NCBI GenBank assembly: GCA_015143295.1
Contig: CM026568.1
Span: 15,754,607 to 15,818,606, forward strand
DNA: 64,000 nucleotides
Direction: 5' to 3'
Origin: Tetracentron sinense
Lineage: Eukaryota; Streptophyta; Magnoliopsida; Trochodendrales; Trochodendraceae
Part shown: piece after piece, positions 1-64,000 of the stretch
Layout: every line of letters starts with the position of its first letter
How positions within the stretch are numbered: position 1 is the stretch's first letter
Notes under the pieces: model-generated
Told to the model about the DNA's origin: nothing
Seen by the model: only the letters and a program-made list of their open reading frames with translations
Database searches by the model: none
Translations under genes and position numbers: made by a program

Positions 1-3000
1 GTTGGTTTTGAGATGGTAGATGCTATAGCTGAAGCTGAAGGGATATCCATGAGCAGTGTTTGCTTTAAAGCGCTTTTTGGAAAAGGTTCACACATTTTTA
101 ACACAGTTCGGAGTTAAAGCAATTCTTCATTGCTACAACTAAGTACATAGAAGAGCTGGAACAAAGTGGATCAATGAGCACTGTTATATTTCTCACAGTT
201 ACAATTCTCAACACATTGGGTTAATAGCATGCATCTTCTGGCTCTGTTGTACTATATTTCCTTACTGGATGATGTTTATGATGGTCTAATTTCGAGTTAC
301 TGGTTTAAGTGGAGCTATATTATCATAGATTTTCAATTTTCTACTGTAGCAACCATTCTATGAGATGCATTGTACTAAGCAGTGTTTTAAAAGGCATGTG
401 AGACTTATCCTCGAGGCTCGCCTCAGGGCGAGGCTTAAGGAAAATGCCTTGAGGCTTACGCCTCCGAGTGTGAGATTCACATGAGATGAATGCCCCACGC
501 CTTGTAACTCACTTTATGACTAAGGCAAACGTCTCATGCATTAACCTAAAATTGGTTTCTAGACTTCTAGCTACATAACTTAAGACTTCTGAAATTATTA
601 TTTTTATTTCTTCATTTTTCCCTCTTCAAGATTTCTTTGAAGTTGTCTGTTGGAATCCAAAATTCAATACATGAATTAATGACTAAGCATCATCTATTTT
701 GCGATAAGTATATGTACAAAAATGTAAATTTAGATTGAAGCTTTTCCTAGCCTTTCCAAGACGTACCTTTTTTTCTATATGATGATTGAATAATTTGTTT
801 ACAATTTCTTTATATTTATTGCAATTTTTTCTATATTCTAATTATTTTTTATTTACAAAATGAGAGTGTGAGGCTTACGCCTTTGGAGGCCCAAACGCCT
901 TGCCTCAAGTCTTCGCGTTTTAAAACATTAGTATTGAGTAGTGTTACAAATCTCGTTCTCGGGTTTTTATCAGCCAAAGTTTTTTTTCAGGACATTTTCG
1001 AATCTGAATTTTTTTTAGGTATTTCTCGCCTAAATCTCGGCAATGATTAAAAACATATATTAAAATTGCATGAAATAGTAATAAATATTACCAAGTTATA
1101 AATTCATTAAACCAACAACATTGTGTATTTCTCACGATATTTTAAAATCTCTGTTAAATATCGGCTAAATCTCGCGATATATACGGAATAAAAAGAGAAA
1201 ATTATATTTCTCACGAGATTTTTAATTTATCGCGATAAAAACGGAGTTTTAAACTTTAAATGTTTTTCTCAAGAGAAATTGGGTATTTCTCGGGAGATTT
1301 GTAACAGTGGTACTGAGTCATGTAACTTCTATGAATGCATAAATCTGTTGGATAACTTATTCCTCCAAATTATTTTAAATTCCATAGGAGTGTAGACTAC
1401 GCAGTTGATCCTAGCAGCACAAGTTCAATGTGAGTCAACTCCAAAATCCGGGCAAGAAAGTTTTAACATCATATTCTCTAATTTCCATGGTGATCTGTGG
1501 TGATTGTTTTAACTTATAACATAATGTAGTTATATGATTTCAAGAATCAAAATTTGTTACTTAAAACCAGGGTTACCCGATTCGCTGCTTACTATGCCAA
1601 ACGCGAACCTTTTACTTTCATTTCGGTTTATGAAAATTAGGGAACCCCGTAATCGTACCCAATGGCCTCGGTTCGACAAATTTTCTCTTTGGGTTTGCGA
1701 ACCACTCATAAAAAGACATTTATGATGGTTTTAAAAAATAAATATTTATAATATTTTTATTTACATGCTCAATATATATATATATATAATAAATATTTAT
1801 AATATTTTTATTTACATGCTTAATATATATATATATATATATATAAACGAACCAAACTAAAGAACCTAGGCAAACTGAGAAATGAATTGTCTCATCCTCC
1901 CCTAGCGAACTGGGTTCACTCTAGGGTGGCGAACCGTGAACCTGAATTCAAACCAAGTGAACTAGGTAACATTGCTTAAAACCAATAACTGAAAGCATGG
2001 TCTAGCTGACCAATCAAAGCTTCTCAGTGTTATAAAGATTTCGGCATTAGCTTTCATTAGATGTCGTATCTCAGAGATACTCCCTAAAATAAAACACAGG
2101 CCAGTGCTTCTTAGGCTGAACCTAGCTTCTTGGACTTTGAAGTTAGGTTCAATATACTTTCCCTTTTGGAAATTTGGAAACATAGAAAATTAACAGGAGA
2201 GAACAGCATGGTAGTGGGGCAGCATGGTAGTGGGGTTCACAGTGTTGGAGATTATTTTGAGAAGATATTATGAGAGTGAGAACCACATGGAAAAAATAAT
2301 ATTTGGGTGAGCCGATGAGGTATATACATAAAACTGACATTATTGTACTGAAAATGCTGATTCAAGAGCATTCCGAATTTTTTACAAGTCTATGAAGAGA
2401 CAAATTGAATCATAGAAAATTGAGATATTTGAAAACCAAGTGGGCTGAAAACAAGAATATGAAATATATTTGGGGCAGAAATGAAGTTCCCCAAGTATTA
2501 ATAGGCTCCCAATGATTAACTCATTAGAGCACCATGCCTCTGCATTGAACTTTTGCAGGTAGTGTTATCTGCAGTTACAAATTTTTGGAAGTAATGTCAT
2601 TTTATCATATCAACCCCATATATGTGGAGCCTTATAAGAATGAGAGACGAGTTGATGTGCTTGTTTTATTGGTCCTTGCTACTGTTGAGCTGCATTGTAA
2701 AAGTAATTCCTATCTATTTTCTAATAGGTATGGTAAGCAAAGCTTTCTAGTTATTGCAATTCTCATGCCTTTTGTCTGCTTCCCCAAATTTAGGTTGTAT
2801 AGGAAATGTTCCAGTTATGCTTGCCAAACCACAGACTTTCATGAATGTGAGCGGTGAGTCTGTAAGTAAGCTCAACTGGAAGGACATCTTTATTATTAAC
2901 CATTATCTCACGTTTTGGTTATTTACCATGATCTCATTTTACATTTTTGAACCTCTGGATTGTGAAGGTCGGATCCATTGTTTCATACTACAAGATTCCA

Positions 3001-5203
3001 CTGACGCAAGTACTTGTGGTAAAATATATATCATTCTCCAAGTTACTCATCCATTCACTCTTTTTCCTTTCTTTAATTTATGAACTTGCTCTTTTTCTTT
3101 TTCACAGATATTTGACGACTTAGATTTGCCTTTTGCAAAATTACGGCTCCTGCCAAAAGGCGGACATGGAGGGCACAATGGGTATATATCTCGTGTTTGT
3201 GTTAGATAATTTGTTAATTTTGCAGCATTATTCATATCCATAATCTATTTTCGCATGGAAAAAGGAGATCCAATGTTTCTTTCTTCAATATAGTTCCAAA
3301 AGTCAAGTTTTCCTTGAAATGGTTCATATACTGATAATTTAGCAACTCCTCAACCTTCCACTTGGAACTTAGAAGTTGGTAAGGCAATGCCAAACTCAAC
3401 ATTGACCTCCACAGAACCTATCATATCACCACATCTCTCCAAGCATTTTGAGTATTCTATGGATGGGGTGCGCGCCCGCGTGTGTGTGTGCATGTGTGGT
3501 GGGGGGGGGGGGGGGGGGTAACTTTATCATTGGTCTCTTCAAGATCATGCCTTAAAACTCTCAAGAAATCAAAATAAAAAATATAACATTTTAAAGGTGA
3601 GCTAAAAGCCTAAAACATGAACTTCCTGACATGTGATAACAGATTATAAAGTAAAAGAAGAAAGAGGCAGCTTTTATTGAACCATTTTGATAGAATTAGA
3701 GACGATTACATGTTAATGAATCCTATTAGTTATGATGAATGCTGTGCATCTGTACTGCTACTTACTCACATTCACTATGTCAGGTATGGGTTTTCCAAAT
3801 AAAAGTACACAAGACATGGGATAATCAATACAGTATATAACTCTTTTTATTAATAACTTTAAAAAAAATAAGAGACTGGGAGTGGAGACAATATCTGTAC
3901 TAGGAACAATATGAATTGTGTGACTCGTGAAATTAAAGTCATAGATCAAAGACTTGGCTAGAATTTTAAGAACACCCAAATCGGATGGAAACGAAATCCC
4001 TGTGCTATTCATTTTGACCAAGAGAATAAATGGTTGCATTTGAAGGGTTAATATACTATATATATACATTATTTCAGGAGTTTAGGCTCATAAGTTAGGA
4101 CTTTTACAGTAAAATTTCATTTGTAAACAACCGTGTTCTGTAATTTGATCGCTGAAATAAGAATGTGTAGTGATTGAAGGTATTGGAAAATTTTTCCATG
4201 AAAATCTCAATCCTGGAAAAATGTATCCATCCCTTTCATGCTGTTTTACAGCACTAGGCCAAAACATGCTAATTTTCTTTTTCTGTGCTGAATTGTTTGT
4301 TATTGTAGGGGATATCACATTGATTCACCGGTAGGAATATCTTGATATGCTAATAGCTTTGTACATGATGTTTGGAAGTATTGATCTTATCGGTCAAATT
4401 TATTGACATTAAAAGATTTGCCTCATTGGATCTTTACTTCTCATTGATTCATATCAAATTCCTTCTCTTGCAAGATAAACCGCTAACTTTTACTTTTGCT
4501 TTTTAAAATGAAGTTTAAAATGTGATTCCTAGAAATCATGATTCTGAAGGTTCCTTAAATTATGGGTTTTCCTAGAAAGCAACAATATCCCATCTAATTC
4601 GAGTATAGAAGCTTGTGAGATTCATTACTTTACCTCCTTTTGCAGGATGAGAAGTGTCATCGACCACTTCCAAGGGAATCGTGATTTTCCTCGTTTAAGA
4701 ATAGGTAGGATCCAGGAGCACCCAATTGCTTGCTTATATGGTCATATATTTTTCTATTTTTGGTTGCAGTTTTTTATACTGTTTATGGAATTTCTCCAAG
4801 GCATTGGAAGACCTCCTGGGAAGATGAATCCTGTCAACTTTGTTCTTCGATCATTTAATAAACAAGAACGTGAAGAGGTATGGAAAACACATATCTTCTT
4901 CTTCTCCATCTTCCTAATGTCTCCATGGCTCCATAGTTGTGCATTATTGAGTTTAGATACTGGAACTGGTCGCTTTGTATTATCTCTTGATCATTAATAT
5001 TAATGATCTCCTCATCCAATTTATGTTCATCCTAAATTGCATTGAATATATTTAGTCTTGTAATTGACATATGCATACACATAATAATAATAATAATAAT
5101 AGATTATTGATGTTGTGACTGTTGTCTGTTGTCTGTTTTCAGTTGGATTTCACCTTTCAGAGTGGATTAGAAGCAATACGAATTTTTTTGCTCGAAGGAT
5201 TTG

Positions 5204-5245
<42 letters not shown>

Positions 5246-5390
5246 TATTGATGTTGTGACTGTTGTCTATTTTCAGTTGGATTTCACCTTTCAGAATGGA
5301 TTAGAAGCAATACGGATTCTTTTGCTCGAAGGATTTGATAAAAGTGCGACATTTGTTAACAGTGCGAAACAATTGGAGCAACTTGATTAA
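1..5390 (+). CDS. PTH: Peptidyl-tRNA hydrolase, chloroplast type (3' part, seven exons)
   Basis: This enzyme releases peptides from peptidyl-tRNAs that drop off ribosomes; this subtype is expected in the chloroplast. Exons join in frame at GT-AG sites: 1-85, 2794-2861, 2968-3018, 3108-3181, 4646-4704, 4801-4877 and 5277-5390 (TAA stop), about 175 residues. The product starts at VGFEMVDAIAEAEGIS, runs through VMLAKPQTFMNVSGES (the Asn matches E. coli Pth Asn68), IFDDLDLPF (catalytic Asp region), PKGGHGGHNG (His113/Asn114 region) and GIGRPPGKM, and ends LEGFDKSATFVN...LEQLD. The start, transit peptide and the RHN catalytic His lie upstream of the window. Intron 1 (86-2793) carries three MITEs. 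The wording fits the chloroplast/CRS2-like branch, here closer to the plain hydrolase than to the splicing factor CRS2, from memory of the family. A duplicated last exon lies at 5143-5259. Confidence 0.93.
380..930. mobile_element. hAT-like MITE in PTH intron 1
   Basis: A 551-bp element with imperfect terminal inverted repeats: CAGTGTTTTAAAA on the left and TTTTAAAACATTA on the right. Inside the ends are GAGGC/GCCTC-rich stretches. It is flanked by GTACTAAG (372-379) and GTATTGAG (931-938), a decayed 8-bp target duplication as made by hAT transposases. No coding capacity. It abuts the next MITE and shares its flanking 8-mer. Confidence 0.65.
939..1309. mobile_element. hAT-like MITE, TGTTACAAATCTC family, copy 1
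   Basis: A 371-bp element. The left end is TAGTGTTACAAATCTC and the right end GAGATTTGTAACAGTG, giving 12-16 bp terminal inverted repeats. The flanks GTATTGAG (931-938) and GTACTGAG (1310-1317) are an 8-bp target duplication with one mismatch. The interior holds many short palindromic TCTCGCGAGA-like runs. A second copy in the opposite orientation lies at 42922-43272, which confirms the ends. Confidence 0.8.
1568..1974. mobile_element. hAT-like MITE, GTTACCnAGTTC family, copy 1
   Basis: A 407-bp element beginning CAGGGTTACCCGATTC and ending ACTAGGTAACATTG. It is flanked by a perfect 8-bp duplication CTTAAAAC (1560-1567 and 1975-1982). The interior has a roughly 50-bp tandem duplication (about 1737-1840) of an AT-rich block ending in TA dinucleotides. 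Another copy of the family lies at 49350-50454. Confidence 0.82.
1983..2793. other. Remainder of PTH intron 1
   Basis: I see no gene or recognisable repeat here apart from a short tandem copy of GGCAGCATGGTAGTGGGG near 2200-2240. The stretch ends in a normal 3' splice site, AAATTTAG, before exon 2. Confidence 0.5.
3182..4645. other. PTH intron 4 with GT run and 18-base poly-G tract
   Basis: This 1.46-kb intron has no recognisable gene or transposon. At 3466-3518 a GC/GT-rich simple sequence (GCGCGCCC, then TGTGTGTG) leads into an uninterrupted run of 18 G at 3501-3518. The intron ends in CTTTTGCAG. Confidence 0.6.
5081..5340 (+). repeat. Tandem duplication of the last PTH exon with an ATA microsatellite
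   Basis: Two copies of one block lie head to tail. Each has an (ATA)n run, then ATTGATGTTGTGACTGTTGT, a pyrimidine tract ending in CAG, and the exon start TTGGATTTCACCTTTCAG through GAAGGATTTGAT. Copy 1 uses the acceptor ending at 5142 (exon from 5143). Copy 2 uses the acceptor ending at 5276 and continues to the normal end of the gene. In copy 1 the GAT codon runs straight into AAT repeats: twelve Asn codons, then KLLML and a TGA at 5257-5259. The copies differ at only a few exon bases, so the event is recent. If copy 1 is spliced in, the protein loses its normal tail and gains an Asn run. Whether it is used cannot be seen from sequence. Confidence 0.9.
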
Positions 5391-5842
5391 GACTTAAATC
5401 ACTATGATATCTTTAGTGATCACTGCAGGACAAACATAGATCAGAGGAAGAAGATTGTGGATTATGGTAAATGGTGACATGTTTTCTGCTTTTAGGAAGC
5501 AGTGAATCTGGAACATTTCAAGAGAAGAAGGCCAAGTTGTAAGAGTTTCATGCCTCATGGCGTAAGCATTCATTATTTGTAATTGCAGCTTAAGCGGTCA
5601 AATAGTAAAAAATTTCATACTTGTAAAATGACTATTGAGTATATATTAAGAATTCAAACAAAAAAAAAAATTTGGTAGAATTAAGAATTCAATTACCCTT
5701 AGGTTTTGTTTGTTGTTAGTTAGAGATTACACAGCATTCCACAGTTTACCCAGCAGAGAAGGAAAAATGTAAACAATTTTTTTGTGGGTCGTATCTACTG
5801 TCTATAAATGTTGTAGATGTTCTAAAAAGAAGACTCATGCTT
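5391..5842. other. PTH 3' UTR and downstream flank
   Basis: This follows the TAA of the hydrolase gene and should hold its 3' UTR and polyadenylation region. An A-run near 5659-5670 and AT-rich sequence are present, but no exact polyadenylation site can be fixed. No other gene is seen before the MITE that begins near 5843. Confidence 0.45.
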
Positions 5843-6353
5843 ATGTTAGTTAAGGGCCGTTTGGCATCAATTCTATTGATTCTTTTATTTTGAAAAATAA
5901 TTAATTCTTTTAAAAAATTATTCTTATAATCGATTTTGTACCGTGAATGCATTTGGTAACTGTTAGTCAGAATCAATTATGAAAAAAAAAATAACAGAAT
6001 TAAATTTGGATGAAAAAATGAAAAATAAAAATAAAAATAAATAAAATTGTTTTAGGCATGCATTAAATATAGTTATATCATCAACACATATATAAGTATC
6101 ATAAAATACTAATATTTTAATTATGTCTCATCTATCTCGTAATTTTGATGCTTATCTTGATCGTTTTAAGCGTGTTTCTCAGAATTGATTATGAAAAGCG
6201 ACTTTTTTTTGTTCCCTAAAAATTGTGCCTAAATCAGGATGATTCTTAAAATTGTTTCCTAAAAATGACTTGCCAAACGCGTTTAGACTGATTCTTTTCC
6301 CGAGATAAGAAAAATCATTCCCGAGGAACGATGCCAACAACCCCTAACTAACA
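5843..6353. mobile_element. MITE with GGGCCGTTTGGCATC-type ends
   Basis: About 510 bp. The left end reads ATGTTAGTTAAGGGCCGTTT and continues GGCATC. The reverse complement of the right end reads ATGTTAGTTAGGGGTTGTTG, continuing GCATC, so the inverted termini span about 25 bp. Ends of the GGGCCGTTTGGCA type are common in non-autonomous plant hAT elements. The flanking duplication is obscured by the palindromic TTAGTTAA border. There is no coding sequence. Confidence 0.65.
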
Positions 6354-7500
6354 TGGGGTGTGTCTTAGGCAACTAGACTTACCGGTTGCGGTGGTACTGG
6401 ACTGCTGTTATGGTGTGCGAGTGCGGTGTATCAACCACCACTTGCAAGACTTGAGCTCGGGTCTGGTCCCTGGATAGACTATGTAATGACTTAGTTTCAT
6501 TTAGGGGGTTTTTAAAGTTGAAAGTGGCAACTCAAAATTCCTAAATATAACAAACGTCTCCAACTCATGTTATTTTTTCGGTGTGTGAAAAAATTAAATA
6601 TGATATATTATACAATATTTGTTAAAAAAAATTAAATATTTATTTAATTATGAATAAATTTAAGGCATATATATATATATATATATATGTTTCTCACGCG
6701 CGCTCTTATATGTCCACCCCAATCCTTACTCCCTTCTACAAACTTCTTCTCCAATTGCCATCACCTCTCCACAGTCTCTATTCACTGCCTCACGTCCTTA
6801 GTTTTTGGTTTGACAGATTTATTTAATATTTTATTTATTCTGTTGAAAATTAATAATATGATTCTTCATATTCATTTGATTATCTTTCTTTGATTGATAA
6901 GTGTTTGGAATTCAGTTATTTGTTTAAATTTTTTGCTTCTTTCTATTAAGCTAGTAAAATGAATGAAAATATGAGAAATAATGGGATGAACGAGACTGGA
7001 AAATTTTCAAACTAGCCCATTAGGTTTGCACTGTTTATCAATGGTTCACCTCTAAAATAGTATTTGGTCCATAAATATTATTGATGAGACAATCCAAACC
7101 CTTTAATCAAGCATGTGGTGATTGTAAATAGTTTTTTTTTTTTTTTTTTTTGGTGTGGAATTAAATTTTATGAAATTAATTGTGGGTAGTCAGTAATTGT
7201 AAAAAAAAAAAAATGGTATGTAGCCATAGGCAGTAATTGTAAAAAAAAAATGTTATGTAGCCCTCAAGTGTTAGGGTGCACTACCACCACTCTAAATTAA
7301 ATTAGACATAGAAAAAACAATAGAGCCTTTACTTATAATTGGGCAAGTTGGTGTTAGGAGTGGATATATAAATCCCTCTTCCTCTGTGGTGAAGAGAATT
7401 CACACACGCATCTCATGAACCCCAAGATACCAACCAAAGAATTAGGAAAAATCTGTTTGCATGGTCACGTATAGGGTTGTCAATGAGTATTGATATTATC
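6354..7500. other. Intergenic AT-rich spacer
   Basis: No gene is supported. There is a TA run at 6669-6688, a long T run near 7132-7151, and a short tandem duplication around 7186-7262 in which CAGTAATTGTAAAAAAAA and the bases after it occur twice. Confidence 0.5.
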
Positions 7501-7505
7501 AAGTA

Positions 7506-7734
7506 TATTAGAGGATATATGAAGAGTATTGTAATGTGAATGAGATACACCAAATCATTCAAGTGTATCTCATCACAATATTGGATTAGTATCAATCAAG
7601 GATTTAATTAGGATTTGAAATCAAAGATTTGATTAGATTAGGTTTCTATCTTAAGGTCAATGTAATCTCTATATAAACCCTATTAGAGTTCATTGTAATC
7701 ATCCAAGCAATTCAATAGAATTCCTTTTCTATCA
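7506..7734 (+). repeat. 5' LTR of the copia-like element
   Basis: A 229-bp direct repeat of 9109-9321. It contains the palindromic pair GATACACCAAATCATTC / AAGTGTATC and a TATA-like box at about 7663-7676. Confidence 0.8.
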
Positions 7735-9108
7735 TGGTACCCTGTAAATTTCTTCTTTGGTTACATTGATCTTCCTCAACTGATCTAGCCTTTCCGGCCC
7801 AAATTTTTTTTCCCCTTCTGTTATGCGTGTTTCTATTCCTTCCAATACCAAGCTTTTAGAAAGAAAGAAAAAAAAAAAGAAAAGGTCCTCCAAATGCCTT
7901 TTTCGGTAGCCTAATATTTTTGTTTCTTCCGTTTTGATTTGTGCAAATAAACAACAGTGCGTCAATGATGATAGTAGTGGGACTGTCGGGAGAGTGAATG
8001 AGAAGATGAGAAAGAAATACTTCTCTTATCAAACCTTTTCTTGTTGGGGTACTCCAACCAAAGTCCTCACATGCATCCCATCATCAAGCTTTTTCACCAC
8101 TGTCTTCTAATGTAAGGGTAACTACCACCGTCATCTAATATAGGGGTGTTATCGTTGCCATCTAAGGTGCTACTGTTGTTATCTCTCCCTCCCGTAATAC
8201 TGTGACTCTTGTATCTCTGCTGTGGATTGCATGATTTCTCCTCGGCTTCATGCCAACTTGACATTGTCAACATATAGTCGGTCCAAACAACTTTGCCAAG
8301 AACCGTATGGGTCACCACCTCTACTATGGCTTCCGGACCACAATCCCATCTAACAAGATAGCTCTTGCCCGGATCTTCATTGATCAAGAAATTGGTAGGA
8401 CAACTGGTTTTGAAGAAGCAGTGAAGCATGTGATGGTGTTCCCTGAGCTGTTGTTATCATCTTTATCAGAAGCCCGCAATGATCGCCGGCTAAACCCATG
8501 GCTGCCATCATCTGCGCCAATTTTTTTTAGGGTTTTAATTAAACCCTCGTCCCTGTTTGGCATTTCATTAAAAAAAAAAGAGCCCATGAGGCTCACATGT
8601 CAAGCCTACAGAGGTCATATTTTGACGTCCACGGAGACCATTTTAGGCCTATGTAGGCTCATTCCCAGCCTATTAAGGCTGCCTTTCTCAGCCCATAGAG
8701 GCACACTTTTAGCCCATAGAGGCTCCATACCTTTGGTCCATAGAGGCTAGTATTCACAGCCCAAGCAGCCCATATCTTTTGCCCATTGAGGCCTATTTCA
8801 GGCCTTTTTAAAGGCTAATTTTCATGGCCCATAAAGGTCCTTTTTCAGGCCCATTGGAGGCCCCCTTCTTCATGACATGGTAGGAAATCCAGTGGGCATC
8901 CCAGGGTTTTCAAATGTGGAAGTCATGGTATAGCACCCGAATTCATTCAAGCATGAAAACCCATTGAGCAGACCTCATAGCACACAACTTTCTACTTTAG
9001 CAAAATCATGATGATTGAAGGATTAAAGCGGAGGAAAAGCTATCAAGCAGACTTCTTTTAATGGCAAATACATGGAGATTTTTCAATCCCCATATATTTG
9101 AGGGGGAG

Positions 9109-9321
9109 TATTAGAGGATATATGAAGAGTTTTGTAATGTGAATGAGATACACCAAATCATTCAAGTGTATCTCATCACAATATTGGATTAGCATTAATC
9201 AAGGATTTGATTAGGATTTGAAATCAAGGTTTCTATCTTAAGGTCAATATAATCTCTATATAAACCCTATTAGAGTTCATTGTAACCATCCAAGCAATTC
9301 AATAGAATTCCTTTCCTATCA
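9109..9321 (+). repeat. 3' LTR of the copia-like element
   Basis: A 213-bp direct repeat of the 5' LTR, directly preceded by the purine tract at about 9098-9108 and followed by AAGTC. Confidence 0.8.
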
Positions 9322-9489
9322 AAGTCCTGATAACATCGTATCAAATTTTATCCAAATTCCTTTATTAAGGTAATTAGCCAAATATTTATCCGGCAGAGCA
9401 ATTTGAATGTGATTGTTACTATCTATTTGTAATCGAATCCAAATTGAATTTTGGTAATTCCATCGTATCAATATTTGAACACATATAAA

Positions 9490-10819
9490 TCTCTACTATT
9501 ATTAGTTTATTACTATTATAATGAGAGAATGAGTGATAGAATCATAATTAACTACACCCCATAATTAAAAGAAATTCCTAAAATTGTAAGAAAACAAAAA
9601 AAAAAAGTCAAAATTGTCCCTACCTTCTTCCTCTTTCCAACTTTTCCTACCAAAACTCAGGAACCTCTTTATGCAGCAATGACTCTAGATCCCTTTCTCT
9701 AACCCTTGAAATATATTTCTCTTCTTCCTTATTTTTTTTTCTTCCTAATTAAGACCGACTTAAACGATATCAACTAGGATTTTTGGGAGCATGAGCCGCA
9801 TTCATTATTGATATATGATTTTGCGATGGATGCTGAAGACTAAGACTTTGATTTTGAAAGGTCTGCAGGTTTGAGTCTTTTGGTTTATTATTCCATAGAG
9901 ATGAGCTTTGAAGGAACTCAGGTTCGGCAATAGAATAAGAGTTTCAATTTATTGGGCAACTCCTTTTGAAGTTAGGGTTTCAAATTATTGAAGAAAATAG
10001 GAATATGAAAAGCATATTTCTAATCAGCTCCTATAACTTCGTCTTCACCATCTATTTGAGGAACCAATCAAAGAAGAAAGAGCAGGATTGCACGGGTGGT
10101 GTTACAGTCTTTTTGTCAAAGACAGTAACAGGAAAGAAGATGAACATAGGGTTATTTCTGTCATTATGCTAAGTGTTTTATCAAAAATAATATATATTTT
10201 TTTTAAAAAATTAACTTATGGGGTGTAGTTATCAATTAGTGGGGTGCGGGTAAACCCACCCAAAAACTATTTCCGATAGTTATCCATACTATTATTTTAT
10301 TCTCTCTCCTATATGGTTATAAATTTGCAAAGAAAGAGGGGTTGAAAGATAAGATCAAATGTCGTTTTAAACGTAGTGGACATGACGGTTATAATTAGCT
10401 GCAGGATATCTCTTCCCCGTATTTTCTCTCCTATACTGTTCTAACAATCTCATCCTCATATCTTCTCTCTTCTACGATATCTTTTTTTTCTTCTTATATA
10501 CGGTTCTATATATCCACCTTTATTTCTATATCGTATCTCTTTCTCCTAAACTTCTCTAACTACTCGTGTCTGCAAGTGAGTGAAGACACAAAGATAAGAT
10601 AAGGCGTAGATGTTTCAAGAGTTCGAAATTTTCTTTGAGGTAGCGAGAAAGCATCTTCAAAAACAAATTATTTTCTTTCCTAGAGTTTGGATTAAATGAA
10701 TTACTACTCCTTTTCCTTTCAGATTGCAAATAAGTTTCTTCGGTTTTAGAATTTCTTGGGACTGTACAATTGTTTGGATTGTACACTCATGTGCATCGCA
10801 CGTGCCATCCGTTAGCTAG
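9490..10819 (+). mobile_element. Non-autonomous Helitron
   Basis: The proposed 5' end is TCTCTACTATTATTAG after an A. The proposed 3' end is a short palindrome, CATGTGCATCGCACGTG, followed by CCATCC and terminal CTAG before a T (10816-10819). This is the TC...CTRR plan with a subterminal hairpin known for Helitrons, and the end closely resembles those of other copies in the window. No Rep/helicase coding is seen. The 3' end is secure; the 5' end is less so. Confidence 0.55.
9549..10231. mobile_element. Terminal-inverted-repeat element nested in the Helitron
   Basis: About 683 bp with near-perfect inverted ends: TAACTACACCCCATAATTAA on the left and its mirror, TTAACTTATGGGGTGTAGTT, on the right. 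No clear target duplication and no coding region are seen, so the superfamily is undecided. Confidence 0.6.
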
Positions 10820-11303
10820 TCTAATACTATAATGAGAATTGGAGGGTTGAGGCGTTGATTGAATTTTTATTTTTTAACTCTCTTAAAGTGAGAATTGGTG
10901 GGCTTGATTGAGTTTTAAAATTTTAAAACTCTTAAAGATAACACATAACTTAATAACTGTATTCCTTTTATATAGCCTTCGGATAGAGCACGATTCCTCA
11001 ATTAAAATTAAAATATCTCCTCTTATCTAACTCCCACCTAATCTCTCTCTCTCTCTTTCTGCCAATTGTGATTGAACGTGAGAGTTCAATCTTCACTCTC
11101 ACGTGCATCGCACGTGCCACCCTCTAGTAACTTAATAACTGTATTCCTTTTATATAGCACTCGGATAGAGCACGATTCCTCAATTAAAATATCTTCCCTT
11201 ATCTAACGGCCACCTAATCTCCCTCTCTCTCTTTCTGCCAATTGTGATTGAACGGTAAAGTTCAATCTTCACTCTCACGTGCATCGCACGTGCCACCCAC
11301 TAG
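10820..11303 (+). mobile_element. Helitron abutting the previous one, with its 3' half duplicated
   Basis: TCTAATACTATAATGAG starts immediately after the CTAG of the preceding Helitron. The first 3' terminus (hairpin CACGTGCATCGCACGTG, then CTAG at 11124-11127) is followed at once by a second copy of the last ~180 bp (10946-11127 repeated as 11128-11303), ending again in CTAG. Head-to-tail Helitron arrays are known in plants. The repeated block includes a CT microsatellite. Confidence 0.65.
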
Positions 11304-11329
11304 TATATATAGAGAGAGAGAGAAGGATA

Positions 11330-11700
11330 CTATTGAGTCAAGCTCATTAAAGTTTTAAATGATTTTTTTTTTTGAATCCGATCATTGGATTTAAGGTGGG
11401 TCTATTAGGAGACACGTGTAAAAAAAAATAGTCTGATCGAATGTATTTACACCGTCCGATTAGACCCTAGTTTGTTAGCATTTACCCCTTAAGACTCTAT
11501 CTAGGCTATAGAAATGATTAATCTCCTCATCTTCAATTGGACGGTCTATAAACATCCGATCAAGTTGATTTTTGTCATGCATCTCTCGTGACATGTGTCT
11601 TAACATCCGACGATCAAATTCTAGAACAACTCGCTATGTGTTACATTATTAGAGACTGCTTATAAAAGCTTTAATGAGCATGACTCACTAGAATGCTATT
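11330..11700. mobile_element. MITE with GAGTCAAGCTCATTAAAG ends
   Basis: Inverted termini of about 25 bp: left GAGTCAAGCTCATTAAAG from 11335, right CTTTAATGAGCATGACTC to about 11686. The outer 8-mers ATACTATT and ATGCTATT look like a decayed target duplication, though the exact outer boundary is uncertain. There is no coding sequence. Confidence 0.6.
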
Positions 11701-11922
11701 ATATATGTATAATATCTTTACTATTATAATTGGAGAGGCAGCGTAGCCTGATTTTTCCAAATTTCCTAAACTACCCTTATACAAACCAAAACTTTGATTT
11801 AATGTTTTACTTTAATTCCCAAACTACCCCTTCCTCATCTATCTATTAAAAATAATAGAATCACAGCCACTCGCGATTAAACCCGGGGAGAGTTCAATCA
11901 CACCTTCGGGTTAACACGTGTC

Positions 11923-14285
11923 TGTGAACACCAAAATTTACCGCCTTTCCTCTCCTCTCAACTCTAAGTGTCGAGATAAGGTCCGAGAGTAGAGGAATAA
12001 CGCTAAATTTATTCCAAGAGTCGCCACCTATTTAGGGGAAGTAGGATCCCGAGATAATCCAAAATAAGGGGGTCTACGGTCCAGAGTAGTCTAGGTAAGA
12101 GATCCCTTTAGGTCCTGGGGAAGGGGTTAGGCACCCCAGGACCTCCATCCAATGATGGTAACCTACTCATTAGGTCCAAGCTAAACATTTAAAATCACTT
12201 AAAATTTCCTAAATAATTATTTATTTTGCTAATCAAACACAAATCAATATGGGGTAAAAAATTTTATTTTTGGTTGGGGCCGAACCCTGGTTTTGGGTTG
12301 CCTACTTATCCGGTTAGTCGGAATCAGACCCTCATAGTAGTTCGGGGTCCGTGACTGTTTTTATACTCGTTTCGGAGTGTGGTCACTTCCAACTCGTGTT
12401 TGAGTTGGGGGGATGTGGAATTGAGATTTATGAATCTCATTCCGAGAGATGGTTGCGTAGCTAGGTGCTCGTGAGGGAGCTCTAGGGGGCGTTCATTTGT
12501 TAGGGTAGATTTCTTTTAGATTTTTTTGAATGTTTTTGTTATTTTGTATTTTTTTGATTTTTTTGTATTTTTTTAATTTTGGCAAGTTTAACTAGTCAAG
12601 AACTAACCTAAGTGCCCAGGGTAGGCAAAAGGGAAAATAAAGCCTAAGTGACTTAATTTCTCCACATTTATGACCTTCAATTTCCCTACATTTACAAAGG
12701 TATAGAGAGAACACAAAGGATCGTATAAATAAAGCTAATGTGCTAAGGCCTATTGATCATTCTAAATTGGTCAACTGACTTTAGCACATCAACCAACTCT
12801 GAAATCCTCTCAGCCTCAAATTTAAACTCATACAAACATTTAGGGAGAGACATAAAAAAAAACCGGCGAAATAAGTTGAAGACAGGGAACACACCTGCGC
12901 GGCTTGGAAATCAATGATGATGAAGGACTGAGGTAATGGCAACAGCTGCTTTTTTGAACCGAGAGAGGAACCCGGACAGAAATCCTCCCACTCACTCAAA
13001 TATACAGATCCAAAACATAAAATAAAATAATAATAAAAACAAAAAAAACATAGAAGGCTAGATTGCAAGCATAGCTACTAGTGAGTATCTGGCCCGACGA
13101 GAAAATGATCGGAGGTGGGTCTGGTTACTACTGAAGAACAGGAAGAAGAAGAGATCGCCGGTGCTGAGGATCGCTGTTGAAATGAGGGATTCCGGCGAGC
13201 TAGATCTCCCGAGACTGAATTTGGCCGGAGGTGGAGCTTGTTTGATCGGGATACTGCTAGCCGAAACCGAAGGTGGTGATTGATATTGAAAGAGATGAAC
13301 CTGCTGGCGTGGTTCAGGTGATGGAGTTGCTGAGTCTCAACAGATCGGAGAAGATAGAATAGATGGTGGTAGACTTGCAGCTGTTGCCGCAGATGGAGCT
13401 CGCCGGAGCTGGAGGTGATGATGGCAGCGAAACTCAATGGGAATGGAGCTTGAGACGAGCTACGGCTGGATGGACTGAGGCGAGGGATGGTGAAATTAGA
13501 TCTAGATAAAGAAACTGAAATAGAAAATGAGAGCTTGAGTGATTACCGAGAGAGGTGCTGGATCTGGCCAGAATTAACACTGGTGACAGAGGAATAGGAG
13601 CTCGCCGGAATGGAATTGGAGATGAGCTGGATGGCCTGGACTGGTGCGAACCAAAGGGGAACTCGATAGAGGAAAACCCTCTTGTTGCTCGTGACGCATG
13701 CAATTGGTGACGATGATGGAGCTGCTACCCGACGCTAATGGTGAAACTCACTGGAGAAGACGACTGGAGCTGCGGTGATGCCACAACCGAGATTGGCGGA
13801 GAAGATGAGAGAGGAGAGGAAGCTGCTGCCGCACGGTGCGATCTCGCTGGAGGTGGCAATCGGAAATGGAAGATCGGAGGAGTGGCTGATCAGGGAGCTC
13901 CCTGTTGCTGCCGCCAGCAGAAAAAGAAATAAATGAGAGAAGAAGAAAACGGGAGAGAGATGGGGGCTGTCTCAAACGAATGAGATTAGGGTAAAAATCC
14001 TAAACTCTTGGCTTTTATAGGGATCTTCAATGGGCTTTGGTGGATTTAAGATTGTGGGCCTTGGGCCTTAGACAGACAACAGGTCTTGGAAACATGGGTC
14101 CAAGGCTTTGCACGTGAGTAATCAATTATGGGTCTTATGAAATGGGTTTAGTGAAATGGATTAGGAGATGGGTTTGGACATACTCTCTTTCTCTCTCTCA
14201 ACACTCAGGCTCACAAAACAAAATTAAATTAAATTAAATTAAATTAATAAAAGGGTTTTGGGGGTGTAAAAATGGGGTGTTCACA
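11923..14285 (-). repeat. 3' LTR (element orientation) of the 13-kb LARD
   Basis: 2363 bp, the same length as 22611-24973 and nearly identical to it. Open frames seen in it on either strand occur in both LTRs and match nothing I recognise, so I regard them as chance frames in a GC-richer LTR. Confidence 0.9.
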
Positions 14286-14298
14286 GTTGCCCCTCTTT
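14286..14298 (-). other. Polypurine tract of the LARD
   Basis: The minus strand reads CAAAGAGGGGCAAC directly before the 3' LTR start TGTGAACACC. It is a standard position for plus-strand priming in LTR elements. Confidence 0.55.
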
Positions 14299-14612
14299 GT
14301 CGGAGAGTGCTGGCAATTGAACGACAAAGACTGAAACACCGTCATTTTTACACACATGAAAACCTGAAAAACTTTATGAAAGTCAAAGATGAAAGAAAGG
14401 GAAAATAAATTCTAACCCTAGTTGAACTTGCCAAAACCAATATATGGAGTGATGGATAGTTGTTTATGAGCTCATTGCGGAGGATTGCTGGGGAAAATGG
14501 GTGTACATGGACCATGGATTGATGGATTGTTGGGGAAAATGAATGTAACCGAAACATGGATTGAAGGGAGCTCGTGAACCCTACTGCATGGAGACTGATA
14601 TAGTGTCCGGAG

Positions 14613-16310
14613 CGAGGGGATTGGTGGTGACATCGCCTTGAATATCAACCGACAAAAGAGAGGATGACATCGCCTTCAATGTCAACCGACAAAAGAGAGG
14701 ATGACATCGCCTTGAATGTCAACCGAACGGACTGATGGTGACATCGCTTTGAATGTCAACCGAAAGGATTGATGGTGACATCGCCTTGAATGTCAACCAA
14801 CAGGATGGGAGGGTGACATCGTCTTGAATGTCAACCGAAAGGATTGATGGTGACATCGCCTTGAATGTCAACTAACAGGATGGGAGGGTGACATCGTCTT
14901 GAATGTCAACCGAAAGGATTGATGGTGACATCGCCTTGAATGTCAACCAACAAGATGGGAGGGTGACATCGCCTTGAATGTCAACCGAAAGGATTGATGG
15001 TGACATCGCCTTGAATATCAACCAACAGGATGAGAGGGTGACATCGCCTTCAATGTCAACTGAAAGGATCGATGGTGACATCGCCTTGAATGTCAACCAA
15101 AAGGATTGATGGTGACATCGCCTTGAATATCAACCAACAAGATGGGAGGGTGACATCGCCTTGAATGTCAACCGAAATGATTGATGGTGACATCGCCTTG
15201 AATGTCAACCAACAGGATGAGAGAGTGACATCGCCCACAATGTCAACTGAAAGGATTGATGGTGACATCGCCTTGAATATCAACCAACAAGATGGGAGGG
15301 TGACATCGCCTTCAATGTCAACCGAAAGGATTGATGGTAATATCGCCTTGAATACCAACCAAAAAGATAAGAGGGTGACATCGCCTTGAATGTCAACCAA
15401 CAAGATGGGAGGGTGACATCGCCTTGAATGTCAACCAACAGAATGAGAGAGTGACATCGCCTTCAATGTCAACTGAAAGGATTGATGGTGACATCGCCTT
15501 GAATATCAACCAACAAGATGAGAGGGTGACATCGCCTTCAATGTCAACTGAAAAGATGGATGGTGACATCGCCTTCAATGTCAACCGAAAGGATTGATGG
15601 TGACATCGCCTTCAATGTCAACCAACAAGATGGGAGGGTGACATCGCCTTCAATGTCAACAGAAAGGATTGATGGTGACATCGCCTTGAATGTCAACCAA
15701 CAAAATGGGAGGGTGACATCGCCTTCAATGTCAACCGAAAGGATTGATGGTGACATCGCCTTCAATGTCAACCGAAAAGATGGATGGTGACATCGCCTTG
15801 AATGTCAACCGAAAGGATTGATGGTGACATCGCCTTGAATGTCAACCAAAAGGATTGATGGTGACATCGCCTTGAATATCAACCAACAAGATGGGAGGGT
15901 GACATCGCCTTGAATGTCAACCGAAAGGATTGATGGTGACATCGCCTTGAATGTCAACCAACAGGATGAGAGAGTGACATCGCCTTCAATGTCAACTGAA
16001 AAGATGGATGGTGACATCGCCTTCAATGTCAACCGAAAGGATTGATGGTGACATCGCCTTCAATGTCAACCGAAAAGATTGATGGTGACATCGCCTTCAA
16101 TGTCAACCAACAAGATGGGAGGGTGACATCGCCTTGAATGTCAACCGAAAGGATTGATGGTGACATCGCCTTGAATGTCAACCAACAGGATGAGAGAGTG
16201 ATATCGCCTTCAATGTCAACAGAAAGGATTGATGGTGACATCGCCTTGAATGTCAACCAAAAGGATTGATGGTGACATCGCCTTGAATGTCAACCAAAAA
16301 GATGAATGAA
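14613..16310. repeat. 37/38-bp minisatellite array inside the LARD
   Basis: About 45 units of a 37-38 bp motif whose core is GGTGACATCGCCTTGAATGT followed by CAACC. Two tail types alternate: GAAAGGATTGAT (37-bp unit) and AACAGGATGGGAG (38-bp unit). A 37+38 dimer is 75 bp, exactly 25 codons, so open frames persist on both strands (for example GDIALNVNQQDGRVTSPSM). These are repeat by-products and not protein genes. The array sits between the interior and the 3' LTR, the hypervariable zone of Tat-like elements. Confidence 0.93.
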
Positions 16311-16419
16311 GGTAGTCTGCCTGATGAAAAATGTTTGGTGCGCGGCTTGCGCTAGAGACCTCGCGGTCTTACCTAGCTTGGCGTGTACGCGACTTGAGAG
16401 AAATGCATGATGATGCAAA

Positions 16420-17110
16420 TATGGTGAGGTGTATGTGGAGTTACATGTGTGCTAAGTGACAAAGTGGCTGAAATATGACTCGATTGAGTGTGTGCAACTG
16501 GAATGCAGTTAGGTACAATATGTGTGACTCGATTGAGTGTGTGCAACTTGAGTGTACAAATGAGTATGAGCAATTTGTGTGCAACTAAAGTGCAATATGT
16601 GCGACTCGATTAAGTGTGTGCAACTGAGTGCAGCAAGAGTGCAAAATGTGTGCGACCCCGTTAAATGTGTGCGATTGAGTGCAGCAAGAGTGCAAAATGT
16701 GTAACTCAAATGAGTGTGTACGAGTGTAGTAAAAGTGTGATGTGTGCGACTCGATTGAGTGTGTGCAACTTGAGTGTGCAAGATGGGTGCAACTAGTGCG
16801 ATATGTGCAACTAGAGTATACAAATGAGTGTGTGCAAGATGAGTGTAACTAGAGTGCAATATGAGTAACTCGATTGAGTGTGTGTAACTATAGTGTGCTA
16901 GATGGGTGCAACTAATGCGATATGTACAACTATAGTGTGCAAATGAGTGTGTGCAAGATGGGTGCAACTAGAGTGTAATGTGTGCGACCCCATCAAATGT
17001 GTGCAACTGAGTGCTACAAGAGTGCAAAGTGTGCGGCTCGATTAAACAAACGAATGTATGCAACTAGTGTCAACTAGAGTGTAGTGTGTTGAATGTATAT
17101 TGACTGGACT
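16420..17110. repeat. Degenerate GTGTGCAACTGAGTG-type tandem repeats
   Basis: Irregular repeats built from GTGCGACTCGATTGAGTGTG, GTGCAACTAGAGTGCAA and related strings, with unit lengths roughly 30-60 bp. They adjoin the minisatellite and look like an older, decayed array in the same element. Confidence 0.7.
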
Positions 17111-20100
17111 TGAATGGTATGCATGTATAACATGTATGAGAAGCAGGACAATGCAAGACTCAACTCATGCAAATGCGCGGATGATGCGACTAGACCTGGA
17201 TTGAACCAATGCAGTACTAATGGAAGATACAGATTGATGATAGGCTAAGTATATGACTCGCTCTTAGATACCAGTCTCATGCTTGTCAGAGATTTCAGAT
17301 GTTCTTGACCCTGCTCCTTCTTCCAATCGAGGTTGTTTGGCGCCCGAACAGTTGTTGAGATGAGATTGATTTGACCAAGCCAATAGACATAACCGACACT
17401 ATGACCTTGATGACCAAATGGAGGATGATAAGATATTTCTTGGAAATGCCCTACGGTTTGAGTGAGATTGATTTCAAACGAATATCAAGATCCTGATTTT
17501 GGTTGGTTATTTTGAAGACAACCAAAATTTTCGAATGCAAATGCTTTCTTTGCTCATTGGATTTAATAACGTGATCACCTTCACAAGGCGATTGAATTTT
17601 GTCCTCAGGGGTAGAACATGATGCTAAGCAAATGTGACCCGTCGTGTTGTACCATTGGTAAAGTTGAGCTTTAATCCTTGACGTATGCTGAATTAGGCCT
17701 TGCTAGAAACAAGAGACACTTAGTCAGCTCTGACGATAAGATTCTTCAACTGGTGCCTGAAAGTGCTTAGTCTTGATCTCGGGGATGCACTTAGCAAATG
17801 CTTGTTGTTTTCAACTTTTCTCTTTTTTTGCCCGTAGAATGACCAAGTCTGGTGATCACATAATTTTTGCGCAATGAGGCCAGGTTTTCACTCATGCCTG
17901 CGAAGTTGATCAAATTTTCTTTTTCCATTTTTTTTTGCCCCTAGGCGTAAGACTAGGACTGAGGTTCGCGTAATTTTTGCGCAATGAGACCATTTTAGGT
18001 TTTCCGCAACTTTCTTGAGGTATGATTTTGTTTCGACTATAAGATCCTTCAATTGGTGCTTGGAGTTCCTTTGACCTGATTTCAAAAAACCTGTTGTTAA
18101 ACGTTTGATGTTTTCAACTTTCCCTTTTTTACCCTTGGAATGACCAAGTCGTGGGGTGGCATAATTTGTGCGCAATGAGGCCGTTGTCGGTTTTCACTCA
18201 TGCCTGCGAAGTTGATCAATTTTATATTTCCCTTTTTTGCCCCTAGTCGCAAGACTAGGCCTGGGGTTCGCGTAATTTTTGTGCAATGAGGCCGCTTCCG
18301 GTTTTCACTCATGCCCGCGATTTATTTCAAAGTAGAGCCTTGCTCCCTTCATTGCCTTGGAGCATTTTGCTTTGAATAATGTCTGATAAATTATCTGCAC
18401 TCTTAATCTCTAGGGGATCGAGGTGGACTTAAGATAGGACGAAATGTAGGCTGGGGGACCGAAAGTTTGGGACACCCTTTTTCTTGAGAAATTATTTTTC
18501 ACTATGGGGAGAAGAATCTCATTTCTTTTGCACAGAAGATAAAAAAAATTTCCATTGAAAAATCATCTACTTGAGCGCCTCTTGACTTTCTTTTTCTTGC
18601 CCTTTCTTCTTTTTCTTTTTGACGTTTTTTCTTTCTACTTTTTTGATAGGCTTTTTTCTTTTGATTGAGGCTGATTTTTTTGCTCAATTGGTTGAATGTT
18701 ATGACCGACCCTAATTTTCTAGGCTGCCTACGTACCCTTTTACAGGATCAGGTCATTGACGTAGTTCAAGCAGACTGAGTACAGGGTGTCCCATTGAAAG
18801 TTTTTTTTTTGAAAGAAGGGCTATTAGGCTCGAGAGGGCTAACTATCGAACTTTGATGATATATCGAGGGTGTTACATAAATCGTAAGGGAATTAGGTGA
18901 CAAACATGGCCTCCTGTCCTTTCCCGAAGAGGCTAAGAGTGCAAGCATTAATCAAACAAGACCCTAAGCATAATAATTTTTAACCTTATCCATGTTGATT
19001 GGCTCAGGGCTCCTTGTACAAATGTTGAGTTTGCCCCTTGCATCTGCATAGCTCGATGATGCCTTGGTGAAAACGAATCATTTGCTCTGGCTTGTTGATC
19101 TGCACAACTGTGTGAAGGGTTTGACCACTTTTACTCTGAGTGAGTGCTCTGATGAGAGATGTCGCTTGAAGAAAAATATCATATCTTAATGAAAGTGGCT
19201 TTGCCCCGGCATGGACAAATCTTGATTTAGATCCGCTTTCTCGCTTGTCTATGATAATTGCTCCGCGGCATTTCTCAAATTTGGATCTTGAGCAACCACA
19301 CTATTCCTGCCCCAAGCATCGGTGAGGGTACTATTGTGGTAAATCTGTTGCCCCAAGTTATATCGAGATCTTAGTGGGTTTTGAATCTCACCTCAAGCAA
19401 ATCTTTCCTCTTGCCCCTCTGCGTGTAGTAGATGTACTTCATGTATTGACTGAGTCTGACAATTTTGCATTTGATCATCCTTGTCATAGTCAGGAGCTTT
19501 ATCTGTACAACAACTAGGATCCTGCAATTTTTCCTTTGAAATATGTCTTGAAGGTTTTGGCGAACAACAGGAGGTGAACTTGCCTCTTGCCTGATCGATC
19601 TTGACCTTGATCCCCCTGCCCCTGGCGTAGCAAGGTTCTAATTTTTGCACACGTAGGATCATTACCCAACTCTATTCTGCTTTGTAACACTCACATGGGA
19701 TTGAGGGTTTACTGTTGGAAATCCCTCTCTATGCTCTTCATCATACTCTGCCCCCAAGGGTTATGAGTTTGACTTTTGTTTGAGTGATCCCTTATTTAAA
19801 CCAATAAGCTTAGCTAGCATTTTTTATTGGGAGAAAGATATTTTTGGATTTTTGATAGCTTCAGATCGCTAGACTCTTTGAGAAGTACTAGGTCACACCT
19901 TCATTAGCCAAATGAGAAATGAGACTCTTGAAAGGAAGAGAGATTTCAAGGAATTGAAAAGTGGAGATGACTCGATTATTGCAAACTGGATATATACATG
20001 GGCCACTGTGGCCGACTCTGACGGAAAGAAAACCTAGCTAAGATTGACTCAGACCTGGCTTGATTTCGATCAATCTCGCTCGACATCTTGCTCTTGGAAC

Positions 20101-20839
20101 TCCTTTTTGACTAGGCTCGAAGATGTTCTGCTTGGCTTTCTTGGATGGCACAAGGGTGATTTGTTGATGTAGCAGGATGATGTATGGGATGTATGGAGAC
20201 AGATGTTTCAGGGGTCTCAAGTTCAAAATTAGGTTTGGTCACATCCATCAAGTTTTGGGTGGTGCCCGCACTTTTACGGTGCGGAGGGTGGGCATGGAAT
20301 GATATGTTGGGTAGGAGAAGTTTGTGATTGTGTCATTAAGATACATGAGCGGGTGTTAATTGGAATGGTTGATGGGTGAATCTGGGTTTGCCCCTGTGCC
20401 ACCAAGAGTTTGTTGAGAGCCAGGGTGACATCTTTGAGAACAAATTTGATTTCTCTGATGTCTTGCCCAATGATCAAGGAGAGTCATCGTGATGATCTTT
20501 TGGTCACTCGATGTGTCTCCGTGCTCCATATTTTCTGCTTATGTTCCACTACTTGGGCAAGTCCAAAGATGAAAGTAAAGAGTGAGTCACTACCGGATTG
20601 AGGTGGATTGGATCATGATGCTACATGAGAAGGCATGGATGAAAACCAACTATTATGAATGAGGTGAGTGCTATGGGAGACTCAAAATGAATGGCCTATT
20701 AAGCAACTTCCTGAATGAGATATGCCAAATTAAGGGTCCGGACATGTTTTGAATGATAGACTTTTGGAACTGGACTCCGTGGTTGTGCTACCTCTGAGGG
20801 TGTTGCCAACTAGATGATGCATGAGGGAGACTCGACTAA
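17111..20839. other. LARD interior without recognisable coding sequence
   Basis: A 3.7-kb stretch. At 17830-18330 a block of about 130 bp with the core GCGCAATGAGGCCG, then TTTTCACTCATGCC, recurs three to four times. Short frames elsewhere, such as the minus-strand ones at 19393-19662 and 20274-20477, match no protein family I know. Confidence 0.55.
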
Positions 20840-21150
20840 ACCTAACCAATGCAATGTTGAAGTGAGCGGAGTGCAGTGATAAAGTGAGCGTGGTTCAATG
20901 ATAGTGTAAGTGTAGTGCAATGATGAAGTGTAGTGCAATCCTATGATGAAATGCAGTGCAATATCATGATGAAGCACAGTGTCACAAGGGCACGTAGTGT
21001 AGATGTATTGAAATGCCAAAATGACGTGCAATGCAAGTGTAGTGACTATAGGTGATGGATAATGTACAGTGAAAATGATAAGGCATCACAGTGAATGTCG
21101 TGACAACCAGTGATAGTGTGCAGTGTAGTGATTGAGCAGTGTTATGATGA
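20840..21150. repeat. Degenerate AGTGCAATGATGAAGTG repeats
   Basis: A low-order repeat of GTGCAATGATGAAGTGTAG-like units about 15-25 bp long, inside the LARD interior. Confidence 0.6.
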
Positions 21151-21159
21151 TAATGAAGA

Positions 21160-21840
21160 TGACATGAATTTTTTTTTTTTTTTTTTTTTTTGATTTTATA
21201 TTTTTATATATATATATTTTTTAACTTTAATTTTTTGTTCTTTCTTCTTTCTTTTTTTTTTTCTTTTTTTTTTTTTTGATTTTGAATTTTTCTCTTTTCA
21301 ACTTGGATTTTTGAATTGTTTGAATTTCTGGTTTATTAAATTTTGAATTTTTGATCCTTTTGAAATTTGAACTTTTGCTTTGTTTTATTTTTCTTGAACT
21401 ATGAATTAATGACATTTTTTTTTTTGAAGTTTAGATTTTTATTTTTTATTTTTTTGGATTTTGAGTTTTCTTTTTTTTGGAATTTTGAATAAATGATTTT
21501 TTTTTGAATTTTTGACTTATTTGGATTTTGAACTTCCACTTCTTTTTTTTTTTTATGTTTGAATTTTGACTCTTTTTTTTTTTTACTTTTGATTTTATTT
21601 GGACTTTGAATTTCTCATTTCATTTTTTGAATTTTATTTTTTTATTTTTTTGTTCTTTTGAATTTTATTTATTTATTTTTTTTTGTTTTTTTTATTGAAT
21701 TTTGAATCTCCTTTTTTTTTGAATTTTGAACTTTCTTTTTTTTGGATTTTGAATTTCTGATTTTGTTTAGTTTTCAAATTTTAACTTCATCTTTTTCTCT
21801 TTTGTTGTTTTTTTTTTTTTCTTTTTTCACCAATTATTTT
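21160..21840. repeat. T-rich low-complexity tract with GAATTTTTG motif
   Basis: About 680 bp of T-runs punctuated by TTTTGAATTTTTGA-like units at irregular spacing. On the element's own (minus) strand it is A-rich and would form a long A/AAAAATTC-rich leader region. Confidence 0.75.
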
Positions 21841-22588
21841 GTTGAAAGGGGTGATCCTTGACATATGTAAACCAATGGGGTAGGTAGATAGGGGTCTACC
21901 TACTAAGTTGGGTTATTGGAAACCAAGGCCCATTGGACTTAAGATAGAATATGGATATGGACATCCAATAAAATCTGGGTTTTTGAACCCCATATGCAAA
22001 GTCTAGAGATGGGTTGAGAGTTTATTCAAACCAACAACGGCTCACACAGGCCCTTTTTCTGAATGAACATATGGGTACAAATGGGTACCCTCATGTTAAA
22101 TCAAAATGTAGGGCGGGTATAGGCTATAAGCAAAGTAGGATTAGGGGAAACTTCCTAAACTGCTGCTTATAGACTATATCACAACCTAAACTATATGCAT
22201 ATGCTGGGGTAATGCAAGGTGTTCCTAAGGTGGTTGAGGGACACTTGGCCGTATATGCGACTCCCAAAAATAGGCCGATTGGCGCAAGTGGGTTTAGTCT
22301 ATATCTCTTCCTGAGAATAATCGTCCCACAGGGGTGATACAACTAAACCATGACCGTTAAGCCCCATCACTGAAGATAATCATCAAACAGTTGTAGGCGT
22401 AATAAGTCAAACTAAAGGGTTTAAGGGTTATTACACTAATATGCAATGAATATGATATGCACATAAGAGAGAATAAGAATATACCCACAACATAGAAAAA
22501 ATTAGCAAAAAGAATATTTGCTTTAGGAAATGATTGGTGTTTTTAAATGTTTGGCTTTTACTTAATTTTCAGGTTGGATCTTAGGTGG

Positions 22589-22606
22589 TCCCCAGCAGAG
22601 TCGCCA
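22589..22606 (-). other. Primer-binding site of the LARD
   Basis: The minus strand reads TGGCGACTCTGCTGGGGA, four bases inside the 5' LTR. TGG at its start fits the complement of a tRNA CCA end. From memory this resembles the tRNA-Arg-type site described for Ogre-like elements. Confidence 0.6.
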
Positions 22607-22610
22607 AAGC

Positions 22611-24973
22611 TGTGAACACCAAAATTTACCGCATTTCCTCCCCTCTCAACTCTAAGTGTCGAGATAAGGTCCGAGAGTAGAGGAATAACGCTAAATTTAT
22701 TCTAAGAGTCGCCACCTACTTAGGGGAAGTAGGATCCCGAGATAATCCAAAATAAGGGGGTCTACGGTCCAGAGTAGTCTAGGTAAGAGATCCCTTTAGG
22801 TCCTGGGGAAGGGGTTAGGCACCCCAGGACCTCCATCCAATGATGGTAACCTACTCATTAGGTCCAAGCTAAACATTTAAAATCACTTAAAATTTCCTAA
22901 ATAATTATTTATTTTGCTAATCAAACACAAATCAATATGGGGTAAAAAATTTTATTTTTGGTTGGGGCCGAACCCTGGTTTTGGGTTGCCTACTTATCCG
23001 GTTAGTCGGAATCAGACCCTCATAGTAGTTCGGGGTCCGTGACTGTTTTTATACTCGTTTCGGAGTGTGGTCACTTCCAACTCGTGTTTGAGTTGGGGGG
23101 ATGTGGAATTGAGATTTATGAATCTCATTCCGAGAGATGGTTGCGTAGCTAGGTGCTCGTGAGGGAGCTCTAGGGGGCGTTCATTTGTTAGGGTAGATTT
23201 CTTTTAGATTTTTTTGAATGTTTTTGTTATTTTGTATTTTTTTGATTTTTTTGTATTTTTTTAATTTTGGCAAGTTTAACTAGTCAAGAACTAACCTAAG
23301 TGCCCAGGGTAGGCAAAAGGGAAAATAAAGCCTAAGTGACTTAATTTCTCCACATTTATGACCTTCAATTTCCCTACATTTACAAAGGTATAGAGAGAAC
23401 ACAAAGGATCGTATAAATAAAGCTAATGTGCTAAGGCCTATTGATCATTCTAAATTGGTCAACTGACTTTAGCACATCAACCAACTCTGAAATCCTCTCA
23501 GCCTCAAATTTAAACTCATACAAACATTTAGGGAGAGACATAAAAAAAAACCGGCGAAATAAGTTGAAGACAGGGAACACACCTGCGCGGCTTGGAAATC
23601 AATGATGATGAAGGACTGAGGTAATGGCAACAGCTGCTTTTTTGAACCGAGAGAGGAACCCGGACAGAAATCCTCCCACTCACTCAAATATACAGATCCA
23701 AAACATAAAATAAAATAATAATAAAAACAAAAAAAACATAGAAGGCTAGATTGCAAGCATAGCTACTAGTGAGTATCTGGCCCGACGAGAAAATGATCGG
23801 AGGTGGGTCTGGTTACTACTGAAGAACAGGAAGAAGAAGAGATCGCCGGTGCTGAGGATCGCTGTTGAAATGAGGGATTCCGGCGAGCTAGATCTCCCGA
23901 GACTGAATTTGGCCGGAGGTGGAGCTTGTTTGATCGGGATACTGCTAGCCGAAACCGAAGGTGGTGATTGATATTGAAAGAGATGAACCTGCTGGCGTGG
24001 TTCAGGTGATGGAGTTGCTGAGTCTCAACAGATCGGAGAAGATAGAATAGATGGTGGTAGACTTGCAGCTGTTGCCGCAGATGGAGCTCGCCGGAGCTGG
24101 AGGTGATGAAGGCAGCGAAACTCAATGGGAATGGAGCTTGAGACGAGCTACGGCTGGATGGACTGAGGTGAGGGATGGTGAAATTAGATCTAGATAAAGA
24201 AACTGAAATAGAAAATGAGAGCTTGAGTGATTACCGAGAGAGGTGCTGGATCTGGCCAGAATTAACACTGGTGATAGAGGAATAGGAGCTCGCCGGAATG
24301 GAATTGGAGATGAGCTGGACGGCCTGGACTAGTGCGAACCAAAGGGGAACTCGATAGAGGAAAACCCTCTTGTTGCTCGTGACGCATGCAATTGGTGACG
24401 ATGATGGAGCTGCTACCCGACGCTAATGGTGAAACTCACTGGAGAAGACGACTGGAGCTGCGGTGATGCCACAACCGAGATTGGCGGAGAAGATGAGAGA
24501 GGAGAGGAAGCTGCTGCCGCGCAGTGCGATCTCGCTGGAGGTGGCAACCGGAAATGGAAGATCGGAGGAGTGGCTGATCAGGAAGCTCCCTGTTGCTGCT
24601 GCCAGCAGAAAAAGAAATAAATGAGAGAAGAAGAAAACGGGAGAGAGATGGGGGCTGTCTCAAACGAATGAGATTAGGGTAAAAATCCTAAACTCTTGGC
24701 TTTTATAGGGGTCTTCAATGGGCTTTGGTGGATTTAAGATTGTGGGCCTTGGGCCTTAGACAGACAACAGGTCTTGGAAACATGGGTCCAAGGCTTTGCA
24801 CGTGAGTAATCAATTATGGGTCTTATGAAATGGGTTTAGTGAAATGGATTAGGAGATGGGTTTGGACATACTCTCTTTCTCTCTCTCAACACTCAGGCTC
24901 ACAAAACAAAATTAAATTAAATTAAATTAAATTAATAAAAGGGTTTTGGGGGTGTAAAAATGGGGTGTTCACA
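22611..24973 (-). repeat. 5' LTR (element orientation) of the 13-kb LARD
   Basis: The partner of 11923-14285. It holds the element's promoter and is followed, on the minus strand, by the primer-binding site at 22589-22606. Confidence 0.9.
24699..24707 (-). promoter_or_regulatory. TATA box of the LARD promoter
   Basis: The minus strand reads CCTATAAAAGCCAAGAG. The next ~80 bases are pyrimidine-rich leader-like sequence. The same box lies at about 14011-14019 in the other LTR. This supports minus-strand transcription. It is predicted from sequence only. Confidence 0.55.
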
Positions 24974-25050
24974 GTGTCCCTTTTAACTTCTATTAACTGT
25001 GGTTAACTCCTTCCCCTTGCTCTCACGTGCATACACGTGCCAACCGCTAG

Positions 25051-25908
25051 TAATATAATATAATATAATATGTATGGTAAAAATAACTTATAAATACGAA
25101 ACAGAAAAAACACATGAACATAAGATTTACGTGGTTCACCCAATGTGAGCTACGTCCATGGAGAGATTGTATTCTTCACTAGTAAAAAGTAAAGATAATA
25201 CAGAGATCACTCTCTTACAACATCTCAAATAAAAAGTAAAGATAATACAGAGATCACTCTCTTACAACATCTCAAACAATTTCGTTATCTACATAATAGA
25301 AACCCTAGACCAAATATTATATTATATACTTTGTAGAAACCTTACTTGAAATAAACTCCTCATCCAATTAGAAAACTCTAAAAAATTGTAACAAGTCTTA
25401 ATGCAAGACAAATAGTACAACAATAGGTTCATGGTACTTAAATATCTTTATTGATATGTTTTTTTAAAATAATTGTAACATTTAAATTATTATTTTAATA
25501 TAAATGTTGATAGATTATTATAATTATATTTTAAAATTTTTATTAAAGTAATTAAATAATATTTCAAATCTCTTACTTGAAGTCAAATACGAATAATATT
25601 TCACTCTTTGTCTATTTTAATATAAGTTTTTCTTTAGCTTCTTTTAGAAGAGGAATCGAATTGGAATCTTTTGTCAACGATGCATAGATCCCTCTTTGTT
25701 TTATCTCTACCACTAAAACATCCAACATTCGAATATCTTTGCTTTGTTTTTTATGTGTGGGCACGAGAGAAAGTAGCCCAAAGAAAAAAAATTGTGAAAA
25801 AGGATCCACGAAAGAAAAGATGCGCAGCTTTCATCTGGCAATCTTTTGATGCACCTTTTGTGTCTTTTACGTCTCCGTTGCATCTTATTCCCGCACTAAA
25901 GAAATCCA
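25051..25908. other. Spacer with 47-bp tandem duplication and LTR-like scrap
   Basis: No gene is seen. A 47-bp block starting TAAAAAGTAAAGATAATACA is perfectly duplicated at 25183-25276. Upstream of it, TTTACGTGGTTCACCCAATG resembles a phrase often found in plant copia LTRs, so this may be a scrap of an old LTR; I could not find a partner. Confidence 0.55.
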
Positions 25909-25915
25909 TGTAAAT

Positions 25916-26322
25916 CAAGGTTTGAAATTCATTGGAATTTCACAAAATTTGGTTGAAATTTTGGTTTTGGACAACCACAACGACATTGAAACTAAGTTTA
26001 TTTCGAAAATCAGATTTCGGCCGAAATTTTGGATTTCGAAATAGTTTTTAAATAGTTTTTATTGTTTTTTTAATTAAAATTTTGAAATTTTTACTGAAAT
26101 TTTGTGAAATTTCGAAAATTTATTAATTTTAAAAATAAAATAATAATATTTATATAAATATATAAAATTTTAATAAAATATTATTTTTTAACACATATAT
26201 ATATATTTAATAAAATATTAATATTTCAGAATTCGAAATTTCGCCGAAATCCCGCAATTTTTCGAGATTTCGGTTTGGGTTGGCTGGCTGAAATCTTCAA
26301 AAATTTCGAAATTAAAACCTTG
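25916..26322. mobile_element. hAT-like MITE with CAAGGTTT ends
   Basis: 407 bp, left end CAAGGTTTGAAATTC, right end GAAATTAAAACCTTG. The flanks ATGTAAAT (25908-25915) and ATGTAAAG (26323-26330) form an 8-bp target duplication with one mismatch. The interior repeats TTTCGAAATTTC-like palindromes. Confidence 0.8.
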
Positions 26323-26808
26323 ATGTAAAGGAGAAAACAATATTGTTCAAATGTAACGAGCAGGTTAATGGATTAGTCCCAACCCAAAGGGTTGGGTACC
26401 TCCCGAGTTCCAAAAAAAAAATTCATAGAACATTTTTCTTGATGAACTCGTAGGAGTGTTAGCCCAGAGGCCCCAAAGGTAGATGGTAATTTTTTTTCAA
26501 ACTCTCGGCGTGGGTGCCAACACCAGTAAATGTTATCCTTTCAACAGGTTAATCAAACATTTTTTTAGAAAAGATGAAGTTATGGAAGTAGAGACTCATG
26601 ACGCTATCATAATAAGAGTTTGAAAGTTTGCATTTGGGCTAGCATTTCTAATCACATGGAAACTAAAGATATATAGACTTGATAATATGTGTCTCTCATG
26701 TGGGTTGTTTGAGATCATGAATTCTTGAGTTGTGGTGTGGCAATTGCTATGCCCAACAATGCTAAGGTTCTCTAACCACTAACCAATGATCAAATATAAA
26801 ATTACTTA
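26323..26808. other. Spacer between MITE and Helitron
   Basis: I see no gene, repeat or splice structure here beyond short AT-rich runs. Confidence 0.45.
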
Positions 26809-26913
26809 TCTATACTATATACTAAAGAAATTAGGATGTCTAGGTGGCACCCTTCTTTAGTCCTTATTTTCCCTTAGTTTTGCCACGTCAACCCATCATT
26901 TATTATTATTTGC

Positions 26914-27170
26914 TCCATCTTCATTTATGAGTTTACCTAGGTGGCACCCATAAATCCCTCAACTAACCCGACGGCTTCCCAAAAAAAATTCATGACAGAA
27001 GAGAATGTGACCTACCTCTTCCTACTCTAAAAGTGTTTTATTTCCTCCCTCTTCATTTATGAATTCACCTAGGTGGCACCCATAAGTCCCTCAACTAACA
27101 CAAAGCTTACCAAAAAAATTCATGAGAAGAGAACATGACCTACCTCTTCCTATTCTCCAATTCAAAGATA
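26914..27170. repeat. Tandem duplication near the Helitron 5' end
   Basis: Two ~125-135 bp units share CTTCATTTATGA, CCTAGGTGGCACCCATAA and GACCTACCTCTTCCTA. Divergence is about 10-15%. Confidence 0.7.
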
Positions 27171-28331
27171 GGGTGTCGTGGAACTTCTCTTCCGTTTCCA
27201 TTCTCATTTTATTTGATGTCACGTCATTTGGGCTCTTTATTATGTATTTTTCTCTTCCTATTTAAAGTACACAACAACCCACTATAGGTTTAACGATTCT
27301 CCCTCGGAAGAGAACCAAGTATTCTTCCTAGGTATTATCTCAGTTCAAGACAACTGTCCATTTCCCGGCCTCTTGGTATTTGTTTAAAAAATATTGATTT
27401 CTGGTTAAAACAACTAAATATAGATCTTTTCATGACCCAATGACCATCACCGAGGGCTGGAAGTTTCCGAGTGAACTGCAACTGTTGAAGTGTTGCAGTC
27501 AAAAGTCTCAAGTTACTAGATGTAGCATTTCGATTGGGATTGTTACAGCGACCAAGCTATGATGTCAAGGGCTGCAAGGACTATGGTCATCGCCATCGCG
27601 GTACAATGTTTTGCAACCTCCAAGTGGTCGTCTCACTTCATCTACAAGACTTTATATTTCCATGATTACAACCATGCTTTCCAATGAGACTAGCATTGCA
27701 CTAATTGTTTTTAGCTCTGCAAACACCATATTCAGGGAGATATATACGACTTCATTGTCCCTTTGTACAGTAAAATTTGTATACAAATGGATTTAGAAAG
27801 TTACGATACTATGTGTGTCGCTCTTCAATTTTAGCAATTTAAGAAAGTCAGTCCTCTTTTCATTGAGTACACAGACCACTTGAGTAGGCCTGTGTTGTAA
27901 AGATCAACCAAACGGGCCAACAGCTCCTGTAAAGACGTGCTTGCTAAGCTGTGGCGTTTCTACATGTAAGTACTACTTCTCTCTTTCTTTACTGTCGATT
28001 CCATACGTCAAGCCTTGGATGGGCTTATCTAAGGTTAGGCTGATGAAAGGATCTTAACCCTAGGCCACCGAAGATGGACATGTATGGTGTTGAGGTAGTA
28101 GTTTGTCTCAATAATGCAAATATTATCGGTGAAAGTAGTGAAATTTTATTATGTCCGGATTCTGCGCAAAAACCCCATTCTTTCTCACTTGGTCATCAAT
28201 AGAGAGATAAATATATAGATGGATTGTGTCCACCCATGTGTCATTTTGTACATCTAAGGCTTAATATTAGCTCAGGATTTTTGCTAGCCCACTCGCTACT
28301 TTTGGGTTGTGGAACAATGAGATAATTATTT

Positions 28332-28519
28332 GAGGAGTGCTAGCCCTACTCTCAGAGTATTTCTACTTTCACTATGAGCCAACCATTTCTCCTTTTTTTT
28401 TAGTGTTAATGTCTTACTATCACTGAAAAATATGTACTTTAAAACTTAAAAACTTAAAAAAGACATATGGTTGGCTCAAACTGAAAGTATGAATGCCCCG
28501 AGAGTAGGGCTAACACACT
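28332..28519. mobile_element. Palindromic MITE nested in the Helitron
   Basis: 188 bp. The left arm contains GTGCTAGCCCTACTCTC and GAGCCAACCAT; the right arm mirrors it with ATGGTTGGCTC and GAGAGTAGGGCTAACAC. It is flanked by a perfect AATTATTT duplication (28324-28331, 28520-28527). Confidence 0.78.
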
Positions 28520-29406
28520 AATTATTTTTTGTAGGACTGACAATGGACATTATCCTTGTCTTCTTACTCTGAAAAGAGAGAGTGCAGTAGCAAGGGGACT
28601 ATATTTTATTTTTTAATCTTGAAAATGATGGAAGATTGGAGCTGCATGGAATATGGCAAACGTGCAAGTCGGGTCGAGTGTGGCCATTTTTGGTCTGGGC
28701 GTCATCGGGTTTGCTATAAGTTCACAACCCCAATAAGAACCTTTTTTTTATTCGAGATCTAAATCTACATTGAAATGAGCCCACCACCATCTTCATGACA
28801 TAGGTTGCCAAAGGAGCACGATCCATATCAGGAGCTTCACGAATAATTGGAGTCGATATCAGCCCAGACAAAGGCATCAAATGTATTTTCTGTTCATGGC
28901 GTTACAATTGAAAAATCTCACACTCTAACCAACTCTCACGTACATAGGTGAAGCAATGAGTCACGGATTTTATTTACCTGAAGGGTCTCGAGAACCCGGT
29001 GCATGAGGTAACAATAATATCCAATTTCCAGTAATTTGATGCGTTCTCATATATGTTTCCCTTGGGATGTATCTTTGACTATTTAAATGTATTAATTTTA
29101 CCGTATATTGTATTAGAGGTGCTGTTTTTTTTTCATTGGTGGTTGTTGATGTCTTTTCATTTAATTTTTTTGTCTTACATTTTCACCCGTGCATCGCATG
29201 AGGTGGTTGCTAGTCTTATACAATTTCGAAATGGGAGATTGACGCAATTTGGATTTGGATTCTGGAGTAGATATAGACCTTTAAATTTCAGAAAAGTAAG
29301 GAGTTGGACAAAACTGGTGAGAATATTCAATGCGGTTTTATATTTTTTTAGTAAACATGAGCAGTGATTATCACACAAAGCATTAAAATATTTATCTAAT
29401 GTCATG

Positions 29407-30209
29407 GCCATGTGTCCCTTTTAACACACCTATAATTCTGATTAAGGTTAAGAAATTTTTTTTTACATATATATATATATATATATATTCCAAAATTAAG
29501 AAAAGATTATTTGACCATAAGAGTGTAAATCTTAACTATATTTTTTTATTGTTCTCAACTACACCATAAGGCGATAGCTGAAGAATCTTAACTATAATTG
29601 ATGTGTAGTAAAAAAGGAGGCATGGACCAATGAGAATTGCACATCTTTACTATTATAATGCGAGAGGCAACCGTCGCTGATTTTTCCGAAATTCCTAAAC
29701 TACCCTCATATAAAACAAAATTTTGATTTAATGTTTTATTTTAATTTCCAAACTACCCCTTGTTCATTTATCTATTTAAATAATAGAATCACAGTTAATC
29801 GTGATTGAACTCGGGGAGAGTTCAATTCAATCACACCCACGGGTTAACATGTGTTCCTTTTAACTCCTATTAACTATGGTTAACTCCTTCCCCTCGCTCT
29901 CACGTGCATCGCATGTGCTACCCACTAGTTTATTTATAAATAAATAAATAAAGATATAGAAAAAGGTAGAAAATAGCTTTTTAGGGAGAGGAGAAGGAAA
30001 TGAATAATTAATATAGAGCAATAGTTCGCTTTTCGAAGCGAACATTGCTCCTCGCTCTGACAAAGCCCTTTCAACTGCCTAGAACTCTGATTAATTTTTT
30101 TTAACTTCGTTGGTTAATTTTTTTTAACCAAGGGTAGATGGGTGAACCTTAGGATTGAGTGAATCTTAACCACAATTAAAAGGAGTTAATAGAGGACACG
30201 TGACAGACA
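29407..30209. mobile_element. Possible MITE with GGCCATGTGTCCCTTTTAAC ends, split by a Helitron
   Basis: The left end ATGTGTCCCTTTTAAC and the right end GTTAATAGAGGACACGTG resemble the termini of the element at 30678-30921. The Helitron at 29644-29928 sits inside. The right boundary is uncertain. Confidence 0.35.
29644..29928 (+). mobile_element. 285-bp non-autonomous Helitron, intact reference copy
   Basis: Complete A|TC...CTAG|T structure: starts TCTTTACTATTATAATGCG, hairpin CACGTGCATCGCATGTG, ends CCCACTAG. It aligns end to end with 51794-52077 (reverse) and with the split copy at 11715/25050. Confidence 0.88.
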
Positions 30210-30454
30210 AAAGGGGCCCTAAGATGCTTATCCTCGCTCCTCGCTGGAGGACGTGATTATTTTCCTTTAATATAAAGAGGGAGGTTAAAGAGCGGGTGTG
30301 AGGACACTTTTTTAGGAGAGGAAAATATCTCTTCTAAAATTAACATTCTTTTTATTTATTAATTGAAAGAGAGACTTTTGCGGAAGTGAGTTTAATATTG
30401 GAGAATTAATATGGACTTAAGAGTACTAGGTGTACAAAATCAAAAGATTTTTGG

Positions 30455-31124
30455 AGCATCTCCAACCCACTCCTGATACCCACTATCTATCCAAATTAGC
30501 CGGGAGGGAAAAAATTGGTCTCCAACCCAATCGTCAAATGGGCTCCGTAAAATGGGGGAGGTGATTTGGCTCGCCAAACTTGGCGAGTCCTTTCTCTCCA
30601 TGAGATTATTAAATATTTTTTTTTGAAAAACTATTTCAAAACCCTTTGAATTAGGATAGTTCAATCGCTGTCATAGGCCAACTTCGTGTCCCTTTTAACT
30701 TTTACTAATTGTGGTTAAGATTCACTAACCCTTGAGATTCAATAATAAAATCTTAGTTTTTAAAAAAAAGTATTAAAAAAATATTTAACTCTAGTAAATT
30801 TTTTTTAACTCTAATAGTCAATTTTTTTTTTCCAAAACTATAGTCATACAGTTGAACCGCACTTGTTGGAGAAGCTTAACCATATTTAATAAGTGTTAAA
30901 AGAGACACATGTTGGCCGGTGGGTGCGATTGAAGTCTCAATGTTGTACTGGTATTAAAAATAAAAAGAAATAAAAAATAAATATTTAATAGAAATAGAAA
31001 AGAAATAGAAAAGAAATAGAGAGTGAAATTGGAGTTGCAAGGAGACAAAGTGGCTCTTTGATTTAGGAAACTCTCAATTTTAGAGTAAAAATATGAAAAT
31101 TTTAGAGATAGGGTTGGAGATGCA
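30455..31124. mobile_element. MITE with GCATCTCCAACCC ends
   Basis: The left end is GGAGCATCTCCAACCC and the right end is GGGTTGGAGATGC, a terminus widespread among plant PIF/Harbinger-like MITEs. It contains a nested MITE at 30678-30921. Its exact target duplication is not resolved. Confidence 0.6.
30678..30921. mobile_element. Nested MITE with long inverted ends
   Basis: About 244 bp with ~45-bp imperfect inverted repeats. The left end is GGCCAACTTCGTGTCCCTTT; the right-end complement is GGCCAACATGTGTCTCTTTT. The interior motif GTGGTTAAGATTCAC links it to the tandem array at 49705-50210. Confidence 0.65.
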
Positions 31125-31723
31125 ATAAGAAAGGGGAGTTAGGGAAGGCTAGTCCAAGGGGGAGAGATTAGGATGGTAACGGGCAGGTTAATCAGATAAC
31201 TTGCCCCAACCCACCCCAATTGGGATGTGTTTGAGACGTTCATAAATGGGGCAGGGATGGGGATGATAAATGATGGGTAAACCCGACATGAGGTCAGACT
31301 AGGAATGAATTTAAGTCATCCGGTCCGGTCTGCTTCATTTATAATTTAAATGCTTATTTACCCTTAAATTAATTTTAAAATTACCTTAACATCATCTTAC
31401 GTAAAATATGAAATACCAAACCGACCCACCCCGCCCCAACTAGTGCTTAACAGAACGGGGTTGGATGTGATTAAAAAGGGTTTTGATGAACGGGGATGGG
31501 TCACCCTCGACCTGGTTTTGGGACGGGAATGAGATAGAATTCTTCTCAGTAGGGACGAGGTTGGGTTTGGGTCCCTTGGAGAGAGATACTTGGAGAAGAT
31601 AACTCATGGTTGTGTAATGATGTAAAAATTGTTAGTGGGTGATTATGTGACTCATTATTAGTGAGTTAATAGACACGTGGCATTATAGAGAACGATACGT
31701 GAATACCAACTGGCATAAAAAAT
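31125..31723. other. Spacer, GGG/CCC-rich degenerate repeat
   Basis: No gene is seen. 31180-31570 is rich in GGGGATGGG and CCCCAACC-type strings and may be a decayed MITE, but I could not pair its ends. Confidence 0.4.
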
Positions 31724-31738
31724 GTTAGTGGTCTAATT

Positions 31739-31969
31739 TTTTTTTTTTTTTTTGATCTCTCACACACACGCACCTATACACACTCACACACCCACCCGGT
31801 AGCATGGGCTAACCCAGTACCTTTCCTCACAAAAGGGGTATGCAACCGGGTGGGTGTGTGAGTGTGTATAGCCTGTGTGTGTTATGTGTGATAAAAAACA
31901 ACTAAAATAGTCCCACGTGGGGCGGGAAAGTGTGTTCCCGTGTACTAAGGCTCCACGTCTCCTCCAAAA
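31739..31969 (-). mobile_element. SINE-like retroposon with poly(A) tail and 15-bp target duplication
   Basis: The perfect 15-mer GTTAGTGGTCTAATT occurs at 31724-31738 and 31970-31984. Between them lies 231 bp that on the minus strand starts TTTTGGAGGAGACGTGGAG and ends in an A-tract (T-run at 31739-31753). A long target duplication plus an A-tail is the mark of LINE-driven retroposition. No obvious pol III A/B box was found. The 3' half can fold into a long hairpin: CCACCCGGT at about 31792 mirrors ACCGGGTGG at about 31845, with GT/CA-rich flanks. It is unrecognised otherwise. Confidence 0.78.
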
Positions 31970-33879
31970 GTTAGTGGTCTAATTATTGATGATGTTGCAT
32001 CATTTTATTTAGAGAAGTGCTAGCCCTAACCCCAAACAAAATAAGTCAATTTATTTTAAATATGCAGAGTGGGTGTAACACGTGGTATTGCAACCTATAT
32101 ATAAAGAAGATGGTTTGACACTTATTGCCATCACCTTCTTGCATATTTGGAAGATTGTGGGTGGGTCTAGCATTTCTGTCTTATTAATTAAGTTGTATGG
32201 ATTATGGACAGATGGATAGATTTGACCGCATGCTAATATATTATACTAACAAACATCCCGTGCAATCCACGGAACAAGGATAAGAAGTGTGGATAGTACG
32301 TTTACCAATAAGATCATCCTCATCTCTTCTACCGATGATAAAATAAATTCAAATTCAAAATAAGCTTAATTGTAAATAACGTACATGTAATGAGATCGAA
32401 ATAAAAAAACTATTAGAATTGAATAAAATACTGAAAAGTGATTGACCCAATGTTTGTGTAAGGGTTTTCTCCCTTACGATATCAAAATCTTATCTTACCT
32501 TGTATTATATAGCCAAATGCAATTACGATAGAGACACCTTATGCATCTGAAGCTTATTAGGAACCCAGGTTTTGATTCCTCATAATTGTATTCTATTAAT
32601 CCAAAGGAAACATGACATTCATAAATTCTTGCAAGCCAAAATAGCAGATTGCTTATATGCCCAAACTCCTAAATTCTCCATCAAAATCTCATAGTCAAAA
32701 AATCGCAGAGACAATCTAGCTCGCTTATACAATGCCAACATCATCAAGTATCACATAGGAGAAACACAAATGAAAAAGCACACCACAGAAAATCCAACAA
32801 CTAACCCGTTTTCAACTGGTAAATCTCATCAACTTATATATATGAAATGTTGGGTCCCGTAAAGGAGAGGAAAAAGAAGATGGAAGGAATGTTCCATGAA
32901 GCTGGACGTAGCAATTCAGAGGGCTTTCTCTCTAGAGGAGCAACTTATGCCTTGTAGTATCTTTTTCATGGGGTTTATTCATTTTTTATAGATCTGTTGG
33001 TATGAAACCCCTCCTGAATTTTCGCCATGAATTGGAGACATAATAGGGAGTTTATGGCATACTAATGAGTGCCCCTTCCAAGTCGAGCCAAGTCAAGTGA
33101 AGTGAAATTGAGCTGAGCTAAGCCAAGCAAATTAAGCAAAATCAGATATTGTGCATGAACTTTATCCTAAATTGGATCTAGTGTAAAAATATACACAAAA
33201 CAATGTGTATTGTCTATGCATTTTTTGCGATATTGGATTCATTATATATCCAATTTCAGATCCGTTTGAACCGATGTGTTGCTTGAGGCGTGGGGAACAT
33301 AGTAAAGCATGGATTGCAGCTCATAAAATCCTAGATGCACATCCGCCACGATAACACTGCGAATAAATGGTCAGTTTTCTGAAACCCAAAATCTTTACAT
33401 TATTTGTGCTTTATATTGAATGTTATGTTAGATGGTCATATATGAATTTTATGACTAAATAAGGTGGTATACTAGCAATAAGGTGTTGGACACAGATACA
33501 AAACTTAGTGTACGAGTAACATAGTGAAACATTCATTAAAAGGGCTACAAAATATTAGCTTTAATATCCATGTTAAATGATGATTAACAGATAGGATTAG
33601 CATGTACGCTTATATACAGTCAATGTAAACATGTATAAAATAGTGGGAGTATAATTATAGAGTTTAGTACTCCAGATTAAATTATTATGACTATTGAATT
33701 GTCTATAGATGATTGATATTGATGTATGATGGAGGAATACATATGATAATGTAAAATAACTTCATTTTAAAATATAGATTGTAACCTATAAATAAAATTA
33801 TAATTATTATATATTTGAAAAGTAAGCATGATGGTAAATCACATGTATTGCATTGAGAAAACTCTGTGCCTTATCAAAA

Positions 33880-34340
33880 TTATGAAAACATGATGGTATA
33901 TCCGTGTACATTAGGAAAACCTCATGATTGCGTGTTATCATGACATATCTGTGTACATTAGGAAAAAGTCATGATTGTCGTATGAAGGGCAAATCCGTGT
34001 ACATTAGGAAAACCTCACGATTGTGTGTTATCATGGAGGACATATCTGTGTACAACGGGAAAACCTCATTATTGAGTATTAGCATGAAGGGCATATGTAA
34101 TGATGTTGTGAGAACCTTATGATTTGACATATTCATAATATTGAATATGTGTATAATAGTAAATTCATTGATTAATGAGAGTAAAACTTATGGGATGCAT
34201 ATCCGTAGATATTGGGAAAACCTCATGAATATGTGTTATCATGAAGGGCATATCCGTATATATTGGAAAAATTTATCATTATTGTGTTTTATTGTGAAAG
34301 GCATATATGTATGTATCGAGAAAACCTCATGATTGTGTTC
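33880..34340. repeat. Tandem repeats of a ~50-60-bp unit
   Basis: About eight degenerate units containing CATATCCGTGTACATTAGGA, then AAACCTCATGATTG. Spacing and sequence drift indicate an old array inside the LTR-like element. Confidence 0.75.
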
Positions 34341-34489
34341 TACCTCATGGTGTAGGTAGAGTGTTATGATATTTAACAATCAACAAGGTCAAGTGAGAGA
34401 TATTTGACTCTCATGGTGAAGTGGGAGATGTTGGCATTTGTGGCCACGGAGCCATTAGTGACTCTTGTACTTGTATAACAACAAAAGTA

Positions 34490-35151
34490 CAGTAGGTCCT
34501 CTTATAATTAATATTTTATAACTTAATCTCTAATAATTAATAAATTTATAAGGAACCAACTTGGTTCTATAGTGTATAATTATTAATCTCTTATACTTGC
34601 TATTTAATAATTTTTTAAGAAAGTTCTAGTGTATTATTAATTATAAGAGAGGTTTTATACTATATTAATACATGGTTATATGAATCTTACAAATATGTAT
34701 GATGGTTTAGGTATTAGGAAGAGAAATTGATAAAATTATTTTAGATATTTTAGCCATGTATAATAAATTATCCTATTCGTAGTATAAAGTTTATATATTT
34801 TAGAAAGAAAAAACTACAAAAATCCATTGTATGAGGACTTCAAAAATTTTAACAAAAGTTGGAGAATCTTACGAAAATTAGAGTTCAAAAGGAATTTTGT
34901 TTATTCCCAAAATAAATGATATTTCTTCTTCTCTTTGAAAAATGGGTAACTTTACCAAACTGAAATTACCATATACTAGCCTTATACATTTGTATTTACA
35001 TGAAGCTTATATGAAAAATACAATACATTCAAAAGAAATTATGAAGAGAAAATTTTTGATGGACCAGTATAGTGATTCTTATATATAATATTATTTTATA
35101 ATTAATATAATTTATTTCCACCAAGGTTATTAATTACAAGAGAGTCTACTG
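34490..35151. mobile_element. pogo/Emigrant-like MITE
   Basis: 662 bp with ends CAGTAGGTCCTCTTATAATT and (complement) CAGTAGACTCTCTTGTAATT, flanked by TA on both sides (34488-34489, 35152-35153). Ends of the CAGTAGAACCTCTATAAATT type with a TA target are typical of plant pogo-like (Lemi1/Emigrant) elements. It is inserted in the right LTR of the element at 32848-35405. Confidence 0.8.
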
Positions 35152-35415
35152 TAAATGACATTTAGAGGCACTCATTAATGTGTCATAAATTCCTCATTAT
35201 GTCTCCAATTCATGGTTTAAATCCAAGAGGAGTTTCATACCAATAAATCTATAAAAGGGGAATAAACTCATGAGAAAGATGCTCCAAAGGCATAAAAGAG
35301 AGATGCTCCTGTAGAGAGAGCCCTCTGAATTGCGACACCAGCCTCACGACAATACTCTCTCCATTTCTTCCATCTTCTTCTTCCTCTCATTTATGGGACC
35401 CAACATGAAAGAAAT

Positions 35416-35631
35416 GTATCATGCATGAACATATTTTGTCCAAAATTTTTTAAAAGCAAACTCAGTGATAAACACAAGAAAGACATAAGAACATATTTTC
35501 TCCAAAAAGTCTTAAAAGGATACCTAGTGATAAACACAAGAAAGACATATATTAAATAAATGTATCACGCATGAACATATTTTCTACAAAAAGTTTTAAA
35601 AGGGAACCCAGTGATAAACACAAGAAAGACA
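35416..35631. repeat. Three tandem ~70-bp repeats
   Basis: Units share GAACATATTTTCTCCAAAAA and GTGATAAACACAAGAAAGAC. The first begins just after the 35410 target duplication. Confidence 0.75.
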
Positions 35632-36387
35632 AACAAATCTAAGCAACAATAATGCTAGAAAACAATGAAACATGCATATCATTACAAAAAGAAAATGAAG
35701 CCCATGCCATGCACAAATAATGTCAAAAGGAAAGAAATTGTGACAGAAAGCAAAAAAAAATACTAACAATAGCATTCATGGTAAATGAACTCATCCATTG
35801 CAATAAAACTGTCTATCCTATCAATCACTAATAAGTAATACCTAAGGTAATCAACGCAAGAAATCAAACATGATCAAGATAATACTCTAGGAAATAGTAG
35901 TACCTAATCAAATATCAAGCTTGAAAATTTTTAAAAAGAAAAAGAGAATAATACCTACCTTCGTACATGACAGTTCATTTGCTCATTGAACATCTGTTGT
36001 AAATGCAACACAAGATGTTTGAACATGGTCTGCCTAATGATTTTTCATTGCGAATACACAATATGAACCACTATAATTGAAATAAAGAATAAACATCAAA
36101 TAAAAAAAAAATCAATTCATGCAATGAGAGATGTAAACCAACTTAGAGATAGAGTGTGCAATACACCAATCCTCACCAAGATCCATATTTCTTGACAAAT
36201 CTTTAATACTCGTAGATGAATTTTACAGAAAATTTTTTTATTTCAACGGATTAATTGATTTTTTTTATATAGATTTTGTTGTTTAGATATCAAGATTCTT
36301 ATATTCAGCTAGGTCAGAATATATTGATTTATTTAACCATGAGGAAGAGGGAGAGAGAAAACCCATGTGGAGGTTAATTTCAGGGCG

Positions 36388-36551
36388 AGCAATGTTAGGT
36401 CCACTTTCCGGTTGTCCATTCTTCCCTATTTTTATACAAGGCAAAATAGTATGACACTTTTTGTGGGTCTCATTTATTTTGACGTCTTTTTGCTTAAAAT
36501 TAGGAAAAACAACCGGAGAGCAGACAACCGGAAAGTAGACATAACATTGCT
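36388..36551. mobile_element. Palindromic 164-bp MITE
   Basis: The left arm AGCAATGTTAGGTCCACTTT, then CCGGTTGTC, mirrors the right arm GACAACCGGAAAGTAGACAT, then AACATTGCT. The target duplication is not clear. Confidence 0.65.
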
Positions 36552-36659
36552 TTTTGTGGGTATTATCATAGGGAAGTGGGAAAGCATTGAGGGGTAAGTT
36601 ATTGAGGATGACATTGAAGAGGTGGAACGTTAGGTACAAAAAATAGTAGTAATTAATGA

Positions 36660-36885
36660 AAAGCATGTTGCACATCAATTATCCAATGGAGTGAATTATC
36701 CAATGGAGTGGAAGAAACGTATAAGGGGGAATTATTGTGAGAGAAATTAAAGGAGAAGATTTAAATGTGAAAAAAATTGTGGGTGGAGTGGGAGAAATAT
36801 ATAAGGGGAGAGCAATTAAAAGAGGAGATTAATGGGATAGAAATTAAAGGAGGAGATAAAAATGTGAAAAAATTGTGGGTCTCAC
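36660..36885. repeat. Local tandem duplication
   Basis: A ~90-bp block (GAGTGG[A/G]AGAAA..TATAAGGGG through AATGTGAAAAAATTGTGGGT) occurs twice, preceded by a duplicated 16-mer AATTATCCAATGGAGT. Confidence 0.65.
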
Positions 36886-37011
36886 TAATTAATTTTAGTT
36901 TGATGACGCAACCTCACAAACGAAGAGGAGTCTTACATGGCATCAAGATGAAGACATGGGTGACATCCATAAAAACACTCTAACTGTGTTATATAGTAGT
37001 AATAATATGGA

Positions 37012-37690
37012 AATATATATAGATAGATATAGATAAATGAAAGCCAAAAAGACTAGGATATTAAACTTGTATTAATAATTGACAGATGGTGCAATAACAT
37101 GCAAGCCATATGAGTTTTATTTGGATTTGTATTAATGTAATGACTACTTTAGTATTTAAAAAATGCTTATTTTTTAACAATTTATTGGATGACTAAAAAA
37201 AAAGGCAGAATGTCTATTAATTCGTATGGATCATGTTGCTATTGGTTTTCTGCTCGAGTATAATCTTCAAGCAATTGCTTAAGATGATTGGGCCTCCTCC
37301 CAGGCACGTTGTGACTTGATCTTAGGACCTCATTCATATGACTTAAATCTTAGGACCACACACAAATGAATTAGGGCACACCTTTAGCCATTTGAGTTAG
37401 AGGGGTTAGAGACCATAACAATCATCCAACCGTTTCAATTGAGTAGCTAATTAGCTGTAGCCCTGCCTTGTTACCCCAAACACCAAACAATACGTTAGGG
37501 GATATGATTTCATCCCACTCTAAGATGACTTCATCCTAAGTGGATCAAATGTTCCGAAGGGATTCATCTTCTACCATTTTATGTGAGTGGACCCACATAA
37601 CCAATAAAAAAACATCATTATTTATTTAATTTTAGCCTCTCCAACTTTCCACATGTCCTTTCTAACTCTCTTTAATTGTGGTTAAGATTC
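37012..37690. other. Intergenic spacer
   Basis: No gene is seen. CCACTCTAAGATGACTTCAT around 37515 and similar text may be a MITE scrap. Confidence 0.4.
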
Positions 37691-37691
37691 A

Positions 37692-38910
37692 CTGTAAAGT
37701 CATAATTTGTATTGACTTAATTATGTCGTCAAAATGGTGTCAATATTAGTCTGGTGTTGCTCTTCCTTTGGTTGTTCAAGTTTGGTGAAAATGAAGCTCC
37801 AAAGATTCAAGAGAAGTACATTCCAGATAAAGTTTCACTCACACCATTAGGATGGTAAGTGACCTAGATACCTAGTGGTTAACATAGATGAAATTGTCCT
37901 AGATAATATTATCATATACCTTAGGTGACTAAAAATTGACCCAAGTTTAATTTATAGCCAATTAGATGGTTGGAATGAGTTTTGTGCTCAAAACTGAGAA
38001 AATCAACACAAACCGTTCGAACGCTTAGTTGGTCATTTGAATGGTAGAGAACGCTTAGCTGGCAATTTGAACAACTCATTAAGTTTGCGATTCCAGTAGC
38101 CTCCCTGGCTCTCCATTCGCACCCCATTCGCAGACCAATCTCTGGTTGTTTGAACACCCATCTGGCTGTTCAAACGGACTTCGTATTTTCAGCTTCTAAA
38201 TTAGTCCGAACTCTATTTTTGGCAATGGATTGACAATGATTATTTAAGTAATGTTCACTTAGTTCGGTCCAAGGTTTTGGTGAGAGAGAGTAGAGATTTC
38301 TTTGAGTAAACTAGGGTTCTCTAATCCCCTTTTGGTAGACACCCATTGTTCTCATCTCTCACACTCTAGTGATGCAAATTTAATTCCATAAACTTGATAC
38401 TTGCATTGGTTGATCTCTATCATTGTTGAGATCACTCTAGAGGTTTGTTAAACCTTCAAAACTCTGTATTTACTCTGTGTGAGCATTTGGTTAACGTGAG
38501 CCAAAGCTGTCGAGGACGGAGATCGATCGTTGAAGATCGTGGTTGAAAACTTTGAGAAGCGTTGGCCGGTGAGGAACCGGAGTTGATGTAGCAGAGATCG
38601 AACGTGTGGTTCGTGGACTTTAAGAAGAGAAATTTGTACCGAGGAACAATGTGTTGTGTCCGGTTGGGTAAGGTTGAAGTCTTGTATTTGATAACAATTC
38701 TCTTAGTGGATTTTGTGTTGGACTAGGTCCCATAGTTTTTTCCAGAAGATTTTTTCAAGTAAAAACTCTTGTGTTGTGGATTACTTGTCTTCTATAATTT
38801 TCACACTTGGTTGTTGCTTTGTTTACCATAACTCTGATTAATTATTGTGTAAAATTAAAATTGGTAGACATTGCTAGGAAGACCTATTCACCCTCCCCTC
38901 TAGGTTAAAG
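37692..38910 (+). mobile_element. Solo-LTR-like remnant of a Ty1/copia element
   Basis: The phrases TGTCGTCAAAATGGTGTCAA near the left and CCTATTCACCCTCCCCTCTA near the right are typical of the start and end of large copia (SIRE/Tork-like) LTRs, from memory. No second LTR, gag or pol is present in the window. The boundaries are approximate. Confidence 0.5.
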
Positions 38911-39085
38911 GAATCATTGAATAAGGATATTTCATTCACTAACCCTTAGGGTTAAAGAATCTGACCTTGATTTAAAAAAAAAAATTTAACCCCATGTTGA
39001 AAATTCTTAACCAACATTTAAGGATGTTAGAAGTTAAGTTAAAGTTTGGGCCAGAGTAAATCCACTACCTTAAAACCAAAAGCAG

Positions 39086-40259
39086 CTTAATGCTAGGAGT
39101 TGGGGTGTGGAAGGCATTGTTGCAAGGATGGGACAAGTTTTCTAATCTTACCTGCCTAAAGGTGGGTAATGGGGATCATATCAGCTTCTGGAATGATTAT
39201 TGGTGTGGTCAATCCACTCTTAGGCAGATCTTCGGTAACTTTTATTTCCTTGCATTAAATAGAGAAGCCTCGGTAGCTGAGTACTTAGAATGGCAGGATG
39301 GGGCGTCAGTTTGGACTCCAAACTGAGGCAAAACTTATTTGATTGAGAGGTTCAAGATCTTCTAGTGTTATTATCTATGCTTCAGCTGGTTACCCCTTTT
39401 CCTCTCATTAGGGATAGTCGGGTTTGGTCACAGACAACAAGGAGCGGTTCTTAGTGAGATTCTTTTTCGCATGCTTTGCAATCTGGGCCCATGCTTCCTT
39501 TTCCTCATCAGGCTGTGTGGTTCTCGTTGCTACCTTCCAAGGTATCTTTTTTCATGTAGATAACAATTTGAGATAAAATCCTAACTTGCGATCATCTCAT
39601 GCACAGAGGATGATGTTTCATGTGCCTTTCAGTAGAGAAGTCTATTGATCACTTACTATTGCATTGCCCGGTTGCGAGAGAGGTTTGATCATATTTCCTT
39701 TCTTATATTCGCTTGGACATTTCTCAGATCCTTGCAGATCAATTCTTATCTTGTTGGTGTGAAGTGCTTGTTCCGGATCCTGTGGGTGTAGTCTGGCCTC
39801 TCCTCTCAGGGGCGATAGCTTGGGCCTTGTGGCAGGAGAGGAATATAAGAGTGTTTGAGGCAGTGTAGTCAATATGTCGTCTAGGCAACACCTAGGCCAC
39901 CACCTCGCCTAGCTAGGACCCCTATCGCCTAGATCATAATCTAGGCAGACACTCTTTAATTCTTATATAATATAAACAAAATAAATAAATTTTGGTCGCC
40001 TAGGCATCGCCTAACAATGTGAGGACACAACATTGACCATACCTCGTATTTAGGATCAGATTACATTTCTTATTTCAGCTTGGGGGTCTGTTCGGCTAGA
40101 GGGTGGAGACCTGTGGGGGACCAGTTCTGTCTTCTAGTTAATTTTTTGCTTTTGTTGTTCTTTGCCTTTTTTTTTTTTTGTCTCACTTTTGGTGAACTTC
40201 ATGTTGTAAGGCTCTCTCTTTTATTTAAATGCATCCTACTTACTGATTAAAAAAAAAAA
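39086..40259 (+). mobile_element. 5'-truncated L1-type LINE (ORF2 3' end)
   Basis: The frame at 39090-39326 reads VGNGDHISFWNDYWCGQSTL, the region before the zinc knuckle of plant L1 ORF2. Further on, [17 protein letters not shown] (about 39625-39690) is the zf-RVT CCHC-type end. Frames are interrupted by a stop after VWTPN and by shifts. It ends with an untranslated tail and an A-run at 40249-40259. A CCTAGGC-rich insert lies at about 39862-40045. Only the last fifth or so of a LINE remains. Confidence 0.8.
39862..40045. repeat. CGCCTAGGC-rich repeat nested in the LINE
   Basis: A ~180-bp insert rich in GTCTAGGC, CGCCTAG and CCTAGGC strings interrupts the LINE 3' region. Related text occurs at 43545-43670 and 44985-45165. 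The family is not identified. Confidence 0.45.
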
Positions 40260-40768
40260 GCTAGGGTTTTTTAAAAATAGTAGGAGACAATCTACATTTA
40301 GGGATATAATTCTTTTTTATTAGTTAATGTGGCCCAGTCATAGAAAATTGTAGACAGCTCTCTTCCTCCCACATGAGAGAATTATAGTCGCTCACTTGTG
40401 CAATGCTATTGGCTTTTGGACTACAACGACAAAGCTACCAATTTAGATGGAGCCAAGACAAGCAAAGCAAATGCAAGTTGACAAAGATCTTAATGGGCTG
40501 GGCCAGTTTATGCCTAAGCCAGGCCGCATTTAAAACATGCTTTTGGCTTAATCGCGGGAATAAGAATCCACGCCACACCTGGAATATAAATGAGAGTAAA
40601 TCGATCTCAATCTCATTCTCTCTTTTGCAGGTTTAGAAATTTCGATTCGATAATTTGGCGGAGAGAGAATCAAACCTCTGACATTCCTGTCTTCTTTATT
40701 GATCTCTGCAATAATTCTAGGGTTTCTCGTTCACCGTCTCTGTTGCTCTTCTCTGCAACAGAGCCATC
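40260..40768 (+). promoter_or_regulatory. Promoter and 5' UTR region of the GDT1-like gene
   Basis: It lies between the LINE tail and the start codon. The last ~150 bases are CT-rich with CTCATTCTCTCTTTTGCAG at about 40613-40630, which could be a 5' UTR intron acceptor. A TATA-like ATATAAATGAGAG lies near 40584. Transcription start is not determinable. Confidence 0.4.
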
Positions 40769-43700
40769 ATGAGTTTCTCAGTTGTTCAGGTAGCGGCTCT
40801 GCAACTGAATCGTGCTTCTCTTTTAACTGGATTTTATATGGATTCTGAGTTTTTTGTTTCTTAATTAGGGTTTCACCAAATCACTTGCTATGACGGTACT
40901 TTCTGAGATCGGAGACAAGACGTTTTTCGCAGCCGCGGTAGGTGGATTATTGTAATCTTGTTGATTCTGGTCATGTTTGATGATTGGGTTTTGTTATTCT
41001 AATTTTTGAAATTGGTTTGATTTGCCTTGCAATTGATACTGATAGTTTAGAGTCTACAATGAAATTGACCCGACAACTGTGTTGCAATGGGAAAAACAGG
41101 AAAACGAACAAAGAATTTCACCGAGGTAGAAATAGTATCGACTGCATTTTGTAGTACATCTGAACCGGTTCTTGTGTTATATACTTATATCATAGAGTGT
41201 ACACCATGAAACCACAGTATCTAAATATCCAGTGCACATTCTTGAAGTAGTAACCCTGTAAGAACATCCAGCAGTTTATAATCCATTTGTGCCAGCGAGA
41301 TATGTTTTTTCACTTTTTCCCCCTTACCAGTAACAAGGAATTTTAGTAAGATGATGTTACGTAACTTCCAGTTTCTTCGAGAGAAACCAACCTCCTTGAG
41401 TTACTTCGAGGGTAACAAGCTTCCTTTGAGATAAACTCTTTGATTTAATTGATTGCTTGCCTTTTACAGAACTAAAAAGAGTTTAAACTTTAAATACATA
41501 ATGATTCATTCTCACTAACTCTAACTAACCACTAACTCATTAGTCACGTAACATACCCTCCTCCTTACACAAATCTTGTCCTCAAGATTTAGATCTGACC
41601 TCCTTTTTTTGGAGAATGAGAATATTCCCGTCATTTGTAGTTGTTGTGTGAATTTAGACCGTGAGAATACGGAATGGATCTTTGTACCATCAAGTAGCTT
41701 TAAACGATATGCTACACCTCCAATTTTCTGCAAAACTTGATAAAACCAAAAAACTTCGGTGATAATTTGAGATTCTTCTCACATACCACATGATCTTCTT
41801 GGTACTCCTTCAAATCTTTAATCCAGGTGGCAATAGGTGTGGATATGGCCGTTTGCATTTGGTTTGTTCGATTAGATTCCAATATAGGTGTGTCATGAGT
41901 TCAATTAATGAAGCGATTTGCGAAGCCTTCTCCCTTCTCCTTTCTTTGGCCGCCATAAAGAACTTTAATTTTTGAAGACATGGTCATGACTCTTTGCATT
42001 AATTCTTGTAGCATCTTACCGTGGGTTTCAGTTGTCTCCTTCAGTAACCCCATCATTTCGTCAATTTTTGCATTTGTAATAGCTTTCCGCTCTGATACCA
42101 ATGTTACGTAACTTTTAGTTTCTTTGAGGGAAACCAACCTCCTTGAGTTACTTCGAGAGTAACAAGCCTCCTTTAGTCCTTTGAGATAAACTCTTTGATT
42201 TAATTGATTGCTTGCCATTTACAAAACTAAAAGGAGTTTTAAATACACAAGGATTCATTCTTATAACCAACCACTAACTCTAACTTCCTACAAACTCATT
42301 AGTCATGTAACAAGAGGACACATCATGGAACAACAAAAAGGTGAATAACAACAAGGGCATATGTCACTGTGATAACTATTGCAAACTATATACAATAAGT
42401 TTGTTTCTGCATATTGGCATCGCAATCGAAGCCGACGTTGATAATGACATTGGAATTGAGAGAGATAAATGGGTTGTTTGGAGAATGAAATATCAGAGTT
42501 ACTCATATAAATGGTTTGCTTGGACGACGTTGACCGTTTTATTTGAATCAGTCTTTGTAAACAGTTGGCTGATTTTTCTGAAACGGTAATTTGTACATGC
42601 GAGATTGATATGTTCATAAGGAAGGGGTGTGTTTTGAAGAAAGTGATGTTGTAAATAGGGCTCATCTGACATGGATGCCTAGTTGAAGAGAAAGAGAAAT
42701 ACTTCTCCTATTAGATGCCACGTAAGAATAAGTCTTGCTTAGTATTAAGGATAGATTCCCAATGAATATCTATCGAAGACAACCTACATTATGGTCGTTG
42801 AGAAGATAGTCCATTGCAAGAAATAACTATTGAAAACACCAACGAGGTGGGACTTGGGAGGCCTTCCTCATCTATTAAGTCCAAAATGTCACTATGAAAA
42901 TAATAAAGACATAGTTTGGAGCATTGTTACAAATCTCCTGAGAAATACCAAATTTCTCTAAAGAAAAACCGAGAAAAATATCTGAATTTTAAAACTCCGT
43001 TTTTATCATAATATTATACAAATCTCGCGAGAAATAAAGTTTTCTATTTTTATCCTGTAAATATCGCAAGATTTCAAAAATATCATGAATGTTGTTGTTT
43101 TATTAATATATAACTCGGTGATATTTATTACTATTTTATGAGATTTTAGTATATTTTTTTAAATCATTGGCGAGATTTAGGCAAGAAATACCCGAAAAAA
43201 AAATTTAGATTTGAAAATTCCCGGAGAAAAACTTCAGCCGATAAAAACCCAACAACGAGATTTGTAACACTACTTTGGAGAAAGGGATAGAGATCTAGAC
43301 GGAAACTCTAGACTAAATTTGTTAAGTAAAATTATTATATTATTATAGATATATGCTTTTATGTGTATTATAATAAATAATGACATCTAACATTATGTGC
43401 TATTATTATTTTACATTATTATAATAATATTTATATTTTTAAAGTTTAGAAGTCACCTATTTTATTTATTTTTTTTGAATATTTTTGCAAATAACAATTA
43501 TCATTATGTGGGTTTTTTTTTCACTCGTATTTTTGTGCCTAGGAGACGACATCTAGGCACCACAAGGTGACCTCCTCCTAACGTCTGTATCCTTAATCCC
43601 TTATTAGTTATATGGCAATAGGGTTCCTTGCTAGGTGAGGCGATGCCTAGGCGGCATTTTGATTACGCTGATTTCACAAAGTCCTCTTTATGGTCTATAC

Positions 43701-46700
43701 TCAATCATCTATATTATTGCTAGTTTGCTACTATCAAATGTAGATTTATGAAACAAATGGCAGCCAATTGATTGTAGGCATGGGACTGATCAAAAATAAA
43801 ATAAAATTTGATTGTAGGCATGGGGACAAAATATATCTGCAGGCAACAATCATGAGTGAATTTCTGCAAATAAATACATTTGAAGCATAGTCACATGCTG
43901 GAGAGAGTCCTTAGAGCTTGAGCTTGATCAACTTTTAAAACAAAAAATTTAGGGGGAGTTCGTAGGTTGGTTGCATACGGTTGCAATTATTGGCATCATA
44001 AAGAGGAAAGATTGTGTGAGCTTTTACTGTCTAATTGGTGTTATGGTGTTCTTGGAATGCTGAACGTTAGTGAAATGCATTGAGCCTTTCTAAGACTTGC
44101 AGTATGAGGAGGATTTGTGGACTTACAGAAATTTACTTTGGGTCGAAGGGAGGTCAATCCAAAAAGCGGCATAGGAAATTAAAGGGTTAAAACTTCAAGG
44201 GATTAATTTTTCTGTTATTGTCCATCTACATAGTCCAAATGTCCAATGGACTAAAATGTATTCAAATATTAAAGTATCAGATTCATCAGATAGGTAGGAA
44301 TGAGGAGGAACTTGCTTTTAAGGGTTACTAAGGGGTAGATAAGTGGTGTGAACCTTTGATTGGCTTGCTGCCTCCCTGAGAGGATGAGTGTTTTCAATGT
44401 TAGTTGAACCATGGCCCTTTAATAAGAGTTTGCTACCTTTCACCAGCAAAAGGGCAATCAGTGGAGAAAGGACCATTGGATATGAATCATTCCACGGTAA
44501 CTGGTTCACGAGAGAAATCTGCTGGAGAGTGGAGAAAAGAGTGACATGTTCGAAGGCACATGTTTTCACTTCAGATGTGAAGAGTCATGTAATATGAGGT
44601 CTGACTGGCCGTTGGTAGTGGATTCCTCAAGTTAAGGACCTTGTGGTGGATTGTTCCTCATAATGGAAAAAAAGGTTTATTTTTCATCACTTTTTCTTTC
44701 TATCAAACCTCAAAATTATTGCTTTTGTGTAGAATGTCTCCCTGAAAGCTTCCCCTCAAGTTTCTTAGTTAACAAATCTCCCCTTAGATACTTAGCAATT
44801 CAAACATACTCGATGTTTGTTTATTTTCCTATATTGATGATTTAACCATGCATATGCCAAAGAACAATGTGCTTTGAGGCTATGTTTTCAAGCTAGCTTA
44901 TGAGAAAAAGAAACCATGACATCTTTTTATAAAACTTCAAAGCAAGAGTTCTCTAACGTCATCCTTCATTAATAGGTTAAATATTGTTAAAAGGCTCTTT
45001 CCTAGGCGAACAAACAATTGTTGGAAGACTTGGAGATAGGATGCCCAAGTGCAGGTTAGGAGCTCGCCTGTTTACTGAAGTGCGAATTTAGGCAATTAGA
45101 CGCTTGCCTGGGCGCTGAAACTAGCTAGGCGTTGGAACCTGAGCTGGGGATGCTAATGTTTTAAACCTTTATTTTTATGAAACTTTAGGGGATTGTATGC
45201 CCTCCCATGACAAGCCTCCAAGATCTCTTTGCATGACTTTCTTCTTTCACTTTAATTGATCAATCGTACCTAATCAAGCAATCAGCAATCATGTTAGATC
45301 TTTTGTGTTTCATGAAGAAAGTTGAATCTTGCATTTTATAGGCCTTTTTGAGTTTTTTTTTATTTTTATAATATCTATGTTGGACTAAAGTTACATATTT
45401 CTCTTTTTTATATTTGTCTTAGATGTTTCCACTCCCCTTTTCCAAGAAACAACGTGGACTTATTAGTAAAGGATGAAACATCATATGATTAATAACATTG
45501 TATTATTTTATTGTTCACAATTAATATTTCAAAAGAAAATCTAATTGACGTCTGATCTCTCTCTCTCTCTCTCTCCCCCCCTTTTAATAGAATTCAATAT
45601 CATAAAAATAAACTAACAACTCTATTTAATAACATTGGTGAGGTAATGGAAGTGTTTCATCTTCCTTACAAAATCCCCAAAATTCGTGGTCAGCTTAGTC
45701 ACCAGAAGCTGGCCTGGAAAACTAGCACAGTCCAATGACTTGACTCGCCTAGCATTTTGACACCACCTGATAGGTTTATGTAAAGAAACAAAGCATGATG
45801 TCAGTCCATACAATCACAACTCTTAAAGTAGTTAATTTACCCGTGCTCTTCTACTGAAATAATGTGCTGTTGTTCAGACTTGAATTTGCTTTCTTTTGGT
45901 CCTATGCATAAAAGTCAGGAAACAGAAACTATTGTCCTTTACATAATGTAAAAACTGACTATTCATGTGTTTGTCTAACATCGCGATGCTTGTTTTAGAT
46001 CTTGGCTATGCGCCACCCGAGAAGGCTTGTCTTGACAGGATGCCTAGCAGCTTTGATTGTGAGTATGCTTCCTTGATCTTTTTGTTTCATGTTTATTTGG
46101 TTTCAAATATGATCTCTGATTACTTCAGGGTCTCATGATTACGGAAATTGTCCCTGGATTGTAGGTGATGACTATTCTCTCTGTTCTTGTTGGCTGGGCT
46201 GCTCCAAATCTGGTAAGCAGTCTGTTTATGTGTGTGAAAAGTACTTTCTTTACCAGGAAAAGGAATACATTCCTTGGGATTATTTGCATGTTTGTTAAAG
46301 ACATTACTCCTTGATTTCTGAATGAGATATTAAAGTTTTACCAACTGTCTAATAAATATTCACATTGTATATAATATACGCACAACGAGCGGCATAAGCT
46401 GAAGCTTTTGTAGACAAACCCTTTGGGGAGCATAATGAACTATATGCATGACCTGCAATGGTTGATGGCATTTTGAGGAGTCAACAAGATGCCCTTTAAT
46501 ATGCAGTGAATATTTCCTATCAAACCCTAATTTTGTTTCCATCAAGGGGCTTTTTGCCAACACATACTTAGGTAATATGTGGCATAAATTCAGGGTCAAT
46601 GTTACATTTGGTACAAAAAAGTTTTATAATATTGGAGTTAGAAAGATGCACTCTAATGTGTGGTGAATGATTTATAACTGGCACAGCTTTTTTGGAATTA

Positions 46701-49700
46701 AGAAGGTTTCAATACAAGTTTGAGCTAATTCATGTTGTAACTTTGGGGGTTAGCTTGGCATCTTGATACAAAGTATTGTAAATTTTGATGTCTTGCACCT
46801 GGAATAGTAGTAGAAACGAATCTTGTGTTCAGGAATATGTGATGTCAAGATTATCATGTTATCAAGATGTTTTTTTTTATTATCAATAACTCATTTTATT
46901 AAGAAGAAAGAGGAAAAACACAAGAAAGAAACAAAAGGCCACCAAGTTTACAAGTAAACTCAGCCCCGGCCAAACAAACAAACTAATACCTCCCCCCAAG
47001 GACCAACAAAACTACAACAAAATATCCTAAATTTCCTCCCTGGTACAATGTAAAGTGTAAATCTACCCACTCCAAAACTACCAAACGGATACGGTCACAT
47101 ATCCGGGGCACTGAAGACGAAACATCTTCGAATGCTCTGTGATTTCTCTCTTTCTAGAGTAACCAAGAAATAACCCCAGGAAGGACTCCCCAAATCTCCG
47201 CCCAAACTCCCGTTCCTTTATCCCAATACCAACAATCAAGGAGATGACGAAAAGATGAAGGGAAAACTCATGTCACTCTCATACGGGATAAAAAGAAACT
47301 CCACACCTCTGACACTACTGGGCAATGCAAAAGAAGATGATCTGCTGTCTCTTCCGCTTGTAGGCACATGAAACATCTGTTAGCCAAACTCCATCCTCGA
47401 TGTTGCAAATGATCCCCTATTAGGATTTTGTCCAACGAAGCTGTCCAAAGAAAGAAGGAAACCTTAGAGGGTATTCCAGGGTTCCACACCACTCTATGAG
47501 GAAAAGAGCCTCGCGGAGAAGGACCATCGACTGAAACAACAGTCTAACGGAAAAACGCCCATGGTTACACCTAGACCACATCCTGAGATCCCTTACCTCT
47601 GGGTACAACGTTGGCGAACTAATTCGCTCCAAAAGACGGGAGAAATCGCTGATTTCCCAATCATTAAGATCTCGATGCATCCTTGGGCACCAAATGACTC
47701 CCTCTATCCCTCTCAGAAGAGTCCTCCACAAGAACATCCTTATCAGTTGAGAGAACAAATAAGTTTCCAAAATCATCCTTGAGACTTGTAGAACCTAACC
47801 AAATATCCTTCCAAAACCTTATCTCTGATCTTCTTCCCGCCCGATATGTAAAGTAAGGCACAACCAAACCGGCGTGAGCCATGATCCCCTTCCAAAACCC
47901 CACACCATGGGTTCCCCTAACCTTCCGGGGGATCCAGCGAGAAGTCTCCCCATACTTGGCCACTATCACCACCCGCTATAGACTTTCCCTTTCCTCGCCA
48001 AATCTCCACACCCACTTCCCTATCAAGGCTTTATTCATTTGAATGAGCGGCTTGAGATTCAATCCCCCATCTTCCTTGAACCGACACAACTTGGACCAAG
48101 CTACTAAATGATACTTCCCTCTATCCTTTTCATCATTCCATAAAAACTCCCTCTGAATCCTCTCTATGGTATAAGCTACTGATCGAGGAATGGTGAGAGA
48201 CGATAAAAAGTAGGTTGGGAGGCTTTGCAACGTGCTCTGGATCAAAGTCAATTTCCCCCCTTTGGATAAGTAGGACGCTCTTCACCCTGACAACCTTCTT
48301 GCGATGCAGTCTAACACGGGATTCCAAACTGATTTCGCCTTATAGTTTGCTCTCAAAGGCATTCCAAGGTACACGGAAGGGAGAGACCCCACTCCACATC
48401 CTAGACAAATGGCAAGGTGTTCTAGGATAGGGACCTCCCTCACCTTCAGAATTTCAGATTTAGCTAGATTAACTCGAAGGCCTGACACCGCTTCAAAACA
48501 TCCTAGAAGACATATGATATGAACAAGATCCCTTCTCGAAGCCCGACAAAAAATGAGAGTATCATCCTGCAAATTGGAGATGGGAAATCCTCAACCCAAT
48601 CTGTCTAACTTGAAAGCCTTCAAAAAATGTCATCTCTGCTCTTGACAACATTCTACTCAAAGCTTCCGAAGCAATGACAAAAAGAAAAGGGGATAGGGGA
48701 TCCCCTTGTCTCAATCCCCGAGAGCTGGGGAAATCCCCAAGTATCAAGATGTTGATATACTTGATACATGGAAATTTATAGGGTTAGAATCGTCTCACTG
48801 CCCACCTTAACTGGCTGTTCCAGTCGTACGGATGGAGCTATGCCTTCGCCAAAGAGATCATCAGAGAAGGAGAGGAAGAGGGGATTGTGAGATGGGAGAG
48901 AGAAAAGAACGTCTAGGGAAGAGAGTATGATATCCCGTTTCTTCAAAGTTTCTCTAAAAATAAAATGGTCCCCCCTTTAAAATGAAGAATAAAATCCTTT
49001 ATTATAGGCTTTTCAAAGCCAAGCACATATGCACCTGTGCACATTACCAGATGTATTATATTAGTGCAGTTCATGCTAAAAAATGCCTTAATCACTAGGG
49101 ATCCTCCCCTCGTACTATTGATCCTCTATGTGATCTGACTAGGGCGACATCTGCCCAAGTCAGCGAACCTTTTCTGTACCCACCAAATCATGCTCAAAAT
49201 CATGCTCCTTAATCAAACCCCAATGGCACCCACGCCAAAATCAAAGACGCCTGAGCTATGAAGTTACAGGTGATAGTGCTAGCACTAATCAAATTGACGG
49301 CGCGGGCTCTAGAGATTTGACTGCACCGATAGACAACAATGGTCTGAAACAAAGTTACCAAGTTCACTGTCGATTATAGCAAACTGCGAATTGGAGCGAA
49401 CCTGAACCAATTCTTGATTTGGTTCAGCTTGCTTCGTGAAATTGACATAACCGCATGATTGTTCCAATTTTTATTCGAGTTTGTTGATATTTTTCTTTGG
49501 GTTCGACGAATTTATACTTAGGGTTTGATGAATTTTTCTTTTGGGTATGTGAACTGCTCATAAAAATACATTTTTAATGGGTTTTCAAAATAATTATTTA
49601 TAATATATTTATGGGGAGTGATACTTTACGCGTTCTTGTTACGCTTGCGGAACGCGAACGCTTAACACGAACGCTTCTCCAAGCCCCCGTGTCTTTTTTT

Positions 49701-52700
49701 TCTCATGTGGTTAAGCTTAATTTGAGGTTAATTTTTTTTTTCTAAAAATCAAGGTTAGAAGGATGAACTCTAGGGGTGAGTGAATCTTAACCTTAATGAG
49801 TGTTAACTAACCTGAAGTTAATACTTTTTTATTTTAAAAACCAAGGTTAGATGGATGAACCATAGGGGTGAGTGAATCTTAACCACAGTTAATGAGTATA
49901 AACTACTAGAAGGCTAATACTTTTTTATTTTATTTTTATTATAAAAACTAAGGTTAGATGGATGAACCCTAGGGGTGAGTAAATCTTAACCATAGTTAAT
50001 GAGTGTTAACTAACCTGAGGTTAATACTTTTTTTATTTTTATCCTAAAAACCAAATTAAGATGGATGAACCCTAGGGGTGAGTAAATCTTAACCACAGTT
50101 AATGAGTGTTAACTACTTGAGGCTAATACTTTTTTTATTCTAAAAACCAAAGTTAATTAGATGAACCCTACGAGTGAGTCAATCTTAACCATAGTTAATA
50201 AGCTATTTAAAGCGCCATGTGGCAAGCCTGGGAAGGCATCTGCCTTCCACATAGTGGAATGCGGAAGCGGAAAGAATCATTTCCCTATATTTATTTACAT
50301 ACATAAATATATATATATATATATGTTTTCTATTCCTAAATAAGCGAATCAAACTAAAGAACTCCCCTAGCGAACCAGATTCATTCTTAAGTGGTGAACT
50401 GCGAACCACAAACCTGAATTCGAACCGAGTGAACCGACGAACTAAGTAACATTGGCCTAAAATATTATCAAATAATATTAACATAACATTGGATAGCTAA
50501 TAAAGCAAAATGGATGCAACATGGTGCCTAATTGGCATTGAAACGAGGCTTATATAATAATTAGATGGTGCATACGTGATAGTATCTAAAACCCTCTATC
50601 AACACAAGATATAGTCACTAGGTTGCAGTTTCTAGTTGAAGAGAATGACTGTGTTTTCTCCCCTAATAACAGACATAATGATGCTGTTCCAGTGCTTGTC
50701 TAACTATTTATTAGGTTTTTGTTTATTGCAATGCCTCTCTTGCAACTTTGAAATGAATAAAGATTTGATGGCTCTATAGTCTATGGAGGCTTTATAACTT
50801 TGTGGCAAGGATTTCCTTAGAGAACGACATATTTCACATCTCTATGGTATATCACAGTATTTGCTTTATAACTCAGGGTTCTTAAACTTAATAGTGTTGT
50901 GAGCATGAATTTAAATATTTACAAAAAAAGGCAATATATTGGCTGATATATTCCAATATCACAGGCTAGAGATAATGAGATATATCTGTCCGCCATTTTT
51001 TAATACAAAATATCACCAATATGTCGTGCAAATATTGCATTATATCAGTGAGAAATTGAGTTATTAGTAGAAGATGTACAATATGTTTTTTTTTTTTTTT
51101 GTGGTCAATATTAGGAAATATTGACCAACATATGAGATATTGTAGATATTTTCTTTGCCATTTTTCATCAACTATTTACCAAATGTACTTGGATTTGGTT
51201 ATTTAACCACAAATCAACCAAAATGTGGTGAAAAACATTGGGTAGAACATTTGGGGAACTCCCCTCCCCCCCCCCCCAAAAAAAAAAGAATGGGGAAACA
51301 AATTTTTTTTTTGATAAAAATTTTAAGTTTTTATGCTTAAAAGTTAGCCAATATATTTCAAATATTAGTATGTTATGTATTCTTGAATAATCTATTGATT
51401 GGCTATAGAAGTTTTAATTTTTAACCAAAAAGCTTATTGTTAATAAAAAACCATTTTAAAATTATTTTTCAAACATTTATTTTTAAACGTTTAGGCTTAA
51501 TAGTGAACCATTTGGATATGGCTACTACACAAAGGTACAACCTCACACAATTGGGTTTGTGACTACTAGCATGTCGGTATAACCTCACATGACAATTATA
51601 ACAGGGGTGGTAAACGAACCGAGTTGTTTGCAAATAGCTTGAGCCATGCTCGCTAAGAGTTCGTTTGAGCTTGTTTATCTAATAAACGAACCGAGCTTGA
51701 GCTTGATTGTTGAGCTAGTTTGGTTAACGAGCCGAGCTTGAACATGCATGTGCTCGACTCGTTAAATGCTCAGCTCGTTTAGTATTATATATGCTAGCGG
51801 GTGGCACGTGCAAAGAACGTGAGAGTGAGGGGAAGGAGGTAACCACAGTTAATAGGAGTTAAAAGGGACACGTGTTAACCTGTGGGTGTGATTGAATTGA
51901 ACTCTCCCCGAGTTCAATCACGATTGACTGTGATTCTATTCTTTAAATAGATAAATGAACAAGGGGTAGTTTGAAAATTAAAGTAAAACACAAAATCAAA
52001 GTTTGCTTTATATGAGGGTAGTTTAGGAATTTCGAAAAATCAGGCTACGCCTGCCTCTCGCATTATAATTGTAAAGATATATATATATATAATTATTAAA
52101 TTAAGTATCTACTAAATGTGTTTATGTATGTTAAGTATCTAATAAAATACACATGTTTTAAGTTTTCTTCTTGTCCGTTGATCTAAATTAAAGATTTGGA
52201 CATTTGATCTAAAAAGCATAAAAGGTAATTGAGTTGAGCTCGAGCTAATAGTTTTGTTCACTAGCTGAGCTTGAGCACCTATAACTTAATGAGCCGAGCC
52301 TGGACACCCTACCACTGGGCTCGGTTACACCCCAAGTGATAGTGATGACATTGTGCACAGTGCACATTGTCCACTGATGGGAGTATCAGTGCAACTTGAC
52401 AGTGATGAGTACGACCATTATGTTCGCGAGTATACATCATGGTATCATAATCTCATATGTTGGACACAATATCAGTCATGTAGAAAACCAATATTATTGT
52501 CTTGGTTGGAATGGAGACGACTTCGAGCTTCCGCATACGGCATAACTCCATTTGGATTTGATTGTAGCTCATGGTGTAAAGCGGAGTCTGTATGTAGTGC
52601 TCAATGCTAATTGAGTTTAGATTTCTATTTTATGATTGTGTTAAAAAAATCTATGAAGTTTACAATTTGTAATATTTGCCCTTGTCCAATTGCATCTCTT

Positions 52701-55700
52701 ATGTATATTGTTATTATTATTTTATTTTTTTATACATTTTTTCTCTATTCTCTGTGTGCATTAATGTCAATTTTAAGATTCCTTGAAGTTTCACTGAACT
52801 ATTTCAAGTTTTTTTTTTCATATTTCTTTTCCAATTTTCCCTCAAGCAGCATATCCGCCATTTTAGAAAATCTTGCAATATATATGCCATAATATATCCT
52901 ATTTTCAAGCTGCAATATATCCCGCAATATTGACATTTAAACAGGTATCCTGTAACACAGGTAAACCTCTTCTCTTGACGCAGTCCGTACTCTTTGCAGA
53001 AAGGGGTCCCTCTATCCTTCATTGAACCATTATCCCCGGTTCTTTTATTGAAAACCCCTATATTGGCTTATTCTTAGGAGGAAATAAGGAAATACAATCC
53101 CATGATTAGTTCCAATGGAATTTAGAGGTTCACCTTTATAGTTAGTTACTTAGTTGTTAATATGTTTCAGAGGAGGCTCCTCTTATGAGTTATGAGTTTG
53201 TTGGATGGTAGATGAAAGTTGTTGGAAGCACCATTAATTTGCAAGAAGGAATGCGAAATGGACTTAGTGAGAAAAAGTAGGGCAAATGCATTAAGCAAGT
53301 GAGATAGAGAACCAAATGGTTAGCGAGAGTAACACGTTTTTTTCTTCCATTAATAAAAAAAATATAACATATACATAATGTACAATATAGGCCATAGGGG
53401 AAAAGCAGCCCCCAAAAATAAAACATAAGTTATTGCATCTCTAAAGAGTCTCCATGAGGAGAGTAGCATACTTAAATAGAACAGTGATTAAATACAACAA
53501 AAGTTTAGTAGGATAGTAATCTGCAATAGGATGGTTCCGGTAGAGGTGTTAGTTGATCATGTTGTAATGTTATAGCTTAAAAAGTAGAGGGGTGTGAGGA
53601 GGTAAAACTTGATGAGATTAAATTGTCACATGATCTTAGAATGGTAGGCCCCACTAAGAGTTGGAGAATATTCAAATTAAAATTATAATTTTAACTCTTA
53701 AGAGAAAGTGCGCAGCTTCCACCAAATGGGACGCACAAAGAGACTATCAGAAATCAGACAGGAGAGTTATCCTAAAGTCTTAATAACTACCAAATTACCA
53801 ATAGTGGTTGTGAAAAGGAATACTTTGCTATTCTACATCTATAAAAAGGGTTGTCCACTGCATCACAAAGGGTGAAAACTAAAGTTCCAAAGGAGAAGTG
53901 AAGGGGAAGATTTAAAGCTTAGAAGACTGAAGCTTTAAATGATAAAGCTACACATAGAAGTCAAAGTTCACGACCTAGCTTTGAATCTCTACAACTTTGG
54001 CGACATTCCTAACTCTAATCTTAAAGTTTGATATGATATCACACAACACAAAGTAAGAGTCAAAAGTCAAAAGACACAAGGGAAAAAGCTTTCACAAGCA
54101 CATAGAGGATCTTAGATCTCTACCCCACACATAGAAACCCTAGAAATCTAAATTAAAGAATTTTTGTACAAGTCCTGCCTGTGAAGCCTAGCATCTCAAC
54201 CAATTTTTTTGACGTTTACTAAAGTCTATTAAAGATCTAAAAGTTTGACCTCAGAACACGCTACTCTAGCCCTTAGATCATATATTCAATAAGAAAAGAA
54301 TAAGTGGTTTCTCTTTGAGAAAAAATATCCCAAAGATTGTATCCACAAAAAAGTCAATAAAATTAACTTTTTACACTTTTCTTGTATTCGATATATCTAA
54401 CTTGATCGTTTAGTTTAATTTATGGTACGTCATACGTGGTGTCACAAATATCATTTATTGATATTTTGGTGTGAATCACAATCTTTGGTGTGAAAATTTG
54501 GGGTTTTTTTTTTTAATTGTAAAAAAAACATTAGTCCCTTCCAAAAAAAAAAAAAGATGAACAAAAAAAGTTCCTTCTTGAAAATGATTTCGGATCAAAC
54601 TTTGAGATCTTTGATAGGCTTTGACAAACGCTGAAAATTTTTGGCAGAGATGCTGGTAGGCAGGACTTGCACAAGAACTTTTCAACTTGGATCTCTAGGG
54701 ATTCTATGTGTATATTAGAGATCTTCAAAGCTTCTATTTGTTTGTGAAAGTCTCTCTCCCCCCCCACTCCCTCGCTCTTTGTTGTATGATTTGGGCTGGG
54801 GTTGTATTTGAGATCAAAGTCAAGAAAATCAACAAGTTGCTGGACAACATGGGCTTTAACCTTTAAAGCTTCGGTCACCGTGCTCCAAAACATCTTCTTT
54901 ACTCCTCTTCCCCCTTTTTTGTGATGGACAATGGCTGCACTTTTATAGATGTAAAGTAGGAGAGTCCACTTTTTCACAAGTCCCAGACTCACAACTACTG
55001 TAGAAAGTTATCAAGATTCAAGACGTTGGGATAATCTCCAATTGAATTTTTTTACATCTCTTTGTGAGTCTCAATTTGTGATAAATCTGTTTGTGGGGTT
55101 CATATGGTGAAAGCTACATGCCTCTTCTTAAGACTTAAAATTCTAGTTTAGTTAGAATAATTTCAACTCTAAGTGAGGCCTACTTCTAAGATCATGCCGT
55201 ATAGCAATTTTATTTCTCCGGAATTTACCTTCCTATAGGCATAGTAACAAAGTTCTCCGAATTTCTGAAAAATTCGTGAATTTTAGGTGTGGCGAATTAT
55301 TCACGAATTTTAGGTTTACCGAATATTTACGAATTTTGCAATTCTCAATTTATTCGTGAATTTCGCAATAATTCGTTTAGTTTTACAAAGTGAATTGCTT
55401 ATTTTGAATATTATCTAATTAAATTGTTGGATGTATTTTTATAATTATTATATTTTTTCCGAATATTTCCCGGATTTATCCGAACTTGACCCTTGCCGAA
55501 TTATTCCCGAACCCCGACTTTGTCACTATGCCTATTGCCTATAGGATGGTAGAGCATTTGTTACAAATGCAGAATGGAACTATATTGGTGAATGACCACG
55601 AATTGTTTCTTGTCCATTGCTAGTCACCCAACCCTATTGTCATTTGTCAGTACATTTTAAGACATTAGGTACCACTATATTTGTTTTTTTCCACGTCCAA

Positions 55701-58552
55701 TAACATGATTGGGCCTTTGCAAATGTTAGTGAATGGATGTAATCAAAGTTGTTTTAGGCAGGCTTAGGGTTTATTATTTTTATGATGTCTTTGTTGCACC
55801 TAAATTTTATTTGAGATTTGATCACGTATGACACAGATATCTCGCAAATGGACTCATCACATAACGACCTTGTTGTTCTTTGGGTTTGGGCTATGGTCTC
55901 TATGGGATGGTTTCACTGAAGAAGGGTAATGGCTTATCTTTCTCATCTTAGTTTTTTAGTCCTGTCTTTTGCACGAACACAGTATCTACTCATCTTCATG
56001 TTCAAATAAAATTTATCTCTATTTTCTGCATTCTGGTACTATAGTCTAATCAATTTCACCCGTCAGGGAGGCTGAAGAATTGGCTGAAGTTGAAGCAAAA
56101 TTGGTTGGTATTTTCCCCTTATGCCTCATCCTAAATTTACTTCAAAATCTTATTTAACTTTTCTTTTGTGGCATGATTAGGATGCTGATTGGAAGATCAA
56201 AACAGGAACATCCAAAGGGGGTAGCAAGGTGAGGTTTCTCTGGCCCTGCCTACATGTTTCTTTGACTGAGAAGACCATTATTCACCTTTTTTTTTCCTAT
56301 GAATATTTTGATTGTTCTTGCTGTTTTTCATGGTGGCATGCAGCTGATTGTATGAATCTGATGGTTCCTTTGTATTTTTATCATCTAATGAAGTTCTGAA
56401 CCATTGTTGCAATTCAAACTGGATAAATGATAATCTATTAGAAACACATCTCTATTCCTTAAAATTAAAATGCATTTCAGATGATGCATAATTCATACAT
56501 ATCAGTTGAGACAAGTCATTAATTTCCCTTATTATTATGATTTACAACCAATTGATGTATTATATAACATGTATCATTTTAGAGCATGTAAGTATATGAG
56601 CATATGAATTATACTAGTATAATATTAGATCATAATTCATATTGGATTCTATGCTCTATGAGTCTATTCTCGTGTACCATGTAATTTGCTAGACGTAGTG
56701 TACATACGCTATTTTGTTTTCATTTACATTTTCTTTTTTCTTTATTGTTTACCAAGTACCAACGAATACAGTATATTCTATATACTGGGTACATATAATA
56801 TATATATATATATATGTTATATTTTGTAGTTGTGGACTTGTAGTAACAAGCAATCAATCTTAAATATATGAATAGTAATAGGAAAATTTAATAAAAACAT
56901 GTCTTATTATTCGATTATTTGTTTGTACAAATATGATACTATATACCATTTCGTAGATGGATTAAAATGTTTAGTACAAGTGTACAACAGAGATGAGGGT
57001 AGTCTGTTGCAAATAATGAAATATACAGAATGAGTGGCCAGGTTCACAACCCTATATAGTAAAATCCTTGTGAATTTTATATTTATAAATATCTCGAAAA
57101 CTTGAAGCCATCAAGGATAGTGTGCAATTCTCTACAGTGGAGGAGATATAATTTTTGATCGCTGTCAATAAATTTTTATTGAGAAACGAAAAGAAAGGGA
57201 TACAAGAGAAGAAAGTATAAGAACAAAGAAAGTGAAAACTTATACCAGCAAATACATCATAAAGGTTGGTCCTTGAAACATCTTCGACAAGGAGGTCTGC
57301 CTATGTTAAGTATTTATATTACTGAGATCCTATAGTAGTTGGTCCTTAAAGAGTTCTCAAACTTGAATTGCATCTATCTAAATGTGTTGAGTATTTCAAT
57401 CCATAGTATCAAAATTTGCCGAATTTTTTTAAAATTCACGAATTATTCGCTAAATTTAAGTTTGCCAAATAATCCCAAATTATTCGCGAATAATTCATTT
57501 ACTTTGACAAGTAAACTGCTTATTTTTATATTATATGTAATCATATTGTTGGATATATTTTTATATTTCTTAATATATATATATATATATATTTACTATT
57601 TTTCCAAACTTGACCCTTGCCGAATTATTCCTGAATCCCGACTTTGTCTCTATGTTTCAAATAGCCATAACACTTTGAGCAATCTGCATGACCACTTCAA
57701 ACTTGTCAGACTAGGATTTATTTTACTGTTCTTGAGTGTTAAGTTAGAACAACTCCTTGGAGAGAATTATGAAGGTTTGCAGCACCTGAGATTTCTTGAC
57801 GTCTTTGTACATCTTGGAATTATGATTTCTAACTGGTTATGAGAAACTGCAGGAAATAGCCACATTTACCATTTCAGTTTAACATTCCTCTTACACGTAA
57901 GACAGCAAAAAACTTCATCTACTTTGTTCTTTTCAGATTCTCTGGATCACACAAATGACATTTTTTTTTTAGGGCTGAAGTGAATATCTGAAATCTTGCC
58001 TCTATCGTTGTCAAGTGGAAAGCACATGCTCATTTATAGTGGCTTAACCTATAACTATATTGTGATTCTGCACATCAGCTTATCTGATCCCCTGTTGTCC
58101 AATGGATAGTAAATACACATGCGTTTGAAGGACACGTTTTGCTTAGTATTTTGAGGAGATTCAACCATTTTAATCTTCCAGGCAGATGATGATCTGAAAA
58201 AGCAGAGGAGGCCATTTCTTACGCACTTCTTCTCTCCCATCCTTTTGAAGGTTATAATTCTATATATTATTTGGTTCAAAACTCAACAAAGCTTATATAG
58301 AGTTATTTTACCAATTTCATAATTCCTATTCTGCAGGCATTTTCCATTACCTTCTTTGGCGAATGGGGTGACAAGAGCCAGGTAAGCAGAAAGCTGCATC
58401 TACCTGCATATATTATGTGGATCACAATCACTCGTGCTTCATCAATATGTTAAATTGAGTATGAAAACTGAGTAAAATTGTCTTTTTCAGCTAGCTACAA
58501 TTGGTCTGGCCGCGGATGAGAACCCGTTAGGTGTGGTTCTTGGTGGAATCCT
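40769..58552 (+). CDS. GDT1-like (UPF0016) Mn/Ca cation transporter, exons 1-10
   Basis: A small membrane protein of the GDT1/TMEM165 family; plant members of this short type (PML4/PML5, GDT1-like 4/5) move Mn2+/Ca2+ in ER/Golgi membranes. GT-AG exons join in frame: 40769-40789, 40869-40937, 45999-46058, 46165-46212, 55837-55925, 56067-56103, 56181-56228, 58182-58250, 58337-58381, 58491-58552. They encode [20 protein letters not shown], then [10 protein letters not shown] (first family motif), a Lys/Asp-rich loop, and [17 protein letters not shown] (second motif), ending LGVVLGGI. That is 182 codons of about 230; the last ~45 residues lie past the window. The ATG is chosen because it opens the conserved N-terminus without a signal peptide. 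No stop or shift breaks the exons. Introns 2 (5061 bp), 4 (9624 bp) and the one after exon 10 hold many transposons. Confidence 0.93.
41355..42312 (-). mobile_element. Short Ty3-type LTR derivative in intron 2
   Basis: Direct LTRs 41355-41553 and 42102-42312 begin TGTTACGTAAC and end GTAACA. On the minus strand TTGGTATCAGAGC (42089-42101), the classic initiator-Met primer site, follows the 5' LTR. A purine tract AAGGAGGAGGGTA precedes the 3' LTR. Remnants of coding resemble the start of gag ([19 protein letters not shown]) and the end of pol ([19 protein letters not shown]). It is a broken, non-autonomous copy less than 1 kb long. LTR divergence is appreciable, so it is older than the 13-kb LARD. 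Confidence 0.85.
42922..43272. mobile_element. hAT-like MITE, TGTTACAAATCTC family, copy 2
   Basis: 351 bp, starting CATTGTTACAAATCTCC and ending GAGATTTGTAACACTA. The flanks GTTTGGAG (42914-42921) and CTTTGGAG (43273-43280) form an 8-bp duplication with one mismatch. In reverse orientation it aligns over its length with 939-1309. Confidence 0.82.
43281..45998. other. Rest of GDT1-like intron 2
   Basis: No second gene is supported. CCTAGGC-rich repeats like that at 39862 occur at about 43545-43670 and 44985-45165. A CT microsatellite lies at 45557-45580, followed by a C-run. Short frames around 44388-44597 match nothing known to me. Confidence 0.45.
46870..48741 (-). mobile_element. 5'-truncated L1-type LINE in intron 4
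   Basis: Minus-strand ORF2 pieces in order: reverse transcriptase ([20 protein letters not shown]; then [13 protein letters not shown]), thumb ([20 protein letters not shown]), [39 protein letters not shown] and the zf-RVT end [20 protein letters not shown]. The catalytic FADD box is split by a one-base insertion (an extra G near 48570), and several other shifts follow, so it is dead. A T-run at 46870-46878 is the poly(A) tail. It is flanked by TATCAAGATG at 46860-46869 and 48742-48751, a target duplication. Confidence 0.9.
48752..49349. other. Intron 4 stretch without recognised features
   Basis: I see no gene, repeat or splice site in this stretch. Confidence 0.4.
49613..50285. mobile_element. 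Mutator-like non-autonomous element with internal tandem array
   Basis: It starts GGGGAGTGATACTTTACGC and its reverse-complemented right end starts GGGAAATGATTCTTTCCGC. A perfect 9-bp duplication, TATATTTAT (49604-49612 and 50286-50294), fits Mutator superfamily transposition. Most of the interior is the tandem array at 49705-50210. No transposase is present. Confidence 0.82.
49705..50210. repeat. Five ~100-bp tandem repeats
   Basis: Units contain AAGGTTAGATGGATGAACC, CTAGGGGTGAGTGAATCTTA and ACCACAGTTAATGAGTGTTA, followed by a TAATACTTTTTTATT spacer of variable length. The unit resembles the terminal region of the MITE at 30678-30921. Confidence 0.85.
50455..51601. other. Intron 4 spacer
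   Basis: No gene is seen. There is a T-run near 51087-51100 and a C-run followed by an A-run at 51266-51288 (CCCCCCCC then AAAAAAAA), plus an area rich in ATATTG around 50930-51140. Confidence 0.45.
51602..52318. mobile_element. GAGCCGAGC-type MITE split by a Helitron
   Basis: The left end is CAGGGGTGGTAAACGAACC and the right end is GCCTGGACACCCTACC. The interior repeats GAGCTTGAGC and CGAACCGAG. This AGGGGTG...GAGCCGAGC text is common in plant non-autonomous hAT elements. The Helitron at 51794-52077 lies within. No clear target duplication was found. Confidence 0.6.
51794..52077 (-). mobile_element. 284-bp non-autonomous Helitron (reverse copy)
   Basis: It aligns in reverse with 29644-29928. 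On the minus strand it starts TCTTTACAATTATAATGCG after A and ends with a CACGT-type palindrome, then CCGCTAG. It is inserted in the GAGCCGAGC-type MITE. Confidence 0.85.
52319..53626. other. Intron 4 spacer
   Basis: I see no recognisable gene or repeat, only AT-rich text. An 85-residue frame at 52353-52610 resembles no family I know. Confidence 0.4.
53627..55197. repeat. Large inverted repeat of promoter-bearing, retroelement-like sequence
   Basis: The left arm, about 53627-54255 (forward), matches the right arm, about 54595-55197 (reverse), over some 600 bp at perhaps 65-75% identity. Both arms, read inward, run: CATGATCTTAGAA, a CACAAAGAGA motif, a TATA box (CTACATCTATAAAA), CATCACAAA, GAAGCTTTAAA, AGTCCTGCCT, TCAAAGATCT-like text. 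The order of TATA box, leader and downstream A-rich stretch suggests two copies of an LTR or of a pararetrovirus intergenic region facing each other. No coding part accompanies them. The family is undecided; it is a fossil. Confidence 0.6.
55239..55530. mobile_element. hAT-like MITE, CATAGTnACAAAG family, copy 1
   Basis: 292 bp, left end CATAGTAACAAAGTTC, right end GACTTTGTCACTATG. The flanks CCTATAGG and CCTATTGC look like a worn 8-bp duplication. The interior is full of AATTCGTGAATTT-type palindromes. Confidence 0.75.
56229..58181. other. GDT1-like intron 7
   Basis: 1953 bp. Apart from the MITE at 57402-57654 it holds AT-rich text and TA runs near 56792-56816. A 167-residue open frame at 57339-57842 runs across the MITE and is not a gene. 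Confidence 0.5.
57402..57654. mobile_element. hAT-like MITE, CATAGTnACAAAG family, copy 2
   Basis: 253 bp in intron 7 of the GDT1-like gene, in the same orientation as copy 1. It shares CTTGACCCTTGCCGAATTAT and CCCGACTTTGTC. The flanks TTTCAATC and TTTCAAAT are an 8-bp duplication with two changes. Confidence 0.78.
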
Positions 58553-58586
58553 GTATGTTCTTCCATTTTCTCTTTAATAATTCACA

Positions 58587-58595
58587 CACAGATAG

Positions 58596-58637
<42 letters not shown>
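58587..58637. repeat. TA/GA compound microsatellite
   Basis: A GATAGATA lead, a TA run, then about 13 GA dinucleotides, just after the exon 10 donor site. A CA run follows at 58757-58777. Confidence 0.8.
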
Positions 58638-58640
<3 letters not shown>

Positions 58641-58978
58641 ATTTTGGTTATTCTGAATGATATCATTTCAACCAAAAGAAACATAGGAACGCTGGCTCGT
58701 ATATCATTCATAGTATACCTTTCAACGTGTCAAACAAAGTGTGTACATGCACGCGCGTGCACACACACACACACATTATTTTCTTCCAAGAAAATACTCT
58801 ACTGTGAATTGGATGTTTAAAGTGGCAACGGTGGTTAACAGTCCACACTGCCCAAATGTTAAGCCGCCCCGTCGACCAACAGTCCAAATTTCACACCAAT
58901 TTGACAATGCTGAAAATCCATTAAGTGCATGTTAGCCCATTGTATTTGACCCTTTAGGATCTTCTCTAAAGGGTTCTA

Positions 58979-59456
58979 TGTGTCCAATCCAAGCAGGGTG
59001 TCGCGGGCAATTTATGTTGCTAGGCAAATCCCGTGCGACACTTAATCAATCCGTCGATCAAGTCAGCCTGTTCGGTCAATTACCTAAGAAACAAGAGTAA
59101 AGCACACCACAATGCACAAGAAAGAAGCAAAGATCAATAATATTACATAAATGGAAAGGTTATAAGACACTATACATGTACTGGAAATAAAAGACACTAG
59201 GAGAGTAGGTGATCAAAGATGATGCAAAGACAACCCACTCAAGTGAACTATCACCTCCCCTACAAGGTGGATGATAAACCTTTTACAAGTTAGTAGAAGG
59301 AAACATCCTATGTGCTGGTGGAGTCATACTCCCTTATTACAAAAATGCCACTAAGACTTTGGTTACTAAACTACCCTTTAACAAAAGATAAAAAAGACAC
59401 AAATAGTGCTACCACCAAGGCCATGCAAACATTGCTGGACGAATGGTCGTGACACA
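58979..59456 (-). repeat. 3' LTR of the Ty3 chromovirus
   Basis: 478 bp. On the minus strand it starts TGTGTCACGACCATTCGTCC and ends GGATTGGACACA. It follows the purine tract AACAAGTGGGGGAG (59457-59470). Near its end is an imperfect palindrome, GTGTCGCGGGCAATTT with AAATCCCGTGCGACAC. The neighbouring target-site copy would be TTCTA; its partner is outside the window. Confidence 0.82.
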
Positions 59457-62400
59457 CTCCCCCACTTGTTAAGTTGACGCCCTTGTCGACTTGTTCACTA
59501 AGTATTCTTCAATCTTATCTGCGAAGGGGAGAAGGGTGACGCCTAGTTCCCAACTAGCTTCGGCGTCAGATAACCCTTTCCATATTACCAAATACTCCAT
59601 ATGCGCGGGCCTGGTAGGTGAGGCTTGGACATGCGCAGCAATACGCTCAACTTTTCTTTGGGATACGGTCGTTACAATAGCTGCAGGCCGGTTTGGAATG
59701 TTGCAAGTGAGGTCTTCCTTGTCTACATTATACAACTTTAACACACTAACATGGAAGACCGGGTGATATCTGCGAAGTGACTCGGGCAGTTTCACCCTGC
59801 AGGAGACTTTTCCCACCTTTTCAGTGATAGGAAATGATCATTCGTACTTGTGAACTAAGCTTCTGTTGCCTTTATGAAAAAACTTTCAGTTATCCGAATT
59901 TAACTTTATCAGCACTAAATCTCCCACCTTGAACTTATCTTGCCTTCGCTTGGGATCCGCAAAATATCTCATTCTTCTAGCGTCTTTCTCAAGGTATGCT
60001 CGGGCATTATCCGCATTCTTGTTCCACTATTTGGAAAACTTGTAGGCGCTGGGCTGGTTCTTTGGTAACCGACAACGACTGTATAAGGCGTTAGTGGTTG
60101 TTGCCCGGTTACTAGCTCGAATGGGCTCTTGTTTGACGAAGAGCTCTGTTGTAAGTTGAAGCAAAATTAAACGACATCGAGCAAGTTCACCAAATTCTTC
60201 TGACTAACACTGACAAAGTGCCGACGGTATTCTTCAAGAAGAGCATTAAAATGCTCGGTTTGGCCATCAGTCTGAGGATGACTACTTGTTGAGAAGTTGA
60301 GCTTGGTCCCAAGAAGTTTGAATAATTCTGACCAAAACTTTCCTATGAATCTTGAGTCTTTGTCATTCACAATGTTCTGAGGCACACCCCAGTATTTCAC
60401 CACATACTTCATGAACAAGTAAGCTGCTTTCTCTGCTGAACAGTGCAATGGTGAGGGGATGAAAGTAGCATATTTTGAGAATCTGTCGATCACCACTAGG
60501 ATCGACCCAAACTCCCTCACTTTTGGCAAGGCCGAGATGAAGTCCATAAAGACACTCTCCCATGGTCTCCTAGGGATAAGTAATGGCTCCAAGAGCCCAA
60601 GAAGTCTATTCCTTTCCACCTTATCTTGTTGGCACACAAGATAAGTCTTCACATATTCTGCAACATCATCTCACATATGAAGCAAGTAGTAACCCTGTTC
60701 TAGCAAGGCAAATGTGCGGCGCCGTCCCTGATGGCCTGCCTAAAGAGTATCATGACACTTTTTTATAAGATCCTTCCTGAGGTCCTCCATCCTTGGGACA
60801 AAGATGCGACTTCCTTTTGTGTAAAGAAGCCCGTCGTTGATCCAGAAGCGACGAGTCTTGCCATTTTCAACTAGTGGCCAAATTACCTTAGCCTGGTGAT
60901 CGGTTTTCAACCCTTCACGGATCTTATCACGCAAAGTAGACTGCACTCGTTGCACACTTCTATGCATCACCTTCTTTAGGGCCGCAAGTTTCGCTTTGCG
61001 ACTGAAGGCATTGGCAACATTGTTGTACCGACCCGGCTTGTACTCTAGTTCAAAGTCGAATTCCGCTAGCAACGCTTGCCAGCGCGCTTGCTTGGACGTT
61101 AGCTTCTTTTGCGTCATGAAGTGAGACACATCGACATTGTCGGTCTTCACCACAAATTTTGATCCAAGTAAATAATGCCTCCACACCCGAAGGCAATGCA
61201 TCACTGCAAGCAACTCTTTCTCTTGAGTTGTGTAGTGACGCTCAGTTTCAGACAACTTCTGGCTCTCATAAGCAACCGGATGTTCTTTTTGCACCAACAC
61301 TCCTCCAATAGCATAGTCTGACGCATCAGTCTATACTTCAAAAGGCTTCACCAAGTTTGGCAGTGCAAGAATAGGATGTTGGGTCACGGTAAGCTTCACT
61401 CCCTCAAAGGCTTTCTGGCATTCCGTTGACCATACCCATGCATGCTCTTTCTTAAGTAGGTCAGTCAATGGTGCTGTAGCTGTTGAATAGTCTTTAATGA
61501 ACTTACGGTAGTAGTTCACAAGGCTTAAGAAAGATCGCAGCTCGGTGGTAGTCGTAGGTGGCTTCCACTCTTGAATGGATCGGATCTTGTCCTCCTCCAT
61601 TCTCACTTGTCCCTCGCCCAAAACGTGGTCAAGGAAACTAATGCGCTCCTGTGCAAATGAGCGCTTCTCCTTCTTAACATATAAACTGTTCTTCTTTAAC
61701 AAGGCCAACACCTTTTACAAGTGCTCAACATGCTTCTCAAGAATTGAACTATACACCACGATATCATCCAAGTAAACCACAACGAACTTGCCAAGGAGCT
61801 CATGGAATATCTGGTTCATTAGTGTTGAGAAGGTAGCTAGTGCGTTGGTAAGGCCGAAAGGCATCACCATGAATTCGAATGTGTCGTATCTCGTCACGCA
61901 AGTCGTCTTAGGTTCTTCGCCCTCCGTGACGTGAACCTGATAGTAGCCTGACCGCAAATCAAGCTTACTGAAGTACTTGGTTGTCCCAAGTTGGTCGAAC
62001 AAATCAGCAATCAATGGGATGTGATACTTGTTCCGTACGGTTAACTTGTTCAATGCTTGGTAATCCACGCAAAGCCTAAGACTCCCATCATGCTTGCGCT
62101 GGAAGAGAATTGGTGCCCCAAAGGGTTTCTTGGAGGGGCGAATGAAGCCTGACTCCAAAAGATCATCAAGTTGTTTCCGAAGTTCTGCAAACTCCGGAGG
62201 GGTCATACGATAAGGAGCTTTAGCAGGCAGCTTAGCCCCAGAAACAAGTTCTATCTCGTGGTCAATTGTTCGACGAGGAGGAAGGGACTTTGTTAACTTG
62301 TTGGGCATGACGCTAGCAAACTTCATCAGCACCTCGGTCACTTTCTTCGGAACTGGACCTTGCTCCAATTGAGACTCTTCCTTCAACGTAACCAAGTAAG

Positions 62401-64000
62401 TCATCTCTCCCTTCTTCAATCCTTTCTTAAGCTGTAGGGCCGAAAACATCTTCTCTCCACCTTTGCTTGCCACTGTTGGAATCATACACGGAGAGTCACC
62501 AAAGATACACAGCGATCGCAGGTAAGGCATTGGCACGACCTTAGATTCCTGCAAGAACTTTATCCCCATAATGACTTGGAAGTCATCCATGGGAATCGCT
62601 GTCAAGTTGGTCTTTCCTGACCAAGCTCCTATTTTAATAGGCACCCCCTTGGCTACCCCATGAATAGGCTTCACTGCTGAGTTCACGGCTTTGATGCGAC
62701 TTGAATCTTTCTCTAGCTTCAATTCTAGTCGCTTAGCTTCTCATTCCGCAACAAAGTTATGAGTCGCCCCTGTATCCACTATGGCACAGGTGGCCTTCCC
62801 ATTGATTTTTAAATCAACGAATATGAGTCCCTTCGACTGTGGTGCCTTCCCATCATCCTGAGTCTTAAGTACATTAAGTAACCTGATGGCTCTCATCCTA
62901 GGCTGCTCTTCCTTATCATCATCACTCTCGGATAGTTCCTCATGCATAGTCGAGTTATCCATTGATGCCTGCAGGGCATTGAGGGCTTGTTTCTGTGGAC
63001 CAAACTGCTACTCAGTGCGGTCCACCACAAAGAAAGCACTGTATCGGCTTAGAACCCGAATTCTTTGATGTTGAAGCTTCCTCACTCGGCCCAGACTTGC
63101 CATTGTTATGCTTCTTCCCATTTGATGGTCGAGAAGATTTGTTGTGGCTAGTGTGGGTCGAGTTCGCCTTTTTCTTGTTAGGATCACTTGTGGAGTAGTC
63201 ATTCAGACGCTCTGCTGCTGTTTGAACTGAAGCTAAGTCTTGAACACGTTGCCTCTACAACTCTGTCTGTGCCCAAGGTTTCAATCCCTCAATGAAGTAG
63301 AACATCTTGTCTTTCTCGGACATGTCCTTGATGTCTAGCATAAGGGCCGAGAACTGCTTCACATACTCACGCACTGAGCCTGTCTGTTGCAACTGTCGCA
63401 AGTTCCTCCTAGCGATGTACTCCACATTCTCGGGCAAGAATTGGGCTTTCAACTCCCTCTTCAAGTTCGCCCAAGAATCAATGATGCATCTCCCATCTGA
63501 ATGTCATCGTATCGAGTATGCCACCATAACTTGGCATCACCCGATAGATACATTGTTGCTATCGAGACCTTGGTTTCCTCTGATTCCTGTCTCACGGCTC
63601 AGAAATACTGTTTTATATCGAACAAGAAATTCTCAAGCTCTTTTGCATTTTTCGCACCACTGTACAAGCGAGGCTCTGGCACCTTCACCCGACTATATGT
63701 CTCGATAGGGTCATGAGGGTGCGAACCAACTGCCATGGTAAACACATTCAACCGGTTTGAGAGCTCCTCAATCTTGGCCTAGAGAGCATCCACTGTCCCC
63801 TTCACGTCTTCGATCAAGGTCTCTACTGATCCGGCCAACTCCTGGTGTCCTTGTTCCATGTTGCATATTCGCTCATTCATTTGCACCAAGGTATGCAACA
63901 TCCCATCAATCTGTGCTGTCTGGGCTTCCAACTCATCCAGACGATCCTTGTTAGTGCGCACTCCTGTCCCCTCTGCCATGTCTTCTAGTCTTGAATACAC
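58979..64000 (-). mobile_element. Ty3 chromovirus in the GDT1-like intron, cut by the window end
   Basis: The 3' LTR (58979-59456) and gag-pol lie on the minus strand; the 5' LTR is outside. Reading leftward: gag from about 63985 (DRLDELEAQTAQIDGMLHTL; later FLPENVEYIARRNLRQL), protease (VDTGATHNF, about 62750), reverse transcriptase (KLDLRSGYYQV, VYLDDIVVYSS), RNase H (FVVKTDNVDVSHF), integrase (DRFSKYATFI, HPQTDGQTEHFNALL) and a C-terminal chromodomain (HMEYLVIWKGLSDAEASWE). This domain order and the chromodomain define chromoviruses; the lineage (perhaps Galadriel-like) is a guess. The copy is broken, with roughly half a dozen or more interruptions. It faces against the host gene's transcription. 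Confidence 0.93.

Follow-up and report, generated by a model that had tools for sequence, protein, structure and literature searches.

The window, by which we mean the whole 64-kb stretch of Tetracentron sinense contig C18 that was analyzed, from 15754607 to 15818606, begins within a peptidyl-tRNA hydrolase (PTH) gene read on the plus strand. The gene model follows a single open frame through eight exons and gives a normal product of 254 aa: exon 1 lies upstream of the window (C18:15746745-15746981) and is followed by exon 2 (1..85), exon 3 (2794..2861), exon 4 (2968..3018), exon 5 (3108..3181), exon 6 (4646..4704), exon 7 (4801..4877, with the donor GAG|GTATGG), and the coding part of exon 8, the normal last exon (5277..5390, ending in the stop codon TAA). 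The assignment to PTH, made in a preliminary description of this DNA, agrees with profile searches using the spliced product, in which PF01195 (1.1e-63; 214.8 bits against a cut-off of 27, profile positions 1-180 of 183) and TIGR00447 (1e-55; 188.2 bits against a cut-off of 100, profile positions 1-170 of 172) both exceed their curated cut-offs. The product contains TRHN (76), MNVSG (124), FDDLDLP (149), and GGHGGHNG (165), in which TRHN, MN, DD, and GGHNG are what we take to be the PTH motifs bearing active-site residues. With canonical exons 2-8 as the query, the closest solved structures by sequence were maize CRS2 and bacterial Pth, which share the same domain; CRS2 was the best of these, and by sequence the gene is CRS2-like. 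One PTH intron contains 18 G in a row (3501-3518) behind a TG-rich stretch. Scans of the 64-kb window for tRNA genes and Rfam families found nothing.

An intact paralogue is present on contig C23, again with eight exons and one open frame, and its exons 2-8 equal those of the C18 gene in length. Over exons 2-8 the two genes differ with Ks 0.371 and Ka 0.051, a Ka/Ks of ~0.14 from which we conclude that the pair is under constraint. The 16-codon normal tail has a Ka/Ks of 0.14 (four silent and three changing differences) versus 0.15 in exons 2-7; it is as constrained as the rest of the protein, and replacing it may therefore cost something. Within the tail (window 5333-5368) we also observed an 18-nt near-repeat (ATTTGATAAAAGTGCGAC / ATTTGTTAACAGTGCGAA), which by eye seems alike in the C23 paralogue. 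A search of the genome for the PTH family gave 14 exon matches in all and revealed further members on C4 and C7; in neither of these two relatives was exon 8 matched, so that the polarity of changes in the last exon rests on one paralogue, that on C23. The T. sinense genome study (PMC7709256) includes chromosomes 4, 10, 18, and 23 among its collinear sets and gives median Ks values of 0.382 and 0.532 for the younger and the older whole-genome duplication, respectively; we infer that the numbers of contigs such as C18 and C23 follow its chromosome numbers.

At the 3' end of the C18 gene lies a tandem duplication with a period of 134 bp and 1.9 copies (Tandem Repeats Finder, 5081-5341). Each 134-bp unit runs from an ATA array through the end of the last intron and the acceptor into the first 65 nt of the last exon, as far as GATTTGATA, and is then repeated. 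Repeat finding and alignment delimit copy 1 at 5081..5207, with (ATA)7 at its left end (5081..5101), and copy 2 at 5204..5341, with (ATA)13 at its left end (5204..5243), all on the plus strand. The ungapped copies (5123-5207 and 5257-5341) are 94% identical, and the head-to-tail duplication of microsatellite, acceptor, and exon start that had been described earlier is thus borne out. Within 4000-6500, the top-scoring ungapped direct repeat reaches 66, versus 14 for the highest of 30 dinucleotide shuffles, and is far outside chance. The first 19 exon nucleotides are identical between the copies. Since the C23 paralogue has a single copy of the block and no ATA run before its acceptor, the duplication is derived.

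That the copies meet at a simple repeat might point to an assembly artefact, a reading that we consider very improbable: outside the arrays the copies differ at 4/98 aligned sites (the alignment leaving out a fifth difference, G/A, at the ATA-array edge) and by a 7-nt insertion before the AG of copy 1, which exceeds the heterozygosity of 0.22% that PMC7709256 gives for T. sinense. A search of the whole genome (1.161 Gb, 1479 contigs; simple repeats skipped) with the block gave 2 matches, namely itself and the single-copy paralogue, and no second place that could represent an allele.

The preliminary description had placed the breakpoints in ATA runs and proposed slippage or unequal crossing-over as their cause. 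The left breakpoint does lie inside an ATA run, but the right one falls in coding sequence, at the GATAA of the exon (TTTGATA|AAAG). Read from the aligned sequences, the duplication junction (5204..5207) shares 4 nt (ATAA) with both parents. At the right breakpoint the C23 paralogue reads TTTAACAAAAG; the exon end of copy 2 reads GATAAAAG and that of the paralogue AACAAAAG, and no ATA run is present at this end today. Unequal crossing-over between microsatellites needs repeat runs flanking the unit beforehand, and is not supported here, as the right end is coding and has no such run. Nothing indicates that ATA runs flanked the unit on both sides before it was duplicated, so that slippage or a template switch on the 4-nt match is the better reading, and of the two causes proposed earlier slippage fits better. 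The ATA run would have offered one landing place for such a step, and a microhomology-type tandem duplication is the mechanism suggested by these breakpoints.

Upstream of the block, the last intron contains the remnant of a dispersed repeat (4912..5063, plus strand) that is matched at 71-87% in at least 33 other places (34 matches including the window itself). It is perhaps a reverse-transcriptase element lying antisense; among ten open frames in its relatives, one has a weak match to RVT_1 on the minus strand (24.3 bits, cut-off 29.6). The last intron of the C18 gene matches the repeat family well over 4912-5063, and that of the C23 gene (L009 4086-5054) matches the same loci weakly and in other parts; because both last introns match the same repeat loci, the insertion of an old element may predate the separation of the two genes. 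The possibility that the ATA run is the tail of a transposon was rejected, as inspection by eye of 30 matches at 29 repeat loci (29 of the 33 other places) revealed no ATA run of at least three units within 90 nt behind the match. The repeat matches to the window end at or before 5063 in all but one instance (5072).

Other repeats occupy the remainder of the window. Direct repeats of ~2.38 kb (11922-14298 and 22610-24984) are 99.2% identical, with ends TGTGAACACC...GGTGTTCACA and, by eye, GTGTC on both outer sides, and the interval 11922-24984 reads as a young LTR element of about 13 kb. Between its LTRs are two open frames of at least 110 aa, and a minisatellite with a 37-bp unit in ~45 copies (14618-16303) lies inside the element. 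On the minus strand, 59469-62740 contains pieces of a retrotransposon polyprotein in separate frames, with RVT_1 and RNase H over their cut-offs and rve below its cut-off.

The age of the PTH duplication can be approximated from the divergence of its copies. Using the Trochodendrales rate of 3.25e-9 given in the consulted text of PMC7709256, which uses a Trochodendron split of 30.7 My, and assuming that the rate for this species is neutral here, 0.042 substitutions per site correspond to ~6.5 My, or to ~8 My when the fifth difference is included, and the binomial interval on 4/98 (0.011-0.101) corresponds to roughly 2-17 My. The duplication is probably some million years old and, being younger than the 30.7-My split, should be missing in Trochodendron. 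Polarized by the C23 paralogue, the exon of copy 1 shows two derived differences, each of which alters an amino acid, and that of copy 2 shows one, which is silent; copy 2 has one further derived base in its tract. This pattern fits a relaxed constraint on copy 1, for which so few changes prove nothing. Selection on copy 1 cannot be read from its intact frame either: in simulations of random change at this divergence (4000 per setting), the AG was kept and the 21 exon codons stayed open together in 82-90% of cases, so that selection is not needed to account for the upstream acceptor and frame being intact.

An intact upstream acceptor had been noted previously, and this holds: the AG at 5141..5142 (plus strand), which joins to 5143, scores 3.2 in our acceptor matrix (17 sites from three related genes, the C7 exon starts being set from tblastn), versus 3.6 for the downstream acceptor at 5277 and 1.2 for the held-out last acceptor of the C23 paralogue. 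All three fall below the 17 training acceptors (8.3-14.8), and the last exon starts with T, versus G or A at the training sites; because of this and its small size the matrix compares sister sites only, and says that the two acceptors are alike, not that they are used. Of the 3676 AGs of the window, 7.5% score at least as high as 5143 and 6.3% at least as high as 5277. Within 4900-5420, scores of 3.5-5.5 are seen for four further AGs, including 4957 (3.9), which is upstream of both acceptors, and 5295 (5.5). A second AG (TTTCAG) is found 18 nt inside each exon copy, at 5161 and 5295, with scores of 3.5 and 5.5, respectively, which are as high as or higher than those of the acceptors in question; use of this inner AG would skip LDFTFQ in frame. 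As the CRS2 match runs through LDFTFQ, 5277 is favoured as the normal exon start.

Donor sites distinguish between the possible consequences of the second acceptor. Six GT sites lie in 5143-5276, and the best of these scores 1.0, versus 4.9-11.1 for the 14 donors, taken from two gene models, that built the donor matrix. With no plausible donor after copy 1, the upstream copy should run on to the normal 3' end unless the transcript is cleaved earlier, and the locus combines two acceptors of similar strength with one donor and no donor between them. What had been called an alternative last exon is therefore better described as an alternative 3' splice site than as a separate exon. Mutually exclusive or cassette exons, for which each copy needs both an acceptor and a donor, were rejected on the same grounds, as was intron gain by tandem duplication, which needs a donor-capable GT in the upstream copy.

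Splicing from 4877 to 5277 gives the normal C-terminus. Splicing from 4877 to 5143 is predicted to give LDFTFQSGLEAIRIFLLEGFD followed by 12 Asn, KLLML, and a stop codon (TGA, 5257-5259), the alternative frame comprising 38 codons (21 exon-like, 12 Asn, and KLLML) plus TGA at 5143..5259 on the plus strand, with its Asn codons supplied by in-frame AAT of the (ATA)13 array. Translation thus bears out an open frame that runs into the microsatellite and ends after twelve Asn and five further residues, as first described. The predicted alternative product has 255 aa versus 254 for the normal one and differs from it by two substitutions (N to S and L to F) and by a tail in which the last 16 residues (KSATFVNSAKQLEQLD) are replaced by 12 Asn and KLLML. 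Its profile scores are 214.4 versus 214.8 bits (Pfam) and 187.8 versus 188.2 bits (NCBIfam). The earlier expectation of a protein lacking its normal tail is therefore correct in that the tail is changed if 5143 is used, but the change is mild and leaves the domain score as it was; the predicted product is not a broken enzyme. The alternative stop codon lies in the last exon and is not expected to elicit the decay that is triggered by a downstream junction.

The sequence behind the upstream acceptor also allows for a regulatory decoy, or for a genuine alternative last exon that uses a separate poly(A) site within the ATA array, either of which would lower the normal transcript. A candidate poly(A) signal, the only AATAAA hexamer in 5081-5900, is found at 5239..5244 (plus strand), 96 nt after the upstream exon start and behind a row of AATAAT, and is itself followed by a GU-rich stretch. 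However, an ATA array yields such hexamers easily, and a decoy whose product keeps the enzyme domain would be an odd one; we consider this reading unlikely.

Taken together, these observations lead us to favour, with some reserve, an account in which a microhomology-type tandem duplication took in the 3' end of the last intron together with 65 nt from the start of the last exon, giving rise to two near-identical acceptors, 134 nt apart, that would compete for the donor at 4877 without creating a new intron or a cassette exon. The duplicated segment includes the final conserved portion of the enzyme domain, so that the domain should stay intact with either acceptor, and the products would differ in their final 16-17 residues and by two substitutions. 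Retention of the domain, together with the presence of the paralogue on C23, would explain why the duplication was tolerated; it is probably a tolerated accident that calls for no selected function, and both acceptors may be used in part. A less probable alternative is that the upstream copy is a silent relic whose acceptor is ignored or used only in traces, the AU-rich microsatellite behind it being a poor exon context. The G+C content over the 150 nt after the acceptor is 25% upstream versus 35% downstream, which could weaken the upstream site in plants, and the amino-acid changing differences of copy 1 and the constraint on the normal tail point the same way; against this, the upstream acceptor is nearly on a par with the downstream one in score, and its tract is 7 nt longer than that of copy 2.

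Under the favoured account of competing acceptors, the locus provides a clean and roughly datable example of a splice acceptor born in one step without spoiling its gene, which was spared because the duplicated segment by chance completes the enzyme domain. Given a paralogue with one copy and published T. sinense RNA and resequencing data, what becomes of such a new acceptor could be traced directly; the significance of this one case is modest. A further and doubtful possibility is that use of the upstream acceptor supplies a second full-domain hydrolase with a poly-Asn tail whose length is set by the number of ATA repeats. Were this so, each ATA unit gained or lost would mean one Asn more or fewer, with the frame and the KLLML end unchanged, and the microsatellite would adjust the tail of this isoform from one individual to the next.

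Alternative 3' splice site events combine one donor and two acceptors with a shared 3' end, and the same is expected of the T. sinense PTH gene; here the additional acceptor comes from a duplication that took in the acceptor as a whole along with the exon start. Tandem exon duplication can give mutually exclusive exons. Exons 4a and 4b of OGDH are reported to be such a case, and the PTH gene likewise has two similar tandem copies, but copy 1 lacks a donor and includes just part of the exon, and so cannot be a cassette. Within the small part of the literature searched, the PTH duplication is known in kind, and its nearest case is potato RdRp (PMC4974935). The consulted part of that report describes the same type of duplicated unit, in copies that differ at ten nucleotides, versus a few here, and a cryptic GTAAG donor that made the insert a new intron, as shown by RNA reads. 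In contrast, the T. sinense PTH gene has no plausible donor between its copies and would instead present two competing acceptors and an in-frame microsatellite tail.
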